Shown here in pieces: positions 1 to 64,000 of a stretch of DNA of 64,000 bases; the first letter of the stretch is position 1; each line of letters begins with the position of its first letter. The notes beneath the pieces were generated by a model. That model searched no databases and had not been told where the DNA came from. It was given only the letters and a program-made list of their open reading frames with translations. Source of the DNA: Actinomadura macrotermitis (GTDB lineage Bacteria > Actinomycetota > Actinomycetes > Streptosporangiales > Streptosporangiaceae); assembly GCF_009604375.1 (NCBI RefSeq), contig NZ_WEGH01000003.1, forward strand, positions 310,001-374,000, read 5' to 3'. The position numbers and the translations under genes are program-made.

Positions 1-2
1 CG

Positions 3-104
3 CTGCTGAACCCGCCGGCCCGGATCTGCGACCTCATCGAGCGTGAGGGCCTGTCCGAGGTGTTCCGGCCCTGCACTCCCGCCCGCAAGCGGGCGAGCGG
101 GTAG
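3..104 (+). CDS. C-terminal end of a STAS-domain anti-sigma factor antagonist (partial)
   Basis: Only the last 33 residues are present, entering from the left edge and ending at a TAG. The readable tail (LLNPPARICDLIEREG, then LSEVF) matches the usual end of bacterial STAS anti-anti-sigma domains, where a short strand with an NP step is followed by a helix ending in a GL..VF motif. After that comes a short basic tail. Such proteins bind anti-sigma kinases of the RsbW/SpoIIAB type. The phosphorylatable serine would lie upstream of the window, so whether this one is an active antagonist cannot be judged. Confidence 0.55.
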   Translation: MLNPPARICDLIEREGLSEVFRPCTPARKRASG

Positions 105-148
105 CGGCCGCGCGTTCCCGGAGGGCACGCTCCTCCGGGAGCCCGCCA

Positions 149-180
149 TACGGGGACCGTCCTACCGGGCGGTCCCCGTA
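149..180. terminator. Bidirectional stem-loop terminator
   Basis: A perfect 11-bp inverted repeat (TACGGGGACCG / CGGTCCCCGTA) with a 10-base loop sits between two converging genes. The stop codon of the leftward small gene lies inside the loop (162-164), so the stem also encodes part of its C-terminus. There is no U-tract, as is common for actinomycete terminators. Confidence 0.6.
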
Positions 181-416
181 TGGCTCATCGGACGCTCCGC
201 GTCGGCGGCGACGGTGGCCCGGCATTTCGGGCATAGTTTCTCGTCCTCGCCGCGGGCCCAGCCGCCCACCGGTATCGCCTGACTCCCGTCGCAGAGGGTC
301 TCGTAGGAGCGGTGCCCCTCCGCCGAGTCCGCGGTGGCCCTGATCGCGTGCCGTACCGGCACGCAGCGTTTGTAGCCCGGCGTCTCGTCGACGCGGGCCC
401 CCAGCAGGTACTTCAT
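162..416 (-). CDS. Small hypothetical protein with a CxxC pair
   Basis: An 84-residue protein with no function I recognise. It has one CPKC pair near residue 62 and single cysteines further upstream, so a zinc-ribbon-like metal site is possible. The ATG is preceded by a good ribosome-binding site (AGAAGGAC on the minus strand), which together with codon bias makes it a real gene. The last residues (MSHTGTAR) are encoded by the terminator stem. Confidence 0.55.
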   Translation of the reverse strand: MKYLLGARVDETPGYKRCVPVRHAIRATADSAEGHRSYETLCDGSQAIPVGGWARGEDEKLCPKCRATVAADAERPMSHTGTAR

Positions 417-485
417 GGCCGTCCTTCTATCGCCGTGGTGACTATCAGTATATTCCCGATTACACGGCGTTAATCGGCCTGCCGG

Positions 486-1403
486 TCATCCCTTTCCGAC
501 GGTCTCCAGGGCGCGGTCCAGCTCGTCCGGGCCGTCGACGTAGGCGACCGGGTAGGGCACGTCGAAGCCGACCTTGCGCAGGAACGGGCCGACGGCGATC
601 GCGGCGGTGGGCTCGTGCGCCGTCACCTCGCGCAGCATGCCGGGCACCGACAGGGGCTCGACCTCGTTGCGCAGCAGCAGGTCGCGCACGCCTTCGGCGG
701 TGGTCACCGTCCGGCCGCCGTCCAGGCCGGTGCAGACGGGGACCTGCGGGTCGGCCTGCGGGACGGCGTCCAGGTGCCGCTCCAGCCGGGCGCGGGCGTG
801 CTCGCGCAGCGGGGTGTGGTGCGCGGTGGTGCTGTAGGGCGCCTCGGCCACGTCGATCGGCAGCGGGCCCTCCTCCTCCAGGCGGCGCAGGTCCTCGCGG
901 CGGCCGCTCACCATGATGAGGCGGCCCCGGCCGCGGCGCACCGGGCCGTAGTCGACGGCCACGTGCTCCTCGTAGGGGGCGGCGTCGACGCCGCGCGGGA
1001 CGAAGACGAACCCGATGCCCTCCGCGCGCCCGGGGTCGGCCGGGCCCACGTCGGCGCCCGCGAGGGCCGCGATGAGGTCGCGCTCGGCGATCCCGCCGGT
1101 GACGCCGGCGGCGACGGACTCGCCGAGGCTGATCCCGCCCGCGACGTCCGGGGCGAGGCCGGCGTCCGCCAGGGTGTCGGCGACGCCGATCATCCCGGCG
1201 GCGAGGGCGACGCCGTTCAGCCGGGTCGGCTCCAGGTCCGCCGGGCGCTCCCGCTCGTGCAGCAGCACGTCGGCGGGGATGCCGGCGACCTCGGCGGCGC
1301 GCTCGTAGGCGCCCGCCACCCGCGGGTGCCGCCCGGCGAGCCCGCGCATGTCGGCCATGTCGTGGCGGCCGCTGTTCGGTCCGAAGATCACCGCGACGGT
1401 CAT
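486..1403 (-). CDS. Stand-alone acyltransferase, FabD fold, lacking the malonyl-binding arginine
   Basis: 305 residues, full length for a malonyl-CoA:ACP transacylase-fold protein. The nucleophile elbow is GISLGES (Ser92), with the usual GHSxGE histidine replaced by Ile. The catalytic histidine is in AHHTPL (195-196), and a C-terminal VGPFLRKV motif is present. The arginine that pairs with the malonyl carboxylate (MRG in FabD, about 25 residues after the nucleophile) is replaced: the aligned stretch is DLIAALAGADVG. The enzyme should therefore handle a neutral acyl group. It starts inside the ACP stop codon (ATGA overlap) and is last in the leftward operon. Inference: it moves an acyl unit to or from the adjacent ACP, plausibly the glyceryl unit made by the FkbH protein at 28-30 kb. 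No ketosynthase is in the window, so a classical PKS role is unlikely. Confidence 0.8.
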   Translation of the reverse strand: MTVAVIFGPNSGRHDMADMRGLAGRHPRVAGAYERAAEVAGIPADVLLHERERPADLEPTRLNGVALAAGMIGVADTLADAGLAPDVAGGISLGESVAAGVTGGIAERDLIAALAGADVGPADPGRAEGIGFVFVPRGVDAAPYEEHVAVDYGPVRRGRGRLIMVSGRREDLRRLEEEGPLPIDVAEAPYSTTAHHTPLREHARARLERHLDAVPQADPQVPVCTGLDGGRTVTTAEGVRDLLLRNEVEPLSVPGMLREVTAHEPTAAIAVGPFLRKVGFDVPYPVAYVDGPDELDRALETVGKG

Positions 1404-1636
1404 GAGCGCTCCCCCTCGGTCAGCGCGACGACCTCGTCGGCGGTCCGGGCCGCCGCGAACTCGCGCAGGTCGAACTTGACGTCGAAGTGCTGTTCGAGCC
1501 GGGCCAGCGCCTCCAGCGTGGCCACGCTGTCCCAGCCGTGCGATTTCAGGTCGGGTTCCTTGCGCAGGTCCTCGGCGGGAAGCTCCAGCACGTCGCCGAG
1601 GATGTCCAGGACGGCGCCTGCGGTGTCAGCGGGCAT
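1400..1636 (-). CDS. Discrete acyl carrier protein
   Basis: 78 residues, typical ACP length, predicted four-helix fold. The phosphopantetheine site is GWDSVATLE with Ser37. It overlaps the exporter gene upstream by 11 bp and the acyltransferase downstream by 4 bp, so all three should be translationally coupled. A lone ACP beside an acyltransferase and in the same cluster as an FkbH protein fits a glyceryl- or related hydroxyacyl-ACP route rather than chain extension. The cluster shows no dedicated phosphopantetheinyl transferase, so a housekeeping one is needed. Confidence 0.9.
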   Translation of the reverse strand: MPADTAGAVLDILGDVLELPAEDLRKEPDLKSHGWDSVATLEALARLEQHFDVKFDLREFAAARTADEVVALTEGERS

Positions 1637-3077
1637 CGGTCTGCTCCATCTCCTTGTCGTTGCGCACGTCGGCCGCCGGCCCGTCCTGCGGGCGGGCGGC
1701 CCGTTCCATGCCGAGGGCGGCGGCCACGGCGACCGCGACGACCGCCAGCGGCAGCAGCAGCGTCCAGCGCACGGCCGTCCCGAGCACCGCGTGGTCGCGC
1801 ACCTCGGCCTGCAGCAGCACGCCGACCGCCGCGGTGCCGAGCACCACGCCGACCTGGCGCGCCGTGCTGTAGACGCCGGACGCGGTGCCCATCAGCGGGC
1901 CCGGGACGTGCCGCATCGCGGCGCTCGCCAGCGCCGGGAAGACCGCGCCGGTGCCGAGCCCGACCAGGGTCACCCCGGCCAGCACGCTCCACCGGTCGAC
2001 GTGGCGGCCCGAGGCGAGCGCGAGCAGCGCCAGCCCGAGGCCGGTCAGGACGTTCGAGGCGATCACCACGCCCCGGGCGCCGATCCGGTCCGACAGCCGT
2101 CCCGCCGCCGGGGCGACCAGGCCGGCCGCGATCGCCTGCGGCATCGCGTACAGGCCGGCCTGCAGCGCCGACAGGTGGAGCTGCTCCTGCAGCAGCAGCA
2201 TCAGCGGCATGAACAGCCCGGCCCAGCCGAAGCCGACCATGGCGACGACGGCGGCCGAGACCGGGAAGCCGGGGCGGCGGAACAGGGTGAGGGGCATCAG
2301 CGCGGCGTCGCGGCGGTGTCCCTCCCACAGCACGAACGCCACCAGCAGCAGCGCTCCGGCCGCCGCGACCTCGACCGCGGTGAACGGGCCGAGGACGCGG
2401 CCCCAGTCGTGACGCTCCCCGGCCTGCAGGCCGTAGACGACGCCGAAGAGGCCGAGCCCCGAGAGCAGCACCCCGGCGGGGTCCAGGGCGATGGACGCGG
2501 CGGGCCGCTCGCGCGGCAGCGCGCGCCAGCCGAGGACCAGCCCGGCCAGCCCGACCGGCACGTTGATCAGGAAGATGCCGCGCCAGCCGGCCAGGCCGAT
2601 CAGCGTGCCGCCGAGCACCGGCGCGATCGCGGCGGCGGCCGCGCCGGTGCCGCCCCAGATCCCCATCGGGGCGCCGCGCCGGTCCGGCGGGAACAGCGCC
2701 GAGATCAGCGCCATCGTCTGCGCGGCGACGGCCGCCGCGCCGAGGCCCTGGACGGCGCGGGCGGCGATGAGCGCCGGCGCCGAGCCGACCAGGCCGCAGG
2801 CCAGCGACGCGGCCGTGAACACGGCCATGCCGGCCAGGAACACCCGGCCGCGGCCGAGCCGGTCGCCGAGCCGCCCGGCGAGCAGCAGCGGCACCGCGTA
2901 GGTCAGCAGGTAGACGCTGTTGATCCACGTCACGTCGTTGAGCGTGGCGGGCAGCTCGCGCTGCATGGTCGGGACCGCCACGTTGACGATCGTGATGTCC
3001 ATCATCAGCAGGAAGAAGCCGGTGCAGATCGCGGTCAGCGCGAGATAGGGGCGCACCGGCCCGGCTGTCGAGCGCAT
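1626..3077 (-). CDS. Drug:H+ antiporter, DHA2 family (14 TM)
   Basis: 483 residues. The N-terminal helix carries the DHA2 signature region (MDITIVNVAVPTM), followed by the RLGDRLGRGRVF loop and the conserved helix-5 motif GAAAAAIAPVLGG, with enough hydrophobic segments for 14 helices. The ATG has a strong ribosome-binding site (GGGAGGAAAC). Position inside the phenazine operon suggests export of the product and self-protection. A second MFS exporter closes the rightward operon at 26.8 kb. Confidence 0.88.
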   Translation of the reverse strand: MRSTAGPVRPYLALTAICTGFFLLMMDITIVNVAVPTMQRELPATLNDVTWINSVYLLTYAVPLLLAGRLGDRLGRGRVFLAGMAVFTAASLACGLVGSAPALIAARAVQGLGAAAVAAQTMALISALFPPDRRGAPMGIWGGTGAAAAAIAPVLGGTLIGLAGWRGIFLINVPVGLAGLVLGWRALPRERPAASIALDPAGVLLSGLGLFGVVYGLQAGERHDWGRVLGPFTAVEVAAAGALLLVAFVLWEGHRRDAALMPLTLFRRPGFPVSAAVVAMVGFGWAGLFMPLMLLLQEQLHLSALQAGLYAMPQAIAAGLVAPAAGRLSDRIGARGVVIASNVLTGLGLALLALASGRHVDRWSVLAGVTLVGLGTGAVFPALASAAMRHVPGPLMGTASGVYSTARQVGVVLGTAAVGVLLQAEVRDHAVLGTAVRWTLLLPLAVVAVAVAAALGMERAARPQDGPAADVRNDKEMEQTDAR

Positions 3078-3107
3078 GTTTCCTCCCGGGGGGCGGAGGG
3101 CGGTCGG

Positions 3108-4472
3108 TCAGGCGGGCGGGATGTTCTGGGTGCAGCGGAACACGTTGCCCGGGTCGTAGGTCTTCTTCAGCGCGGTGAGGCGCGCCAGGGTCTCGCTGTC
3201 GTACAGCTCGTGGGTGTAGTCGGTCGGGCCGCTGCGTCCGTAGACGAAGTTGAGCGAGCGGCCGATCGTCCACGGCTTGAACCGGTCGTAGAACCGGGCG
3301 TGGGTGTCGCGGATCTCCTGCGGGTCCTGGTCGTCCAGCGGGGACAGCACCCGCAGCACGTAGGCGGCCTCGCGGAACGGCACCGCGTTCGGCGCCTCGG
3401 GCGGGCGGGAGAACGCGCCGCCGAGCTGGCGCAGGTCCATGATGCAGGGGACGGGGGCGTCCGGGCCGGTCAGCGCGGGCACGTCGGCGAGCGCCTCGGC
3501 GTCCAGTTCACCGAGCAGCACGTTGTTGCCGGTGTAGGCGTGCGCGAAGTCGGGTTCGCCGTAGATCGACCCGGCCTCGGTGTAGGGCAGCTCGCCGAGC
3601 TTGGACAGCACCGGGTCGCCGAGGTCCAGGAACGGCCGCGCCAGCTCGGGCGCGCCCGCCAGGTCGGTGCTGGCGAACCGGACGTGCACGACGTGCCGGC
3701 CGCGCAGCGGCTCGGGCAGCGCCGGGATCGGCGGGTAGCCGAGCATCCCGATCGACGGGGTCATGGTGTCGGGCAGTCCGGCGCTCCAGGTGCGGAACAG
3801 CTCCAGCACCTCTGCGGCGCGGGACGCGTCGAAGTGGATGCCGCCGCCCCAGATCCGGTCGCCGCGCAGCAGCTCGATCTCCAGCTCGGTGACGATGCCG
3901 AAGTTGTCGCGGCCGCCGCGCAGCGCCCAGAACAGGTCCGGGTCGGAGTCGGCGGTGACGCGCCGCACCTCGGCGTCGGCGGTGACGACGGTGAGCGCGG
4001 TGACGCGGTCGGCGGCGTAGCCGAGCTGCCGCCCGAGCAGGCTCATGCCGCCCGCGAGGGTGTACCCGGCGACGCCGACGTGCGGCGCCGAGCCGCTCGG
4101 CGGGATCAGGCCGTGCGGGGCGGCGGCCTCGGCCACGTCCCGCCAGCGCGCTCCCGCGCCGATCCGGGCGCGCCCGGTCGCGGGGTCCACCGTCACCCGG
4201 CCCAGGCGGCCGGTGGTGACGAGCACCCCGCCGTCCTCGGTGACGGTGACGCCGTGGCCGGTGGACTGCACGGCGATCGAGACGCCGCGGTCCAGCGCGT
4301 ACCGGACCGCGGCCTGCACGTCGCCGGGGCCGGTCGCGCCGACGACGACGTCGGGCCGGTGCGCGTAGGCGGTCTGGAAGCCGCGCACCTCGTCGTCGTA
4401 GCCGTCGTCGCCGCGCCACAGGACCGGGCCCTGGACGCCGTCCTGGAGCCTCGCACGCAGTTCGTCTGTCAC
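3108..4472 (-). CDS. FAD-linked oxidase, berberine-bridge/6-hydroxynicotine oxidase type
   Basis: 454 residues: a PCMH-type FAD domain in the N-terminal half and a BBE C-terminal motif (YDPGNVFRCTQNI). His73 in STGHG is the expected site of the 8-alpha-histidyl flavin bond. The second attachment Cys of bicovalent family members is absent: the aligned stretch reads GSAPHVGVAGY where the cysteine would be Ala. Flavin is therefore probably attached singly. The family oxidises alcohols, amines or dihydroaromatics with O2. In this operon it could oxidise a hydroxymethyl group or a reduced phenazine. GTG start with an AAGG about 9 bases upstream; 58 bp separate it from the reductase gene before it. 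Confidence 0.82.
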   Translation of the reverse strand: MTDELRARLQDGVQGPVLWRGDDGYDDEVRGFQTAYAHRPDVVVGATGPGDVQAAVRYALDRGVSIAVQSTGHGVTVTEDGGVLVTTGRLGRVTVDPATGRARIGAGARWRDVAEAAAPHGLIPPSGSAPHVGVAGYTLAGGMSLLGRQLGYAADRVTALTVVTADAEVRRVTADSDPDLFWALRGGRDNFGIVTELEIELLRGDRIWGGGIHFDASRAAEVLELFRTWSAGLPDTMTPSIGMLGYPPIPALPEPLRGRHVVHVRFASTDLAGAPELARPFLDLGDPVLSKLGELPYTEAGSIYGEPDFAHAYTGNNVLLGELDAEALADVPALTGPDAPVPCIMDLRQLGGAFSRPPEAPNAVPFREAAYVLRVLSPLDDQDPQEIRDTHARFYDRFKPWTIGRSLNFVYGRSGPTDYTHELYDSETLARLTALKKTYDPGNVFRCTQNIPPA

Positions 4473-4530
4473 GATCCGTACCTTTCTGACCGGTTGACTC
4501 GTCTGTTCGCTCGAAGTTGCGTACCCCGGA

Positions 4531-5907
4531 TCACCGGTCGCGAACGACGGTCTTGCCGCGCATCAGGAACTCCGCCAGGTAGCCGTCGTGCGGCAGCCCG
4601 GCCTCCATCCAGTGCGTGGGGCGGTCGCCGATGTGCAGGTTGCCGATGGTGGGCTCCCGAAGGAGCCGGTCGATGAGGTCGTCGTCCCGGGTGAGGGCGG
4701 TGAGCACCAGGCTGCCGCGCAGCGGCGCGGTCCCCGCCTCGCGGGTCCAGGGCGCCACCCAGGCGCAGGGGAAGGGCAGTTCGGCGCCGAGCCGCTCGTC
4801 GTCCGGCGCGTCCAGCTGGTGCAGCGCGGGCCGCAGCACGGCCGAGCCGTCGCCGAGCTCGTCGGCGACGCCGTCCGCGCCGAGCCAGGCGCGCGCGCCC
4901 GCGGCCCGGCCCGCCAGGTGGCGGGCGATCGCGTGCGCGGCCGCGGCGGGCTGGACGGGCAGCGCCGCCTTGTCGTCCTCGGGCCGGGCGCTCGGCAGTG
5001 CGGCCAGGCGCTCGGCGAGGGCGGCGCAGAGCGGCGCCGGGTCGCCTTCGACGAGGACGGCGGTGGCGTTGACGCAGCCGGTGCCGCCGTGCCCGGCGAT
5101 CGAGCCGGCGATGACGTCCAGGTGCTCGCGCCAGTCCACGTCGGCGGTGATCAGGATCTTGGAGCGGCCCGGTCCCTGGACCAGCACCCGCGGGTCGCCG
5201 CCGTAGCGGGCGGCGACGTCCGCGCCGCCGTAGACCAGGCCGAGGTCGGCGCCGCGCAGCAGCGCGCCGGCGTCGTCGCGTTCGGTCGGCAGCAGCGCCA
5301 CCGCGCCGTCGGGGAACCCGGCCTCGCGGAGCGCGGTCACCAGCCGGTGCGCGGTGAACGGCTCGCGGCGCGAGGGCCGTACCGCGACGCGGTAGCCGAG
5401 GGCGAGCGCCTCCGGCCACAGGCTGTGGGTGCCGGGATGGTTGCCGGCGGCGTGCACGGCGAGCACCTCGCCGCGGCGCGTCCACACCGCGTGCCCGGCG
5501 CGGGTCGCGGGGTCGCGCCAGTCGCCGGCGGCGCCCGCCGGACGGGCCTGGAGCACGCTGCGGTGCACCTGGCCCAGCCGGGCGGCGACGTTGGCGGTCG
5601 CGGTGCGGACGACCGGCAGCGGGATCCCGCCGACCCGGCTCACCGCGTGCTGGTAGCCGGCGACGGTCTGCCCGGCGAGCGTGGCGGTGGCGAACAGCTC
5701 GGCCGCGCGGGCCAGCAGGCCGGGCAGCTCATCGGGGGGCGGCGGCTCGGTGCGGTGCAGCGCGGCCAGCGCGCGGTCGGTGTAGACGCCGGGGACCAGG
5801 CTGAGCTCGGCGACCGGCGCGCCCGCCACGTCGGTGACGGTCGTGCGGTTGCGGGCGCGGTAGGGGCCGCGCGGGCCGAGCGCGTCCAGCCAGAGCGGCT
5901 CGGACAT
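4531..5907 (-). CDS. Aldehyde-dehydrogenase-fold acyl reductase (EhpG-like)
   Basis: 458 residues. Cofactor-binding region HAAGNHPGTHSLWPEALALG near 152-171 and catalytic cysteine Cys278 in GHGGTGCVNATA define an ALDH/acyl-CoA-reductase-type enzyme. The start ATG shares one base with the TGA of the ANL gene before it, so the two are coupled. In the D-alanylgriseoluteic acid pathway EhpF (an ANL enzyme) and EhpG are proposed to reduce phenazine-1,6-dicarboxylate to the 6-formyl compound. This pair has the same two folds in the same order inside a phenazine cluster, so I assign that role by analogy. A longer frame exists upstream but only the part from this ATG looks like protein. Confidence 0.78.
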   Translation of the reverse strand: MSEPLWLDALGPRGPYRARNRTTVTDVAGAPVAELSLVPGVYTDRALAALHRTEPPPPDELPGLLARAAELFATATLAGQTVAGYQHAVSRVGGIPLPVVRTATANVAARLGQVHRSVLQARPAGAAGDWRDPATRAGHAVWTRRGEVLAVHAAGNHPGTHSLWPEALALGYRVAVRPSRREPFTAHRLVTALREAGFPDGAVALLPTERDDAGALLRGADLGLVYGGADVAARYGGDPRVLVQGPGRSKILITADVDWREHLDVIAGSIAGHGGTGCVNATAVLVEGDPAPLCAALAERLAALPSARPEDDKAALPVQPAAAAHAIARHLAGRAAGARAWLGADGVADELGDGSAVLRPALHQLDAPDDERLGAELPFPCAWVAPWTREAGTAPLRGSLVLTALTRDDDLIDRLLREPTIGNLHIGDRPTHWMEAGLPHDGYLAEFLMRGKTVVRDR

Positions 5908-6989
5908 CAGTACACCCCCTCGATGACGGCCTCGTCCTCGAACCGGTCCACCGGCCCGATGTCCGACAGCGAGTCGCCCACCTGGCCGGGGGCGGGCTCG
6001 ACCCGGGTCGCCAGGTCGCGTTCGAGGTTGTTGGGAAGCAGGAACGAGCGGCTGACGTGGTTCACCACCACCCGGCCGCGTTCGCCGTACCCGACGGGCG
6101 CGCCGGACTCCGGGTCGACCACGGCGAAGGTGACGGCCGGGCTGAGCGGGTCGAACACGCACGCCGCCGGGTCGTCGCCGCCGGGCCGCTCGGCGGCGAA
6201 GCCGAGCATCATCGTGCTGCCGTACTGGCCGCACAGGGCGGTGCCGGGGAAGATCTCGGTGCGGTACAGGTACCGCGAGTCGGCGTCCATCTGCGTGCCG
6301 CCCCAGCGGATCGCGCGGACCTTCTTGCCGACCAGCTCCACCAGCTCCTCGCGCCGGGCGAGCCGTTCCAGCAGCGGCGGGGTGATGGTGAGCACGCCGA
6401 TCTCCTGGGAGCGCAGCACCAGCGCGGCCTGGTCGACCAGGTGCTCGCCGTAGGCGTCGGCCTCGTCCATGCGCCCCTCGGCCATGAGCCGCTTGACCCA
6501 GCGGGGGTCCAGGTCGACGGTGAAGCCGTGCCGGCCGTGGGAGGAGGCGAAGCGGCGGAAGTACTCGCCGACCACGTGCGGGCCGGTCGGCACGACGCCG
6601 AGCCAGTCGGTGCCGCGCGGGAAGCCGTGCGCGTCCATGTTGCGCGCGCTCCACTCCACCATCCGCTCCATCCAGTCGCGCAGCAGGACGACGCGCTTCG
6701 GCGCGCCGGTGGTGCCGCCGCTCTCGTACACGCCGACCACCTCGGGCCGGTCGCCGTAGCCGCGCGGGACCAGGTCGCGGACCGGGACGTCGCGCAGCTC
6801 GGCCGCCACGTTCGGGAAGAGCGCCAGGTCGGCGGCGCCGCGCACGTCGGCGCGCGGGTCGAAGCCGAGGGTCTCGGCGCGGCGCAGCCAGAACGGGCTG
6901 CCGGTGCGCGGGTCGAAGTGCCACGCCATGGCGGCCCGGACGTACTCGTCGGGGTCGGGGTTCGGGATGTCCAGCACATCGGTCGGCAC
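5907..6989 (-). CDS. Atypical short ANL adenylating enzyme (EhpF-like)
   Basis: 360 residues, about 150 shorter than normal acyl-CoA synthetases. It has the phosphate-binding motif ESGGTTGAPK (89-98) and a later QYGSTMMLG stretch, but the C-terminal lid domain with the A10 lysine is missing. EhpF of the griseoluteic acid pathway is known as an atypical ANL member of this size. Expected role: adenylate a phenazine carboxylate and hand it to the ALDH-fold reductase encoded next. GTG start with GAGGAG 7 bases upstream. Alternative: a phenylacetate-CoA-ligase-like protein with another acid substrate. Confidence 0.78.
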   Translation of the reverse strand: MPTDVLDIPNPDPDEYVRAAMAWHFDPRTGSPFWLRRAETLGFDPRADVRGAADLALFPNVAAELRDVPVRDLVPRGYGDRPEVVGVYESGGTTGAPKRVVLLRDWMERMVEWSARNMDAHGFPRGTDWLGVVPTGPHVVGEYFRRFASSHGRHGFTVDLDPRWVKRLMAEGRMDEADAYGEHLVDQAALVLRSQEIGVLTITPPLLERLARREELVELVGKKVRAIRWGGTQMDADSRYLYRTEIFPGTALCGQYGSTMMLGFAAERPGGDDPAACVFDPLSPAVTFAVVDPESGAPVGYGERGRVVVNHVSRSFLLPNNLERDLATRVEPAPGQVGDSLSDIGPVDRFEDEAVIEGVY

Positions 6990-6999
6990 GCCGGTCTCC

Positions 7000-8085
7000 T
7001 CAGGTTCGGTTCGTCAGGTCGGCCACGACGCAGCCGAGGTGGCGGCCCCGCAGCGTCTCGGTCAGCGCGCGGGGCGCGGCGTCCAGCCCGTGCACGCGGG
7101 TGTGCGCGAACGTCAGCTCGCCCGCGCGCAGCCAGCCGGCGTAGCGCCGCTCCCACCGCGCCCGCTCGGCCGGGTCCACGTCGTCGGCGCTGAACCCGCG
7201 CAGCGTGATCCGCTGGTGGATGAGCCGCAGCGAGTCCAGCTCCACCGGCGCGGCGGTGCCGTCGCCGGACGCGTCGAGCTGGCCGGCGAGGGCGCCCACG
7301 AGGACGAACCGGGCGCCGGGATTGGCGGCCCGGACCGCCGCGCTCAGCTGCTCCCCGCCGGTGTTGTCGACGCACACGTCGATCCCGCCGGGCGCGGCCT
7401 CGGCGAGCTGCGCGGCGAGGTCGCCGCCGTCGCGCCGCACGACCGCGTCGTACCCGAGCTCGGCGGTGAGGCGCCGGGCCTTGTCCGCCGAGCCGGTGCT
7501 GCCGATGACGCGGCCCGCGCCGAGCAGCCGGGCGAGCGGACCGGCCATCGAGCCGATCGCGCCGCTCGCGGCGGTGACGAGGACGGTGTCGCCGGGGCGC
7601 AGGTCCACGCCGTGGGTGAGCGCGGCGTAGGCGGTCCAGCCCTGCCCGAGGTGCGCGGCGGGGTCGGGCAGCGGGTCGGCGATGCGGTCGCACTGCTCTG
7701 TCGGGACGGTGGCGTACTCGCGCCAGCCGTACCAGTGGAAGACCAGGTCGCCCTCGTTCAGGCCGGCGTCCTCTCCGGCCGCGGCCACCTCGCCGACGGC
7801 GGCGCCGACCAGGGTGTCGCCGGCGCGCAGCGGCGGGAAGGGGGTGTCGCGCACCGCGCCGGCGATGAGCAGCCGGATCGCGGTGGAGACGTGGAAGCAC
7901 AGGTTGCGCACCAGCACCTCGCCCGGTCCGGGCGGGCGCGGCGGGGCCGCGACGACCCACAGGTCGTCCTCGGCCGGCAGGGCGTCCGGCGTCCGGGCGA
8001 GCCGGACCTCGCGGGCGGTGCCCGGCAGTCCGGCGCGGGTGCCCGCCGCGCATTGTTCGGCGGCGGTTCCGGTCGGCGTGACCAC
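7000..8085 (-). CDS. NADPH-dependent medium-chain reductase (MDR, quinone/enone reductase type)
   Basis: 361 residues from the GTG at 8085, chosen because GGAGG lies 4 bases upstream; the open frame extends further but without protein character. The GroES-like domain is followed by a Rossmann segment with VTAASGAIGSMAGPLARL. No structural zinc cysteines are visible, which places it with PTGR/CurA-type NADPH reductases. It is first in the leftward operon. A plausible job is reducing an aldehyde or enone made by the EhpF/EhpG-like pair, but the substrate is unknown. Confidence 0.8.
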   Translation of the reverse strand: MVTPTGTAAEQCAAGTRAGLPGTAREVRLARTPDALPAEDDLWVVAAPPRPPGPGEVLVRNLCFHVSTAIRLLIAGAVRDTPFPPLRAGDTLVGAAVGEVAAAGEDAGLNEGDLVFHWYGWREYATVPTEQCDRIADPLPDPAAHLGQGWTAYAALTHGVDLRPGDTVLVTAASGAIGSMAGPLARLLGAGRVIGSTGSADKARRLTAELGYDAVVRRDGGDLAAQLAEAAPGGIDVCVDNTGGEQLSAAVRAANPGARFVLVGALAGQLDASGDGTAAPVELDSLRLIHQRITLRGFSADDVDPAERARWERRYAGWLRAGELTFAHTRVHGLDAAPRALTETLRGRHLGCVVADLTNRT

Positions 8086-8115
8086 GTGTCCTCCGTGCGT
8101 TTCTCGGCGGGCGAC

Positions 8116-8135
8116 GGTCACCTGGTGGCGTGACC
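8116..8135. promoter_or_regulatory. Palindrome upstream of the leftward operon
   Basis: GGTCAC-N8-GTGACC, a perfect 6-bp dyad 31 bases upstream of the MDR start codon. Position and symmetry suit a dimeric repressor or activator site near the promoter or 5' leader. No matching regulator can be assigned. Confidence 0.4.
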
Positions 8136-8240
8136 TTGAGATACGCGCGGAGAGGGAAATCCGCGCGCCGCGGCCGGGCGGCCCGTCATTTCGCAGGCCC
8201 GGTGCCGCCGGGGCTGTCGGCCCCATCGCCGCTGACGCTA

Positions 8241-8280
8241 AACGCCGCGCCCATCGCCGCCGTATCGCCTCGCTATCGAC
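8241..8280 (-). promoter_or_regulatory. Candidate SARP boxes for the leftward operon
   Basis: On the minus strand three heptamers, GTCGATA, GGCGATA and GGCGATG, start exactly 11 bp apart (8280, 8269, 8258); a weaker fourth (CGGCGTT) follows in register. SARP activators bind direct heptamers with 11-bp pitch just upstream of the -10 region. A TAGCGT at 8240-8235 is in the right place for that -10. The rest of the 374-bp gap between the divergent genes holds the palindrome at 8116 and a TTGAAAGATC/TTGAAAGGTC direct repeat (8299, 8338). Confidence 0.5.
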
Positions 8281-8459
8281 CCGTGATGGCGGCCGTTATT
8301 GAAAGATCACCCATTTGGTAAGGCCATGAGGCATTCTTTGAAAGGTCTTTAATGTGTATGATCCGAACGGTCCGGCGGGCTCCAGCGCGGCTGCGCCGGC
8401 CGGTCGCCTGCGTTGATCGGCCGGATTGGTGCGGAGCCGGCCCGGCCCTGGGGGATGGC

Positions 8460-10961
8460 GTGCGGTACCGGATCCTCGGCGAGCTGGTGGTGGAGGGCAC
8501 GGCCGGTCCGGTGCGGATCGCCTCCGCGCGGCAGCGGATCGTGCTGTCGGTGCTCCTGCTGGAGGCCGGCCGGGTGGTCCCGGTGGAGCGCCTCGCCGCG
8601 GCGGTGTGGGACGACGACCCGCCGCCGAGCGCCCGCAGCCAGATCCAGATCTGCATCTCCGCCCTGCGCCGCACGCTGGCCGGCGCCGGCATCGGCGACG
8701 CCATCCGCACCCGCCCGCCCGGCTACCTGATCGAGGTCCCGGGCGAGGAGCTGGACCTGCGCGTCTTCGACCGGCTCGCGGCGGAGGGCCGGGGCGCCGA
8801 GGCCGAGGGCCGGGTGGCCGACGCCGCGGACTGCTACCGGCGGGCCCTGGAGCTGTGGCGCGGCGAGCCGTTCGGCGGCCTGGACCGTGCCGCCCTGAAC
8901 AACGCCGCGGTCGCGCTCACCGAGCGCCGGCTCGGGCTGGTCGAGCAGAGCATGGACGTGCGGCTGCGGCTCGGCGAGCACCACGAGCTCATCGGCGAGC
9001 TGACCGCGCTGGCCGCCGCGCACCCGCTGCGCGAGCGGCTGCGCGCCCAGCTGATGACCGCGCTCAGCCGCGACGGCCGGTCCGCCGAGGCCCTGGCGGT
9101 GTACCGGGAGGGCCGCGAGCAGCTGGTGGAGGAGCTCGGGCTGGAGCCCGCCCCGGCGCTGCGCCGGCTGGAGCAGTCCATCCTCTCCGGCGACCCCGGC
9201 TTCCAGCCGGCCGAGCTGGTCCCCGCCGACATCACCGCCGACGTCAGCACCGACATCAGCACCGGCGTCACCGCCGACCGCACCGGCGAGGCGGGCGCGC
9301 CCGGGGAGATCTCGCCCGCCGCGGCGCCGCCGCCCGGCGACGCCGGCGACGCCCTGCCCGAGGCGGTGCTCCCAGTCCCGCGCCCGGCGGCCGAGGTGGC
9401 GGCGCCGTTCGTGGTGCCCCGGCCGGTCGTGCCCGCCGTGCCGCGCTTCCTGCCCGCCGACATCGCCGACTTCACCGGCCGCGAGGAGCTGGCCGCCGAG
9501 CTCGGCCGCCGGCTGGAGCCCGACCCGGCCGCGCCGGTCCCGGTGGTCGCGATCAGCGGGCAGGGCGGCGTCGGGAAGACGACCCTCGCCGTCCACGTGG
9601 CGCACCAGGTCGCCGCCCGGTTCCCCGGCGGGCAGCTCTACACCACGCTGAGCGGCGCGTCCCAGCGGCCGCTCGCGCCGGTGGCCGCGCTGGAGCGCCT
9701 GCTGCGCGCCCTCGGCGTGACCGACCCCGAGATCCCGCCCACCCTGGAGGAGCGGGCCGAGCTGTACCGGGCGCGGCTCGCCGGGCGGCGGGTGCTGGTG
9801 GTGCTCGACGACGCCGCCGACGAGGAGCAGATCCTGCCGCTGCTGCCCGGCTCCGGCGGCAGCGCGCTGCTGGTGACGGCGCGGCGGCGGCTGACGTCCC
9901 TGCCCGGCGCGTACCGGGTCGACCTCGGCGTCTTCGACGTGGCCTCCGGGCTGGCGCTGGTGCGCGGGATCATCGGCGCGGCCCGGGCCGACGCCGAGCC
10001 CGACGCCGCCCGCGCCCTGGTCCGGCACTGCGGCGGGCTGCCGCTCGCGCTGCGGATCGCGGCGGCGCGCGCCGCCGCCAAACCGCACTGGCCGCTGTCG
10101 CGCCTGGTGTCGCGGCTCGCCGACGGGGAGCGCCGCCGCCTGGACGAGCTCGCCCACGGCGGCCTCGGCATCCGCTCCAACATCGAGGTGACCTACGCCG
10201 GGCTCGGCCCGGGCGCCCGGCGGCTGTTCCGCCGGCTGGCGCTGGTGCCGGGCGGCGACTTCGACGCCTGGGTCGGCGAGCCGCTGCTGGAGCACGGCGC
10301 GGTCCGCGCCGAGGACGTGCTGGAGGAGCTGGTCGACGTCCGGCTGGTGGAGGTGGCCCGCGGCGCCGTCGGCGTGCCGCGCTACCGGCTGCACGAGCTC
10401 GTCCGCGCCTACGCCGCGGAGCGGCTGGCCGAGGAGGAGCCCGAGCCGGACCGCGCCGCCGCCCGGCGCCGGCTGCTCGGCGCCCTGCTGCACCTGGCCG
10501 AGGAGGCCCGCCGCCGCGGCCCCGGCGGCCTGGTCCCGCTGGCGGGGCCGTCGCCGCGGCACCCGCTGCCCGCGCCGCTGGTGGACGCCCTGCTCGCCGA
10601 CCCGCTCGCCTGGTACGAGCGGGAACGGCCCACGCTGATCGAGGCCGTCGCCCTGGCGGCCCGCGCGGAACCGGACGGCCTGGGCTGGGAGCTGGCGACC
10701 GGCCTGGCCGCCCTGTTCGAGGTGGGCAAGCACCACGCGGACTGGCACGCCACGCACGAGGGCGCCCTCGCGGCCGTCCGCGCGGCGGGCGAGCGGCGCG
10801 GCGAGGCCGCGCTGCTGCACTCGCTCGGCGCGCTCGCCCTGCTGGAGGGCCGCGGCGCGGACGCGGCGGCGCGGTGGGAGCGGGCGGCCGAGATCCTGGC
10901 CGATCTCGGCGACGCCCCTGGCCACGCCCTGCTCCGCACCCTCCTGAAGGACCTTCCCTGA
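8460..10961 (+). CDS. SARP-family pathway regulator with NB-ARC domain (AfsR-like)
   Basis: 833 residues from a GTG preceded by GGGGGA, giving the usual SARP start MRYRILGEL. Order: OmpR-like winged helix (1-90), bacterial transcriptional activator domain (to about 245), an Ala/Pro/Gly-rich linker (about 250-325), then an NB-ARC ATPase with P-loop GQGGVGKT (367-374), and a C-terminal helical part. It lacks the long TPR tail of full AfsR-type proteins. Cluster-situated SARPs activate biosynthetic operons by binding direct heptamers, and such repeats lie on both flanks of this gene. A very long reading frame on the opposite strand is a high-G+C shadow. Confidence 0.9.
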   Translation: MRYRILGELVVEGTAGPVRIASARQRIVLSVLLLEAGRVVPVERLAAAVWDDDPPPSARSQIQICISALRRTLAGAGIGDAIRTRPPGYLIEVPGEELDLRVFDRLAAEGRGAEAEGRVADAADCYRRALELWRGEPFGGLDRAALNNAAVALTERRLGLVEQSMDVRLRLGEHHELIGELTALAAAHPLRERLRAQLMTALSRDGRSAEALAVYREGREQLVEELGLEPAPALRRLEQSILSGDPGFQPAELVPADITADVSTDISTGVTADRTGEAGAPGEISPAAAPPPGDAGDALPEAVLPVPRPAAEVAAPFVVPRPVVPAVPRFLPADIADFTGREELAAELGRRLEPDPAAPVPVVAISGQGGVGKTTLAVHVAHQVAARFPGGQLYTTLSGASQRPLAPVAALERLLRALGVTDPEIPPTLEERAELYRARLAGRRVLVVLDDAADEEQILPLLPGSGGSALLVTARRRLTSLPGAYRVDLGVFDVASGLALVRGIIGAARADAEPDAARALVRHCGGLPLALRIAAARAAAKPHWPLSRLVSRLADGERRRLDELAHGGLGIRSNIEVTYAGLGPGARRLFRRLALVPGGDFDAWVGEPLLEHGAVRAEDVLEELVDVRLVEVARGAVGVPRYRLHELVRAYAAERLAEEEPEPDRAAARRRLLGALLHLAEEARRRGPGGLVPLAGPSPRHPLPAPLVDALLADPLAWYERERPTLIEAVALAARAEPDGLGWELATGLAALFEVGKHHADWHATHEGALAAVRAAGERRGEAALLHSLGALALLEGRGADAAARWERAAEILADLGDAPGHALLRTLLKDLP

Positions 10962-10987
10962 CCTGACGGTCCCCCTCCCTCCCCGCC

Positions 10988-11039
10988 GCCGATAGCCGGC
11001 GGGCAGGGCGGTCGATGGCGCGCGCTAACCGGCCCGATA
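10988..11039 (+). promoter_or_regulatory. Candidate SARP boxes for the rightward operon
   Basis: GTCGATG (11011), a degenerate copy at 11022 and CCCGATA (11033) lie in 11-bp register; GCCGATA at 10988 is one base out of register. They share the core CGATR with the boxes in front of the leftward operon. They end about 68 bp before the first gene of the phenazine operon. A clear -10 hexamer is not visible. Confidence 0.4.
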
Positions 11040-11106
11040 GCGGCCGGGGCGAGCATGGTCACCGAACCGCCCCGAGAGCGCCGAGACGTGAGCGAGGGAT
11101 ACCGCG

Positions 11107-12318
11107 ATGACACAGACCATGGAGCGCCCCGGGGGCCGCGACGAGGCTCCCGGACACGACGACCTGGTGGCCCGCGCCGCCGCGCTGCGCGAGCGGCTCT
11201 GGCAGGACGCCCCCGAGTGCGACCGCCGCCGCCGGCTCACCGACGGCGACCTGGACGCGCTCACCGCGGCGGGCCTGTTCCGCCTGATGACCCCGCGCCG
11301 CTACGGCGGGCACGCGGCCGACATGCGCACGCTGCTGGACACCGCCGTCGAGGTCGGCCGGGGCTGCTGCTCGGCCTCCTGGGTGCTCGGCGTCTGCAAC
11401 GCCGGCAACTTCGTGGTCTCGCTGTTCCCCCGCGCCGCGCAGGACGAGGTCTGGGCCGCCGGCCCCGACAACCGCACCGCGCTGGTGCTCGGCCGCCCCG
11501 CGCCGCCGGCCGAACCCGCCGGCGAGGAGTTCCTCGTCAGCGGCGAATGGCCCTACGCCTCGGGCTCGCTGCACGCCGGCTGGGTCTGCGTGCTCGTCCT
11601 CGCCGACACCGGCACCGGCATGGCGCCGCACTTCGCGCTCATGCCCGCCGGCCAGGTCGAGATCAAGGACACCTGGCACTTCACCGGCATGCGCGGCACC
11701 GGCAGCAACACCATCACCGCCGAGCGCGTCGCGGTGCCCCGGCACCGCCTGATGCCCTACCAGCCGCTGCTGTACGGCGAGACCGACGGCCTGGTCGACC
11801 CCGCGCACCCCTACCGCAACAGCCTCACCGGCCTGTTCATGATCGGCCTGATCGGGTCGGTCGTCGGGGGCACGCAGGCGGCGCTGGAGTTCGTCCGCGA
11901 GCAGGCCGCGCGGCGGCCGGTGGCCGGTTCGAAGTTCGCCAGCCAGGCCGAGTCGCCGATGTTCCGGATCGACCTGGCCGAGGCCGCCACCGCCCTGGAA
12001 GCGGCGCGGGCCGAGGCGCACCGCCTCGCCGCGACCGTCGACGAGCTGGCCGGCACCGGTGCCAACGCCGGCTGGGAGACCCGAGCCCGCGGCCGGATGG
12101 GCTCGACCTGGGTCACCCGGCAGTGCCGCGACGCCGTCGAGGCGCTGGTGACCGCGCACGGCACGAGCTCGTTCAGCGAGGCCAACCCGCTGCAGCGCAT
12201 CTGGCGCGACGTCCACGTGGCGAGCCGGCACGCCGGCTTCGGCATGGGCGTCCCCGAACTGGTCTACGGCCACGCCCTGGTCGGCGGCGACCCCCGCGAG
12301 ATCAGCCCCCTGGTGTGA
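11107..12318 (+). CDS. Flavin-dependent hydroxylase, acyl-CoA-dehydrogenase fold
   Basis: 403 residues of the group D two-component monooxygenase type (HsaA/HpaB-like oxygenase component). The motif HFTGMRGTGSNTI (residues about 194-206) is typical, and the catalytic Glu of acyl-CoA dehydrogenases is not evident. First gene of the phenazine operon; GAGGGA lies upstream of the ATG. Expected to hydroxylate an aromatic (phenazine or aminobenzoate) with reduced flavin. No partner flavin reductase is encoded nearby, so one must come from elsewhere in the genome. Confidence 0.75.
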   Translation: MTQTMERPGGRDEAPGHDDLVARAAALRERLWQDAPECDRRRRLTDGDLDALTAAGLFRLMTPRRYGGHAADMRTLLDTAVEVGRGCCSASWVLGVCNAGNFVVSLFPRAAQDEVWAAGPDNRTALVLGRPAPPAEPAGEEFLVSGEWPYASGSLHAGWVCVLVLADTGTGMAPHFALMPAGQVEIKDTWHFTGMRGTGSNTITAERVAVPRHRLMPYQPLLYGETDGLVDPAHPYRNSLTGLFMIGLIGSVVGGTQAALEFVREQAARRPVAGSKFASQAESPMFRIDLAEAATALEAARAEAHRLAATVDELAGTGANAGWETRARGRMGSTWVTRQCRDAVEALVTAHGTSSFSEANPLQRIWRDVHVASRHAGFGMGVPELVYGHALVGGDPREISPLV

Positions 12319-12347
12319 GCCCTTTCAGCGACGACAGGAGAACCGTC

Positions 12348-12827
12348 ATGACCATCACCCAACAGCAGTACGACACCGACGAGGTCCGCGCCCGCAACCG
12401 CGAGATCGTCCGCCAGTACATGGAGTGCCGCGGCGAGGACCGGCTCCGCCGCCACCTGCTGTTCACCGAGGACGGCGAGGGCGGCCTGTGGACCACCGAG
12501 ACCGGCGAGCCCATCGTCATCCGGGGCCGCGACCGGCTCGGCGAGCACGCCGTCTGGTCGCTGAAGTGCTTCCCCGACTGGGTGTGGACCGACATTCAGA
12601 TCTTCGACACGCAGGACCCCGACCGGTTCTGGGTCGAATGCGACGGCGTGGGGCAGATCCGGTTCCCCGGCTACCCCGACGGCCTGTACCGCAACCACTT
12701 CCTGCACGCGTTCGAGTTCGAGGGCGGAAAGATCAAGCGGCAGCGCGAGTTCATGAACCCCTGCCGCCAGTTCCAGGCCCTGGACATCCCGGTCCCGCGC
12801 ATCGAGCGGGCCGGCATCCCCACCTGA
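12348..12827 (+). CDS. phzB: Phenazine core condensation protein PhzB
   Basis: 159 residues, SnoaL-like fold, very close to pseudomonad PhzA/PhzB along its whole length (for example HAVWSLKCFPDW and an FPGYP...NHFLH region). His67 and Glu134 correspond to the catalytic His73/Glu140 of PhzA. It catalyses the condensation of two aminocyclohexenone units (from PhzF) into the tricyclic precursor. Only one copy is present, as usual outside Pseudomonas. AGGAG 7 bases before the ATG. Confidence 0.95.
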   Translation: MTITQQQYDTDEVRARNREIVRQYMECRGEDRLRRHLLFTEDGEGGLWTTETGEPIVIRGRDRLGEHAVWSLKCFPDWVWTDIQIFDTQDPDRFWVECDGVGQIRFPGYPDGLYRNHFLHAFEFEGGKIKRQREFMNPCRQFQALDIPVPRIERAGIPT

Positions 12828-12847
12828 GCGAACGAGGCGACCACACG

Positions 12848-14059
12848 ATGGGAACGAGGATCATGACCGACCCGATCGTCGGGCACCGACCCGCCCGTCA
12901 GCAGCCGCACTGGCCCGACCCCGAGCAGCTGCGGCGCGTCCAGGACATCCTGGCCGCACGGCCGCCCCTGGTGCGCGCGGAGGACGTGCTCGTGCTGCGC
13001 GACTCCCTGGCCCGTGTCGCCGCGGGCGAGGCGCTGGTCATGCAGGCCGGCGACTGCGCCGAGGACCCCGCCGAGTGCACCGCCGAGCACGTGCACCGCA
13101 AGGCCGGCCTGCTGAACCTGCTGTCGGCCGCGCTGGAGATGGCCGGCGAAGGGCCGGTGCTGAAGGTCGGCCGGATCGCCGGCCAGTTCGCCAAGCCCCG
13201 CTCCAAGCCGACCGACAACGTGGGCGGCCGGGAGCTGCCCGCCTACCGCGGCCACATGGTCAACGACCCCGAGCCGGACCCGCGGGCCCGCGAGGCCGAC
13301 CCGCTGCGGCTGCTCACCGGGTTCATGGCGGCCACCGACGTGATGGAGAGCCTCGGCTGGCGCGGGCCGGCCGGGCCGCGCCCGCTGCCGCCCGGCCCCG
13401 GCGCCCCGGTGGTGTGGACCAGCCACGAGGCGCTGCTGCTCGACTACGAGCGGCCCCTGGTGCGCTGCGACGAGACCGGGCGGCGCTGGCTCGGCAGCAC
13501 GCACTGGCCGTGGATCGGCGACCGCACCCGCCAGCCCGACGGCGCGCACGTGGACCTGCTGGCCAAGGTGGCCAACCCGGTCGCCTGCAAGTTCGGCCCG
13601 GACGCCGGGCCCGACGACGTGTACGCGCTCGCCGAGCGGCTCGACCCCGACCGCGAGCCCGGCCGGCTCACCTTCATCTCCCGGATGGGCGCCGACCAGG
13701 TGGCCGAGCGCCTGCCCCTGCTGGTGGAGGCCGCCCGGTCCGCCGGGCACCCGGTGATCTGGATCTGCGACCCGATGCACGGCAACACCGTCACCGCGGC
13801 GGGCGGCCGCAAGACCCGCTACCTCGACGCGATCGTCACCGAGGCGCGGCGGTTCCGCGAGGTGGTGGAGGAGTCCGGCGGGGTGGTCGGCGGCCTGCAC
13901 CTGGAGGCCACGCCCGAGGACGTGACCGAGTGCGTGATCGACGAAACCGACCTGGCGGCCGGCGACCGCCCGTACACGACGTTCTGCGACCCGCGGCTCA
14001 ACGCGGCCCAGGCGCTCGACGTCGTGTCGGCGTGGGCCCGGCAGCCGGAGAGAGAGTGA
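12848..14059 (+). CDS. phzC: Type II DAHP synthase PhzC
   Basis: 403 residues. Type II (plant-like) DAHP synthase motifs: metal-binding Cys in QAGDCAED, CDPMHGNT, the Glu in GLHLEATPEDVTEC, and TFCDPRLN near the end. It is shorter at the N-terminus than housekeeping type II enzymes, as cluster copies are, suggesting escape from aromatic amino acid feedback. It feeds erythrose-4-phosphate and PEP into the shikimate pathway to supply chorismate. An alternative start ATG lies 15 bases downstream. Confidence 0.93.
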   Translation: MGTRIMTDPIVGHRPARQQPHWPDPEQLRRVQDILAARPPLVRAEDVLVLRDSLARVAAGEALVMQAGDCAEDPAECTAEHVHRKAGLLNLLSAALEMAGEGPVLKVGRIAGQFAKPRSKPTDNVGGRELPAYRGHMVNDPEPDPRAREADPLRLLTGFMAATDVMESLGWRGPAGPRPLPPGPGAPVVWTSHEALLLDYERPLVRCDETGRRWLGSTHWPWIGDRTRQPDGAHVDLLAKVANPVACKFGPDAGPDDVYALAERLDPDREPGRLTFISRMGADQVAERLPLLVEAARSAGHPVIWICDPMHGNTVTAAGGRKTRYLDAIVTEARRFREVVEESGGVVGGLHLEATPEDVTECVIDETDLAAGDRPYTTFCDPRLNAAQALDVVSAWARQPERE

Positions 14060-14070
14060 GGTGAACGGCC

Positions 14071-14694
14071 GTGCCAGGCATCCCTGTCATCGAGCCCTAC
14101 CCGTTGCCGACCGCGGCCGACCTGCCCGCCGGCGGCGTGGACTGGACCCCCGACCCCGGGCGCGCCGTCCTGCTCGTCCATGACATGCAGCGGTACTTCC
14201 TGCGGGCGCTGCCCGAGCCGCTGCGCGCCGAACTGGTGGCCAACGTCGCCGCGCTGCGCCGCCGCTGCGCCGGCCTCGGCGTCCCGGTCGCCTACACCGC
14301 GCAGCCGGGCCGGATGACCGACCGGCAGCGCGGCCTGCTGAAGGACTTCTGGGGACCGGGCATGCGCACCGACCCCGCCGACCGCGAGGTCGTCGAGGAG
14401 CTCGCGCCCGCGCCCGGCGACTGGACGCTCACCAAGTGGCGCTACAGCGCGTTCGCCCGCACCCCGCTGCTGGAGAAGCTGCGCGACGCCGGCCGCGACC
14501 AGCTGCTGCTCTGCGGCGTGTACGCGCACGTCGGCGTGCTCGCCTCGGCCATCGACGCCTTCAGCAACGACGTGCAGCCGTTCCTGGTCGCCGACGGGAT
14601 CGCCGACTTCTCCGCCGGCGACCACCGCATGACGGTCGAGTACGCGGCGCGGCGCTGCGCCGCGGTCGTCACCGCCGCGGAGGTGTTCGCATGA
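14071..14694 (+). CDS. phzD: Isochorismatase PhzD
   Basis: 207 residues. Asp38 (VHDMQRYFL) and Lys122 (TKWRYSAF) fall at exactly the numbers of the catalytic residues in pseudomonad PhzD. The cysteine nucleophile of related hydrolases is absent (CGVYAHVG), as in true PhzD. It hydrolyses 2-amino-2-desoxyisochorismate to trans-2,3-dihydro-3-hydroxyanthranilate and pyruvate. GTG start; the stop overlaps the phzE ATG (ATGA). Confidence 0.96.
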
Positions 14695-16622
14695 GCACCG
14701 CCCGCGCGGGCGACCGGGCCGCCGCCGCCCGGCTGCTGGAGCGCATCACCGGGCCGTGCCCGCCGCCGTTCGCGGTGCTGCACCGCCCCGAGCGCACCGG
14801 CCCCGGCACCGTCGAGGTGCTGGTCGGGACCGTCGGCCGCCCGGAGACGCTGGCCGAGGTGCCGGTCCCCGAGGCCGGCGGGCGCGTCCTGGTGGCGCTG
14901 CCCTACCGGCAGCTCACCGAGGGCGGCCTGGCCTGCGTCGACGACGGCGCGCCGCTGATCGCGATGACCGTGGCCGAGCACGCCGAGCTGCCCGCCGCCG
15001 AGCTGGCGGCGTGGATCGGCGAGCGGCCGGCCGAGCTGGCCGGCGCCGGCTTCGACGTCGGCGACGCCGAGTACGGCCGCCGCGTCCAGGAGGTCGTCGA
15101 CGAGGCCATCGGCCGCGGCGAGGGCGCCAACTTCGTGATGATGCGCTCCTTCCACGCCACCGTGCGGGACTTCACCCCCGCCTGGGCGCTCGGGGTGTTC
15201 CGCCGGCTGCTGGAGCGCGAGACCGGCGCGTACTGGACGTTCGCGGTGCACACCGGCGACCGCACCTTCGTCGGCGCGAGCCCCGAGCGGCACGTCACCG
15301 TCGACGACGGCCTCGCGGTGATGAACCCGATCAGCGGCACCTACCGCTACCCGGACGACGGCGTCCGGCTGGGCGGCCTGCTGGACTTCCTCGCCGACCG
15401 CAAGGAGACCGACGAGCTCTACATGGTCGTCGACGAGGAGCTGAAGATGATGGCCCGCATCTGCCACGACGGGCTGCGGGTCCGCGGCCCGTACCTGAAG
15501 GAGATGGCGCGGCTCGCCCACACCGAGTACTTCATCGAGGGGCGCACCCGGCTCGACGTCCGCGACGTCCTGCGCGAGACGATGTTCGCGCCGACCGTCA
15601 CCGGCAGCCCGCTGGAGAGCGCCTGCCGGGTGATCCGCCGCTACGAGGACACCGGCCGCGGCTACTACAGCGGCGCGCTCGCCCTGATCGGCCGCGACCC
15701 CGGCGGCGGCGTCACGCTCGACTCGGCCATCCTCATCCGCACCGCCGAGATCGACCCCGGCGGGCACATGCGGATCGGTGTCGGCGCGACGCTGGTGCGC
15801 CACTCCGACCCCGCCGCCGAGGTCGCCGAGACCCACGCCAAGGCGGCCGGGCTGCTGGCCGCGATGGACGCGCCGGGCGGCCGGTTCCGGCACCACCCCG
15901 ACGTGCGCGCCCGGCTCGCCGCGCGCAACACCCCCCTCGCCGGCTTCTGGCTCGGGCAGGACGCCTGCGACGGCGCGCGCGGCCTGGCCGGCCGCAAGGT
16001 CCTGGTGGTCGACGCCGAGGACACCTTCACCGCGATGATGCGCCACCAGCTGTGCGCCCTCGGCCTCACCGTGACCGTGCGCCGCTTCGACGAGCCCTAC
16101 GACCCCGCGGGCCACGACCTGGTGATCCTCGGCCCCGGCCCGGGCGACCCGGCCGGCGACGACGACCCCAGGATCGCCCGGCTGCGCGGCACCGTGCGCG
16201 GGCTGCTGGCCGGGCGGCGCCCGTTCCTGGCGGTCTGCCTGAGCCACCAGGTGCTCGGCCGCGAGCTCGGCCTGCCGATCGCCCGCCGCGCGGCGCCCAA
16301 CCAGGGCGCCCAGCGCACCGTCGACCTGTTCGGCGAACCCGAGCTGGTCGGCTTCTACAACAGCTTCGCGCTGCGCGCGGACGACGACAGGCTCGACGTG
16401 CCCGGCGTGGGCACGGTCGAGGTCGCCCGTGCCCCGGAGAGCGGCGAGGTCGACGCCCTGCGCGGCCCCGGCTTCTTCTCCGTGCAGTTCCATCCCGAAT
16501 CGATCCTGACCAAGCGCGGCCCGCAGATCATCTGCCGCGCCCTGCAGGAGGTGCTGGACCAATGCGACTCGACCTCGCCTGGTGGGACCTCGCCGGAACC
16601 GGCCGTGTCCCGGGCGACCTGA
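14691..16622 (+). CDS. phzE: 2-amino-2-desoxyisochorismate synthase PhzE
   Basis: 643 residues, fused chorismate-binding and glutamine amidotransferase domains. The MST-domain motif reads PISGT (213-217), distinct from PIAGT of anthranilate synthase and PIKGT of aminodeoxychorismate synthase. The amidotransferase triad is Cys516 (VCLSHQ, with the PhzE-type Ser instead of Gly), His601 and Glu603 (FHPES). It aminates chorismate at C2 to ADIC without pyruvate loss. Coupled to phzD by ATGA. The frame continues about 20 low-complexity residues past the usual end and overlaps the next small gene by 61 bp. Confidence 0.95.
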
Positions 16623-16882
16623 CCGCCGGGCTGCGCCCCGAAGAGGTGGCGGCGTGGGCGGACGTCCCGGGCCTGGCGCTGAAGGCGTGGATCGCCGACC
16701 CGGTGCGCGAGCGCTGGGGCGCGGTGATGCTCTGGGACCCCGACCGCCCGGCCGGCCGGCTGCTGCCGCCGAACCGCGGCGCGGAGCTGGCCGGCGGCCC
16801 GCCCGACGAACGCTGCGGCTGGCGCGTCGTCGCCGCCGTCCCCGGACCGGCCGGGCCGCCGTTGCTCGGCCCCGGCAGCTGA
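16562..16882 (+). CDS. Small conserved-looking protein overlapping phzE
   Basis: 106 residues beginning [10 protein letters not shown], in a frame different from phzE, with GGAGGTG 10 bases before its ATG. Tryptophan-rich segments (WADVPGLALKAWIAD, ERWGAVMLW) suggest a compact ferredoxin-like or antibiotic-biosynthesis-monooxygenase fold, but I do not recognise the family with certainty. It occupies the gap between phzE and phzF that would otherwise be unexplained. It may be a chaperone, cyclase-like or monooxygenase-like partner in phenazine maturation. Confidence 0.65.
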   Translation: MRLDLAWWDLAGTGRVPGDLTAGLRPEEVAAWADVPGLALKAWIADPVRERWGAVMLWDPDRPAGRLLPPNRGAELAGGPPDERCGWRVVAAVPGPAGPPLLGPGS

Positions 16883-16911
16883 CCCGACACCCCGAGAAGG
16901 AGGTCTGCCAG

Positions 16912-17772
16912 ATGCGCCCGTACCAGGTGGTCGACGCGTTCGCCGACACCCCGCTGCGGGGCAACCCGGTCGCGGTGTTCTTCGACGCCGGGAACCTGCC
17001 CGCCGAGACGATGCAGCGGATCGCGCAGGAGATGAACCTGTCGGAGGTCACCTTCGTGCTGCCCCCCGAGACCGGCGGGGACGCCCGGATCCGCATCTTC
17101 ACGCCGGTCAACGAGCTGCCGTTCGCCGGGCACCCGCTGCTCGGCACCGCGGTCGCGCTCGGCGCGGCCTGGGGCCGCGACCGGCTGCGGCTGGAGACCG
17201 CGCGGGCGACCGTCCCGGTCCGCCTGACGGACCTGGACCCGGCCGCGGCGCGGGCCGGCGCGCCGGTCACGGCCTGGATGGACCAGCCGCTGCCGACGTG
17301 GCGCGCGTGCGGGTTCGCCGCCGAGCTGTGCGACGCGCTCGGGCTCGGCGACAAGCCCGTCGACCTGCCCGTCGAGCTGTACGACAACGGGCCCCGGCAC
17401 GTGCTGGTGCACTGCCGCGACCTCGCCACGCTGTCGGCGCTGCGGCCGGACCTGCGCGCACTGGCGGAACTGCCGGAGATGGCGGCCAACTGCTTCGCCG
17501 CCGACGGGCCCCGCTGGCGGATGCGGATGTTCTCGCCCGCCTACGGCGTCGCCGAGGACGCCGCGACCGGCTCGGCCGCGGGCCCGCTGGCGGTGCACCT
17601 GGCCCGGTACGGCCTGGCCGACTACGGCGAGCGCGTCGAGATCGCGCAGGGCGTCGAGATGGGGCGCCACGCCCGGATGCTGGCGGTCGCGCACGGCTGC
17701 GACGAGCGGCTGGACCGCGTCGAGGTGGGCGGGCCCGGCGTGGTCGTCGCCCACGGCACCTTCCACGTCTGA
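16912..17772 (+). CDS. phzF: trans-2,3-dihydro-3-hydroxyanthranilate isomerase PhzF
   Basis: 286 residues, DapF-like double domain. Glu45 (NLSEVTF) and His74 (PFAGHP) match the catalytic numbering of PhzF, and the second-half Asp is at 216 (EDAATGSAAG). It isomerises DHHA to the reactive aminoketone that PhzB condenses. GAGAAGGAGG ribosome-binding site. Confidence 0.96.
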   Translation: MRPYQVVDAFADTPLRGNPVAVFFDAGNLPAETMQRIAQEMNLSEVTFVLPPETGGDARIRIFTPVNELPFAGHPLLGTAVALGAAWGRDRLRLETARATVPVRLTDLDPAAARAGAPVTAWMDQPLPTWRACGFAAELCDALGLGDKPVDLPVELYDNGPRHVLVHCRDLATLSALRPDLRALAELPEMAANCFAADGPRWRMRMFSPAYGVAEDAATGSAAGPLAVHLARYGLADYGERVEIAQGVEMGRHARMLAVAHGCDERLDRVEVGGPGVVVAHGTFHV

Positions 17773-17791
17773 GACCAAGGAGAGACACGAC

Positions 17792-18430
17792 ATGGGCGCG
17801 AGCAGGTTCGAGACGCTGACCGGCGGGACCGGCCTGGCGTTCGGCGAGTACGACGACCCGCCCGCCGAGCCGATGGACCTGGTGGCCGGCTGGCTCGCCG
17901 CGGCGGCCGAGCAGGGCGTGCGCGAGCCGCGCGCGATGACGCTGGCCACCGCCGACCGGGCCGGCCGGTGCTGGCAGCGGGTCATCGCGATCATCGCGGT
18001 GGACGCGGACGGGGTGCTGTTCTGCACCCACGCCGGCAGCCGCAAGGCCCGCGAGATGGCCGCCGTCTGCTGGGCGTCGGGACTGCTGTACTGGCGCGAG
18101 ACCGGCCAGCAGGTGATCTTCGCCGGGCCGGTGCGCGAGTGCGCCCCCGCCGAGTCCGAGCGGCTCTGGGACGCCCGGCCGGTGCCGCTGCACGCCATGT
18201 CGAGCGTGTCACGGCAGAGCGAGCCGCTGCCCGACCCCGACGGCCTGCGCGCCCAGGCCCGCGAACTGGAGCTGCTGGACCGCCCGCTGCCCCGCCCGCC
18301 CGGCTTCGTCGGCTACCGGCTGGTGCCCGAGGAGGTCGAGTTCTGGGCCGCGAGCGACGACCGCATGCACCGCCGGCTGCACTACCGCCGCACCGGCGCC
18401 GGGTGGCGGACCACCCGCCTCCAGCCCTGA
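17792..18430 (+). CDS. phzG: FMN-dependent phenazine oxidase PhzG
   Basis: 212 residues of the pyridoxamine-phosphate-oxidase family, with the typical region AMTLATADRAG, THAGSRKAREM and a C-terminal VEFWAASDDRMHRR. PhzG catalyses the flavin-dependent oxidations that turn the unstable hexahydrophenazine into dihydrophenazine carboxylates. 19 bp after phzF, AAGGAG before the ATG. Confidence 0.94.
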   Translation: MGASRFETLTGGTGLAFGEYDDPPAEPMDLVAGWLAAAAEQGVREPRAMTLATADRAGRCWQRVIAIIAVDADGVLFCTHAGSRKAREMAAVCWASGLLYWRETGQQVIFAGPVRECAPAESERLWDARPVPLHAMSSVSRQSEPLPDPDGLRAQARELELLDRPLPRPPGFVGYRLVPEEVEFWAASDDRMHRRLHYRRTGAGWRTTRLQP

Positions 18431-18473
18431 CATCCGAGAACCGACAGAACCGAGAACCGACGAAGGAGAACGC

Positions 18474-19178
18474 ATGTCCACCGACCAGAAGTACGACTTC
18501 GCCACCGCCGACTTCGACGCCGTCTACCGGGGCGGCGAGTTCCTGGAGGGCTCGGAGATCACCGGCGTGCCCTGGGACATCGGCGCGGCCCAGCCCGCCG
18601 TGATCGAGCTGGCCGAGCAGGGGCACCTGCGCGGCGCCGTCCTCGACATCGGCTGCGGCCTCGGCGACAACGCGATCCACCTGGCCGGCCGGGGCATCCG
18701 GGTCACCGCCGTGGACGCCGCGCCGCTGGCGATCGAGCACGCCCGCCGCCGCGCCGACGACGCCGGCGTGGCCGGCGCCGTGGACTTCGCCGTCGCCGAC
18801 GCCACCCGCCTGGACGGCTTCGAGGGCCGCTTCGACACGATCCTCGACAGCGCCCTGTTCCACACCCTGGAGGGCGACGCCCGCGAGCGCTACCTGGACG
18901 CCGTCCACCGCGCCGCGCGCCCCGGCGGCCGGCTCGTCATGCTCTGCTTCGCCGAGGTGCCCGGCGGCATGCCGGCGCCGCTCGCGGTGTCCGAGCCCTA
19001 CCTGCGCGACGCGCTGGAGCGGCACGGCTGGAAGCCGCAGGAGGTGCGCCCGTCGGTGTTCAAGGGCGTCGCCGCAGTCACGCAGAAGTTCCTGGACAAG
19101 GTCGGCGCGCGCCCGGACGTCGACGAGCAGGGCCGCACCGAGCTGCCGATCTGGACGGTCCTCGCCGAGCGGACCTGA
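18474..19178 (+). CDS. SAM-dependent methyltransferase, class I
   Basis: 234 residues. SAM motif I LDIGCGLGDNAIHLAG, motif II VTAVDA, and a DSALFH acidic loop. Small-molecule O- or N-methyltransferase type, close to thiopurine/UbiE-like enzymes in layout. In a griseoluteic-type pathway an O-methyl group is expected on the hydroxylated phenazine, so O-methylation after one of the cluster hydroxylases is the likely job. Confidence 0.85.
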   Translation: MSTDQKYDFATADFDAVYRGGEFLEGSEITGVPWDIGAAQPAVIELAEQGHLRGAVLDIGCGLGDNAIHLAGRGIRVTAVDAAPLAIEHARRRADDAGVAGAVDFAVADATRLDGFEGRFDTILDSALFHTLEGDARERYLDAVHRAARPGGRLVMLCFAEVPGGMPAPLAVSEPYLRDALERHGWKPQEVRPSVFKGVAAVTQKFLDKVGARPDVDEQGRTELPIWTVLAERT

Positions 19179-19220
19179 CCCCGGGCCGGGCCCCGGACCG
19201 ACCGACGGGAGGACCACCCG

Positions 19221-21347
19221 ATGCGCACCCTGCTGATAGACAACCACGACTCCTACACCTACAACCTGTTCCAGCTGATCGCCGGCGTCCTCGGCGAGGA
19301 GCCCGCGGTCATCACCAACGACCAGTGGGACGAGGCCGACCTGGACCTGGCCGCGTTCGACAACGTGGTCGTCTCGCCCGGCCCCGGGCGCCCCGACCGC
19401 GAGCGCGACATGGGCCTGTCGGCCACCGCCATCGCCCGCGCCGACATCCCGCTGCTCGGCGTCTGCCTCGGCCACCAGGGCGTGGTGGTCGACGCCGGCG
19501 GCCGCGTCGACCGCGCGCCCGCCGCCCGGCACGGCCACCTGACCAAGGTCTCCCACGACGGCGACGCGCTGTTCCGCGGCCTGCCCCCGGTCTTCACCGC
19601 CGTCCGCTACCACTCGCTGTGCGCGCGGCAGGAGCTGCCGCCGACCCTGGAGGCCACCGCCTGGGCCGAGGACGGCGTGGTCATGGGCCTGCGGCACCGG
19701 CACCGCCCGCTGTGGGGCGTGCAGTTCCACCCCGAGTCGGTGGCGTCGGAGCACGGCGCCGAGATCGTCGCCAACTTCCGCGACCTCACCCGCGAGCACC
19801 AGCGCGCCACCGGCCGCGCCCCGGTCTCGATCCCGGTGCGCGGGCCGGACCGCTCCCCCGAGCGGACGGCCCCGGAGCCGGCCTACCGCCTCCGCCACAC
19901 CGCCATCGACCGCGAGGTGGACACCGAGGCCGCGTTCCAGGTCCTGTTCGCCGCCGCTCCCCGCGCGTTCTGGCTGGACAGCTCGCACGTCGAGCCCGGC
20001 CTCGCCCGGTTCTCCTACCTCGGCGACGACCGCGGCCCGCTCAGCGAGCACCTCACCTACTCGGTGGACGACGGCGCCGTCCGCGTCCGGTCCGGCGACG
20101 GACCGCCGGCCGAGGCGCCCGGCACGATCTTCGACCACCTCGCCGGCGCGCTGCGCGAGCGGACCGTCCCCGAGAGCGACACCGCCGCCCTGCCGTTCGA
20201 CTTCACCGGCGGGTACGTCGGCTACTTCGGGTACGAGCTGAAGGCCGACCTCGGCGCGGACCGGCGGTACCGCGCCGAGACCCCCGACGCCGCGTGGCTG
20301 TTCGCCGACCGGCTCGTCGCGGTCGACCACCAGGAGGGCCGCACCTACGCGCTCGCCCTGTACCGCCCGGACCGCCCCGGCAGCGAGGCGGACGCCGAGG
20401 CGTGGCTGGAGCGGACGGCCGCGACGCTGCGCACCCTGGACCCGCCGCGGCGGGACGGCCCGCCGCCCGCCCGCGAACCCGGCCGCGCCGACGTGGAGGC
20501 GCTGCTCACCCGCGACCGCGAGCAGTACCTGGCCGACGTGCGGACCAGCCAGGACCGGCTGCACGCCGGGGAGAGCTACGAGATCTGCCTGACCAACGCC
20601 GCGACGCTGCCCGCCCGCGCCGACGGGCCGTCCTTCTACCGCGCGCTGCGCCGCGTCAACCCCGCGCCCTACGGCTCCTACCTGCGGTTCGACGACGTGG
20701 AGGTGGCCTGCTCGTCCCCCGAGCGGTTCCTGCGCGTCACCGCCGACCGGTGGGCCGAGACCAAGCCGATCAAGGGCACCGCGCCGCGCGGCGCGACCCC
20801 GGCGGAGGACCGGGAGCTGCGCGACACCCTCGCCGGCAGCGCCAAGACGCGCGCCGAGAACCTGATGATCGTCGACCTGCTGCGCAACGACCTCGGCCGG
20901 GTCTGCGAGATCGGCTCGGTGCACGTGCCGCGGCTGATGGCGGTGGAGAGCTACGCCACGGTGCACCAGCTGGTGTCCACCATCCGCGGCCGGCTGCGCC
21001 CGGAGGTCGACGTCATCGACTGCGTCCGCGCCTGCTTCCCCGGCGGCTCGATGACCGGCGCCCCCAAGCGGCGCACCCTGGAGATCATCGACAGCCTGGA
21101 GACCGAGGCGCGCGGGGTGTACTCGGGCGCGATCGGGTTCCTCGGCTGCCGCGGCACCGCCGACCTCAACATCGTCATCCGCACCGCGGTGCGCAGTGGC
21201 GGCGTCTGGCGGGTCGGCGCGGGCGGCGCCATCGTGCTCGACTCCGACCCGGCCGACGAGTACGAGGAGATGCTGCTCAAGCTGCGGGCCACGCTGCGCG
21301 CCGGCGCGGCCGCCGAGTCCGCCGAGTCCGCGGGGAGGACGGCATGA
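19221..21347 (+). CDS. pabAB: Fused 4-amino-4-deoxychorismate synthase (PabA-PabB)
   Basis: 708 residues. N-terminal glutamine amidotransferase with Cys82 (GVCLGHQ), His170 and Glu172 (FHPES); C-terminal chorismate-binding domain with Lys518 in PIKGT. That lysine is the covalent nucleophile of aminodeoxychorismate synthases and separates this protein from the PhzE at 14.7 kb. Together with the PabC-like lyase at 26.1 kb it should give 4-aminobenzoate. Fused PabAB proteins in actinomycete clusters usually supply an aryl starter or a p-aminophenylalanine precursor rather than folate. Confidence 0.92.
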   Translation: MRTLLIDNHDSYTYNLFQLIAGVLGEEPAVITNDQWDEADLDLAAFDNVVVSPGPGRPDRERDMGLSATAIARADIPLLGVCLGHQGVVVDAGGRVDRAPAARHGHLTKVSHDGDALFRGLPPVFTAVRYHSLCARQELPPTLEATAWAEDGVVMGLRHRHRPLWGVQFHPESVASEHGAEIVANFRDLTREHQRATGRAPVSIPVRGPDRSPERTAPEPAYRLRHTAIDREVDTEAAFQVLFAAAPRAFWLDSSHVEPGLARFSYLGDDRGPLSEHLTYSVDDGAVRVRSGDGPPAEAPGTIFDHLAGALRERTVPESDTAALPFDFTGGYVGYFGYELKADLGADRRYRAETPDAAWLFADRLVAVDHQEGRTYALALYRPDRPGSEADAEAWLERTAATLRTLDPPRRDGPPPAREPGRADVEALLTRDREQYLADVRTSQDRLHAGESYEICLTNAATLPARADGPSFYRALRRVNPAPYGSYLRFDDVEVACSSPERFLRVTADRWAETKPIKGTAPRGATPAEDRELRDTLAGSAKTRAENLMIVDLLRNDLGRVCEIGSVHVPRLMAVESYATVHQLVSTIRGRLRPEVDVIDCVRACFPGGSMTGAPKRRTLEIIDSLETEARGVYSGAIGFLGCRGTADLNIVIRTAVRSGGVWRVGAGGAIVLDSDPADEYEEMLLKLRATLRAGAAAESAESAGRTA

Positions 21348-22807
21348 CCGCCCGCAACCTCGCCGCCGGCCTCGCCGCCCGCAGCCGCCGCCACGGCTGG
21401 GACGCCCGCCCCGCGCTGTACACCGGGCGGGGCGACCACACCCACGGCCAGGTGCACGACCTGGCCGCCCGCGCGGCCACCGTGCTCGCCGCCCGCGGCG
21501 CCGGGCCCGGATGGCGGGTCGTGATCGCACTGCCCGACGGCCCCGGCTGGTTCGCCGCCTTCCTCGCCTGCGCCCGGATCGGCGCCACCGCCGTGCCGGT
21601 GAACCCGCGGCTGCCCGCCGCCGACCACCGGTTCATGGCCGAGGACTGCGGCGCGCGCCTGGCGATCGCGGACGAGGAGGCCCTGGACGCCTTCGCCGGC
21701 CTCGACCTCCTGACCGAGGAGGAGCTGCTCGCCGAAGCGGAAAGGGCCGCGCCGGCCGCCGCCGTCGAGACCGGCGAGCCGCTGTACATCCACTACACCT
21801 CGGGCACGACGGGCACGCCGAAGGGCGTCGCGCACCGCCACGGCGACCCGGCCGACTACCACCGCGCCATCGGGGAGGGCTGCCTGCGGATCGGGCCGGA
21901 CGACGTGACGCTCTCGATCTCGAAGCTGTACTTCACCTACGGCTTCTGCAACGCGTTCGTCTTCCCGCTGTTCTCCGGCTCGTCCGTCGTCCTCGGCACC
22001 GAGCGGCTCACCCCGGACGCGGCGGCCGAACAGGTGGCCCGCCACGGCGTGACGCGGCTGTACGCCGTCCCGTCCTGGTACGGGCGGCTCGCCGCGCAGG
22101 GCGACCCGGCCGCCTTCTCCAGCGTCCGCGCGGCGGTATCCGGCGGCGAGCGGTTCACCCTCGCGCAGTCCGAGCGGGTCGCCGCGGCGCTCGGCGCGCC
22201 GGTGCTGGACCAGCTCGGCACCACCGAGCTCGGCTGCGCCGCCACCGCCAACCGCGTCGACCGCAACGTGCCCGGCACGATCGGCCCCGCCGTCCCCGGC
22301 CACACCGTGCGGGTGCTCGACGAGTGGCGCCGCCCCGTCGGGCCGGGCGTCGAGGGCGACCTGTGGGTGCGCGGCCCGACCCTCATGGAGGGCTACCTGA
22401 ACCGCCCCGGGGACACCGCCGAAGTACTCGTCGACGGCGGGCTGCTCACCGGCGACCGGGTGGTGGCGCGCCCGGACGGCACCTTCGCCTACGCCGGCCG
22501 CGCCGACGACATGGAGATGGTCGGCGGCATCAAGGTCTCCCCGCTGGAGGTGGAGGACCTGCTCGCCACCCACCGCGACGTGCGCGAGGTCGCGGTGGTC
22601 GCCACCGCCGACGCGGCCGGCGCCACCGGGCTGCGCGCCCTGGTCGTCCCCTCCCCCGGCGCCGCCGACGACCTGCCCGGCCGGCTCGTCGCGCTCGCCC
22701 GCGACCGGCTCGCCGCCTTCAAGGTGCCGCGCGCGGTGCAGCTGGTGGACGAACTGCCGCGCACGCCGTCCGGCAAGCTGCGCCGGCACCGGCTGCGCGC
22801 GTCCTGA
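21344..22807 (+). CDS. Benzoate-CoA ligase-type adenylating enzyme
   Basis: 487 residues, complete ANL enzyme: TSGTTGTPKG near 150-160, a YAGRADDMEMVGGIKVSPLEVE hinge, and C-terminal PSGKLRRHRL with the A10 lysine. The pattern is that of benzoate/hydroxybenzoate-CoA ligases. The ATG overlaps the pabAB stop (ATGA), linking it to 4-aminobenzoate supply. Likely reaction: activation of 4-aminobenzoate (or a relative) to the CoA or ACP thioester. Confidence 0.87.
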   Translation: MTARNLAAGLAARSRRHGWDARPALYTGRGDHTHGQVHDLAARAATVLAARGAGPGWRVVIALPDGPGWFAAFLACARIGATAVPVNPRLPAADHRFMAEDCGARLAIADEEALDAFAGLDLLTEEELLAEAERAAPAAAVETGEPLYIHYTSGTTGTPKGVAHRHGDPADYHRAIGEGCLRIGPDDVTLSISKLYFTYGFCNAFVFPLFSGSSVVLGTERLTPDAAAEQVARHGVTRLYAVPSWYGRLAAQGDPAAFSSVRAAVSGGERFTLAQSERVAAALGAPVLDQLGTTELGCAATANRVDRNVPGTIGPAVPGHTVRVLDEWRRPVGPGVEGDLWVRGPTLMEGYLNRPGDTAEVLVDGGLLTGDRVVARPDGTFAYAGRADDMEMVGGIKVSPLEVEDLLATHRDVREVAVVATADAAGATGLRALVVPSPGAADDLPGRLVALARDRLAAFKVPRAVQLVDELPRTPSGKLRRHRLRAS

Positions 22808-22830
22808 ACCCAACGGAAAGGAAGAACGTC

Positions 22831-24411
22831 ATGCTGTCCCAGATCATCGGCCGCCTGACCGCCGGCCGCTCCTTCGACATCGGGCGGATGTTCGCCGACG
22901 CCGCCGCGCGCGACCCGCGCACCCCGGTCGTCCTCGACCGGCCGCTCGGCCTGGCCCCGCAGGACGGGACCGGGCACACCGTGGACGGCCTCGCCCGGCG
23001 CGTCGAGGAGCTGGCCGCCGCGCTGTCGGCCGCCGGGGTGCGCCCCCGCGAGCGGGTCGCGGTCCACAAGACCAACAACTTCGACATCGTCCTGCTGGCC
23101 TGCGCGATCTCCCGGCTCGGCGCGATCCCGGCGCTGCTCGCGCCACCGCTGCCCGCCGACGTCGTGGACCGGCTGCTGCGCCGGCTGGACCGGCCGTGGC
23201 TGGTCACCGACGGCGCCACCCTGGACGGCGCCTGGGCGGGGCGCCTGCCCGAGGCGCCCACGCGGGGGGTGCTGCTCAGCGCCGGCGAGCCCCGCGACGG
23301 CGTGACCGTCCTCGCCCCGCGGCCCGGCACGGCCGCCCCGCCGGCGCCGCGGCCCGGGCCGCGCGAGCCGGCGCTGATCACCCACAGCTCGGGCACCACC
23401 GGCGTGCCGAAGCTCGCCGTGCACTGCCCCAGCACGCTGTGGAACCGCCTGGTCCCGCAGCTGGCGATGGCCTGGCCGATCCGCCGCCGCGAGCCGGCCG
23501 CGCTCTGCATGACGTTCGTGCACTCGCGCTTCTACCACGCGCTCGGGGTCTTCCTGCGGCTCGGCAACCCGCTGCTGGTCGCGCTGGAGACCGACCCGGA
23601 GGCGGTCGCGCCGCTGTTCACCCGCGTCCGTCCCGGGTACGTGGAGACCCACCCGAACGTCTACATCGAGTGGGAGAAGATGGCGGACGCACCGGACTCA
23701 CCGCTGGCGAGCGTCCGCGTCTTCGGCGGGACGTTCGACGCGATCCACCCGCGCACCGTCCAGCGGCTGCTGCACGCCTCGCGGCGCGCCCGCCCGCTGT
23801 TCTTCCAGCTGTACGGCCAGGCCGAGACCGGGCCGCTGACCGCGCGGGTGCACACCCGGCGCGGCGCGGCGGGCATGGACGCCCGGCTGGTCGGCTTCGC
23901 GCTGCCCGGCTTCACCCGGGTCCGCGCGACCGGCCCGGACGGCCGCCCGGTGCGGCACGGCGAGCCCGGCCACCTGGAGGCGCGCAGCCGCGGCCGCATC
24001 ATCGGCTACTTCGGCGAGGACGACCGGTTCGCCGCGCAGCTGAACGACGGCTGGTGGCGGCTCGGCGACCTCGGCGCGGTGGACCGCCGCGGCCGGGTCT
24101 CGCTGCTCGACCGCGAGATCGACAAGCTGGCCGCGGTGCCGAGCAACCTGCACGCCGAGGACCTGCTGATGGAGCGGCTGCCCGAGCTGCGCGAGGTCGT
24201 CATCGTCGAGGGCCCCGACGGCGTGCCGCTGCCGGTCGTCTGCACCGAGGACGACCGCCCGCTCGACACCGCCCGCTGGGACCAGGCCGCCCGCGACCTG
24301 GCCGGCCTCGCCGCGCCGCTGCACCTGCCCTTCGACGAGGTGCCGCGCACCTCGACCTGGAAGGTCCAGCGCCGCGACCTGGAGCAGAAGCTGGCCGGGA
24401 CCACCGCCTGA
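22831..24411 (+). CDS. Second acyl-CoA synthetase-like ANL enzyme
   Basis: 526 residues with HSSGTTGVPKLAVH, LYGQAETGPL, WRLGDLGAVDRRG and a terminal STWKVQRRDL lysine, so all catalytic parts of an ANL enzyme are present. Substrate not predictable. With the EhpF-like protein and the benzoate-CoA ligase it is the third adenylating enzyme in the cluster. It could activate a phenazine carboxylate or a second acid. GGAAAGGAAG upstream of the ATG. Confidence 0.82.
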   Translation: MLSQIIGRLTAGRSFDIGRMFADAAARDPRTPVVLDRPLGLAPQDGTGHTVDGLARRVEELAAALSAAGVRPRERVAVHKTNNFDIVLLACAISRLGAIPALLAPPLPADVVDRLLRRLDRPWLVTDGATLDGAWAGRLPEAPTRGVLLSAGEPRDGVTVLAPRPGTAAPPAPRPGPREPALITHSSGTTGVPKLAVHCPSTLWNRLVPQLAMAWPIRRREPAALCMTFVHSRFYHALGVFLRLGNPLLVALETDPEAVAPLFTRVRPGYVETHPNVYIEWEKMADAPDSPLASVRVFGGTFDAIHPRTVQRLLHASRRARPLFFQLYGQAETGPLTARVHTRRGAAGMDARLVGFALPGFTRVRATGPDGRPVRHGEPGHLEARSRGRIIGYFGEDDRFAAQLNDGWWRLGDLGAVDRRGRVSLLDREIDKLAAVPSNLHAEDLLMERLPELREVVIVEGPDGVPLPVVCTEDDRPLDTARWDQAARDLAGLAAPLHLPFDEVPRTSTWKVQRRDLEQKLAGTTA

Positions 24412-24439
24412 CCGACGCACACGAAGGGAAGGAACGATC

Positions 24440-24880
24440 ATGAGCAACGCCCGACTCGACTTCGGGGCCGTCTACCCGGCCGCCAAGAAGGCGCTGGCCG
24501 AGCTGGACCGCGCCCTGGCGGAGACCCCGCTGGACCGCAAGCTGAGCGACCTGATCAAGGTCAGGGCCTCGCAGGTCAACGGCTGCGCGCTCTGCGTCGA
24601 CATGCACACCAAGGACGCCCGCGAGGCCGGCGAGTCCGAGCGGCGGCTGTACGCGCTGAACGCCTGGCGCGAGACCGGGCTGTTCAGCGGGCCCGAGCGC
24701 GCGGTGCTCGCGCTCACCGAGGCCGTCACCCTGATCTCCGACGGGCACGTCCCCGACGAGGTGTACCGGGAGGCCGCCGAGCACTTCGACGAGAAGACCC
24801 TGGCCCGGATCGTCATGGAGATCGTCTCGATCAACGCGTGGAACCGGCTCGGGATCGTCCAGCGGCTGCCGATCGGGTGA
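24440..24880 (+). CDS. Carboxymuconolactone decarboxylase/AhpD-family protein
   Basis: 146 residues, all-helical, with the AhpD-type CxxC (GCALCVDMH) near residue 53. Members are peroxidase-linked thiol proteins or decarboxylases. The CxxC followed by xxxH favours the redox type. In a phenazine cluster, a role against peroxide made by redox-cycling product is plausible but not shown. Confidence 0.8.
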   Translation: MSNARLDFGAVYPAAKKALAELDRALAETPLDRKLSDLIKVRASQVNGCALCVDMHTKDAREAGESERRLYALNAWRETGLFSGPERAVLALTEAVTLISDGHVPDEVYREAAEHFDEKTLARIVMEIVSINAWNRLGIVQRLPIG

Positions 24881-24885
24881 GGCCC

Positions 24886-26079
24886 ATGGACCCGGTCATC
24901 GTCGTGGGCGCCGGTCCCGTCGGGCTGACCGCCGCGCTGGCGCTCCGCTCCTACGGCCTGCCCGTCACGCTGCTGGAGGCCGATCCGCAGGACCGGACCC
25001 GGCCGGGCAGCCGGGCGCTGTTCGTGCACCGCTCGTCGCTGCGCCTGCTGGAGACCGCCAGCCCCGGCCTCGGCCGGGAGCTGGCCGGCCACGGGGTGGT
25101 GTGGCGGACCCGGCGGACCCTGTACGGGGGCCGCGAGGTGTACCGCCGCACCTACCCGGCCTCGCCGCCGGGCGAGCTGCCGCCGTTCACCAGCCTGCGG
25201 CAGGTCGAGACCGAGCGGCACCTGCTCGGCGCGGCCAAGGCCGCGGGCGTGCGGATCGTGTGGGGCGCGCCCGTCACCGGCGCCGAGTCTTCCGGCGACG
25301 GCGTGACGCTGCACGCCGGCGGCGAGCCGTTCCGCGCCCGCTATGTGGTCGCGGCCGACGGCGCCCGCTCCGGTGTGCGGCGCGCGCTCGGCATCGGCAT
25401 GCAGGGCGACCGCGCGGAGGGCTTCCACGTCGTCGTCGACGTCGAGGACGACAAGGCCGCCGACACCCGCGAGTTCCACTACGAGCATCCGGCGATGGGC
25501 GGGCGCAACGTGTTGCGCGTGCCGTTCGCCGGCGGCTTCCAGGTCGACCTGCAGTGCCACGACGGCGACGACCCGGACCGGTTCGCCGGTGCCGAGCAGG
25601 CCCGCCGCTGGCTGCCGCGCGTCGTCGGGCCGGGGTACGAGGACGCGATCCTGTGGGTGTCGAAGTACCACTACCTTCAGGTCCTCGCCGACGCGTTCGC
25701 CGACCCGTACCACCGGGTGCTGCTGGCCGGGGAGGCCGCGCACCTGTTCCCGCCGTTCGGGGCGCGCGGCATGAACAGCGGCATGGCCGACGCCGACGCG
25801 GCGGCCGTCGCGGTGGTGGCCGCCCTGGCCGCCACGAACCCGGCCCGCGCCGCCGAGGCGGTCGAGCGGTACGGCCGCGACCGCCGGGCCGCCGCGGTGC
25901 ACAACAGCGCCGCGGTCGGCTCCGCGCTGAAGCACCTGAAGCCGTCCCGCGCGGACCTGCTGCGCCACCGGGCGGCCGCCCGGCTCGCCCCGGTGGCGCC
26001 CCGGTTCGGGGACTGGCTGGAGCATGCCCCCTACGGGCCGCGCTCGGGCCCGACCGGCAACCCGCACGGCAAGTACTAG
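24886..26079 (+). CDS. FAD-dependent aromatic monooxygenase (PHBH fold)
   Basis: 397 residues. Dinucleotide motif VGAGPVGLTAAL at the N-terminus, the DG motif region VVAADGARSGVRRALG near 160-175, and GD-type motif VLLAGEAAHLFPPFGARGMNSG near 282 (GE in place of the common GD). Single-component NAD(P)H hydroxylase, like PhzS or EhpK-type tailoring enzymes. Start chosen at ATG 24886, right after the CMD stop; the frame before it is not protein-like. Confidence 0.85.
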   Translation: MDPVIVVGAGPVGLTAALALRSYGLPVTLLEADPQDRTRPGSRALFVHRSSLRLLETASPGLGRELAGHGVVWRTRRTLYGGREVYRRTYPASPPGELPPFTSLRQVETERHLLGAAKAAGVRIVWGAPVTGAESSGDGVTLHAGGEPFRARYVVAADGARSGVRRALGIGMQGDRAEGFHVVVDVEDDKAADTREFHYEHPAMGGRNVLRVPFAGGFQVDLQCHDGDDPDRFAGAEQARRWLPRVVGPGYEDAILWVSKYHYLQVLADAFADPYHRVLLAGEAAHLFPPFGARGMNSGMADADAAAVAVVAALAATNPARAAEAVERYGRDRRAAAVHNSAAVGSALKHLKPSRADLLRHRAAARLAPVAPRFGDWLEHAPYGPRSGPTGNPHGKY

Positions 26080-26088
26080 GAGCATTAC

Positions 26089-26841
26089 ATGAGCGAGCCG
26101 CTGATCTGGAAGGACGGATTCGTCCCGGGTTCTGTCCCGGACGAACCGCCGCTGGCGGCCGACTCCTGGCTCGTCCAGGAGGGGCGGGCCCGGGGCCTGG
26201 ACCGGCACCGGGCCCGCTTCGCCGGGGCGTGCGGCACGGACGTGTCCGCCTTCTGGACGGCGGTGCTGGGCCGGCTGCCGGCCACGGGCGAATGGTTCCC
26301 GCGCGTGGAACTGGCCGACACCGATCCCCCGGTGCTCGCGCTCCGCCTGCGCCCGGCGCCGCCGCGCGGCGAGACCATCGGCGTCTGGGTCCCGGACACC
26401 CCGGACCCGCGCCGCCATCCCCGGCGCAAAGGCCCGGACCTGGACGTTCTCGGAGACCTGCGCGCCGAGGCCCGGCGGCACGGAGCCGACGAGGCCCTGC
26501 TGGTGACGCCCGACGGGATCGTCCTGGAAGGGGCGACGACCAGCCTGGTCTGGTGGGAGGAGGACCGGCTGTGCTTCCCCGAGCCGGACCTGCCCGTCCT
26601 GCCGAGCGTGACCGCCGGGCTGATCCGGGACGAGGCCCTCACCCGGGGCGTCCCCGTCGCCCACGGCCGCCCCCGCCTGCCCGACCTGGCCGGTCGGGAG
26701 ACCTGGCTGGTCAACGCCCTGCACGGCATCCGCCCCGTCACCGCCTGGGCCGGCACGCCGTTCCGTCCCGGGCCGCCCCATCGCGCCGCGCACTGGCGGC
26801 GGTGGTGGGACGGCCTGGCCGCCCCCTGGGAGGAGACATGA
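26089..26841 (+). CDS. pabC: Aminotransferase class IV, aminodeoxychorismate lyase-like (PabC)
   Basis: 250 residues. PLP lysine Lys114 in RRKGPDLDVL, then EALLVTPDGIVLEGATTSLVWW and LPSVTAGLIRDEAL, the usual fold-type IV phosphate and substrate loops. It completes 4-aminobenzoate synthesis from aminodeoxychorismate with the PabAB at 19.2 kb. A D-amino acid or branched-chain transaminase is the alternative, but context favours the lyase. It ends in ATGA overlap with the exporter gene. Confidence 0.83.
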   Translation: MSEPLIWKDGFVPGSVPDEPPLAADSWLVQEGRARGLDRHRARFAGACGTDVSAFWTAVLGRLPATGEWFPRVELADTDPPVLALRLRPAPPRGETIGVWVPDTPDPRRHPRRKGPDLDVLGDLRAEARRHGADEALLVTPDGIVLEGATTSLVWWEEDRLCFPEPDLPVLPSVTAGLIRDEALTRGVPVAHGRPRLPDLAGRETWLVNALHGIRPVTAWAGTPFRPGPPHRAAHWRRWWDGLAAPWEET

Positions 26842-28106
26842 CAGACACCGCACCGTTCGGCCGCACCGTCGCCGTCACGACCCTGGCGGGCCTGGTCGTC
26901 GTCGGGCAGATGTACGCCGTGCTGCCGCTGCTGCCGAAGATGGCCGCGAGCTGGGGCACCACGCCCGCCGCGGCGGCCTGGACGGCGACCGTGTTCGGGC
27001 TGGTCTACGCGGCCGGCTTCCTCCTCACCGGCCCGCTGGCCGACCGGTACGGCCGCCGCCGCGTCATCGCGGTGGGCATGGCCGCGCTGGTGGCCGCCAC
27101 CGGCGCCATGGCGCTGGCCCCGAACCTGCCGGCCGCCCTCGCGACGCGCGCGGCGCAGGGGCTCGCCGCCGCCGCGTTCTCCCCCGCCGCCCTCGCCTAC
27201 CTCACCGAGCGGATCGAGCCGCGCCGCCGCCCGATCGCCCTCACCTGCCTGATCACCGCGATGGTCGGCGCGGTGGTCGTCGGCCAGCTGTTCGCGCAGG
27301 CCGGCGCCGCGCTGTTCGGCTGGCAGGGCGCCTTCGTCATCGGCGCCCTCGCCGAGGCGGCGCTCGCCGTCGCGCTGTGGCGGGTGATGCTGCCCGACGG
27401 CCCCGCCGGCGCGACCCGCACCCGCGAGGCGTTCACGGCCATGGCCCGCCTGCTCAGGCCGGGCCCCCTGCCGCTCATCTACACGGCGGCGCTGACGGTC
27501 CTCGGCGGGTTCGTCGCCGTCTACAGCGCCCTTCAGCTGATGGGCCCGCCGGAGCTGGCCGGCCACCCCGCCGCCATGCTCCGGCTGCGCGCCGCCGCGC
27601 TGCCCGCCCTGGTCGCGGTGCCGTTCCTCGCGCCCGTCCTCACCCGGCTGAGGCCCACCGTCCGCGCGGCCGGCGCGATGGCGCTCGCCGCCGCTGTGGC
27701 CGCCGTCCTCGGCGCGGCCGCGCACTCGGCGATCGTCATCGCGCTGCTCCTGCTGGTCTTCGTCGGCGCGCTCACCGCGGTGTCGCCCGCCCTGACGGCC
27801 GTCGTCGCGGAGCTGTCCGGCGAGGCCCGCGCCGCCGGCCAGGCGCTATACACCTTCGCGCTGCTCACCGGCGCGAGCCTCGGGCCGCAGCTGGCCGTGG
27901 TGCTGCGCGGCGCCGGCCTGCCCGCGGTCCTGTGGAGCGTGGCGGCGCTGCTCCTGTGCGGGGCGGCGCTGGTGCTGGCGGCCGGCCGGCGGCCGGGCTC
28001 ACGGCACCCGCGAGGCGATCGCGACGGGGTTGCCCGCGGGGTCGGCGACGTAGCCGATCCGCTCCCCCCACGGCATGTCGACGGGTTCGCGCAGCACCGC
28101 CACTGA
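26838..28106 (+). CDS. MFS exporter, DHA1-type (12 TM)
   Basis: 422 residues; motif A GPLADRYGRRRVIAVG after helix 2 and twelve hydrophobic segments. Likely a second efflux route for the cluster product. The last 36 residues (from about RRPGSRHPRG) are polar and lie over the 3' end of the convergent VOC gene, a 108-bp tail-to-tail overlap. That tail may be dispensable or due to a lost stop codon. Confidence 0.85.
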   Translation: MTDTAPFGRTVAVTTLAGLVVVGQMYAVLPLLPKMAASWGTTPAAAAWTATVFGLVYAAGFLLTGPLADRYGRRRVIAVGMAALVAATGAMALAPNLPAALATRAAQGLAAAAFSPAALAYLTERIEPRRRPIALTCLITAMVGAVVVGQLFAQAGAALFGWQGAFVIGALAEAALAVALWRVMLPDGPAGATRTREAFTAMARLLRPGPLPLIYTAALTVLGGFVAVYSALQLMGPPELAGHPAAMLRLRAAALPALVAVPFLAPVLTRLRPTVRAAGAMALAAAVAAVLGAAAHSAIVIALLLLVFVGALTAVSPALTAVVAELSGEARAAGQALYTFALLTGASLGPQLAVVLRGAGLPAVLWSVAALLLCGAALVLAAGRRPGSRHPRGDRDGVARGVGDVADPLPPRHVDGFAQHRH

Positions 28107-28373
28107 GGCGGCCCGCAGCTCCTTCAGCGTGGCGTCCACGTCCGCCACGTGGACGAACAGCTCGGTGCGGCCCGCGCCGTCGCCGCCGTACTGCCGCCCG
28201 GGCCAGCCGGTGTCCACCACGGCGAGCTCGGCGGAGCCCCGGCGCAGCCCGACATAGGTGGGTTCGCCGTCCTTGGGCAGCTGCGCGTGCCGGGTGAAGC
28301 CGAACCGCTCGTAGAACCCGGCGGTCTCGTCGACCCGCTCGGCGACGACGACGGGAAAGAACCGGTCTTCCAT
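27999..28373 (-). CDS. VOC-fold protein, phenazine resistance candidate (EhpR-like)
   Basis: 124 residues, two beta-alpha-beta-beta-beta modules of the glyoxalase/bleomycin-resistance fold (FFPVVVAERVDETAGFYERFGF, then ELFVHVADVDATL and GYVADPAGNPVAI). EhpR, the griseoluteic acid resistance protein, is a VOC protein of the same size that binds the phenazine. Position in a phenazine cluster with EhpF/G-like genes supports drug binding as self-protection. Metal-dependent enzyme activity is not excluded. Confidence 0.75.
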   Translation of the reverse strand: MEDRFFPVVVAERVDETAGFYERFGFTRHAQLPKDGEPTYVGLRRGSAELAVVDTGWPGRQYGGDGAGRTELFVHVADVDATLKELRAASVAVLREPVDMPWGERIGYVADPAGNPVAIASRVP

Positions 28374-28382
28374 GGGTGCCTC

Positions 28383-30245
28383 CTAGCCGTTCAGGGTGAT
28401 CCACTTGGGCCGCTCGACGGCGTTCCCGACGTCCACGGTGAAGACGCCGTCCCCGGCGGCCTCGAACCCGGCCCGCTCCCAGAAGTCGGCCGAGACGCGG
28501 TTCTTCGGCGAGGGCTCGAACTCGCCCTCGACCACCCGGGCGCCCGCCTCCCGGGCCCGCCCGACGATCCAGTCGGCGATGGCCAGCTCCACGCCCCGCC
28601 CGAGGACCCGGCAGCTGAGCACCAGGTTGAGCACCCGCCACCGCTCCGCGCCGCACTCGACCCAGGCGGCACCGATGACCCCCTCGTCGCCGAAGCGGTC
28701 CTTCACCGCGAACGAGGCGACCAGATGCCCGGCGTCCTCGGCCATCCGCGTGGTCTCCGCCGCGTCGAACCGGCGGCCGGTCAGGTTGAACTGGTTGGTG
28801 CGGGCGGCGAGCTGGGCGATCCGCGGCACGCTGTACTCGCCCGCCGGCTCGGCCGTCACCTCGATCTCCAGCGCGGCCAGGTAGTCCTCGGAGGAGCCGA
28901 ACCCGGACGCGAAGTCCTCGCGCAGCACCCGGTCGCGGTACAGCTTCGGGCGGTCGCGGTCGGTGCCGGTCAGCTCCGGGACGTCGAACCAGCCGTGCGC
29001 CAGGAGCGTCCGCTCGATGTGGGCGGGGTCGCCGCCGGAGTCGAGCGCGACGACCTCCGGCAGCTCGTCGGTGACGTGGCCGCGCTCGAACGCCGAGTCG
29101 TCCAGGAACACGAACGACCCCGGGGACAGGTTCAGCGCCTCGGCGGCGGCCTTGAGATTGTCCACCTTCGGCGCCCAGTTCACCACGCGCGCCGAGAAGG
29201 CGTCCGCCCGCAGCACCATCTCCGGGTGCTCGGCGAGGGCCTCTTCGACGGCGTCGGCGTCGTTCTTGCTGAGCAGGACGAGCACCACGCCCTGCTCGCG
29301 CAGCCGCGCGGCGGTGCGCTGCAGCTCCTGGTAGCAGTTGCCGGGGTAGAGCCCGCCGAGCTCGACCCCGGCCGCGCCGACCTCGCCGATCACGCCGCCC
29401 CACAGGGTGTTGTCCAGGTCGAGCGCGAGCACCTTGCGCGACAGCCCCAGCCGCCCCTGGACGAACCGGCGCACCTCCTTGGCCAGGACGAGCAGCGCGC
29501 CGTCGGTGTAGGGCATGTCCCCGAACCGGTAGAGGCGGTCGTCCCTGGCCGCGACGCCGGCGTCGGCGAGGAGCCCCACCAGGTCGGTGACGGCGATCCG
29601 CGGGTGCTCGGCCAGCCCGAGCAGCCCGGCGTTGAGCTCGTGCCAGGCGCGGGAGAGCCGGGCCCGGTCCCGCCAGCCGATCACGCTGTCGCGGACCCGC
29701 GCCGGCAGCGGCACGGTGTGCAGCACGAACGTGGCGGAACCGGCCTCGGCGTTGGCGAGCAGCAGCTCCCGCAGCCCGCCCAGCCGCGCCTGGAAGTGCT
29801 CGATGAGCCCGTCGACGTCCGCGGCGCTCCAGTCGTCGCCGAGGAAGTAGCCGTCGTCCAGCACGCAGCTGACGACGTCGGCATCGGCGAGCGAGCGGCC
29901 GGCGAGGGTCATCTCGAAGGCGCCGTAGTCGGCGACCTCGATGCCGGGCCGCACCCCCGCCGCGACGAGCTGGACCCGCAGCATCGCCTCGTAGGAGCCG
30001 GGGGTGGCGGTGCCGAGCACGGCGATCCGCGCGGGCCGCAGGTCACCGCCCTCGGGCATCCGCGCCAGGACCTTCCCGGCCCGGCGCACCGCCTGGGGGT
30101 CGGACAGCGCGGCGAGACGCCCCCGGACCCGCGCGTCGGGAACACCGCCGTCGGCGACGGCGGCGCGTAGTTCGGACAGGATCGTGTCGGTGTCGGCTGC
30201 GCCCTCGGACGAGCGCGGGCGTGCGGACTCGTGTGACTCGGCCAT
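28383..30245 (-). CDS. fkbH: FkbH-like glyceryl transferase/phosphatase (HAD-IIIC)
   Basis: 620 residues from ATG 30245 (a GTG 21 bases upstream is possible). N-terminal SGNH-like region, HAD motif LALDLDNTLWGGVIGEVG (nucleophile Asp276), and a C-terminal GNAT-like segment (VLNLVLSCRVLGRGVELAIADWIV). FkbH-type enzymes dephosphorylate 1,3-bisphosphoglycerate and load the glyceryl unit on an ACP. The only ACP here is at 1.4 kb in the leftward operon. The family also makes methoxymalonyl-ACP, but the dehydrogenases needed for that are absent, so glyceryl-ACP itself is the likely end product. Confidence 0.88.
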   Translation of the reverse strand: MAESHESARPRSSEGAADTDTILSELRAAVADGGVPDARVRGRLAALSDPQAVRRAGKVLARMPEGGDLRPARIAVLGTATPGSYEAMLRVQLVAAGVRPGIEVADYGAFEMTLAGRSLADADVVSCVLDDGYFLGDDWSAADVDGLIEHFQARLGGLRELLLANAEAGSATFVLHTVPLPARVRDSVIGWRDRARLSRAWHELNAGLLGLAEHPRIAVTDLVGLLADAGVAARDDRLYRFGDMPYTDGALLVLAKEVRRFVQGRLGLSRKVLALDLDNTLWGGVIGEVGAAGVELGGLYPGNCYQELQRTAARLREQGVVLVLLSKNDADAVEEALAEHPEMVLRADAFSARVVNWAPKVDNLKAAAEALNLSPGSFVFLDDSAFERGHVTDELPEVVALDSGGDPAHIERTLLAHGWFDVPELTGTDRDRPKLYRDRVLREDFASGFGSSEDYLAALEIEVTAEPAGEYSVPRIAQLAARTNQFNLTGRRFDAAETTRMAEDAGHLVASFAVKDRFGDEGVIGAAWVECGAERWRVLNLVLSCRVLGRGVELAIADWIVGRAREAGARVVEGEFEPSPKNRVSADFWERAGFEAAGDGVFTVDVGNAVERPKWITLNG

Positions 30246-30337
30246 GGCGCCACCGCTTCCCGGCACTTCACCGGAAAAACCGCAGCGGCGAATCAGTCTC
30301 TCCTTATCCCCTTAAATGACCATCCGCAACCCGCCGT

Positions 30338-30994
30338 TCAGCGGTCCAGGGCGCCGAGGCCGGCGCGGGTGACGGCATAGAAGGCGTCCAGGTCCGCGAT
30401 CAGGGCCTCGACATGGGCGGGGTCGCCGGGGTCGCGGTGCAGCAGCCAGTCGGCGACCAGGTCGAACAGGCCGCCGATCAGCCCGAGGGCGACGCGGTGG
30501 CCCGCGGCCGCCGCCTCCTGCGGGACGCCCTGGCCGCGCCACAGCCCGTGCACGAACTCCGCGGCCCAGCGGCGGTTGGCCCGACGCTGCCGCTCCACCG
30601 CCGGAGAGATCGCCCCGGCCTGCCCGAAGGTCACCAGGGCGCGGCGCGGATCGTCGATGAGGCCGTGCGCGAAGGCCTCGATCAGCGCCCGCTCGGCCTG
30701 GCGCGGATCGGCGGGGACCGCGGCCAGCCGCTCGGCCATCTCCCGCTTCAGCCCCTCGGTGACCTGGTCCAGCAGCGCGAGGTAGCAGTCCTCGCGGCCG
30801 TCGAAGATCTCGTAGAAGCCCTTGGTGCCGACATAGGCGTTCTGGCAGATCTGCTCGATCGAGGTGTTCTGGTAGCCCTGGGCGGCGAACAGCTCCAGCG
30901 CCGAATCCAGCAGCCGCTGCCGGCGCTCGGTCCGGCGCTGCTCCGCGTCCAGCCCCCGGATCACCCGCTTGCGCGTCGCCGGCTCCTTGGTCAC
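30338..30994 (-). CDS. TetR-family repressor
   Basis: 218 residues; N-terminal HTH (LFAAQGYQNTSIEQICQNAYVGTKGFYEIF) and a helical ligand domain. GTG start. It faces a secreted lipase gene across a 100-bp gap that carries a tandem palindromic operator, so it probably represses itself and the lipase. It could respond to a lipid or acyl ligand. No link to the phenazine cluster is evident apart from proximity. Confidence 0.85.
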   Translation of the reverse strand: MTKEPATRKRVIRGLDAEQRRTERRQRLLDSALELFAAQGYQNTSIEQICQNAYVGTKGFYEIFDGREDCYLALLDQVTEGLKREMAERLAAVPADPRQAERALIEAFAHGLIDDPRRALVTFGQAGAISPAVERQRRANRRWAAEFVHGLWRGQGVPQEAAAAGHRVALGLIGGLFDLVADWLLHRDPGDPAHVEALIADLDAFYAVTRAGLGALDR

Positions 30995-31023
30995 CCCCCG
31001 AACGTACCCCGCCGCGAGTTATC

Positions 31024-31058
31024 AACAAGATGCCTTGTTCCTAACAAGCCACCATGTT
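31024..31058. promoter_or_regulatory. Tandem TetR operator
   Basis: Two 16-bp dyads in series: AACAAG-N4-CTTGTT (31024-31039) and AACAAG-N4-CATGTT (31043-31058), start to start 19 bp. They lie between the divergent TetR and lipase genes, which is the classic layout for cooperative binding of two TetR dimers. Confidence 0.7.
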
Positions 31059-31094
31059 CTACTGAGCGCCCGTCCCCTCCCGTGGAGGCACCCC

Positions 31095-31952
31095 ATGCCC
31101 CTCCGCAAAGCCCTGGCCATCGCCGCGACCGGTGTCCTGCTCGCCCTGGGCGTCCAGGCCCCGGCGCACGCGGCGCCGTCGTCGGGCTTCAATGACTGGA
31201 ACTGCCGACCCTCCGCCGCCCACCCCCGCCCCGTCCTGCTGCTGCACGGCCTCGGCGGCAACGGCCCGGGCAACTTCCTCACCCTCGGCCCCGGCCTCGC
31301 GAACTCGGGGTACTGCGTGTTCGCCCCGACCTACGGCGAGGCGCTTCCCCCGATCCCGGTCGGCGGGTTCGTCGCCATCGACACCTCGGCGCGGGAGATC
31401 GCGGGCACCGTCGACAAGATCCTCGCCTCGACCGGCGCCGACAAAGTGGACATCGTCGGCCACTCCGAGGGCGGCTTCCAGTCGCTCTACGTCCCCAAGT
31501 TCGTCCCCGGCCAGGCCGGCAGGATCGCCAACGTGGTGGCCCTGGCGCCCCCGACCCACGGCACCTCGTTCGCCGACCTGGTGACCATCGCCCACCGGCT
31601 CGGCATCATGGCGCAGGTCAACCAGGTCCTGTCGGCAGCGGGCTGCCAGGCCTGCACCGAGCTGACGACCGGCGCGCCCACCATCGCCAAGCTCAACGAC
31701 GGCCCCATCGCCCAGCCCGGCATCGCCTACACCGTGATCGCCTCGACCTCCGACGCCCTGGTCACCCCGAAGGGGACGTCGTTCGTGGACGAGCCCGGCG
31801 TCACCAACACCTACGTCCAGGACCGCTGTCCGTCCGACCCGGTCGGCCACATCGGCCTGGCCTACGACGCCACCGTCGCCGCCCTCGTCGGCAACGCCCT
31901 CGACCCCGCCCACCCCAAGCCCGTCCCCTGCGGGTACGGCCTGCCCTTCTGA
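31095..31952 (+). CDS. Secreted triacylglycerol lipase/esterase
   Basis: 285 residues with a clear signal peptide (MPLRKALAIAATGVLLALG, then APAHA). Alpha/beta-hydrolase: oxyanion HGLGG, nucleophile elbow GHSEGGFQ, late Asp and His (VGHIGL). The cysteine pattern (four in the mature part) resembles Streptomyces/Propionibacterium extracellular lipases. GGAGG 7 bases before the ATG. Probably controlled by the divergent TetR protein. Confidence 0.88.
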   Translation: MPLRKALAIAATGVLLALGVQAPAHAAPSSGFNDWNCRPSAAHPRPVLLLHGLGGNGPGNFLTLGPGLANSGYCVFAPTYGEALPPIPVGGFVAIDTSAREIAGTVDKILASTGADKVDIVGHSEGGFQSLYVPKFVPGQAGRIANVVALAPPTHGTSFADLVTIAHRLGIMAQVNQVLSAAGCQACTELTTGAPTIAKLNDGPIAQPGIAYTVIASTSDALVTPKGTSFVDEPGVTNTYVQDRCPSDPVGHIGLAYDATVAALVGNALDPAHPKPVPCGYGLPF

Positions 31953-32059
31953 CCTGGCGATGTGACTTTCGTACCGTCCAACCCGTGATCTCCGGCCCTG
32001 CCGCCCACGTCAGCACCTCACGAAGATGGAGGTCATCCCCCAGGGCACGGAGGTCCACG

Positions 32060-32731
32060 ATGTTCACCCGACAGGAGCGCAGGCCGGAACTGAGCGAACG
32101 CCAAGGCGCTCAGGAAGTGCGTGCGGTGGTGCTGCTGCTGCCCGGCGGATCGGTCAAGAGCCACGGCCGCCCCTGGGCCTTCCTGGAAAAGGGCCTGCGG
32201 ACCCTGGCGGCCCGCATCGCCGAGCGCGGCGCGGACGCGGGCGTCGCGGTCCACCTGCTGCGCTACCGCTACCGGGGCTGGAACGACGCCGACACCGCCG
32301 CCGACGCCCGCTGGGCACTGGCCGAGATCGAGCGCCGCTACGGCAAGGTGCCGGTGGCCCTGGTCGGCAACTCGCTCGGCGGCCGCGCGGCGTTCGCGGT
32401 CGCCGGCGAGCCCGCCGTGGTGAGCGTCACCGGCGTCGCCCCCTGGCTGCCCGAAGGCGAGCCCGTGGAACACCTCGCCGGACGCCGGGTCCTGATCCTG
32501 CACGGCGACAAGGACCGCAGCACCGCCTCGGCCGCCCTCTCCCTCGCCTACGCCGAGCGCGCCCGGGAGATCACTCCCCGGATCCAGCGGTGCGAACTTC
32601 CGGGCGACGGCCATTTCCTGCTCAAGCACGCAGACGACTGCTGGACGATGACAACGGACTTCGTCCTGGCGACCCTGACCGATGCCGCGCCCCCTGCTTG
32701 GGCGAGCGAGGGAGAACTCCAGCACCGGTAG
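32060..32731 (+). CDS. Alpha/beta-hydrolase, dienelactone-hydrolase-like
   Basis: 223 residues from ATG 32060 (CGGAGG upstream). Nucleophile elbow VGNSLGGRAA, acid-site region LILHGDKDRSTA and DGHFLLKHADD with the histidine. No signal peptide. Cytoplasmic hydrolase of unknown substrate; monocistronic, ends 67 bp before the HNH/helicase operon. Confidence 0.75.
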   Translation: MFTRQERRPELSERQGAQEVRAVVLLLPGGSVKSHGRPWAFLEKGLRTLAARIAERGADAGVAVHLLRYRYRGWNDADTAADARWALAEIERRYGKVPVALVGNSLGGRAAFAVAGEPAVVSVTGVAPWLPEGEPVEHLAGRRVLILHGDKDRSTASAALSLAYAERAREITPRIQRCELPGDGHFLLKHADDCWTMTTDFVLATLTDAAPPAWASEGELQHR

Positions 32732-32785
32732 GGGTTCTCGCCGCTAAAGATCCTTGGACTTCACGTCGCCGGAGAACGGCGGCGG

Positions 32786-32791
32786 TATTCT
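32786..32791 (+). promoter_or_regulatory. -10 element giving a leaderless mRNA
   Basis: TATTCT ends 7 bases before a GTG that opens the HNH gene, and no ribosome-binding site precedes that GTG. This spacing is typical of leaderless actinomycete transcripts. A good -35 at the standard distance is not obvious. Confidence 0.5.
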
Positions 32792-32798
32792 CTGTCGC

Positions 32799-33890
32799 GT
32801 GGCGCAGACCAGGCGCAAAAGAATTCCCCCGGCAACTCAGAGTGCACTGTTCGACGCGACCGGCAGACGGTGCACCATGTGCGTCAGGCCCCTGGACATC
32901 GAGGGCGGCACCCAGCACATCGGCGAGATGGGCCACATCGCCCCCCATTCCCCGCGGGGCCCGCGCCAGGAAGCGGCCAGGCCGGCCGACGTGGACGGTT
33001 TCGACAACCTCATGCTCCTGTGCCCGAGCTGCCACCGGACCATCGACAAGGAGCCGGGCCTCTGGCCGGAGCAGCAGCTGCGCGCCATCAAGGCCGAACA
33101 CGAGGGATGGGTGGTCGTCGAGCGGGCCCGGCCCGAGCGGGAGGAGCCCCCCGGTGCGGAGCTTGCGGGCATCGGCGAAGCCGTCGAGATCGGCGGCACC
33201 GCCTTCCAGATCGTGGGCGCCCCGGAGGAGGACCGGACCGCCGACGCCACGGCGATCGTGTCCCGGGCGTTCGCGCTCGCGCCGGAGGGCGGGGGCGTCT
33301 GGGTCCGCAGGATCGCCTCCCGGCGGCCCGGCCCGGAGGCACTGGAGCGGCGGGCCCGCCTGGCCGCCGAGGCCGGCCTGCTCGCCGAAGCGCTCCCCGG
33401 GCTTCCGCGGCTCGTCGCCGCGTCCATGACACCGGAGACCGCCGTGCTGGTCACCGCGGTCCCCTCGTTCACGACCATGGCCGGCTTCTACGACGGCCGG
33501 GGCCGGGAGGCCGAGGCCGTACGCGTGCTGGGGGCCGGCGTGGCCGGGGTCTGCGCGGGGCTGGCCGCGCTGCACGCCCGGGGCCTCGCCCACGGGGCCC
33601 TGGACCGCGATTCGATCATGGCCGACCGGGCGGGGGCGCTCTTCCTGCGCGACACCGGCCGCGCGTCCTGGGACCGCGCCGACCGCGCCGACCCCGCCGA
33701 GGACGTCCGCCGGCTGGCCGAGCTGCTGCACCTGACCGTGACGGGGCGGCCGCCGGTCCCGCTCGTCTCGGCCGCCGTCCTGAACCCCGCCGTGCCGGAG
33801 GCCTTCGCCCGGGCGCTCGGGCGCGCGCTGTCCCCCGGCCCGGCCGAGCGCGGAGGCGTCGCGGAACTCGGCGCCGCCCTGCGCCCTTGA
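32799..33890 (+). CDS. HNH endonuclease fused to a Ser/Thr pseudokinase-like domain
   Basis: 363 residues. Residues 20-82 form a zinc-finger HNH nuclease: Cys25/Cys28 (CTMC), catalytic His46 (GHIAPHS), Asn70 (FDNLMLL) and Cys75/Cys78-His79 (CPSCHR). After a linker, residues about 125-360 look like a protein kinase fold with a hinge, LAALHARGLAHGALDRDSIM as catalytic loop and DTG (285-287) in place of DFG. The HRD triad reads His265-Gly-Ala, so the catalytic Asp is lost: a pseudokinase. First gene of a coupled three-gene operon with a Upf1-type helicase. Combination suggests a nucleic-acid-degrading immune effector whose activity is gated by the pseudokinase part. A start at an upstream ATG (32754) is possible but less likely. 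Confidence 0.78.
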   Translation: MAQTRRKRIPPATQSALFDATGRRCTMCVRPLDIEGGTQHIGEMGHIAPHSPRGPRQEAARPADVDGFDNLMLLCPSCHRTIDKEPGLWPEQQLRAIKAEHEGWVVVERARPEREEPPGAELAGIGEAVEIGGTAFQIVGAPEEDRTADATAIVSRAFALAPEGGGVWVRRIASRRPGPEALERRARLAAEAGLLAEALPGLPRLVAASMTPETAVLVTAVPSFTTMAGFYDGRGREAEAVRVLGAGVAGVCAGLAALHARGLAHGALDRDSIMADRAGALFLRDTGRASWDRADRADPAEDVRRLAELLHLTVTGRPPVPLVSAAVLNPAVPEAFARALGRALSPGPAERGGVAELGAALRP

Positions 33891-33906
33891 CGCGGAGGAG
33901 CCGACC

Positions 33907-36834
33907 GTGACGGAAAAGATCGTCGACCTCGGTCCCGAGGCCGGCCTGGTCTGGTCCAAGAAGTTCCCCGGCACGCTGGTCGAGCAGCGCGAACGCCATC
34001 CCCTCCTGCCGGGCCTGGAGGGGATCGGCCGGGACCTGTGGTCGCTGGGCCCGCAGGACCTGGTGCCCGCCCGGCTGGAGCGGGGCAGGCAGGGACGCGG
34101 CGACTTCCTCAAGATCTACCTCGCCGGCCGGTACGCCCTCCTGCTCTTCCCCACCCGGGACCAGCGCGGCTACTGGGTCGGCGGCGTCCACCCGATGCGC
34201 TTCGACGACCACGACCAGATCGTCCGGGGCGGCCTGTCGCTGCGCGCCGGACGCTGGCGGGTCTTCGACCACCCCCGCGAGCTGCGCCACCTGTCCGGCT
34301 GGCCGCAGGTCCAGGCCGCCTGGTCCGCCGCGGGCGCCGGGCCGCCCGGCGGCGGGCCGCCGCTCCCGGACTCCCACACCGCCTACCTCGACCGGCTGGC
34401 GACCCTGGTGGACGAGGGGCGGCGCATCGAGGCGTCGGCCGGCGACGCCCGCCGCCTCGTCCGGTACCGCCGGGTCACCCCGGTGGCCGCGACCCGGCGG
34501 TCCGCCCGGTCGGTGCACTCCTTCCAGCTCATCGACGCCGCCCGGCCGGCGACCGGCACCCGCGTCCACATCGACGGCGCGCCCGACCTGCGCGGCCGGA
34601 TCGAGCGGATCGACGAGGGCGTGGCGACGATCCGGTTCGAACGGCCGGTGGACTTCGGCCGGATACCCGAGATCGGCGCGTTCGCCGAGTCGCCCAACCT
34701 GGTCGCCTACGACAAGAAGAGCGAGGCCATCGACATCCTGCGCCGGCAGCGCTCGCCCAATCCGCTGTTGCTGACGGCGCTGGCCGACCGCGCGTTCCAG
34801 CCGTTCGCCCCCGCCACCGGGGTGCGTCCCCGCGAGCCCCTGGACGACAGTCAGCTGAGCGCGTTCCGCAAGGCGCTGGCCGTTCCCGACCTGGCGCTGA
34901 TCCAGGGGCCGCCGGGCACCGGCAAGACCCACACCATCCGGCAGGTCGTCCTGGCGTGCGCCGAGCAGGGCCGCAAGGTGCTGATCTCCTCGTACACCAA
35001 CCGGGCCGTCGACAACGTGCTCAAGGACCTTCCGACGAACATGCTGGTCCTGCGCGTGGGGAGGGAGGACGGCATCACCCCCGGCTGCGAGCACCTGACG
35101 CTCGAAGCACGGGCGGCCGAGCTGCAGCGCCTGATCGCCGACCGCACCGAACCCGTCCTCGACCGCTACCGCGCCGCCGCCCGGGACGGCGCGGCCGACG
35201 CCCTGTTCCGGCAGCTGGCCGAGGATCTGCGCCGGCTCGATGAGGCCGTGGCGACCGCCCGGCGCAGCGCCGCCGCGGCGGCCGACCGCGAGGCCGCCGT
35301 GACCGCGCCCCTGGTGCAGCGGATGAGGTCCCTGGACGAGGCGCGGCGGCACCACGAGGAACTGCTCGCCGAGCGCACCTGGTCCCTTCAGCGGCTGGAA
35401 CGCGCGCTGGACAGGGCCCGGCGCACCGCCGGGTTCCCGCTGATCGGCGCGCTCTTCCGCCGCCGGGCCACGCGCCTCGAAGCCGAGCGGTCGGCGGTGG
35501 GCGCCGAGGCCGGGGGCGTCCGCCACACGCTCGACGCGATCGCCGGAGACCAGGCGCAGGCGGCCGCCGAGCTCGGCCGGGTCCGCACCGCCCACCCCGC
35601 CCTGATCGCCGCCCGCCGGGCCCATGAACGCGACGTGGCCGAGCAGCGGTCCCGCGCCGAGCGGGCCGCACTCGTCGCCGCGCCCCTGCGGGAACTGATC
35701 GAGGGCGAACTGCCCGAGATCACCGCCGACCCCGCCGGGCTGGCCGCCTTCCAGGCCGCCGCGGGCGCCGCGCTCGCCCTGATGCGCCGGAGGCTGGAGC
35801 TGCTGACCTCCTGGCGCGGCAACCTCGAACGGCGCACCGAGCAGCTCTACGGCGAGCTCCTCAGGTACGCCGACGTGGTCGGGGCGACGTGCATCGGCAG
35901 CGCGACGAGCGGGCATCTCGACGACCTCGGCTTCGACCTGGCGATCGTCGACGAGGCGGGCCAGATCAGCACCGCGGACGTGCTCGTCCCGCTGGTCCGG
36001 GCGCGCCGGGCCGTCCTCGTCGGCGACCACGTCCAGCTCCCGCCGCTGCCCGACGACCGGCTCGTCGCCTGGACGCGGACCGAGCATCCCGGCGACCCCG
36101 GGATGACGCGGCTGGTCACCGACAGCGCCTTCGAGCTGCTGTTCCCCTCGGTGCCCCAGGAGAACAAGGAGGTGCTGCGCTACCAGCGCCGGATGCCCGA
36201 GCCCCTGGCCCGCTTCATCTCCGGCCACTTCTACGGGGGGTTCCTCGAAAGCGACGTGAAACGGGTCCACCGTGACGACCTGTTCGCCGCTCCCATCGCG
36301 TTCGTCGACACCGCGGAACTCCCCCAGCGGCAACGGCGCGACCGCAAACCCCGCCAGGACGAGCCCTGGCCCAAGGACAGCCGCCTCAACGAGTGCGAGG
36401 CCGAGCTGCTGGCCCTCCTGGCGGCCCACTACCACGCGCGGTCCGACGACTGGGCGGTGATCCTGCCGTACGCGGCCCAGATCGGGCTGGTCACCTCCCT
36501 GCTCGCCCGGCGCATCGGCGACGAGGAGGCGGTGGCCCGCCGGGTGGCGACCGTCGACTCCTTCCAGGGCGGCCAGCACGACACCATCCTGTTCGGGTTC
36601 ACCCTCAGCAACCCCGACGGGAGGGTCGGTTTCCTGCGGGAGGTGCGCCGCTCGAACGTCGCCTTCTCGCGGGCCAGGCAGCGGCTGGTCCTCGTCGGGG
36701 ACCTCTCCACGCTCCTCAACGCCGCCGATCCCGGCTTCCGCCACCTTGCGCAGGCACTGCACGACCATGTGCGGGCCTCGGGGGACCTGCGGGGATACCG
36801 CGAGGTCATGCGACACCTCAAGGAGGGCGCATGA
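33907..36834 (+). CDS. Upf1/DNA2-type SF1 helicase with internal coiled coil
   Basis: 975 residues. N-terminal 300 residues have no recognised fold except a beta-rich OB-like part (HIDGAPDLRGRIERIDEG, about 221-238). Helicase motifs follow: Q-motif region and Walker A GPPGTGKT (334-341), SSYTNRAVDNVL (Ia), a long Ala/Arg/Glu-rich coiled coil (about 390-620), Walker B DLAIVDEAGQ (about 677-686), VGDHVQLPPL (III), RYQRRMP (IV), VDSFQGGQHDTILF (V) and NVAFSRARQRLVLVGD (VI). This is the COG1112-like family of 5'-3' RNA/DNA helicases. GTG start with GGAGGAG. It overlaps the next gene by ATGA. In defence islands this family partners with nucleases and kinases. Confidence 0.88.
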   Translation: MTEKIVDLGPEAGLVWSKKFPGTLVEQRERHPLLPGLEGIGRDLWSLGPQDLVPARLERGRQGRGDFLKIYLAGRYALLLFPTRDQRGYWVGGVHPMRFDDHDQIVRGGLSLRAGRWRVFDHPRELRHLSGWPQVQAAWSAAGAGPPGGGPPLPDSHTAYLDRLATLVDEGRRIEASAGDARRLVRYRRVTPVAATRRSARSVHSFQLIDAARPATGTRVHIDGAPDLRGRIERIDEGVATIRFERPVDFGRIPEIGAFAESPNLVAYDKKSEAIDILRRQRSPNPLLLTALADRAFQPFAPATGVRPREPLDDSQLSAFRKALAVPDLALIQGPPGTGKTHTIRQVVLACAEQGRKVLISSYTNRAVDNVLKDLPTNMLVLRVGREDGITPGCEHLTLEARAAELQRLIADRTEPVLDRYRAAARDGAADALFRQLAEDLRRLDEAVATARRSAAAAADREAAVTAPLVQRMRSLDEARRHHEELLAERTWSLQRLERALDRARRTAGFPLIGALFRRRATRLEAERSAVGAEAGGVRHTLDAIAGDQAQAAAELGRVRTAHPALIAARRAHERDVAEQRSRAERAALVAAPLRELIEGELPEITADPAGLAAFQAAAGAALALMRRRLELLTSWRGNLERRTEQLYGELLRYADVVGATCIGSATSGHLDDLGFDLAIVDEAGQISTADVLVPLVRARRAVLVGDHVQLPPLPDDRLVAWTRTEHPGDPGMTRLVTDSAFELLFPSVPQENKEVLRYQRRMPEPLARFISGHFYGGFLESDVKRVHRDDLFAAPIAFVDTAELPQRQRRDRKPRQDEPWPKDSRLNECEAELLALLAAHYHARSDDWAVILPYAAQIGLVTSLLARRIGDEEAVARRVATVDSFQGGQHDTILFGFTLSNPDGRVGFLREVRRSNVAFSRARQRLVLVGDLSTLLNAADPGFRHLAQALHDHVRASGDLRGYREVMRHLKEGA

Positions 36835-38000
36835 GCGGGACCTCCACCGCCCTGTACACGCAGGCCCGCGCCCTGGAACACGCCGCCGGGCTTCCCGGGG
36901 TCAGGCCGCTGCGCGTGCACGCCCTCGCCTTTCCCCTGCACGCGGTCGAACTGTCCGCCACGATCGAGGAAAGCGGGCCGTTCGACCTGCTCGACCGGTA
37001 TGTCGGCCTGACCATCGCCGAGGCCGGCTTCACCCGCCGTCAGGACATCGCCGAGTTCCTGGGCATCTCCGAGCACATGGTCGACCGGGTGCTGCGCTTC
37101 CTGGGCGGCATCGGCCACCTGACGGGCTCCGCCGACGCCCTCTCCCTGACCGAACGCGGCTTTCGGTCGGTCCGCGACGACCGCCGCTACACCGTGAAGC
37201 AGGACAGGCTGCGCCTGTACTTCGACGGAGTGCGGTGCGGGCCCCTGCGCACCGGGCACTACGCCCGCGGCGTCCGGATCCTCGACCGCGACGCCGCCCT
37301 CGCCCAGCGGACCTTCCGCCTCATGCCGGAGGAGCGCGGCTTCCGCCCGGACGCCGTCGCGGAACTCGCCCGGCGCCCCGACCGCGGCGAATACGACCTG
37401 CCGGACGAACTGCTGGACCTGAAGGTCCTGGAGGTGGGCCGGGCCTTCCTTCCCTGCTACGCCGTCAGGGCGTACGACGGCGGCCGGCTCACGACACTCG
37501 TCTACTCCGGCGTCGCCGAGCTACGGGACCACCACCTGGAGGAGATCTGCAACGCCTGGCCGGCGGTCACGCACGTGCTGGAGGGCACCGACACCGAGCA
37601 CCCGCGCGAGCACTTCGGGGAGTGGATGCGCGAACGGGGCATCGACCCCCGCTCGCTCGTCTGGCTCGACCACTACAGCGCCCGGCTCGTCCTCCCGCCT
37701 TCCGCGTACAGCGGCCGTGAACGCGGGAAGGGCTCCTTCTCGCCGACGATGCTCGGCTCGTACGTGGCTCCGCGCGGCCACGTCCTCCAGCTGTGGTGCT
37801 CGGACGCCGCCACCCGGACCAGGACCGTCCTGGAACGCGCCCTGGTCTACGCCACGGCGACCGGCCGCACCGTGCCGGAGGTCACCGCCTTCCTCGGCCG
37901 CGTCTGCCGCCAGCTCGAACCGGACCGCGACGTCACCCTCGACGACCTGCGCAGACACGCCCGCAACGCGGGCTACGGCACCCTCGACCTCGCGGAATGA
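36831..38000 (+). CDS. Winged-helix protein of the HNH/helicase operon
   Basis: 389 residues, no family I can name. Residues about 62-115 form a winged helix (FTRRQDIAEFLGISEHMVDRVL, then a wing and LTERG). The rest is mixed alpha/beta with no nuclease or kinase motif that I can see. It is coupled to the helicase by a 4-bp overlap and ends the operon. Possible roles: DNA/RNA-binding subunit, specificity factor or autoregulator of the putative defence system. Confidence 0.7.
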   Translation: MSGTSTALYTQARALEHAAGLPGVRPLRVHALAFPLHAVELSATIEESGPFDLLDRYVGLTIAEAGFTRRQDIAEFLGISEHMVDRVLRFLGGIGHLTGSADALSLTERGFRSVRDDRRYTVKQDRLRLYFDGVRCGPLRTGHYARGVRILDRDAALAQRTFRLMPEERGFRPDAVAELARRPDRGEYDLPDELLDLKVLEVGRAFLPCYAVRAYDGGRLTTLVYSGVAELRDHHLEEICNAWPAVTHVLEGTDTEHPREHFGEWMRERGIDPRSLVWLDHYSARLVLPPSAYSGRERGKGSFSPTMLGSYVAPRGHVLQLWCSDAATRTRTVLERALVYATATGRTVPEVTAFLGRVCRQLEPDRDVTLDDLRRHARNAGYGTLDLAE

Positions 38001-38030
38001 CCCGGCCCCCTCCAGCATGACGCCGGGAGA

Positions 38031-40199
38031 TCAGCAGACGGTGCCGGTGAGGGGGAGGTCGCGGGAGGAGAACCCGACCATGGCCTTGGCGCAGCCGGGG
38101 GCGGTCTTCCAGGTGCTGGTGGCGGTGTCCCAGTAGGCGCGGGCGCGGGCGCCCAGGGGGAAGGTGACGGTGGTGGACCGGCCGGGGTCGAGGGCGAGTT
38201 TGGTGAAGCCCTTGAGCTGGCGGGGCGGCTGGGCGGCGCCCTTGGCGGCGGTCAGGCCGAGGTAGAGCTGGGGGACGGCGTAGCCGCGGCGGGTGCCGGT
38301 GTTGGTGACGGTCACGGTGACGCCGGTGCGGCCGGTCTTGAGGCCGGTCAGCTTGAAGGTGGTGTAGGACAGGCCGTGCCCGAAGGGGAACGCCGGGGTG
38401 ATCTTGCCGGTGTCGTAGTGGCGGTAGCCGACGTTGACGCCCTCGCGGTAGGTGACGGTGTTGTTCACCCCGGGATGCAGCGCACTGGAGCCGGCGGCGG
38501 GGGCGTCCTTCTCGGCGGCGGGGAAGGTGACGGGCAGGCGGCCGCCGGGGTCGGTGTCGCCGTAAAGGACGCGGGCGATCGCGGCGCCGCCATGCTGGCC
38601 GGCGTACCAGGCCTGCACGATTCCCTTGGTCTTGGCGGCCCAGGGGGTCAGGACGGGGCCGCCGGTCTGCAGCACCACCACGGTGCTGGGGTTGGCGGCG
38701 GTGACGGCGTTGATGAGGGCGTCCTGGTCGCCCAGCGCGGTGTCCTTGGCCGCGCCGCACTTGAGCGTCAGGCAGGACACGTCGGCGTCCTCGGCGCGGG
38801 CGTCGGCGGCGACCACCACGACGACCTGGGCGTTGCGGGCGGCATTGGCGGCGGCATTGAGATCGTTGCCGTCGTTGTAGGTGACGTTGCCGGCGCCGGC
38901 GCGGGCGGTGATGCCCTGCAGCGGCGTGGTGACCGCGGTCGGCTTGACGTACATCGAGCCGATGCCGGTGCGGAACTGGGACGCGGCCTTGCCGATGACC
39001 GCGACCTTGGTGCCGGTGGTCAGCGGCAGCACGCCGCCGCTGTTCTTCAGCAGGGTGATGCCCTGCTCGGCCAGGTCCTGGGCGGTCTTGCCGTGCCCGG
39101 CGTAGTCGGGCCTGCCGTCGGCGGCGCGCTTGGGCTTGTCGAACATGCCGTAGGCGAACATGACGCGCAGCCGGGCGTGCAGCCGCTGGTCGACGTCGCC
39201 CCAGGTGATCTTCTTGGAGTTCAGCACCGAGCGCAGCAGCGGCGGGGTGTAGTGGGCGCCGACCGGCATCTCCAGGTCCAGGCCGTTGGTCACCGAGGCG
39301 TCGGTGTTCTTGGCGGCCATCGCCCAGTCGCTGACCACCGCGCCCTTGAACCCCCACTGCTTGCGCAGGATGCCGCCCAGGACGGTCCGGTCCGAGCAGC
39401 TGGGCCGGCCGTTGACCAGGTTGTAGCCGCACATCACGGTCGCGGCGTCGCCCTGGCGGACCGCGGCCTCAAAAGGCGCCAGGTAGACCTCGCGCAGCGC
39501 CCGCTGGTCGATGACGGCGTTGACGCGGTAGCGGTTGGCCTCCTGGTTGTTGGCCGGGAAGTGCTTCACCTCGGCCATCAGCCCGGCCTTCTGCACCGTC
39601 TTGACCCACTCCACGCCCATCCGCGATGACAGCAGCGGGTCCTCGCCGTAGGCCTCGAACGTCCGCCCGCCCTTGGGCGTGCGCATGATGTCCACCGCCG
39701 GGCCCAGCACCACGTCGTTGCCCCGGTGCGCGGCCTCGTCGGCCACCACCGCGGCCGCCCGGCGGGCGGCGCCGGTGTCGAACGTCGCCGCCAGCGACAC
39801 CCCCGCCGCCAGCGCGGTGTTCGGGCCCTGCTTCACGCCCATGGACCCGGCGTCCACCATGAACAGCTCCGGAATCCCCAGCCGCGCGACACCGTGGACC
39901 GTTCCAGCGCGGAACCGGGCGTCGTCGGCGGCCTTCAACGGGCCGAGCAGGTCGTCACCGGCCATCAGGCCGAGCTTCTCGTCCTGGGTGAGTGCCTTGA
40001 CCACCAACTGCGCACGGGCATCGGCCGACAGGCGGATGTCGCACCACGGACGGGCGACGCGCACCGCGCAGGGCGAGGAGAGCGCGCTCCCGGTCAGGCC
40101 GGCCGGGCGCGGGGCGTCACTGAACGAGCGCGCGACGGGGATCGCGGCGGCCGCCACGATGATCACGCCAACGGTCGTCCGAAAGATCCTTTTAGGCAC
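38031..40199 (-). CDS. Secreted glycoside hydrolase family 3 (beta-glucosidase type)
   Basis: 722 residues with an N-terminal signal or anchor helix (TTVGVIIVAAAAIPVA). GH3 TIM-barrel domain with KHFPANNQEANR and the nucleophile Asp291 in VVSDWAM, then the (alpha/beta)6 domain and a C-terminal fibronectin III-like domain. Likely beta-glucosidase or beta-xylosidase on plant or fungal glycans. GTG start without ribosome-binding site; see the -10 element. Convergent with the helicase operon at a 30-bp gap. Confidence 0.88.
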   Translation of the reverse strand: MPKRIFRTTVGVIIVAAAAIPVARSFSDAPRPAGLTGSALSSPCAVRVARPWCDIRLSADARAQLVVKALTQDEKLGLMAGDDLLGPLKAADDARFRAGTVHGVARLGIPELFMVDAGSMGVKQGPNTALAAGVSLAATFDTGAARRAAAVVADEAAHRGNDVVLGPAVDIMRTPKGGRTFEAYGEDPLLSSRMGVEWVKTVQKAGLMAEVKHFPANNQEANRYRVNAVIDQRALREVYLAPFEAAVRQGDAATVMCGYNLVNGRPSCSDRTVLGGILRKQWGFKGAVVSDWAMAAKNTDASVTNGLDLEMPVGAHYTPPLLRSVLNSKKITWGDVDQRLHARLRVMFAYGMFDKPKRAADGRPDYAGHGKTAQDLAEQGITLLKNSGGVLPLTTGTKVAVIGKAASQFRTGIGSMYVKPTAVTTPLQGITARAGAGNVTYNDGNDLNAAANAARNAQVVVVVAADARAEDADVSCLTLKCGAAKDTALGDQDALINAVTAANPSTVVVLQTGGPVLTPWAAKTKGIVQAWYAGQHGGAAIARVLYGDTDPGGRLPVTFPAAEKDAPAAGSSALHPGVNNTVTYREGVNVGYRHYDTGKITPAFPFGHGLSYTTFKLTGLKTGRTGVTVTVTNTGTRRGYAVPQLYLGLTAAKGAAQPPRQLKGFTKLALDPGRSTTVTFPLGARARAYWDTATSTWKTAPGCAKAMVGFSSRDLPLTGTVC

Positions 40200-40207
40200 A
40201 GGCCGGA

Positions 40208-40213
40208 ATCATA
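40208..40213 (-). promoter_or_regulatory. -10 element of the GH3 gene, probable leaderless start
   Basis: TATGAT on the minus strand ends 8 bases before the GTG start of the GH3 gene, with no Shine-Dalgarno sequence between. That points to a leaderless transcript. Confidence 0.45.
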
Positions 40214-40466
40214 GTGAGGAATCCAGCATTATGCGCGGAGAGTGATAAAAAGCCGCGCCGTTCGAACCGGCGCGACCAAGGATCACTCATGAAGTGCACT
40301 GTTACGCCAGAGTCCGGCGCGATGATTTGCAAGATCGTTACTTACGGTCACCGATCCCCCGGCCGACGGTCCGGCACCGGTCCCGCTTCGCGTTCGCCCG
40401 GCATTCCGCGAGGCCGAGCCCTCCGGAGCCAGGAATGGATCTTTCCCGGCCCCGCGATCTAGAAAC

Positions 40467-42899
40467 ATGAGGCTATTTCATGTAATTTCCGTGGTCCTGG
40501 CCACTCCCCTAGGGGGCACCTTGTCCGCGGGCCGTCTTCCGGTGCTGGTCACCGGCACCCTCGCCGTTCTGATCGTCGCCGGAGCCCTGGCGGACCCCGT
40601 GGGGTTCTTCGCGCTCTACGGGAACCCCGGCCGGTTCCTGCCCGCGACCCGCTGGCAGGCGGCGCCGCTCGCGGTCTACGTCCCGCTGCTGCTGGCGGGA
40701 ACGGCCTGGACGGCGCGCACCTTCGGCGGCCTGCCGCGCCGGCAGCGGTTCGCCACCGTGTGGGGCGGGATCGTACTGTCGGCGCTGGTCGCCAAGACGG
40801 CCATGGCCCTGGTGGCGACGGTCCCGTCGCTCCACCTCGCCGACGTGGTCTGGGCGACCTCCTACACCGTCCCCAAGGCCGCGCTCTTCGCGCTCCTTCC
40901 GGCCGCCGCGTCCCTGCTCGGCCGCGCCCCGGCGCCCGAACCGGCCCCCTCGGCACAGGCGGCGTGGCCGGTGGCGGGCGTCGTCACGGTCGCGGTGGCC
41001 GCGACCGGGCCGTGGGTGGCGTCGCACTGGTCGCAGGACCTGCCGCAGGGCGTCCCCTCGGTCGCGCCGCAGGCGGGCCCTCTCGGCCTGGCCGCCGGAC
41101 TGGCGGTCCTGTTCCTGGCGCTGGCGCGGACCCAGGCAACCTTCGGGCGGCGGGCGCGGAACGCTTCACAGGCCTTCGCCGGCGCGTGGCTGGCCACGCT
41201 GTGGGCGGGCGCCGCGCTCGGGCTCGTCCAGACCGCCGTGCTCTGTGCGATGGACGGGTTCGGCGGCCCGCTCCAGACACCGGCCGCCCTGTACGTGCGG
41301 GTCTGCGAGGGGGTCGCGCTCGGCGTGATGTTCGGGTGGATAGCCGGCCTGGTGGCGACCCGCCGGACCGCTTCGCTGCGCTCGCACACCCGGATGCGCC
41401 GGACCGCCGCCGGGGTGGCGGCGGTCGTCACGGTGGGCGCGGTGGTGACGGCAGGCGGCGCCTCGGGAGCCGCCGCCGTTCCCTCCGGCCAGGCCGGCGG
41501 CGGCCTGTCCCCGCTGCGCGCGGTGCGCGGCGACCGGCCGCGGATCGTCGACGCCGCGGGCCGGCAGGTGCTGCTGCGCGGCGTCAACGTCAACCAGCTC
41601 GTCGACTTCTACACCGAGGACCCCAAGGTCCCCTCGACCCGGCCGCTCACGGAGGACGACTTCCGGCAGATGGCCGGACTCGGCTTCAACGTCGTGCGCC
41701 TCGGGATGTCCTGGTCGAAGGTCGAGCCGTCGCCCGGCCGCTACGACCCGTCCTATCTGGCCCGGGTCGACCAGGCGGTGGCCTGGGCCGCCAAGTACGA
41801 CATGTACACCGTGCTCGACATGCACCAGGACGGCTGGAACAACCAGCCGACCCCGGCCGGCACGTCCTGCCCGCCCGGAACCTCCAAGATGTCCGGCTAT
41901 GACGGCGCGCCGGCCTGGGCGACCCACGCCGACGGCGCGCCCCGCTGCCAGTTCACCGGCCGCGACATCTCCCCGGCGAGCGACCGGGCGTTCACGAACT
42001 TCTACTACGACCGCGACGGCGTGCAGACCCACCTGGTGAAGGCGTGGGCGATGCTCGCCGCCCGCTACGGCGGCGACCCGTCGATCGCGGGGTTCGACCC
42101 GCTCAACGAGCCGGGCTTCGGCGAGCAGGCCCCGATCACCTCCACCCTGCTGCTCGGCCGCTTCTACGACCGCGTGCTGAGGGCGGTCCGCGCCGCCGAG
42201 TCCCGCCCGCACCTGTTCTTCTTCGAGCCGAGCATCTTCTGGTCGGGCACCGGCTTCGACGCGATCCCGCGCGGCGCGTTCCGCGGCGACCCGGACCTGG
42301 TGTTCGCCCCGCACCTGTACGCCGAGTCGATCACCATGGACGCCTCGCTCGGCCTGCCGCCGGCCACCACGATCGAGCACGGCTTCACCCAGGCGCTCCG
42401 CGCCGCCGGGGACATCCCCGTCTGGAACGGCGAATGGGGCTACTGGGGCGAGAAGCCGACCGTCCAGGCCAGGACCCGCCGCTACACCGCGCAGGAGGAC
42501 GAGCACCGGATCGGCGGCGCGTTCTGGGTGTGGAAGCAGGCGTGCGGCGACCCGCAGAACGGCCACGGGCCGATCGGCGGCGGCTTCAACAGCGTCGAGT
42601 GCGCCACCGGCAAGGACCTGCCCCGCGACCCGGTCGCCGCCGAGGAGCTCTCCCGCGCCTACCCGCGCGCCGTCCCCGGCTCCCTGACCTCGCTGTCCAC
42701 CCCGTCCGCGCGCCGCCTGCTCCTGGCCGGAACGGCGGGCAAGGGCGACTGCACCGTGGACGTCTGGGTCCCCGGCGACACACGGCCCACCCTGACCGGC
42801 GGGGGCGTCACCGCGCTCACCGCCCGCAAGACCCCGGGCGGATGGCGGGTCAGCGGCTGCGCCGCCGGCCGCTACCGCCTCACCATCGAGGCTCGCTGA
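40467..42899 (+). CDS. Polytopic membrane protein fused to a GH5 endoglycoceramidase-like domain
   Basis: 810 residues. Residues 1-310 contain about eight hydrophobic segments; a further hydrophobic helix and a GGASGAAAVPSG linker (about 320-345) lead into a GH5 domain. Signs of the latter: RGVNVNQLVDFY, LDMHQDGWNN, acid/base Glu548 in PLNEPGF and nucleophile Glu656 in WNGEWGYWG. A small beta domain ends the protein. GH5 endoglycoceramidases cleave glycolipids. The membrane part may hold the enzyme at the outer face of the membrane. The fusion looks genuine, since no stop or restart with a ribosome-binding site separates the parts. Confidence 0.8.
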   Translation: MRLFHVISVVLATPLGGTLSAGRLPVLVTGTLAVLIVAGALADPVGFFALYGNPGRFLPATRWQAAPLAVYVPLLLAGTAWTARTFGGLPRRQRFATVWGGIVLSALVAKTAMALVATVPSLHLADVVWATSYTVPKAALFALLPAAASLLGRAPAPEPAPSAQAAWPVAGVVTVAVAATGPWVASHWSQDLPQGVPSVAPQAGPLGLAAGLAVLFLALARTQATFGRRARNASQAFAGAWLATLWAGAALGLVQTAVLCAMDGFGGPLQTPAALYVRVCEGVALGVMFGWIAGLVATRRTASLRSHTRMRRTAAGVAAVVTVGAVVTAGGASGAAAVPSGQAGGGLSPLRAVRGDRPRIVDAAGRQVLLRGVNVNQLVDFYTEDPKVPSTRPLTEDDFRQMAGLGFNVVRLGMSWSKVEPSPGRYDPSYLARVDQAVAWAAKYDMYTVLDMHQDGWNNQPTPAGTSCPPGTSKMSGYDGAPAWATHADGAPRCQFTGRDISPASDRAFTNFYYDRDGVQTHLVKAWAMLAARYGGDPSIAGFDPLNEPGFGEQAPITSTLLLGRFYDRVLRAVRAAESRPHLFFFEPSIFWSGTGFDAIPRGAFRGDPDLVFAPHLYAESITMDASLGLPPATTIEHGFTQALRAAGDIPVWNGEWGYWGEKPTVQARTRRYTAQEDEHRIGGAFWVWKQACGDPQNGHGPIGGGFNSVECATGKDLPRDPVAAEELSRAYPRAVPGSLTSLSTPSARRLLLAGTAGKGDCTVDVWVPGDTRPTLTGGGVTALTARKTPGGWRVSGCAAGRYRLTIEAR

Positions 42900-42906
42900 G
42901 CACGGA

Positions 42907-43503
42907 TCAGCGGGCGATCGAGATGGCGAAGGGCGTGAATCCGTTGGCGCGGATCACATAGGGGACGAACAGGATCGCGGCCTCGGTGGCGCGGGCGGTC
43001 TGGATCCCGCCGAGATCAGTGATCCACTCCTCGCGCCAGCCGAGGTCGGCCAGGAGTGCGCGGACGGCCTGCTTGGCCTGCGGGTCGTCGCCGGACAGGA
43101 AGACGTCCGGCGCCTGGGCGAGCATGCCTGGCGCGGTCATCACGGGGAAGAGCATCGTGTTGAGCGTCTTGACGACCCGGGTGTCGGGGAGCGCCTCTTG
43201 GAGCCGCTCGGCGAGGCTTGAGCCGGGGTAGACCAGGTCGGCGGGCAGCCCGTCGGGTCCGTCGAGAGTGGCGTTGGAGACGTCGATGAGAATGGTGTTG
43301 CGCAGCTCCTCACGCAGCGCGGCGAGCCGCTCCAGCGAGCCTGCTCCCGGGGTGGCGTTGATGACGATCCGGGCGGTGCGGGCGGCATCGGCGGCGGCAC
43401 CCGGCGCGCGGTCGGCGACGGTCACCTCATGCCCCGCCCGGGTGAGGGCCGCGGCCAGATTGCCGCCGACGCGGCCGTTTCCCAGAACTGCGATCGCGCT
43501 CAT
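42907..43503 (-). CDS. F420H2:NADP+ oxidoreductase-like protein
   Basis: 198 residues. N-terminal Rossmann motif VLGNGRVGGNLAAALTRAGHEV, followed by KTLNTMLFPVM as in F420-dependent NADP reductases and their NADP-binding relatives. It could balance F420 and NADP pools or act on another substrate. The gene lies 21 bp downstream of the inositol-phosphatase-like gene on the same strand, so the two are probably co-transcribed. Confidence 0.75.
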   Translation of the reverse strand: MSAIAVLGNGRVGGNLAAALTRAGHEVTVADRAPGAAADAARTARIVINATPGAGSLERLAALREELRNTILIDVSNATLDGPDGLPADLVYPGSSLAERLQEALPDTRVVKTLNTMLFPVMTAPGMLAQAPDVFLSGDDPQAKQAVRALLADLGWREEWITDLGGIQTARATEAAILFVPYVIRANGFTPFAISIAR

Positions 43504-43524
43504 GATGATGTGGTCCTTTCGTGG

Positions 43525-44328
43525 TCAGCGTGAGAGCGTGGCGACGGCCCCGGCGTGGACGCCGGGCGCGGCGGCCAGGAAGCTCTCGCTCTCCGGGGTC
43601 CAGGGGCGGCCCCCGGCGTCGGAGATCCGTCCGCCGGCCTCGGTGACGAGGAGCGCCCCGGGCAGCAGGTCCGCGCGGGCGCCGGCGAACTGCCAGAAGA
43701 CGTCGATCCGGCCGGCCGCGACGTTCAGCAGGTGCAGGGTCGCGGGCACGGAGGTGCGGACGACGAGCGCGTCGAAGAGCATCGCGGTGATCGAGGAGCC
43801 GACGCGCCGCACGACCTCCTCGTCCTCGTCCGGCCTGGCCTGGCTGGTGGCCACGATGCCCAGGCCGAGGTCCGCGGTCCGGGAGACGCGCAGCGGCCGG
43901 CCGTCGAGGTGGGCGCCCGCGCCGGCGAGGGCGGTGTAGGTCTGGCCGGTCAGCGGCAGGTGGACCGCGGTCAGCACCGGCCGGTTGTCGCGCACGAGCG
44001 TGGCGGTCACCGCCCACTCCGGCAGGGCGTGCAGGTGGTTGACGTTGCCTTCGGCCGGATCCACGACCCACCATTCACCGGCCGGCAGGGCCCCGCCGTC
44101 CAGCTCGTCCTCCACCCACCCGGCGTCCGGGCGCAGGCGGGTGAGCCGGGGGCGCAGGATCGCCAGGGCCGCGTCGTCGTTGGCGACGAGCGCGGCCATC
44201 AGCTCTTCGCGGGTCTGGTAGCCGACCACCTCGCCGAAGCGCTCGAGCAACGCCGAGCCGGCCTCCTGCACGGCGATCGCGGTCTGGTCGAGCAGGTCGG
44301 CGTCAGTGATCTGGAGCGTTTCGGACAT
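43525..44328 (-). CDS. Inositol monophosphatase-family protein with altered metal motif
   Basis: 267 residues. The usual WVVDPIDGTTN motif reads WVVDPAEGNVNH, so the second metal-binding Asp is Glu and the Thr is Asn. The later WDxAAG motif reads ADLLPGALLVTEAGG with its Asp kept. The fold is clear; activity may be changed. Divergent from a LysR regulator, its likely controller. Confidence 0.72.
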   Translation of the reverse strand: MSETLQITDADLLDQTAIAVQEAGSALLERFGEVVGYQTREELMAALVANDDAALAILRPRLTRLRPDAGWVEDELDGGALPAGEWWVVDPAEGNVNHLHALPEWAVTATLVRDNRPVLTAVHLPLTGQTYTALAGAGAHLDGRPLRVSRTADLGLGIVATSQARPDEDEEVVRRVGSSITAMLFDALVVRTSVPATLHLLNVAAGRIDVFWQFAGARADLLPGALLVTEAGGRISDAGGRPWTPESESFLAAAPGVHAGAVATLSR

Positions 44329-44419
44329 GGCGGCACTCCCGTGCGAAAAGGGTGAACAAGGCGGGGTCAGACCGGATGGCGTTTCGGTCCCGCGCTCTGA
44401 TCTCGAAGGTAGAGAGCCC

Positions 44420-44435
44420 CTTGATTAACCACAAG
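44420..44435. promoter_or_regulatory. Candidate LysR-type binding site
   Basis: CTTG-N8-CAAG dyad with a T-N11-A core, in the 137-bp gap between the divergent phosphatase-like and LysR genes. Confidence 0.4.
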
Positions 44436-44465
44436 TGCATGTCAGGCACGCCTAGGATTACCACC

Positions 44466-45374
44466 ATGCAACTGGATTTGAATCTGCTCTCCGCGCTCGA
44501 CGCGCTGCTGGAGGAGGGAAGCGTGGCCGGGGCGGCCGCGCGCCTCCACGTCACCGCTCCCGCGATGAGCCGGAGCCTGGGCCGAATCCGCCGCACCACC
44601 GGGGATCAGATCCTGGTGCGCACCGGCCGCACGATGACCCCGACGCCGTATGCGATCGCGATCCGGGAACAGGTGCACGAGCTGCTGCACCAGGTCCAGG
44701 GCGTGCTGGCCCCCAGCCGTGAACTCGATCTGGCGACGCTGGAGCGCACCTTCACCCTCCGCTGGCACGATTCCCTGGTCGCCTTGAGCGGCCCTGCGCT
44801 CCTGTCGGCCGTGCGTGAACAGGCGCCGGGCGTGCGACTGCGCTTCATCGCCGAATCGAGTATCGACACCCCCGAGCTGCGGCGCGGTGAGGTCGACCTA
44901 GAGGCGAACGCCAACCAGCCCACCGCACCGGACATCCGCGCCGAGAACGTGGGCGAGACCCGCCTGGTCATCGTCGCCAGGAAGGGGCACCCCCTCACCC
45001 GCCTCGAGAGCATCACGGCACAGCAGTACGCCGCCGCCGAGCACGTCACCGTCTCGCGGCGGGGAAGCCTCGGCAACGCTCTCGACGACGCCCTCGCGCG
45101 GCTCGGCCTCACCCGCCGCGTGGTGGCGAGCGCGCCCACCGAAGCGGCCGCGCTGGAATTCGCGCGCGGCTCCGACCTCCTGGTCTGCGTCCCCGAAGTC
45201 ACCACGCGGTCCGCGGTCACCGACCTCGGCCTGGCCGTGCTCCCCCTGCCGCTCGAACTGCCGCCGGCACCGATCCACCTGTCCTGGCATCAGCGCTACG
45301 ACACCGACCCCGCCCATGCCTGGCTACGCGGACTGGCACGGACCGCGCTGGCCACGTGCGGCACATCACCGTGA
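44466..45374 (+). CDS. LysR-family transcriptional regulator
   Basis: 302 residues from ATG 44466 (upstream in-frame ATG at 44352 would add 38 residues without protein character). N-terminal winged helix (LLSALDALLEEGSVAGAAARLHVTAPAMSRSLGRIRR) and a periplasmic-binding-like effector domain. Divergent from the phosphatase/F420 reductase pair. Effector unknown. It is the last chromosomal gene before the integrated element. Confidence 0.87.
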   Translation: MQLDLNLLSALDALLEEGSVAGAAARLHVTAPAMSRSLGRIRRTTGDQILVRTGRTMTPTPYAIAIREQVHELLHQVQGVLAPSRELDLATLERTFTLRWHDSLVALSGPALLSAVREQAPGVRLRFIAESSIDTPELRRGEVDLEANANQPTAPDIRAENVGETRLVIVARKGHPLTRLESITAQQYAAAEHVTVSRRGSLGNALDDALARLGLTRRVVASAPTEAAALEFARGSDLLVCVPEVTTRSAVTDLGLAVLPLPLELPPAPIHLSWHQRYDTDPAHAWLRGLARTALATCGTSP

Positions 45375-45376
45375 GA

Positions 45377-45401
45377 CGGGGCCGCCGAGCAGCCGGCCCC
45401 G
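45377..45401 (+). terminator. Terminator after the LysR gene
   Basis: 8-bp stem CGGGGCCG / CGGCCCCG with a 9-base loop, beginning 3 bases after the LysR stop codon. Confidence 0.6.
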
Positions 45402-45464
45402 CCATACCGGGACGAAAGCCACGCCGGGCATTGGCGACATCCTCGCGCCCACCCTGCCCAAAAA

Positions 45465-45508
45465 GGCGCGCCCAGAGGGATTCGAACCCCCGACCGTCGG
45501 ATTAGAAG
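45465..45508. repeat. Left attachment repeat (attL core)
   Basis: 44 bases identical to 60865-60908. It contains the T-arm and 3' acceptor half of tRNA-Arg but lacks the 5' half, so it is not a functional tRNA. It marks the left junction of the integrated element. Confidence 0.93.
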
Positions 45509-45577
45509 ACCGCCGATCACCTCACCCGGGCAAGCCCGCCTGACCTGCACACGAGCCCCCAAGCAGCACCTCGCCAA

Positions 45578-45603
45578 CCAAGATCATTCCGCACATGTTC
45601 CGG
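45578..45603 (+). repeat. Left copy of a 26-bp subterminal repeat (integrase arm site candidate)
   Basis: Matches 60735-60760 at 23 of 26 bases in the same orientation; the first 15 bases (CCAAGATCATTCCGC) and last six (TTCCGG) are identical. It lies 70 bp inside the left att core. Within it ATTCCG/TTCCGG recur about one helical turn apart, as expected for tyrosine-integrase arm sites. Confidence 0.6.
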
Positions 45604-45746
45604 ATCTTGATACGCGCCGCCTCGGCAACCTTGGCTGGGCGACTGCATCCTTATCAGTTCGGCCCGCCTCACTGTTGCCGTCAGTATGCGCTGGAGATAC
45701 AGCACTTGGTTAGGACGGGTTTGGGATCGCTCAATATGGCGGTTTC

Positions 45747-47837
45747 CTATTGAGGATTTTCCTGATCTCGCAGCACGATGGCGAGGTTGTTACGACTGTC
45801 CAAGGTGTCGGGATGTTCGGCCCCCAGCACCCGGCTCCTGATCTCCAAGACGGCGCGCTGCTCGGCCTCGGCCTCGGCCGACCGCCCCAGATCACGCAGC
45901 ACGTTGGCGAGGTTGTTACGACTGGTCAAGGTGCTGGGATGTTCGGCCCCCAGCACCCGGTTCCTGATCTCCAAGACGGCGCGCTGCTCGGCCTCGGCCT
46001 CGGCCGACCGCCCCAGATCACGCAGCACGATGGCGAGATTGCTACGACCGGTCAAGATGTCGGGATGTTCGGCCCCCAGCACCCGGCTCCTGATCTCCAA
46101 GACGGCGCGCTGCTCGGCCTCGGCCTCCTCCCACCGCCCCAGATCACGCAGCACGACGGCGAGATTGCTACGACTGGTCAAGGTGCTGGGATGTTCGGCC
46201 CCCAGCACCCGGCTCCTGATCTCCAAGACGGCGCGCTGCTCGGCCTCGGCCTCCTCCCACCGCCCCAGATCACTCAGCATGACGGCGAGATTGCTACGAC
46301 CGGTCAAGACGTCGGGATGTTCGGCCCCCAGCGCCCGATTCCTGATCTCCAAGACGGCGCGCTGCTCGGCCTCGGCCTCCTCCCACCGCCCCAGATCACT
46401 CAGCGCGACGGCGAGATTGCTACGACTGGCCAAAGCCCTGGGGTGTTCGGGGCTGTATTGCTGTTGGTAGTCGTTGAGAGCTTGGTGTGCTGCGGTTTCT
46501 GCGAGCTGGTAGCGGCCTTGGTCGTGCAGTGCGTTGGCGATGTTGTTCGCGTCGGCGGGGGTGGCGTGGGCGAGGGCGGCAGCGATGGTGGCCTGGGGGA
46601 TGTGGTCGTTGGGGTTGGCGGTGCGTTGCACGGTGTCCAGCAGGTAGTCGAACACCTCGCAGGTGTCGTTGCCGTTCAACTGCAGAGGTGCGTTTCCGGA
46701 ATCGCGGGTCTGGGTGGCCCACTGCCAGGCCTGTTCCTCGGTCTCGGGGTTCAGGCGTGCCCCTCCTCGTTGCTCCAAGTAGACAGTGGAAGCCTGGCTG
46801 ATGAGTTGGCGGGGTTGCGGGGAGGTGTAGCCGGCGCGGCGAATGTCGATGGCGGCAGCGACCAAGGCAGCGCCCCGAGGGTGTGTTCCGCGTGCCCATG
46901 CCCGCTGCCATTCCTGCATCAACTGCGGCCCGCACGCCAGGTACTCGGCAATCCCGTATGTGTTGGCATGTGCTAAGGCATCGTTGATGCGGGCGTCGTC
47001 GGTGGCCACTTCAGCAGCGCGCTGCTGCTCGGCCTGGCTGAAGTGGCACTCCACCCAGATCCGGGGCCGTGCCTGCTCCAGTACCGCTGCGCTCTCCCGC
47101 CGCGACGAACGCCCTTCGTCGTCCTGGGCAGCAGCGGTGAGGCGGTCCTCCTCGGCCGCGCGCAGCGTCGCCACGATCACCCGGTGATGCCCATCGCCGG
47201 CCAGCAACTCGGCGACGTGCTTACCGGTGATTCCGTCCGGACCGAGGTAGCCCTCCAGGTCGTTGAGCCACAGCACGCATCGCCGCGATGCGGCCGCTTC
47301 GGTCACAGCAGCCCCGACCGCATCCCGGGTGTGCGGCACGATCAACCGGTGATCGGGCAGCACCGCCCGTACCGCCTCGAACGCTGCCCGCGTCTTGCCC
47401 GCCGTCGAATCGCCCACCAGCAGCACAAACCCGCTCCATCCCAACGCCGCCCGCAGCTCGACATCGAAATCACGCGGCACGTATGCCGGTACCCGGTCAC
47501 TGGCTCCAACCGGGGTTTCGGCAACCAGCCGGCGAGCTGGGTGCACTCCGACCACACCGATCGGATCGGTCACCTCACGCACCCGAGGCACCTTCCCACC
47601 TGGCGTGAACGTGCCCCTGGCCAGCTCCTTAGCCTGATCCTCGCGGGCCTTCACCGCCCCCTCGAACCGGGTCTTCCACACCCCCGCCACCAAGGGCGCC
47701 AATGCCGCGACCACACCAGCGGCCACCAGCCACCAACGCCCCTTGATACCCGCTTCCTTCAGCAGCGCAGGAATCACCACCAGCAGCGCGGCCGCACCCG
47801 CCAATGCCCCCGCCCAGATGACACTTCTGCGCCTCAC
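45747..47837 (-). CDS. Membrane-anchored P-loop NTPase with C-terminal TPR repeats
   Basis: 696 residues. Two N-terminal transmembrane helices (about 7-27 and 35-55), then a P-loop domain with GDSTAGKT (142-149) and Walker B-like WLNDLE (190-195), a helical middle part, and six 42-residue tetratricopeptide units of the kinesin-light-chain type (five full, last one cut short). The layout of effector or anchor, NTPase and repeat sensor is that of STAND-like proteins, some of which are anti-phage sensors. It is the first cargo gene at the left end of the element. GTG start with GAGG upstream. Confidence 0.7.
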   Translation of the reverse strand: MRRRSVIWAGALAGAAALLVVIPALLKEAGIKGRWWLVAAGVVAALAPLVAGVWKTRFEGAVKAREDQAKELARGTFTPGGKVPRVREVTDPIGVVGVHPARRLVAETPVGASDRVPAYVPRDFDVELRAALGWSGFVLLVGDSTAGKTRAAFEAVRAVLPDHRLIVPHTRDAVGAAVTEAAASRRCVLWLNDLEGYLGPDGITGKHVAELLAGDGHHRVIVATLRAAEEDRLTAAAQDDEGRSSRRESAAVLEQARPRIWVECHFSQAEQQRAAEVATDDARINDALAHANTYGIAEYLACGPQLMQEWQRAWARGTHPRGAALVAAAIDIRRAGYTSPQPRQLISQASTVYLEQRGGARLNPETEEQAWQWATQTRDSGNAPLQLNGNDTCEVFDYLLDTVQRTANPNDHIPQATIAAALAHATPADANNIANALHDQGRYQLAETAAHQALNDYQQQYSPEHPRALASRSNLAVALSDLGRWEEAEAEQRAVLEIRNRALGAEHPDVLTGRSNLAVMLSDLGRWEEAEAEQRAVLEIRSRVLGAEHPSTLTSRSNLAVVLRDLGRWEEAEAEQRAVLEIRSRVLGAEHPDILTGRSNLAIVLRDLGRSAEAEAEQRAVLEIRNRVLGAEHPSTLTSRNNLANVLRDLGRSAEAEAEQRAVLEIRSRVLGAEHPDTLDSRNNLAIVLRDQENPQ
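45771..46440 (-). repeat. 126-bp tandem repeats inside the TPR region
   Basis: Five full units beginning at 45771, 45897, 46023, 46149 and 46275, and a partial one at 46401, each 126 bp and nearly identical at the DNA level. Differences concentrate at the helix-A positions (SNLAV/SNLAI, HPDVL/HPSTL). Such uniform repeats point to recent amplification and possible copy-number change by recombination. Confidence 0.85.
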
Positions 47838-48461
47838 GCTCGCACCACCTCACGCCATCGCACAGCCCAAGCCTGGCACCCGGCACCCCGCAACAGGAGC
47901 AACCCGCCGAAACTGGCCTGTGCAGGTCACTCAACACGCTGCACAGGCCGCATCGCTCCGGAGTGCTCGTTCGCGCGAACGGCGAGACGGTGTGACAGGC
48001 AGAAGCGCGCGAACGAGTGCTCCGGTTCGCAGGGGGTTCGGGGGCAGCGTGCCCCCGAGTCGCGCTCGATCAACTGTCCTGGCGCTGAATCCGCGGGGCG
48101 GCGGCGCGACCCCGTGACCGCCGTTCGCCGAGCAGCGGGCGGCGGCTGCACGATGCGCGGCCCGGCGCCCGCTGACCGGTGACCGGCGCCCACGCCGCAC
48201 GCGCCGGGCGGCGTCGGCGTCGGGCCGCGCAGCGGCGCAAGCGCCGCCGCCCCTTGATCCCAAACAGCAGAATTCGGCAATGGAGCTTTCATCACGAGTC
48301 TCACGGATGCGACCCGCAGACGATCACTCCGGCTCGCGGGGCTGGGGCCGCAAGTCCCTGCCCCAAGCTCGTGTAGCCCAACTAGCAACAGCCAACCATG
48401 GTTGCCTGAATCTAGGGCCAAACCCACTGGACAGGTCAGATATCTGTACTAGCCTGTGAGC
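47838..48461. other. Non-coding region with hairpins (possible origin or transfer locus)
   Basis: 624 bases between divergent genes with no convincing gene. It holds a perfect 9-bp stem with a GCG loop (TCGGGGGCA/TGCCCCCGA, 48038-48058), an imperfect inverted pair built on GTGCTCGTTCGCGCG (47963 on) and CGCGCGAACGAG (48005 on), and a GCGGCGC-AA-GCGCCGC hairpin (48232-48247). G+C is very high up to about 48255, then drops abruptly towards the AT-richer module. Hairpin-rich non-coding DNA in such elements can hold the double- or single-strand origin or clt locus. Confidence 0.35.
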
Positions 48462-49592
48462 ATGACTAACCCGTCGGTACCGTTTGGTCGCTGGCGTTTG
48501 CGGGGTGGGCGCTACGAAAAAGCTGGCTTGCCAGTGGAGGCGCTGCCGGAGTTTGCCCGCTACGAGCGACTAGTTATTGACGTAGCGAAGGGGCTTTATA
48601 AGCGGCGCCATCGCGAAAGAGTGCGCGCGCCTCGGGGGTTCACTGATAATTTTGAGCTCCGCCTAACGGATATTCAACCCGGTAGCGTCATCCCTGTACT
48701 CGAGGCGCCTGCCACACCAGAAGACGCCTTGTTCAATGGAGTTGACAGCTCCATTTTTGAAGAAGCGCGCATCCTAATTCAGGATACTTTGCGCTCAATT
48801 CATCAGCAGGGAAAGATCCCGCCATCGTTTCCACCACAGGCACTGAAAGAATTTTCGAGATTCGGTCGCAGCCTACAAGATGACGAGACCCTGGAATTTG
48901 ATCCCGGGACAAATCATTCGGCGATATATACTCAAAGTATCCGGAGGACTATTCAAGAGATTGCCGATCTTGATCGCTTCGAAGTTGAGACCATTCTAAT
49001 TGGTCAAGTGGTCAGTATCATGGCCGATCGAAGTGCCTTCGAATTCAGGGTGGGCAGAGAAGGTAAAACCGTTTCAGGACACTTTTCTTCCGATGAAATC
49101 GTCCGGGAACTTAAAGCTTATCTAGACTCTTCCAGCATGGCGCCGACCGTGTCGATCAGTTGCGTCGCTCTACAATCAGGTGATCGGCAGATCGTTGAGA
49201 TTCAGGACGTGCTCGGCATCGAGCCCGTGCTTCCGGAAGAATGGAATTCGCGCCTACGCGAGATTGAGGGACTGCCTGACGGATGGCTCGACGGCGATGG
49301 GATGTCAATCAGTAGGCGAGTGCTGAGGCAAGCCGAAAGCCTCTTGCTAGACTTCCTGGACTCTGGGATAGAAAAGCCTAGAATATATCCAATGCCTAGC
49401 GGTGGGGTGCAGTTCGAGTGGCTACTCGAACTAGCCGAAGTCTCTGCCGAAATACTCCCCAGTGGACAGGTTAGCCTCTTCGCCTTCTCGAAGCTCGACG
49501 AAGAGCGAGAGTTTGAACTGGAAACGTCATGGTCAGAAACCAGTAATATAAACAACTTCATACGCAGGAGCCTTGATGAGCTCGCCGAATGA
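48462..49592 (+). CDS. Unknown protein, upstream partner of an AT-richer two-gene module
   Basis: 376 residues from ATG 48462 (a GTG 6 bases earlier is in frame). No enzyme motif. The C-terminal third has a pattern I have seen in uncharacterised bacterial proteins: LPDGWLDGDGMSI, then PRIYPMPSGGVQFEW and a final beta-rich strand set. The N-terminal 250 residues are unique to me. Codon use and base composition are far lower in G+C than the neighbours, so the module arrived recently from another host. It overlaps the next gene by 17 bp. Confidence 0.7.
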   Translation: MTNPSVPFGRWRLRGGRYEKAGLPVEALPEFARYERLVIDVAKGLYKRRHRERVRAPRGFTDNFELRLTDIQPGSVIPVLEAPATPEDALFNGVDSSIFEEARILIQDTLRSIHQQGKIPPSFPPQALKEFSRFGRSLQDDETLEFDPGTNHSAIYTQSIRRTIQEIADLDRFEVETILIGQVVSIMADRSAFEFRVGREGKTVSGHFSSDEIVRELKAYLDSSSMAPTVSISCVALQSGDRQIVEIQDVLGIEPVLPEEWNSRLREIEGLPDGWLDGDGMSISRRVLRQAESLLLDFLDSGIEKPRIYPMPSGGVQFEWLLELAEVSAEILPSGQVSLFAFSKLDEEREFELETSWSETSNINNFIRRSLDELAE

Positions 49593-50028
49593 ATCTGAGG
49601 AACTTCGTCCGGGGGAAGAGCTGATCGGGGAGGTTGATGAGTTTTTGTATCGCCAGGTCCATCCTCAGTTTGTTCAAGATGGCCGGGTGACGAGTCAGGC
49701 ATTTCGTCCCACCGAAAAAGATGCGGGCGAACTTTCCATTAGTCGCGGCTCACAGGTTTCCGCAGAAGAAGCTTTTATTTTCCATACCGCGAGACTACAG
49801 CTAGATTCCGCCGGAAGTTGGATTGTTTCCGTGGATGAAGTAGGCAAAATTGGCCTGAGGGCAGTTGATGACCAACATGCACCAACCCGTCCCGATCCTT
49901 GCCCACCAGGACACGGGTACATCGATTTTCGGAGCCTCCAGACACAAAATGCACTAAAGAAGGCAGCCTCAAAGTTGAGGGACGCGGCTGAAGTACGTGG
50001 ACGCGCTTTCCCGAGAACTTCCGAGTAA
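49576..50028 (+). CDS. Unknown protein, downstream partner of the two-gene module
   Basis: 150 residues; ATG preceded by AGGAG 5 bases upstream, inside the end of the first gene. Recognisable only as a conserved-looking type: LYRQVHPQFVQDGRVTSQAF, then PTEKDAGELSISRGSQVSAEEA. A single histidine, arginine and serine-rich core with no known catalytic signature. Same low G+C as its partner. The tight pairing hints at toxin-antitoxin or defence function, but nothing in the sequence proves it. Confidence 0.68.
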   Translation: MSSPNESEELRPGEELIGEVDEFLYRQVHPQFVQDGRVTSQAFRPTEKDAGELSISRGSQVSAEEAFIFHTARLQLDSAGSWIVSVDEVGKIGLRAVDDQHAPTRPDPCPPGHGYIDFRSLQTQNALKKAASKLRDAAEVRGRAFPRTSE

Positions 50029-50065
50029 GGCGGATGAGCAGCGGGATCAGACGGAATAGGCCGCA

Positions 50066-50083
50066 CGCCCGGCATGCCGGGCG
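50066..50083 (+). terminator. Terminator after the two-gene module
   Basis: Perfect palindrome CGCCCGGC-AT-GCCGGGCG followed by GGAATTT, 38 bases after the stop codon. Confidence 0.65.
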
Positions 50084-50150
50084 GGAATTTGCCTGACGGG
50101 CTGCGTCAGCGGGACGCCCTCGGAACCGTAGAGAAAGTTGTGACTGAGGA

Positions 50151-50168
50151 GTGGCCTTTGAAGGCCAC
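50151..50168. promoter_or_regulatory. Palindromic operator over the -35 of the HAD gene
   Basis: GTGGCCTT-TG-AAGGCCAC, 8-bp perfect arms. It covers a TTGAAG (-35 like) that is followed 19 bases later by TAGGCT (50183-50188), itself 7 bases before the ATG. The 8-mer GTGGCCTT recurs at 52250-52257 upstream of the HTH/TPR regulator gene. Confidence 0.55.
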
Positions 50169-50195
50169 GCGAGGGTGTCTCGTAGGCTGTTCGGC

Positions 50196-50855
50196 ATGAT
50201 CCGGGCTGTGGTGTTCGATGTGGGCGAGTGCCTCGTCAACGAGACGCGTGAGTATGGGACGTGGGCTGACTGGCTGGGGGTGCCTCGGCATACGTTCTCG
50301 GCGATGTTCGGTGCGGTGATCGCTCGTGGGCTGGACTACCGGGAGACGTTCCAGGTGTTCGCGCCGGGGTTCGATCTGACCGAGCAGCGGGAGAAGCGCG
50401 CTGAGGTCGGGCGGCCGGAGACGTTTGGGAAAGAGGATCTGTACCCCGACGCGCGGCCGACGCTGGCGAAGCTGCGTGATGATGGGCTGTGGGTGGGCAT
50501 CGCGGGGAATCAGACGGTGCGGGCCGGCGGGATCCTGCGGTCGCTGGACCTGCCCCATGACCTGATCGCGACGTCGGATGACTGGGGTGTGTCCAAGCCG
50601 GATCCGGGGTTCTTCCGCGCGGTGGTGGAGGCGGCGCCGTGTGCGGCGGGCGAGATCTTGTATGTGGGTGACCGGCTCGACAATGACGTTCGGCCGGCGG
50701 TGGAGGTCGGGTTGCTGACGGCGCTGATCCGGCGGGGGCCGTGGGGGATCATTCAGCAGGACGACCCGGAAGCCGACCGCGTTCCGACGATGCGGATCGA
50801 TTCGCTGGCCGAGCTTCCGGGCCGTGTGGCTGAGTTCAACGCTGGAGCGCGCTGA
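50196..50855 (+). CDS. HAD-superfamily hydrolase
   Basis: 219 residues from ATG 50196, chosen because TAGGCT lies 7 bases upstream (leaderless start). Motif I reads VVFDVGECLV: the general acid Asp of DxD is replaced by Gly-Glu (DVGE), as in haloacid dehalogenase-like rather than phosphatase members. Later motifs IAGNQT, SKPDPGFF and YVGDRLDNDV are intact. Substrate unknown. Tail-to-tail overlap of 20 bp with the HTH/TPR regulator. Confidence 0.8.
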   Translation: MIRAVVFDVGECLVNETREYGTWADWLGVPRHTFSAMFGAVIARGLDYRETFQVFAPGFDLTEQREKRAEVGRPETFGKEDLYPDARPTLAKLRDDGLWVGIAGNQTVRAGGILRSLDLPHDLIATSDDWGVSKPDPGFFRAVVEAAPCAAGEILYVGDRLDNDVRPAVEVGLLTALIRRGPWGIIQQDDPEADRVPTMRIDSLAELPGRVAEFNAGAR

Positions 50856-52113
50856 GCGTTGTCTGCCAGCCGTATAGGCGGTCGTCGAGGCGCTGCACGC
50901 ATTCGTGGTCGGACCAGCGCTGTAGGGATCGGCGGACTTCGTTGATCCGGTCCATGCCGGTGGCGTACCAGGTGACGGCCAACTGGTCGAGGGCCTGCTC
51001 GGCGTAGGCGCATGCCTGGTCGGGGTGGCCTTGGGCGACTTCGACGGCGGCCAGGTCGCCGAGAATGACCGAGCGCTGCTTGGCATTGCTGTCGCCGAGC
51101 GCGGTGAGCACCTGCTGAAGGGTGGCCTTGGCCTGGGCCGGCTGGCCTGCCTTGAGCTGGGTGTTGCCCTTGAACGCGGCCAGGCTGACCGGCGAGAACC
51201 AGTTGAACCACTCGGGTGAGGCGTTCTCGTTGCCCTCGGCGAGGACGCTTTCACCGTGGCTGATCAGCCGCAGTGCTTCGCGCGGGTGCCCGCACAGGGT
51301 TTCGCACTCGGCTTCGACGGCGTCCAGCCATGCCCAGAATTCGGCGGAGGCGGGGCCGCGGCGGGCATAGGTCCGGGCCGCGCGCATGCGCTCGGCCGCC
51401 TCGTCGCGCCGGTTGTCCCATCCGGGGATGAACGCGGCGTGCGCCAGGATCGCCGATCCCAGTAGCGGGTCATCGGCTTCCCCGGCGGCCTGGAGGGCGC
51501 GGACATAGGTCGCGTCGGCTTCTTCGGACTGGCGCAGGTCGAAGAACTCGATGCGTCCCACGAGCAGGAGGGACTCGGCCAGTGCCGTTGCCAGGATCCG
51601 GCGGGGGACGCCGGTGGTCTCGGCCAGGAGCTGCGTGCCCAAGCGGGTGTGTTCCAGCACGGTCGGGTGGAGCTGGGCCGGCTGAACGCTGAAGTACAGA
51701 CGCCGGTGTGCGGCGTTGATGGCGGCGAAGTCCGCTCCCACCGTGGGCGGCTGCACCGCAGCGGCGGCCTTGGGGAGTGGGAGAGCTGCCCCGGGGACCT
51801 GGATCGGCGTGGAAGTGGGAGGGTTCATCGTGCCCGAAGTGGCGGGGGCTGCCTGGTCGCTCCACGGGGGTGTGAAGCCCAGCTGCTCCATAGGGAGTTG
51901 CAGGACATGAGTCAGGAGCCGCTGATGGTCGGCGCGGGGCCAGGGCGGCGAAGCCGACTCCCAACGGCGCACCTGGCGGGCGCTCACCTGCATGTTGCGT
52001 AGCCCGATGGCGGGAGCGGCGGCGGTCAGGGCGTCGGCAAATGCCTGCTGAGAGGCATAACCGGCGTGTTGCCGCGCTGCCTTGAGTCGCGCGTTGCCAG
52101 CCGTTCGGGGCAT
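50836..52113 (-). CDS. HTH-TPR cytoplasmic regulator (XRE-like)
   Basis: 425 residues from ATG 52113 with GGAGGT 8 bases upstream; the frame runs further upstream without protein character. N-terminal HTH (LKAARQHAGYASQQAFADALT, QVSARQVRRWE), a Pro/Ala linker, then helical TPR-like repeats to the end. Proteins of this layout are common regulators in actinomycete mobile elements. It may bind the GTGGCCTT-containing sites on both flanks. Confidence 0.78.
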   Translation of the reverse strand: MPRTAGNARLKAARQHAGYASQQAFADALTAAAPAIGLRNMQVSARQVRRWESASPPWPRADHQRLLTHVLQLPMEQLGFTPPWSDQAAPATSGTMNPPTSTPIQVPGAALPLPKAAAAVQPPTVGADFAAINAAHRRLYFSVQPAQLHPTVLEHTRLGTQLLAETTGVPRRILATALAESLLLVGRIEFFDLRQSEEADATYVRALQAAGEADDPLLGSAILAHAAFIPGWDNRRDEAAERMRAARTYARRGPASAEFWAWLDAVEAECETLCGHPREALRLISHGESVLAEGNENASPEWFNWFSPVSLAAFKGNTQLKAGQPAQAKATLQQVLTALGDSNAKQRSVILGDLAAVEVAQGHPDQACAYAEQALDQLAVTWYATGMDRINEVRRSLQRWSDHECVQRLDDRLYGWQTTLSALQR

Positions 52114-52279
52114 GAGATCGCACCTCCATGCGTCGTTGCTCTCTGCTCTGACCTTAAACCGCATCCGGGCGCAAAGAGGTCATCAGACCGCCGTTCGAGG
52201 CCAATAAGGCCGCTAAACGTCCTCTAGAAGACCTCTGTAGGGCCTTCAAGTGGCCTTAATCACGGTCCATGCTGCATCC

Positions 52280-52453
52280 ATGAGCGATTCGGGTTCGCCT
52301 GTCAAGTGCCTTCGCTGCGGTGGACGGGGCTGGAAGTGGGTTTCTTCGCGGCGTGGCCTGTTCCTGACGCGACAGGGCACGGGGCAGGGACCGGAACCGA
52401 AGCGCCAACCCTGTGACGCCTGCCGTGAGCCCCGTAAGGCCACGGCGGCGTGA
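52280..52453 (+). CDS. Small zinc-finger protein
   Basis: 57 residues with two CxxC pairs (CLRCGGRG and CDAC), a DnaJ-like or rubredoxin-like zinc knuckle. No ribosome-binding site before the ATG; an in-frame GTG at 52250 is an alternative. Similar tiny zinc proteins are common in actinomycete integrative elements. Possible nucleic-acid binding. Confidence 0.55.
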   Translation: MSDSGSPVKCLRCGGRGWKWVSSRRGLFLTRQGTGQGPEPKRQPCDACREPRKATAA

Positions 52454-52584
52454 TGAGCTGCGGGGCCGGTGATGTGGTGTGGGTGGTTCTCGTGTGGCCC
52501 TTTCCCCGTTGGGCTGCGCGGGGCGGACGGCCATGTCCCCGCATCACCGGTCCCGCGTCCATGCCTGGCGGAAGGAGCGCGGGT

Positions 52585-52890
52585 ATGTGGTGGAGTGCAG
52601 AGGACGATGACCGCCGGTTGCTGGCCGAGTTGGGTACGGCGCTGGGCAGGCTCGGCGCGCGGGTGCGTCCCCCGGACGACTTTCCCGGGCTGGCTGTCGC
52701 GGTGCGGCGGGACGGGCCGCGGTGGGCGTCGGCGTATGTGGTGATCGACGACCGGCGGATGTTCGCCTGGTGGCGGGCTGGCGGCTGGCACTCGGTGACC
52801 GATGTGCCGGGGGCCGCGCTGCGGCTGCTGGAGTTCCTCACCCAGGACCTGCCCTATAGCGATGATGTGCGGGCGGGTGAGCGGCGATGA
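52585..52890 (+). CDS. Hypothetical protein of the integrative element
   Basis: 101 residues beginning MWWSAEDDDRRLL; GGAAGGAG 7 bases upstream decides this start. Sequence suggests a small alpha/beta protein (RRDGPRWASAYVVIDDRRMFAWWRAGGW). No known function. It overlaps the next gene by ATGA, so the two form a pair. Confidence 0.6.
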   Translation: MWWSAEDDDRRLLAELGTALGRLGARVRPPDDFPGLAVAVRRDGPRWASAYVVIDDRRMFAWWRAGGWHSVTDVPGAALRLLEFLTQDLPYSDDVRAGERR

Positions 52891-53108
52891 CCGGCGTGGG
52901 CATCATCCCGGCCGATCAAGTGGAGATGATCCGGCAAGAGATCGCGCGACGGTATCCGGGGGCGAAGTCCTGGTACGGCACTCACACCGGGAACTGGTGG
53001 GCGCTGGTGTGGGGCGGGCGATGGCGGCTGGTGGAAGCGCCCACACCAGCAGAGCTGGCGCAGGCCATCGAGAAGGCGCGGGGTTGGCCGCGCTCGTCCG
53101 CCGGCTGA
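52887..53108 (+). CDS. Hypothetical protein of the integrative element
   Basis: 73 residues, tryptophan-rich middle (KSWYGTHTGNWWALVWGGRWRL). It resembles its upstream neighbour in having a short strand-rich WW core followed by a C-terminal helix. Coupled by a 4-bp overlap. Function unknown. Confidence 0.6.
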   Translation: MTGVGIIPADQVEMIRQEIARRYPGAKSWYGTHTGNWWALVWGGRWRLVEAPTPAELAQAIEKARGWPRSSAG

Positions 53109-53125
53109 ACCGGCCCGGTAACGCG

Positions 53126-53524
53126 ATGGCCGCCCCTAAGCAGCCGGACAAAGGGGCGACGCCTGCGGCGCGGTATCGGTCGTGGCGGTCGGGGTTCTTC
53201 GCCGGTACGCCCTGGGCGCCTGGTGGTGAGGAATTCCACGGGCCGCATGTGGCGATGCGGCGGGGCGGCTTCGAAGTGGTCGAGTGGCGAAAAATCGGCG
53301 AGCCCGATGCGCCGGTTCTTGGACCTGCTGAGCGGCTGCGGGTGCTGGCGCACACCTGCGAATGCCGGGCGACGCTGTATGAGCTGTGCAGTCTGGGCGG
53401 GCACTACTTCATCCGCCGGACGGTGCGCGGGCCCTCCGGTGACGAGATCGCCGAGTCACCTCGGATCCGTCATAGCAAGGCCGTTGACCTGTGGTTCCGG
53501 CTGCTGCGAGGGAACGCGCGGTAA
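53126..53524 (+). CDS. Hypothetical protein of the integrative element
   Basis: 132 residues from ATG 53126. It has two cysteines in HTCECRATLYELCSLGGHYFIRR and a basic C-terminus. No recognised domain. It follows the two small genes closely and precedes the GntR regulator, in the slot where such elements carry variable small genes. Confidence 0.55.
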   Translation: MAAPKQPDKGATPAARYRSWRSGFFAGTPWAPGGEEFHGPHVAMRRGGFEVVEWRKIGEPDAPVLGPAERLRVLAHTCECRATLYELCSLGGHYFIRRTVRGPSGDEIAESPRIRHSKAVDLWFRLLRGNAR

Positions 53525-53641
53525 ACCCGGCTCTGCGCACGGGTACGTGGCTCCAGGGAGGTGATTTCTCCTCCCCGCTGGCGTTACAGTCGCAGAGGAT
53601 GTACTTATGCACACGAGCGGCGAAGTCGTCAGGCGGTCGAG

Positions 53642-54367
53642 ATGTCGAGTTTGGAGTTCCAGCCCCCCAAGTACGCCCGGCTCGTACTTGAGATCCGGCG
53701 GCAGATCGAAGAAGGGGAGCTGCGACCCGGCGATGCGCTGCCCTCCGAAACGCAGTTGATGCGAGAGTTCGCGGTTGGCCGCAGTACGGCCGTGCGAGCC
53801 TTGCAGATCCTCCAGCAGGACGGATGGATCACGCGTGAGCATGGGCGCGGGTCGTTCGTGCGGGGGCGGCCAGTGACCCGCGAACATCACACGCGTCCGG
53901 GGCTGGCGGTTCTCGAACAGTCGGATTCAGCCGGCCCCCTGTCGGTCGGCACGGTGGAAGCCCCCAGCCAGGTCGCGGGCCTGCTGAACCTGGATGCCGG
54001 TGAACGGGTCGTGATGCGGCGCTGGCTGAACATTCGTGACGGCATCGCCTCTGACCTCGTAACCTGCTGGTTCCCGCCTGCTCTGGTCCAGGGGACCTAT
54101 CTCGATCGCAATAAGCCGCTGCCCGCGGGTGTGCGGGAGCATCTGCGGACCGTCAAGGATCTGCGCCTGGACCACGTCACCGAGCGACTGTCGGCGCGGC
54201 TGGCCTCGGGTAGCGAAGCCGAGCTGCTGAAGATCTCCACTTCGGATCCGGTGCTGTCGGCGCTGGCCTCACTGCACGATGCGGCCGATACTCCGCGATT
54301 CGTCGTAGAGGTCGTCATGCCGGGCACTCTGCATGAGCTGGAAGACGTCTACAGCGTCTCCGACTGA
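53642..54367 (+). CDS. GntR/HutC-family regulator (KorSA-like)
   Basis: 241 residues from ATG 53642. Winged helix YARLVLEIRRQIEEGELRPGDALPSETQLMREFAVGRSTAVRALQ region and a UTRA-type ligand domain to the end. In pSAM2-like elements the GntR-type KorSA represses the pra and tra functions. The palindrome 46 bp after this gene, just before the next promoter, is a likely operator. Confidence 0.85.
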   Translation: MSSLEFQPPKYARLVLEIRRQIEEGELRPGDALPSETQLMREFAVGRSTAVRALQILQQDGWITREHGRGSFVRGRPVTREHHTRPGLAVLEQSDSAGPLSVGTVEAPSQVAGLLNLDAGERVVMRRWLNIRDGIASDLVTCWFPPALVQGTYLDRNKPLPAGVREHLRTVKDLRLDHVTERLSARLASGSEAELLKISTSDPVLSALASLHDAADTPRFVVEVVMPGTLHELEDVYSVSD

Positions 54368-54412
54368 GGGGCTGTAGCGGCTGACCTGCGGTTACATTCC
54401 CAACTTGATTGA

Positions 54413-54428
54413 TGTGACTCAGGTCACA
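54413..54428. promoter_or_regulatory. GntR-type operator
   Basis: TGTGAC-TCAG-GTCACA, 6-bp perfect arms, 11 bases upstream of the -35 of the replication/transfer operon promoter. Confidence 0.55.
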
Positions 54429-54439
54429 CTCTTATTCAC

Positions 54440-54467
54440 TTGTCCGGTCGAGTGTGCGACGTACTAT
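54440..54467 (+). promoter_or_regulatory. Promoter of the replication/transfer operon
   Basis: TTGTCC, 16-base spacer, TACTAT. It lies 54 bases before the SCO3933-like gene and directly after the palindrome at 54413, so repression by the GntR protein would block it. Confidence 0.55.
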
Positions 54468-54521
54468 CTAGGTAGCAACTCGATCGGTTAAGCGGTCGGG
54501 TGAAACCGGAGGTGATCGCGC

Positions 54522-54992
54522 ATGGCGATTCAGGGCAGGATCCCCGTCAGCTTCGGGGACGTGTTCCCGCACGGGGTGTTCGCGACGGGTCCGGCGGTGC
54601 CGCTGGAGAACTTCGACACCAAGCGGCAGGAGACCGACAAGGACACCGGGCTCCCGGTGTGGGTGGTGGACGTCTACGACGCCGACCCTGAGGCGAGCCA
54701 CAAGAACTCCGCGATCCGGATCAAGGTGGCCGCGCAGGTGTGCCCGGTGGTGCCGGAGCCGATGTTTGGGCCGTTCCGGCCCTGCGAGTTCGACGGCCTG
54801 ACGGTGACCCCGTACGTGGAGGAGACCGGGACCGACCGCAACGGGCGGGTGCGTACCCGGGTGGCGTACTCGTGGCGGGCGCGCGGGGTCCGTCCGGCGA
54901 GTGGTCCGGGCAAGCCCGCCGCCCGCCCGGCCGCCTCCTCCTCGTCCGCCTCGTCGGCGTCCTCGTCGGGGCCGGCTAAGGACGCGGCGTGA
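54522..54992 (+). CDS. SCO3933-family regulatory protein
   Basis: 156 residues. MAIQGRIPVSFGDVFPHG, then a central conserved block (GLPVWVVDVYDAD, IRIKVAAQVCPVVPEPM, VTPYVEE), with a Ser/Ala-rich disordered tail. This family is found in pSAM2-like elements at the head of the replication/transfer operon and is thought to be regulatory. CGGAGGTGAT ribosome-binding site. Confidence 0.72.
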   Translation: MAIQGRIPVSFGDVFPHGVFATGPAVPLENFDTKRQETDKDTGLPVWVVDVYDADPEASHKNSAIRIKVAAQVCPVVPEPMFGPFRPCEFDGLTVTPYVEETGTDRNGRVRTRVAYSWRARGVRPASGPGKPAARPAASSSSASSASSSGPAKDAA

Positions 54993-55264
54993 TGGCGGGG
55001 CGGCGGATGTCGGCGCTGACGCTGCCGATCGACGGTTACGCCTCTAGCGAGTTCCGGGCGTTCGCGTCGCGTACCCCGCTGTTCTCGGTGGCGGCGGGCC
55101 GGGTCCTGGTCACGCTCACGCTGCCCGAGCGGCTGCACGCCGGGGACGTGGAGTTCGCGCGGAACCTGGCCGAGCAGGCGGCGGCGTATGCGGTCGAGGT
55201 GGAGCGGCTGTACCGCGCGGGTCGCTCGGCCTCGGGCCGACTGGGGAAGGGGCGTGCGGCGTGA
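54992..55264 (+). CDS. Small paralogous protein A
   Basis: 90 residues from an ATG that overlaps the previous stop (GTGATG; an in-frame GTG precedes it). Ends in a helix AEQAAAYAVEVERLYR. Its layout parallels the next gene product: beta-strands, then (D)V-(D/E)-(N/F)AR-L, then a Tyr/Glu/Arg helix. Function unknown. Confidence 0.65.
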   Translation: MAGRRMSALTLPIDGYASSEFRAFASRTPLFSVAAGRVLVTLTLPERLHAGDVEFARNLAEQAAAYAVEVERLYRAGRSASGRLGKGRAA

Positions 55265-55545
55265 GCGGCGGCACCTGGAGCATGCTGGGCATCCGCATCG
55301 GCGATGACGCGCGGATCGACTGCGCGGTCTACGCCCACGCAACGCCGATTCTGTCGATCAGCTCCAGCGGGGTGACCCTGCACCTGTCCCCGGAGGGGCG
55401 CCAGGACATCGACGCGAGCGACGTGGACAACGCGCGGGACCTGCTGAAGGCGGTCACCACGTACGCGGCCGAGTGCGAGCGCCTGCACGCCGAGCAGAAC
55501 GCGGCCGGTGAGGACGGCGGGGACACCTCGGAGCGTGCGGCGTGA
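55261..55545 (+). CDS. Small paralogous protein B
   Basis: 94 residues, GTG start in a 4-bp overlap with the previous gene. RQDIDASDVDNARDLLKAVTTYAAECERLHAE parallels the C-terminal half of its neighbour, so the two genes look like an old tandem duplication. Small proteins of this type lie upstream of the transfer gene in many AICEs. Confidence 0.65.
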   Translation: MSGGTWSMLGIRIGDDARIDCAVYAHATPILSISSSGVTLHLSPEGRQDIDASDVDNARDLLKAVTTYAAECERLHAEQNAAGEDGGDTSERAA

Positions 55546-55766
55546 TCGGCCTGGCGGTCCTGCTCCTGGTCCTGCTGACGGCTGCGGCGGTGGCCGGGCT
55601 GCGGTCCCTGTACCTCTACGCCCAGAAGCGTCGTGACATCCGGTGGGCGCACACGGTGGTGCGGTTCTGCGGCAACGGCGAGTGCGGGGTGTGCCGGTCG
55701 CGGTGCCTGTCTCGCGAGGTTCCCCGGCTGCCGGTTCCGGCCCGCGTCCGCGCTCCGAGCGGGTGA
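55542..55766 (+). CDS. Small membrane protein (Spd-like)
   Basis: 74 residues: one N-terminal transmembrane helix (IGLAVLLLVLLTAAAVAGL), then a basic stretch and a cysteine motif CGNGECGVCRSRC. It sits directly before the FtsK-type pump, where plasmid-spread (spd) membrane proteins are usually found. Confidence 0.6.
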   Translation: MIGLAVLLLVLLTAAAVAGLRSLYLYAQKRRDIRWAHTVVRFCGNGECGVCRSRCLSREVPRLPVPARVRAPSG

Positions 55767-55859
55767 CCTGTGGGTGGGGCGGCTGGAGCTGGTACCTCCG
55801 GCCGCCCCGCCTCTCGCTCGTCCTCAAAGGCCCTGAGTGTGAGAAGAGGTGTGCCCATC

Positions 55860-57377
55860 ATGGCATGGGAGTTCCGCAAGACCGGCCCTGGTGAGAATGT
55901 CGCCGTCGAGGCCCAGACCGACCCGTTCGCCGCGCCCAAGTGGGCGCCTCCGGTGTGGCACATGCCGGAGTTCCTCGTCCTGGCCGTCAACGTCGTCCGC
56001 GTCCTGGTGCGCGTGGCGGTCGTCCTGATCCGCAACATCGTCCCCGTCTCGGCCGCCTCGGCGCTGGCCTGGCTGGGGCACCGGTTCGGCTGGCAGCTCC
56101 CGGCTGCCCTCGTGGTCCTGGTGCTCCTCGCCGTTGGCGCGTGGGCGGTCATAGACCGGCCTTCCTTCGTGCGCTGCATCGGCCGTCCTGTCCGGGCGCG
56201 GTGGCGGCTGGTGCGGGTCTACCGGCGCGACTGGCAACCGGTGCTCACCACCGCTGGGCTGTCGCGGACGCACAAGCGGCGTGAGTACCTGCCCTCGATC
56301 GTGCGCGTGTGCTGCGGTCCGACGTGTGATCGGGTGCTGGTGCGCATGCTCAAAGGGCAGGCACCCGACGCCTGGGAGAAGGTCGCGCCCAACCTCGCAC
56401 ACGGCTTCGGCGCACAGCTCGTCCGCGTCCGCCAGGGGACGGCGAACCGCTGGTACTGGGACGCCGGTGTCCTGCGCGTCCGCCAGGTACCCAAGCCGGG
56501 CCGGATCTGGCTGGAGTTCGTCCGCAAGGATGCGCTCGCCGTCCCGATGCCTGCTCTGCCGCTACTGGAGGCCTCCGAGGTCGATCTACGCGGCGTGGTC
56601 ATCGGCCGCCAGGAAGACGGCTCCCCGTGGCGGCTGCGGCTGCTCGGCACCCACGTTCTGATCGCCGGTGCGACGGGGGCCGGCAAGGGGTCGATCATCT
56701 GGTCCACCGTGCGCGCGCTGCTGCCGCTGATCCTGGCCGGGCTGGTGGAGGTGTGGGCGGTCGACCCCAAGCGGATGGAGCTGTCGTTCGGCCGCGCCCT
56801 GTTCGAACGCTACGGCCGGTACTGCGACGACCCGACCGGCGGCATGGTCAAGCTCCTGGAGGACGCGGCAACGGACATGAACGAGCGGGCCGCCGAGTTC
56901 GCCGGGGTCGTCCGCTCCTTCACGCCGTCGCACCGGCACCCGTTCCGGGTGGTGATCGTCGATGAGCTGGCGTTCCTGACCGCCTACTGCCCCGAACGCG
57001 ACCTCAGGAAGCGCGCTGAGGCGGCGTTGGCGGTGCTCACCAGCCAGGGCCGTTCGGTGGGGTACTGCGTGATCGGCGCGCAGCAGGACGCCCGCAAAGA
57101 GGTCAACAACCTGCGCAACCTGTTCCCCGACCGCATCGCCCTGCGGCTGGATGAGTCCGAACAGGTCGACATGGTTCTCGGTGATGGCGCCCGCGACCGG
57201 GGCGCGCTCGCTGACCAGATCTCACCGGTCCCCGCGATCGGCGCGGGGGTGGGCTTCGTCCGGCTGGAGACCTCCCCCGACCCCATCCGAGTCCGGGCCG
57301 CGTTCGTCGACGACCACGACATCCGCCACATGGTCACCCTCGCCGTCCCCGACGACTCCACCCCGGACGCCGCATGA
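55860..57377 (+). CDS. FtsK/SpoIIIE-type DNA translocase (TraSA-like transfer protein)
   Basis: 505 residues from ATG 55860. Two or three transmembrane helices in the first 150 residues, then a RecA-like motor with Walker A GATGAGKGS, EVWAVDPKRMELSFG and Walker B VVIVDELAFL, and an IGAQQDARKEVNNLRNLF segment typical of the family. In AICEs one such protein suffices for double-stranded DNA transfer between mycelia. It overlaps the replication gene by ATGA. Confidence 0.9.
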   Translation: MAWEFRKTGPGENVAVEAQTDPFAAPKWAPPVWHMPEFLVLAVNVVRVLVRVAVVLIRNIVPVSAASALAWLGHRFGWQLPAALVVLVLLAVGAWAVIDRPSFVRCIGRPVRARWRLVRVYRRDWQPVLTTAGLSRTHKRREYLPSIVRVCCGPTCDRVLVRMLKGQAPDAWEKVAPNLAHGFGAQLVRVRQGTANRWYWDAGVLRVRQVPKPGRIWLEFVRKDALAVPMPALPLLEASEVDLRGVVIGRQEDGSPWRLRLLGTHVLIAGATGAGKGSIIWSTVRALLPLILAGLVEVWAVDPKRMELSFGRALFERYGRYCDDPTGGMVKLLEDAATDMNERAAEFAGVVRSFTPSHRHPFRVVIVDELAFLTAYCPERDLRKRAEAALAVLTSQGRSVGYCVIGAQQDARKEVNNLRNLFPDRIALRLDESEQVDMVLGDGARDRGALADQISPVPAIGAGVGFVRLETSPDPIRVRAAFVDDHDIRHMVTLAVPDDSTPDAA

Positions 57378-59086
57378 CCAGCCTCACCATTGCCGGGCAG
57401 TTGTCGACGGACGGCACCGCCGACCTTCCCCCGGCCGCCCTGGTCCCTGCTGAAGTCGCACGGCTGGTCAAGACCATGCCGCCGCTCGCTCGTGGCGTCC
57501 TGGAAGCTGTCGCGGTCGAGCAGGACGTGTGCGTGCGGCCGGTCCCGATGCGCCGGACCGACCTGCACAGCGGAGAGACCACCGTCGTCTACGTCCCCTG
57601 CGGCCACACCCTCGCCTCGGTCTGCCCAACCTGCGCCGAACGCAAGCGCAAGCTCCGGGCCGTGCAGTGCCGCCAGGGCTGGCACCTGGACCAAGAACCA
57701 ATCATCGAACGCGCCGACCCCAACGCCCAACAAGCCGCGCTCATGGAGCTGCGTGCCCAAGCTCAGGCCGAACGCGATCATGCCGAGCAGCACGGAACCG
57801 CGCACGGGGAAGACCTCGAGTTCTGGGACGGCCTCCTCGCCCGCCTGGACGGCGAGATCGAACGCTCGGGCGTGCGCGGGACGCTGAAGACCGGTGAGCA
57901 GAAGGCACGGCGCACCCGCTCCACCCGGCGGCGCCAAGACGTCGCGGACCTGCCCCGCCGGCCCGTTGACGCGCGCACGGTCGGCAAGGTCTACCGAGGC
58001 AAGGACGGCAAGACCTTCCGGCCCTCGCTGTTCCTCACCCTGACCCTGGACAGCTACGGGCGGGTGCGTCCGGACGGCACCCCGGTTGATCCGGACGGCT
58101 ACGACTACGTTCGGGCGGCTCGGGATGCGCTGCACTTCTCCAAGCTGGTCGATCGGTTCGTGCAGAACCTGCGCCGGTTCGTCGGCTACGACGTCCAGTA
58201 CTTCGCCGTCGTCGAACCCCAACGTCGCCTCGCCCCACACCTGCACATGGCCATCCGCGGAACCATCTCCCGCGCCGAACTGCGCCAAGTCGTCGCCGCG
58301 ACCTATCACCAGGTGTGGTGGCCTTCGACCGAACGCGTCGTCTACTCCGGCGAACACCTGCCCATCTGGGACGCCGCCGCGAGCGAGAACGGCGGCTACG
58401 TCGATCCCGTGTCCGGTGAGGTGCTGCCGACCTGGGACGACGCCCTTGACGCCCTCGACCAGGACGACGACGCCCAACCCCTGCACGTGGTCCGCTTCGG
58501 CCGCCAGATCGACGCCCAAGGCGTCATCGCCGACTCTCCCGATTCGCGGCGCTGCATCGGCTACCTGACCAAGTACCTGGTCAAAGGCGTCGCCGAATGC
58601 CACGAAGCCGAAACCGAAACGCAGCGTCAGCACGTGGACCGGATGGCCGAGACGCTGCGCTACGAACCGTGCTCGCCCACGTGCGCGAACTGGCTGCGCT
58701 ACGGCATCCAGCCCAAGAACCCCCGCAAGGGCCTGACCCCTGGGTTCTGCAAGGGCAAAGCCCACCGCCGCCAACACCTGGGCTACGGGGGCCGGCGGGT
58801 CCTGGTCTCGCGCAAGTGGTCCGGCAAGACCCTCGCCGACCACAAAGCCGACCGCACGGCTTGGGCGCTGGCCCGGCTGGCTGAGGCCGGAATCCCCGTC
58901 AGCAACCCGGCCGACCCGAAGGCCGCGCACGTCTGGGAACGCGCCGGGCCTGGTGACCCGGATGTCAAGCCCGTCGAACACCGGCTCTTGCTGCTGATCA
59001 ACGAACGCGCGCAGCGACGCCAGCAACTCGACCAAGCCCAACAGACCCTCACCGAACTTTCGGCAACTTCGCGGGAGGCGGCATGA
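57374..59086 (+). CDS. repSA: Rolling-circle replication initiator (RepSA-like)
   Basis: 570 residues. N-terminal cysteine-rich part (CGHTLASVCPTCAERKRKL), central FLTLTLDSYGRV, metal-binding motif HLH (289-291, in PHLHMAIRG) and catalytic Tyr pair in YLTKYL (397, 401). These are the motifs of pSAM2-type replication initiators, which nick a double-strand origin and keep the excised circle replicating. Confidence 0.9.
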   Translation: MTSLTIAGQLSTDGTADLPPAALVPAEVARLVKTMPPLARGVLEAVAVEQDVCVRPVPMRRTDLHSGETTVVYVPCGHTLASVCPTCAERKRKLRAVQCRQGWHLDQEPIIERADPNAQQAALMELRAQAQAERDHAEQHGTAHGEDLEFWDGLLARLDGEIERSGVRGTLKTGEQKARRTRSTRRRQDVADLPRRPVDARTVGKVYRGKDGKTFRPSLFLTLTLDSYGRVRPDGTPVDPDGYDYVRAARDALHFSKLVDRFVQNLRRFVGYDVQYFAVVEPQRRLAPHLHMAIRGTISRAELRQVVAATYHQVWWPSTERVVYSGEHLPIWDAAASENGGYVDPVSGEVLPTWDDALDALDQDDDAQPLHVVRFGRQIDAQGVIADSPDSRRCIGYLTKYLVKGVAECHEAETETQRQHVDRMAETLRYEPCSPTCANWLRYGIQPKNPRKGLTPGFCKGKAHRRQHLGYGGRRVLVSRKWSGKTLADHKADRTAWALARLAEAGIPVSNPADPKAAHVWERAGPGDPDVKPVEHRLLLLINERAQRRQQLDQAQQTLTELSATSREAA

Positions 59087-59280
59087 GCAGCAAGCGAGAC
59101 GAACTCCTCACCGTTGACCAGGTGCTCGCCGAGCTGGGCGGGATCTCTCGGCGCACCTTCTACCGCTGGCGCGAGATCGGGCGGGCTCCCGCTGGTATCA
59201 AGCTCCCGAACGGCGAGATCCGCATCTACCGCAGCGACCTCGACCTCTGGCTCTACTCCCTCAAGGAGGCGGCGGCGTGA
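59083..59280 (+). CDS. xis: Excisionase (MerR-like HTH)
   Basis: 65 residues: LLTVDQVLAELGGISRRTFYRWREIGRAP, then a wing (PNGEIRIYRSDLDLWL). Size, HTH and position between rep and int are those of AICE Xis proteins, which bend att DNA for excision. Overlaps both neighbours by 4 bp. Confidence 0.88.
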   Translation: MSSKRDELLTVDQVLAELGGISRRTFYRWREIGRAPAGIKLPNGEIRIYRSDLDLWLYSLKEAAA

Positions 59281-60659
59281 ACACCTCCTACAAGGTCAAG
59301 CTCTGGGAAGTGCGGTCGAACAAGTCCGTTGCCAGGCCGGGCAAGCCGAGCAAGGTCATCTCTTACACCGTCCGGTGGACGGTCGGCGGCCGGGAGAAGT
59401 CGCAGACTTTCGGCAAATCGGCGCAGGCGAAGAACTTCCTCTCCGACCTGCGCCAGGCCGCCAAAGCCGGTGAAGCCTTCGACATGGACAGCGGGCTTCC
59501 CCTGTCGATGCTCAAGGCCGCGACGGCGCGGACGTGGCTGGAGTTCGCCCGTGCCTACGTCGATGCCCGCTGGCCTCACGCTGCGGCCAAGTCGCGTGAA
59601 GGACTCACGGACACGATGACGGCGGTGACGGCGACCCTCGTCAAGGATGCGCCGAACCGTCCGGCTCCCGAGGTGCTGCGGCTGCTGCTGCGCACGTACG
59701 TGTTCGTCCCGGAGAGTCGACGGCCTGACCTCGACCCGGATCTCGGTAAGGCGCTGAGCTGGCTTGAAGCCGCCTCGCTGCCCATCACCGACCTGGACGA
59801 TCCGAAGTTGGCTCGTACCGCGCTGGAGGTCCTGGCGGTCACGCTGGAGGGCAAGCCTGCGGCGCCCTCGACGTTCCGGCGCAAGCGGGCGGTCTTCAAG
59901 CATGCCCTCGGCTACGCGGTCGAGGTGGGCGACCTTCAGTCGAATCCGCTCGATCGGGTGAAGTGGCGGCCTCCCAAGCAGGGCGGGACCGTTGACCGAC
60001 GTGTGGTGGTCAATCCGAGCCAGGCGCGCGAACTCCTCGTCGCGGTGACCTACGTGGGGCGTGTGCGTGGTCCTCGCTTGCGTGCCATGTTCGCCTGTAT
60101 GTACTTCGCCGGCCTGCGTCCGGCTGAGGCGGCGGGTCTCCGCGTGCAGGACTGCGCGCTTCCCGAAGAGGGCTGGGGAGTGATCACGGTCCGCAAGACA
60201 CGTCCGCAGACCAACAAACGTTACACCGACACGGGCCGCGCTCACGATGAACGGGGACTCAAGCACCGTGAGGACGACGTTGACCGGCCCGTTCCGGCGC
60301 CGCCAGAGCTGGTCAAGATCCTGCGCGAGCACATCGACGCCTTCGGCACAGCGGATGACGGGCGGCTGTTCGTCACCAGCACGGGCGGGGACTTCTCCGG
60401 GTCGGCCTACGCACAGATCTGGAAGCGGGCGCGGCTGCTGGCGCTGACTCCCGATCAAGTCGGTTCGCCGCTTGCCGCGCGCCCTTACGACCTTCGCCAT
60501 GCGGCGGTGTCGCTGTGGCTGAACGCTGGGGTCCATGCGCCTGAGGCGGCCGAGCGGGCGGGGCATGGGGTCGATGTGATGTTGCGGGTCTACGCGAAGT
60601 GCATCGACGGGCAACGCGACGTTGCGAACCAGCGCATCGAGGACGCGTTGGCCGCGTGA
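59277..60659 (+). CDS. int: Tyrosine integrase
   Basis: 460 residues, GTG start. N-terminal arm-binding and SAM-like core-binding domains, then the catalytic domain with Arg281 (GLRPAEA), Arg407 in YDLRHAA (box II with Tyr in the first His place, as often), His430 (AGHGVDV) and nucleophile Tyr439 (RVYAK). The last gene before the tRNA target; site-specific integration there is proven by the flanking 44-bp repeats. Confidence 0.94.
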   Translation: MNTSYKVKLWEVRSNKSVARPGKPSKVISYTVRWTVGGREKSQTFGKSAQAKNFLSDLRQAAKAGEAFDMDSGLPLSMLKAATARTWLEFARAYVDARWPHAAAKSREGLTDTMTAVTATLVKDAPNRPAPEVLRLLLRTYVFVPESRRPDLDPDLGKALSWLEAASLPITDLDDPKLARTALEVLAVTLEGKPAAPSTFRRKRAVFKHALGYAVEVGDLQSNPLDRVKWRPPKQGGTVDRRVVVNPSQARELLVAVTYVGRVRGPRLRAMFACMYFAGLRPAEAAGLRVQDCALPEEGWGVITVRKTRPQTNKRYTDTGRAHDERGLKHREDDVDRPVPAPPELVKILREHIDAFGTADDGRLFVTSTGGDFSGSAYAQIWKRARLLALTPDQVGSPLAARPYDLRHAAVSLWLNAGVHAPEAAERAGHGVDVMLRVYAKCIDGQRDVANQRIEDALAA

Positions 60660-60678
60660 AGATCACGAGTGGTGACGG

Positions 60679-60698
60679 GCCCCGGATGCGTCCGGGGC
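60679..60698 (+). terminator. Terminator after the integrase gene
   Basis: GCCCCGGA-TGCG-TCCGGGGC, an 8-bp perfect stem with a 4-base loop, starting 20 bases after the stop codon. Confidence 0.65.
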
Positions 60699-60734
60699 TT
60701 CGCCGTTTCCTGGGGCTGACCTGCGAAGACGCCG

Positions 60735-60760
60735 CCAAGATCATTCCGCGTATATTCCGG
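60735..60760 (+). repeat. Right copy of the 26-bp subterminal repeat
   Basis: Same orientation as the copy at 45578, 23 of 26 bases equal, 104 bp inside the right att core. The three differences cluster in the middle. It lies beyond the integrase stop, in otherwise empty DNA. Confidence 0.6.
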
Positions 60761-60864
60761 GAAGGCTTCGTTTCGGCTGCTCGCGGCGGCATACGGCTGC
60801 ACATGGCGACGGCGGCCGTCGGGGGCGTTTCCCCAGGTGGAGCCTGGTTCAACGGGTCTGGCTG

Positions 60865-60908
60865 GGCGCGCCCAGAGGGATTCGAACCCCCGACCGTCGG
60901 ATTAGAAG
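60865..60908. repeat. Right attachment repeat (attR core) within tRNA-Arg
   Basis: Identical to 45465-45508. It covers the 3' acceptor strand, T-arm, variable region and the 3' part of the anticodon arm of the tRNA. Confidence 0.93.
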
Positions 60909-60940
60909 TCCGATGCTCTATCCGGCTGAGCTATGGGCGC
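60867..60940 (-). tRNA. tRNA-Arg (anticodon TCT)
   Basis: Full cloverleaf on the minus strand: 7-bp acceptor stem GCGCCCA/TGGGCGC, D-arm GCTC/GAGC, anticodon arm with loop CTTCTAA (anticodon TCT), and T-arm with TTCGAAT. CCA is not cleanly encoded. The 3' half is supplied by the integrated element and restores the gene. It is the insertion target of the AICE. Confidence 0.95.
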
Positions 60941-62200
60941 CTGGTGCGCACTGAGTGTAGAACGCGGCCGGTGGTCTTCGCACGGGCGTATTCGCCTGGT
61001 GGCGGTGCGGCGGGGCCGGATGCGGCGAAGATCACTGGGGCGCACGGCGATCGCCAGGGTGGCGAGGAGGGCCGTCGCGCCGCCGAGGGCCATGACGGTC
61101 GCGGGGGACGTGCGGTCCACGAGGACGCCGCCGGTGAGGGCGCCGGCCGAGAGCGTCGCCTGGAACGACGCGGTGAACAGGACGGACGCGGCCCCCGGCG
61201 CGTCCGGGGCCGCGTTCGCGAACCAGGTCTGCGAGCACACCGGGACGGCCCCGTAGGCGAAACCCCACAGGACCAGCAGGGCGATCACGGCGGCGGGCCG
61301 GTGGCCGAGGAGGGGCAGCAGCAGGGTCGCCGCGGCGATCCCTCCGGTGGCGGTCGCGAACGAGGCCCGCGGGAAGCGCGCCACGGCCGAGCCGCCGGCG
61401 AAGTTCCCCGCGATGCCCGCGACTCCGTAGACCAGCAGGAAGGTCGGCGTCAGGGAAGGGTCCAGGCGCGTGACGTCGGCCAGGAAAGGGGTCAGGTAGG
61501 TGTAGGTGCCGAAGTGGGCCAGGACGATCAGGAAGGTCACCAGGAGGGCGGACCGGATGCCGGTGCGGCCCAGCAGCACGCGCAGGGCGGCGGGGCGGGT
61601 GGTCTCCTCCGGCGGCAGCGGCGGGAGCAGGGCCCAGAGCGCGGCCAGTGTCACCGCCGCCAGCGCCGCCAGGACGGCGAACGCCGTCCGCCAGCCCGCG
61701 ACGTCCCCGACGAAGGTCCCCGCCGGGACGCCGAGCACCGAACCCAGCGGGACCGCCGAGAAGATCACGGCGGTGGCCCGGGGGACCGAGCGCGGCGGCA
61801 CCAGGCGGGCCGCGAGGCCGGCGCCGACCGACCAGAACCCGCCGACGACGATCCCGAGCAGCACCCGGGACAAAAGCATGACCGGGTAGCCCGGCGCGGC
61901 GGCCGCCAGGACGTTGGCCAGCAGGAGGAGGGCGGTGAAGGAGGCCAGCAGGCGTCTGCGGTCCAGGCGGGCGGTCGCGGCGGAGATCGTGGGCGCCGCG
62001 ACGGCGGCGAGCAGGCCCGGCATCGTCATCATCAGCCCGGCCGCGCCGTCCGAGACGGTGAAGCTCGCGCCGATCGGCGTCAGCAGGCCGACCGGGAGGA
62101 TCTCGGTGGTGACGATCGTGAAGATCCCCAGTGTCAGTGTGGCCACGGCCGCCCAGGCGCGCGGGGACGGTCGTTCGGTGGTCATCGGCATGTGTCCCAT
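60902..62200 (-). CDS. MFS exporter, DHA1 drug-efflux type, running into tRNA-Arg
   Basis: About 432 residues from ATG 62200 (ATGs at 62191 and 62185 are alternatives; none has a clear ribosome-binding site). Twelve hydrophobic segments; ATLTLGIFTIVTTEILPVGLL is typical of AraJ/Cmx-like efflux proteins. The natural end is probably near RRIRPRR, but no in-frame stop occurs there; the frame continues about 35 residues, 39 bp of them inside the tRNA gene (tail IAQPDRASDF). The tail is unlikely to matter for transport. Confidence 0.8.
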   Translation of the reverse strand: MGHMPMTTERPSPRAWAAVATLTLGIFTIVTTEILPVGLLTPIGASFTVSDGAAGLMMTMPGLLAAVAAPTISAATARLDRRRLLASFTALLLLANVLAAAAPGYPVMLLSRVLLGIVVGGFWSVGAGLAARLVPPRSVPRATAVIFSAVPLGSVLGVPAGTFVGDVAGWRTAFAVLAALAAVTLAALWALLPPLPPEETTRPAALRVLLGRTGIRSALLVTFLIVLAHFGTYTYLTPFLADVTRLDPSLTPTFLLVYGVAGIAGNFAGGSAVARFPRASFATATGGIAAATLLLPLLGHRPAAVIALLVLWGFAYGAVPVCSQTWFANAAPDAPGAASVLFTASFQATLSAGALTGGVLVDRTSPATVMALGGATALLATLAIAVRPSDLRRIRPRRTATRRIRPCEDHRPRSTLSAHQAPIAQPDRASDF

Positions 62201-62305
62201 TGCAGCGGCCGCCGGCGCGGGAGTCCGGCGGCTTTCCGACCTCACCGTGGACGACTGTTCCGGCTCTCACGGGAAAGGAGAGAGATCCACAGGAGGTGAA
62301 TCGTC

Positions 62306-62815
62306 ATGGTCGCCAGTGAGGTGAGCGGACGGACCGGTGCGCTTCGGCTGCCCGGGGTGTTGCTCGGGGTAGGGCTTGGGGGGTTCGTCGACGGCATCCT
62401 GCTCCACCAGGTACTGCAGTGGCACCACATGCTGACCAGTACCGACAGCGACAACATCGGCGTGAAGTACTACCCCGCCGACACGGTGCCGGGGCTGCAG
62501 ATGAACACGCTGTGGGACGGGATCTTCCATGTCGTGTGCTGGCTGGCCGTGCTGTCCGGCCTGGGGGTGCTCTACGCGCGGGTGACCCGGGACCGGCGGC
62601 GGGTCTGGACGTCCCGGGCACTGTGGGGCTGGGTCCTCGCGGGCTGGGGCCTGTTCAACCTGGTCGAAGGCGTCGTCGACCACCATCTTCTCGGCATCCA
62701 CCACGTCCGGTCGGGGCCCGGGCAGGTGTGGTGGGACGTCGCCTTCCTGGTTCTCGGGGCGCTGCTGGTGGCCGGTGGGTGGCTCCTTCAGCGCGGGGCG
62801 CCGCATGAGTCATGA
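62306..62815 (+). CDS. DUF2243 membrane protein
   Basis: 169 residues, four hydrophobic segments. GGFVDGILLHQVLQWHHM, WDGIFH and NLVEGVVDHHLLGIHHV are the histidine-rich signatures of DUF2243. It is commonly paired with CtaG-type proteins, as here, hinting at metal or haem-copper oxidase assembly. Strong AGGAGGTGA ribosome-binding site. Confidence 0.88.
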   Translation: MVASEVSGRTGALRLPGVLLGVGLGGFVDGILLHQVLQWHHMLTSTDSDNIGVKYYPADTVPGLQMNTLWDGIFHVVCWLAVLSGLGVLYARVTRDRRRVWTSRALWGWVLAGWGLFNLVEGVVDHHLLGIHHVRSGPGQVWWDVAFLVLGALLVAGGWLLQRGAPHES

Positions 62816-63599
62816 GATGCACGGCCCGGAGGGGCTGCTGCCGCTGCTGATGGCGGCCGGGTATCTGTGGCTGGTCGTCCGGGCGCGGCGGCGCGGCCCC
62901 TGGCCGGGGTGGCGCACCGGGGCGTTCCTTTTCGGCGTGGTGCTGGTGGCCGTCGCGCTGCTTCCGCCGATCGGGCCTTGGGCGCACGACGACTTCCGCG
63001 GGCACATGCTCCAGCACATGCTCATCGGCATGTACGCGCCCATCGCGCTGGTGCTGGGCGCCCCCGTCACGTTGCTGCTGCGCGCGCTGCCGGCGCGGCA
63101 GGCGCGGCGGGTGACGGCACTTCTCCGCAGCAGGGCGATGCGTGTCCTGGCCGATCCGGTCGTCGCCCTGCTGCTCAGCGTGGGCGTGCTGGGGGTGCTC
63201 TATTACAGCCCGCTGTACGGCGTCATGAGCGGGCAGCCGGTGCTGCACCACTTGCTGCACCTGCATTTCCTGCTGGCCGGGTGCCTGTTCGCCTGGGTGA
63301 TCGCCGGTCCCGACCCGGCTCCGCACCGGCCCGGCGTGCCGGCGCGGCTGGTGCTGCTGGGCGTCGCCGTCGCCGCGCACGCCACCGTCTCCCAGCTGAT
63401 GTACAGCGGCCTGTACCTGCGGGTGGACGCGCCCGCCGAGCAGATCCAGGGGGCGGCGCAGATCATGTACTACGGCGGCGACATCGCCGAGTTGCTGCTG
63501 GCCGCGGCGCTGGTGGCGGCCTGGCGTCCCGCGCGCGCCGGTGCGGACATGACGTCCTTCTCCTCAAAACAAGCCCAAGCCGTGCGTGGTCCTCGTTAG
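62805..63599 (+). CDS. CtaG-type cytochrome c oxidase assembly protein
   Basis: 264 residues, about seven transmembrane helices with conserved histidines (HMLQHMLIGMYAPIALVLGAPVTLLLRALP, HHLLHLHFLLAGCLFAW). This is the caa3_CtaG family involved in copper delivery to haem-copper oxidases. Start ATG 62805 overlaps the DUF2243 gene by 11 bp. Confidence 0.87.
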   Translation: MSHEMHGPEGLLPLLMAAGYLWLVVRARRRGPWPGWRTGAFLFGVVLVAVALLPPIGPWAHDDFRGHMLQHMLIGMYAPIALVLGAPVTLLLRALPARQARRVTALLRSRAMRVLADPVVALLLSVGVLGVLYYSPLYGVMSGQPVLHHLLHLHFLLAGCLFAWVIAGPDPAPHRPGVPARLVLLGVAVAAHATVSQLMYSGLYLRVDAPAEQIQGAAQIMYYGGDIAELLLAAALVAAWRPARAGADMTSFSSKQAQAVRGPR

Positions 63600-63649
63600 G
63601 GCGGGTAGGCGAGGCATCGCCCCTGAACCCTATGGAGGAAGGAGTCGAC

Positions 63650-64000
63650 GTGACGACCGCACGAGAGATCATGACGCCCGGCGCCGAGTGTGTGAGCGAG
63701 TCCGAGAGCGCCCTGGACGCGGCGCGGAAGATGGCCGACCTCGGGGTCGGCGCGCTGCCGATCTGCGGCAACGACGACCGGCTGAAGGGAATGCTGACCG
63801 ACCGCGACATCGTGGTGAAGGTCCTGGCCGAGGGCAAGGACCCCGGCACGACCAGGGCGGGCGAGCTGGCGCAGGGCGAGGCCGTCACCATCGGCGCCGA
63901 CGACGAGGCCGAGGAGATCCTGCGCACCATGGCCGACCACCAGGTCCGCCGGCTGCCGGTGATCGACGGCCACCGGCTCGTCGGCATCGTCGCGACCGCC
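63650..64000 (+). CDS. CBS-domain protein (partial, cut by window end)
   Basis: 117 residues visible, frame open at the edge. Two CBS motifs: IMTPGAECVSESESALDAARKMADLGVGALPI and, after LTDRDIVVKVL, a second block (RRLPVIDGHRLVGIVA). Small tandem-CBS proteins bind adenine nucleotides. GTG 63650 chosen for its GGAAGGAG; the in-frame ATG at 63632 overlaps that site. Confidence 0.88.
   Translation, partial: MTTAREIMTPGAECVSESESALDAARKMADLGVGALPICGNDDRLKGMLTDRDIVVKVLAEGKDPGTTRAGELAQGEAVTIGADDEAEEILRTMADHQVRRLPVIDGHRLVGIVATA

Follow-up and report, generated by a model that had tools for sequence, protein, structure and literature searches.

Mokosh type I systems pair MkoA, a COG1112-type SF1 RNA helicase that also carries a kinase-fold domain, with MkoB, the product of a coupled gene, in which a winged-helix region is joined to a PLD nuclease. 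Cap5, a CBASS effector, is an HNH-SAVED protein, and the Lamassu effector LmuA is under the regulator LmuB; both CBASS and Lamassu are well known to exchange their effectors. Hachiman is described as a sensor helicase, HamB, that controls a separate effector, the nuclease HamA (PMC12278908), and PglW of type 2 BREX as a nuclease fused to several domains with a kinase fold, of which one is inactive (PMC12839542).

The 64,000-nucleotide stretch of Actinomadura macrotermitis DNA analysed in the present study (the window) encodes, in three tightly coupled genes, an HNH-pseudokinase, a helicase of the Upf1 type and a protein with a winged helix, with the following features:

32786..32791, forward strand: TATTCT, leaderless-promoter -10 element, separated from the GTG of gene 1 by 7 bases
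32799..33890, forward strand: gene 1, HNH nuclease-pseudokinase (GTG start, 363 aa)
32808..33116, forward strand: Cap5-type HNH domain of gene 1, residues 4-106 (PADLOC SAVED-HNH 1.2e-20; chain 9om4; Ka/Ks 0.19)
33180..33887, forward strand: pseudokinase domain of gene 1, residues 128-363 (AlphaFold, Foldseek kinases, family alignment)
33907..36834, forward strand: gene 2, SF1 Upf1-type (COG1112-like) helicase, MkoA helicase homologue (975 aa)
34906..34929, forward strand: Walker A GPPGTGKT, helicase residues 334-341, present in 26/26 family helicases
36831..38000, forward strand: gene 3, MkoB N-terminal homologue without a PLD domain (389 aa)
36987..37148, forward strand: gene 3 winged helix (residues 53-106; AlphaFold mean pLDDT 90.1; Foldseek MntR/DtxR)

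The gene coordinates agreed with the coupling proposed in an earlier, sequence-only reading of this DNA, with a gap of 16 bases between gene 1 and the helicase gene and an ATGA overlap between the latter and gene 3. The span given in that reading opens at 32786, the first base of TATTCT. The leaderless promoter proposed at the same time gained support from the relatives: TANNNT was found 6-7 bases 5' of the start codon in all ten HNH members of the family, a set of related and therefore non-independent sequences. The background for comparison, a rough one with starts from a simple gene caller and some loci counted twice, was 22 of the 467 well-scored genes present at the loci examined. All 18 near-full-length gene 3 homologues detected in 297 genomes of the order adjoined the same helicase, so the operon exceeds chance, and the homologues were not scattered singly, an outcome that the reading had named as refuting. 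Ka/Ks values against the relative L057 (HNH 0.19, pseudokinase 0.45, helicase 0.33, gene 3 0.32) indicate purifying selection on the cassette.

The kinship of the helicase with Mokosh, also claimed previously, was supported by its match to the PADLOC MkoA profile (1.7e-95, residues 232-952), accompanied by Pfam matches to AAA_11 (8.7e-40) and AAA_12 (1.3e-29) and by a match to the Upf1/IGHMBP2-type profile TIGR00376 (2.3e-59, below the cut-off of that profile). The DEAG motif, like Walker A, was present in 26/26 family helicases. In the helicase tree, these 26 proteins were located on one side of a branch and seven MkoA on the other (SH-aLRT 99). The tree was drawn without L021/L055, whose helicase is divided between two contigs, the partial L107 and the remnant L099, and with L094 (module not readable at a contig end) and L104 (without visible gene 1).

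Gene 3 matched the PADLOC MkoB profile (9.4e-7), and in hhalign it aligned with two MkoB proteins at 96.3% (2e-9) over its residues 22-214, against only 26.5% (7e-4) for four double-PLD-type MkoB. The winged helix resembled MntR/DtxR in Foldseek (best E 4.5e-3). Neither Pfam, read to E 1, nor the 50 Foldseek matches listed showed a PLD domain in this protein, and the HKD motif was present in 6/7 MkoB read from the same order. Gene 3 is, on these comparisons, the counterpart of the MkoB N-terminal part minus the PLD nuclease. The winged-helix protein, taken in the sequence-only reading for an addition to a Mokosh-like set, is therefore not an addition, given its match to MkoB, and the substitution of HNH for PLD proposed there was supported, as gene 3 is without PLD and gene 1 carries HNH. 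The cassette has the helicase and the MkoB N-terminal region but not the PLD nuclease that is part of the definition of Mokosh type I (PMC11672841), and it falls outside that type because the nuclease is absent. It also differs in its kinase-fold domain, an equivocal counterpart of the additional serine/threonine kinase domain of Mokosh type I: located on the helicase protein there, the domain is here degenerate, encoded by the separate gene 1 and fused to another effector. The operon is related to Mokosh type I, with its parts rearranged.

The C-terminal half of gene 1 was predicted to fold as a kinase, as had been claimed, with AlphaFold block means of 69-96 from residue 131 onward and kinases among the Foldseek matches (best 2.1e-9); the contrary outcome, a different fold, had been named as refuting in the earlier reading. 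The residue roles come from a comparison by eye with the PknB motif; on this presumed assignment, the usual Lys is replaced by Arg170, the HRD motif reads H265-G266-A267 with Ala267 in place of Asp, the catalytic-loop Asn is replaced by Ser272, and Glu191 and the DFG Asp285 are kept. So, of the active-kinase set of VAIK Lys, HRD Asp, catalytic-loop Asn and DFG Asp, only the last is present. Among the 25 operons of the family, the HRD Asp was missing in 23 and the catalytic-loop Asn in all, and the DFG Asp was kept in every one (the motifs of L019 and L102 were assigned by reading of the sequences). The HGA sequence in place of HRD and the position of the kinase part on the nuclease subunit were thus both borne out. 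The degeneracy itself is real but not special to this operon: of the seven MkoA read within this order, five are likewise without the HRD aspartate. The match of the window pseudokinase to the MkoA kinase was weak (PADLOC 1.4e-3), the top kinase match in ten relatives scanned was MkoA in five and PD-T4-6 in five, and PglW appeared as a weak kinase match in relatives (best 4.5e-7); a kinship with the kinase of MkoA in particular is weakly suggested by these scores. PglW combines a NERD-REase, a pseudokinase and an active kinase, whereas gene 1 joins another nuclease or effector to a pseudokinase.

The N-terminal half of gene 1 matched the solved HNH chain 9om4 (E about 1.4e-15 to 4e-15) and a SAVED-HNH chain (2.4e-11). 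AlphaFold confidence across this part was low (block means about 33-63). His46, Asn70 and His79 and the cysteines Cys25/Cys28/Cys75/Cys78 were located where the sequence-only reading had placed the HNH motif and zinc ligands, and all except Cys78 (C, D or H in the family) were invariant in 10/10 HNH members. Gene 1 shares with Cap5 the N-terminal HNH domain and its motifs, but has a pseudokinase in the place of SAVED: the C-terminal half has a kinase fold, and the PADLOC SAVED-HNH matches stop by residue 105. A CD-NTase cyclase was absent among the ten flanking proteins of the window operon in a Pfam scan.

Across the 25 operons the pseudokinase is constant and the N-terminal module of gene 1 varies, being Cap5-type HNH in ten, LmuA-like in three, SEFIR in three, RHIM-like or GDQ motifs in seven, helical in one and absent in one. 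The first three are named antiphage effectors. By PADLOC, the module of L019 was Cap5-type HNH (9.4e-25), two relatives matched LmuA (1e-44 and 1.5e-43) and a third also carried an LmuA-like nuclease, and bSEFIR was matched at 3.3e-19 and 2.1e-14, with Pfam SEFIR above cut-off in two of the three SEFIR members. A PD-(D/E)XK assignment of the LmuA-like module found nothing significant in a PDB profile search (one match, 0.67) and only a below-cut-off Mrr_cat match (0.04), and the probable LmuA-like identity rests on PADLOC LmuA and a motif read by eye. The SEFIR search gave no match in the window's own genome and was equally silent in all control genomes, so that this negative is uninformative. 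Three members, L022, L023 and L025, are four-gene operons whose upstream protein closes with GDxIxGTSIKNY; the motif NGDxxxGDQ lies close to the N-terminus of their gene 1. The name RHIM-like/BASS3 for the QA-type motif is presumptive; BASS3 has been described as RHIM-like (PMC8086366). On the tree, six module changes for seven states, the minimum possible, mean that each module arose about once, and the exchange is therefore old and infrequent rather than rampant. The HNH type proposed earlier exists, but as one among several effector versions of a single family. The alignments establish a constant core of a predicted MkoA-type helicase, PLD-less MkoB-type protein and pseudokinase, to which differing N-terminal modules are attached.

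The distribution of the cassette was patchy, with 11/65 genomes of the genus positive by gene 1 and 25/297 genomes of the order by gene 3, seven of these with fragments only. In the phylum sample, 1/396 genomes was positive, the source genome itself, with at most four candidates scored per genome. The restriction to one family suggested by this count was dropped when the genome contig scan revealed members in Amycolatopsis, Phytohabitans, Actinokineospora, Umezawaea, Saccharopolyspora, Streptomyces and Actinocrinis. Two Actinomadura share a 5.3-kb cassette, 95.6% identical, whose alignment begins 109 bases 5' of gene 1 and stops 19 bases past gene 3. Their surroundings mostly differ, only one further 0.7-kb piece (79%) aligning in the rest of the 19.5-kb stretches compared. 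In one Microbispora, 5.7 kb present in a congener was missing between flanks 88-93% identical, and 83 codons of gene 3 remained. The cassette appears, from these alignments, to be lost and transferred as a unit. A tblastn search with gene 3 at 1e-4 matched none of 50,697 phage and 72,556 plasmid records. No syntenic empty site for the window copy emerged when the downstream GH3 protein and the upstream hydrolase were used as queries, and in the best seven GH3 loci (flank at most 1.5 kb each, some at contig edges) none of the other genes located between 20 and 52 kb of the window was present.

The ten proteins flanking the window operon were glycosidases, hydrolases, regulators and metabolic enzymes by Pfam. 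A PADLOC scan of 93 flanking proteins from 24 loci (94 listed, one left out) matched 95 families at 1e-10, a count that is not claimed as enrichment. Ten proteins were scanned singly with PADLOC, nine from the flanking set and one four genes away. Five of them stayed without a match at 1e-20; beside L017 there was a type IV restriction-like protein, Orf5 (4e-139), and beside L063 a type I methyltransferase (1.2e-109), and weaker matches occurred beside L020 (two proteins) and L056. Defence genes are present in only some neighbourhoods of the family.

This cassette of soil actinomycetes looks like a candidate new offshoot of an established antiviral system of bacteria. We consider it probable, with real reservation, that it is an accessory Mokosh-related immune operon in which a helicase/MkoB-like sensor drives exchangeable effectors via a pseudokinase adaptor. 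The helicase and the winged-helix gene 3 protein would detect invading nucleic acid or an intermediate of phage replication or transcription; ATP-driven remodelling would be relayed through the pseudokinase, acting as a docking and oligomerisation adaptor and not as an enzyme; and the HNH domains would be gathered or freed, cutting DNA and aborting the infection. Sister operons would share this trigger but direct it to an LmuA-like nuclease, to SEFIR or to a partner brought in by the RHIM-like motif. LmuA and bSEFIR supply the N-terminal module there, and the regulator, which is LmuB in Lamassu and the rest of the protein in bSEFIR, would here be the pseudokinase, helicase and gene 3. Counting against the immune reading are the defence genes in only some neighbourhoods and the glycosidases, hydrolases, regulators and metabolic enzymes around the window operon, the infrequent exchange of modules, the weak score of the pseudokinase with the MkoA kinase and the low model confidence of the HNH part. 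Hachiman provides an analogy of working and no claim of homology, and we know of no pseudokinase in HamA. No report of effector exchange in Mokosh-type helicase systems was found in the literature searched, and no description of this cassette in the open-licence papers searched.

A restriction-like machine, in which the helicase translocates on foreign DNA, HNH cuts directly and gene 3 binds DNA, with neither signalling nor host suicide, would account for the presence of HNH, an SF1 helicase and a winged helix in one operon and for the LmuA-like nucleases of three relatives, but the SEFIR and short-motif versions of gene 1 contain no recognisable nuclease and the cutter is therefore not essential to the architecture; we regard this reading as unlikely. 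Ordinary Mokosh type I differing only by a gene split is very unlikely: the homology of the helicase and of the MkoB N-terminal part, and the degenerate kinase shared with MkoA of the order, fit it, but gene 3 is without the PLD nuclease that the definition needs (PMC11672841), all 26 helicases are separate from the seven MkoA, and gene 1 bears other effectors. To much the same degree improbable is a housekeeping module for nucleic-acid quality control or repair, outside defence, which the Upf1/IGHMBP2-type helicase, the purifying selection and the few defence neighbours among proteins checked singly would suit, but against which stand the patchy occurrence, the loss and transfer of the cassette as a unit, and the CBASS, Lamassu and bSEFIR effector modules in the family.

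The immune operon driven by a helicase sensor can be read more boldly, as immune architecture of a new kind. A catalytically dead kinase would serve it as a universal socket, linking the Mokosh-type sensor to killers that can be interchanged (HNH, LmuA-like nuclease, SEFIR, prion-like recruitment), and one branch would signal by paired amyloid-like motifs, those of L022, L023 and L025; this remains tentative, and we would sooner doubt it than accept it. If the dead-kinase socket is true, it would be a bacterial parallel to MLKL, the executioner pseudokinase of vertebrates. To our knowledge, the role of the Mokosh sensor as against that of the nuclease is an open question in the field, and the constant core, if rightly read, would separate the two. 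Every effector version would then be its own readout of one trigger (DNA cutting, SEFIR activity, aggregation), and pseudokinases would gain a testable immune role in bacteria.

The operon has a constant core, exchangeable N-terminal modules in gene 1 and a degenerate kinase. In the window all three genes run in the same direction, with 16 bases between the end of gene 1 and the start of gene 2 and an ATGA overlap between genes 2 and 3.

32786 (first base), TATTCT hexamer, 7 bases ahead of the GTG of gene 1
32799-33890, gene 1, GTG start
Gene 1 residues 4-106, HNH domain (PADLOC SAVED-HNH, 1.2e-20)
33907-36834, gene 2, helicase
36831-38000, gene 3

A leaderless start is well supported as the prediction for gene 1 because TANNNT lies 6-7 bases ahead of the start in 10/10 HNH family members, which are kin to one another, against 22/467 well-scored genes of the family loci, a rough background whose starts came from a home-made gene caller. 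The sequence-only reading proposed a leaderless promoter and set its start coordinate at the base that opens TATTCT; all gene 1 residues named there were found in place. Gene starts are approximate in nine related loci (L022-L025, L060, L100, L101, L106 and L110).

The helicase matched two PADLOC MkoA models (1.7e-95 and 4.2e-71), the best family other than MkoA being MkoC (1.5e-27). All 26 family helicases had Walker A and DEAG, 22 had motif V (DSFQG) and 21 motif VI (NVAF[ST]R), and in a quick tree these 26 stood opposite seven MkoA across one branch (SH-aLRT 99); two long MkoA branches meet in this tree, so the inner order among the MkoA rows is unreliable. Gene 3 matched PADLOC MkoB (9.4e-7), and its profile matched two MkoB proteins from canonical Mokosh operons within the order (96.3%, 2e-9, window-protein residues 22-214) and, at just 26.5% and 7e-4, four double-PLD MkoB of a second type. 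The HKD motifs of PLD nucleases were read in 6/7 MkoB proteins of the order; in gene 3, Pfam gave no PLD match up to E 1. Its structure model was confident (90.1); Foldseek returned nothing at 1e-3 or better, the best matches being winged-helix regulators (MntR/DtxR, 4.5e-3), with no PLD among the 50 matches listed. The MkoB-profile match, together with this lack of PLD in the Pfam and listed Foldseek matches, therefore argues that gene 3 is a nuclease-less MkoB rather than an extra subunit, so the earlier view of the winged-helix protein as an addition to Mokosh has to be given up.

The second MkoB type occurs in five same-order Mokosh operons (L084-L088), where it is 961-1617 aa long and carries a double HKD in 4/5 (L088 is without HKD). 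The MkoA of these operons lacks the HRD aspartate, and an extra gene of 826-855 aa follows straight after MkoB in 3/5; in L084 one small gene separates the two.

The gene 1 model was good from residue 131 onward (block means 69-96), and protein kinases made up all 50 Foldseek matches listed (best 2.1e-9). By PknB motifs, we take the VAIK lysine to be replaced by Arg170, the HRD aspartate by Ala267 and the loop asparagine by Ser272, with Glu191 and the DFG aspartate (Asp285) retained; the HGA in place of HRD had been recognised from sequence alone. Over 25 members, two of them (L019 and L102) assigned by eye, the HRD aspartate was kept in only two (L016 and L017); no member had the loop asparagine, and the DFG aspartate was present throughout. 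Kinship with the MkoA kinase is only suggestive: the window's pseudokinase matched it at 1.4e-3, and the top PADLOC kinase match in ten relatives was MkoA in five and PD-T4-6 in five.

The HNH part of the model was poor (block means about 33-63), so this fold was assigned by sequence. Gene 1 matched the solved chain 9om4 at 4e-15 (HNH part alone, 1.4e-15), and the domain is of the kind present in the CBASS effector Cap5. H46, N70, H79, C25, C28 and C75 were invariant in 10/10 HNH members, and the fourth zinc ligand varied (C, D or H). Against the related locus L057, Ka/Ks came to 0.19 (HNH part), 0.45 (pseudokinase), 0.33 (helicase) and 0.32 (gene 3). A different genome within the genus (L026, 8193-11069) has a 959-codon open frame that joins the same HNH type to an NTPase with TPR repeats, domains named by reading, which would be a further use of this effector.

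The module ahead of the pseudokinase was scored wherever gene 1 could be read, in 25 distinct operons that include the window's own (for L021, the remaining genes lie on a separate contig, L055). HNH was found in 10/25, LmuA (PADLOC) in three (1e-44 and 1.5e-43 in the two scanned, the third being 72% identical) and SEFIR in three (Pfam 2.7e-9, 1.9e-11 and, below cut-off, 7.1e-4; bSEFIR of PADLOC at 3.3e-19 and 2.1e-14 in the two scanned). A short QA-type motif, which we liken to RHIM-like BASS3, occurred in three and a GDQ-type motif in four (L024 and L025 by eye); one operon had a helical N-terminus and one was without a module. A BTAD domain (Pfam, 1.2e-19) is fused ahead in L024 (fused gene 9131-11356), the only locus where Pfam found it, and by eye a kindred separate fourth gene with a BTAD-like and a helical region was read immediately upstream of gene 1 in three others.

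L022, 8411-9469
L023, 11481-12833
L025, 10117-11337

The C-terminus of these upstream proteins, GDxIxGTSIKNY, resembles the NGDxxxGDQ near the gene 1 N-terminus. In the part of PMC8086366 cited here, amyloid signalling between receptors and effectors follows this layout, with alike motifs where adjoining genes end, and the pairing is a lead towards signalling of that type.

On the tree, the seven module states require 6 changes, the minimum possible, so that modules track clades and exchange is real but rare; the HNH operons form one clade of 10 rows (in L094 gene 1 lies beyond the contig end). The operon is gained and lost as a unit. A. xylanilytica (L016) and Actinomadura sp. J1-007 (L017) have 5,342 bases in common, 95.6% identical, from 109 bases ahead of gene 1 through 19 past gene 3, and over 19.5-kb stretches one other piece aligned (0.7 kb, 79%, at a differing distance). 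In the Microbispora group (L056 and L066), the flanks are 88-93% identical and 5.7 kb is gone from one, and with it gene 1, the helicase and all but 83 codons of gene 3; in Nonomuraea thailandensis, the helicase end and a shortened gene 3 were all that was found.

Any gene 1 match occurred in 19 of 65 genomes of the genus: the full HNH-pseudokinase in seven, a pseudokinase with a different N-terminus in four, and the helicase adjoining gene 1 in all 11; in the remaining eight the match was confined to a kinase or to an HNH. In the order sample, gene 3 was present in 25/297 genomes, near full length in 18 and as fragments only in seven (one with an internal stop). Singly scattered homologues, named beforehand as evidence against a defence system, were not seen, the near-full-length gene 3 adjoining the helicase in 18/18. 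A pattern scan of genome contigs, built from Actinomadura rows and favouring close relatives, gave 21 loci (11 identical with loci already found), all actinomycetes by record titles and including Microbispora, Herbidospora, Amycolatopsis, Phytohabitans, Actinokineospora and Umezawaea. In Actinokineospora auranticolor (L104), helicase and gene 3 were seen without gene 1, beside an upstream enoyl-CoA hydratase-like gene (by reading); the locus may have decayed, or an effector may act in trans.

The neighbourhoods of family loci looked at were mostly ordinary. Elsewhere in the window, a pSAM2-like integrative element (FtsK/SpoIIIE 2.4e-6, RepSA 4.6e-102, tyrosine integrase 3.3e-8) and a TPR-rich protein near a GC edge (about 0.74 to 0.68) were observed.

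45747-47276, minus strand, TPR-rich protein (TPR_10, 9.9e-74)
55860-60659, pSAM2-like element
58717-58792, minus strand, tRNA-Gln(ttg) by ARAGORN, antisense within the open frame of RepSA; it may be spurious or a genuine overlapping tRNA
60865-60940, tRNA-Arg(tct), adjoining the element

A PLD nuclease belongs to both Mokosh types, and type I includes a kinase domain, in the part of PMC11672841 cited here. The operon is alike at the sensing end, whereas it has no PLD nuclease and its kinase domain is degenerate and on a different gene; the Mokosh-like assignment thus holds for the MkoA-type helicase and the MkoB-type gene 3 and fails for the nuclease. A description of the operon was not found in the open-licence literature, most subscription papers and preprints lying outside it, and the novelty claim extends to that literature and the PADLOC collection of 2023.

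As a mechanism, the helicase together with gene 3 would act as sensor of an intermediate or of phage nucleic acid itself; the pseudokinase would link the sensed state to the effector, and the HNH would cut DNA. The HNH part could also suit a plain restriction machine, but the SEFIR and motif-only versions favour signalling. Because the HNH of Cap5 is proposed to be switched on by ligand-induced stacking of SAVED domains (PMC8568899, in the part cited here), the analogy suggests that within such signalling the pseudokinase may play the role that SAVED has in Cap5.
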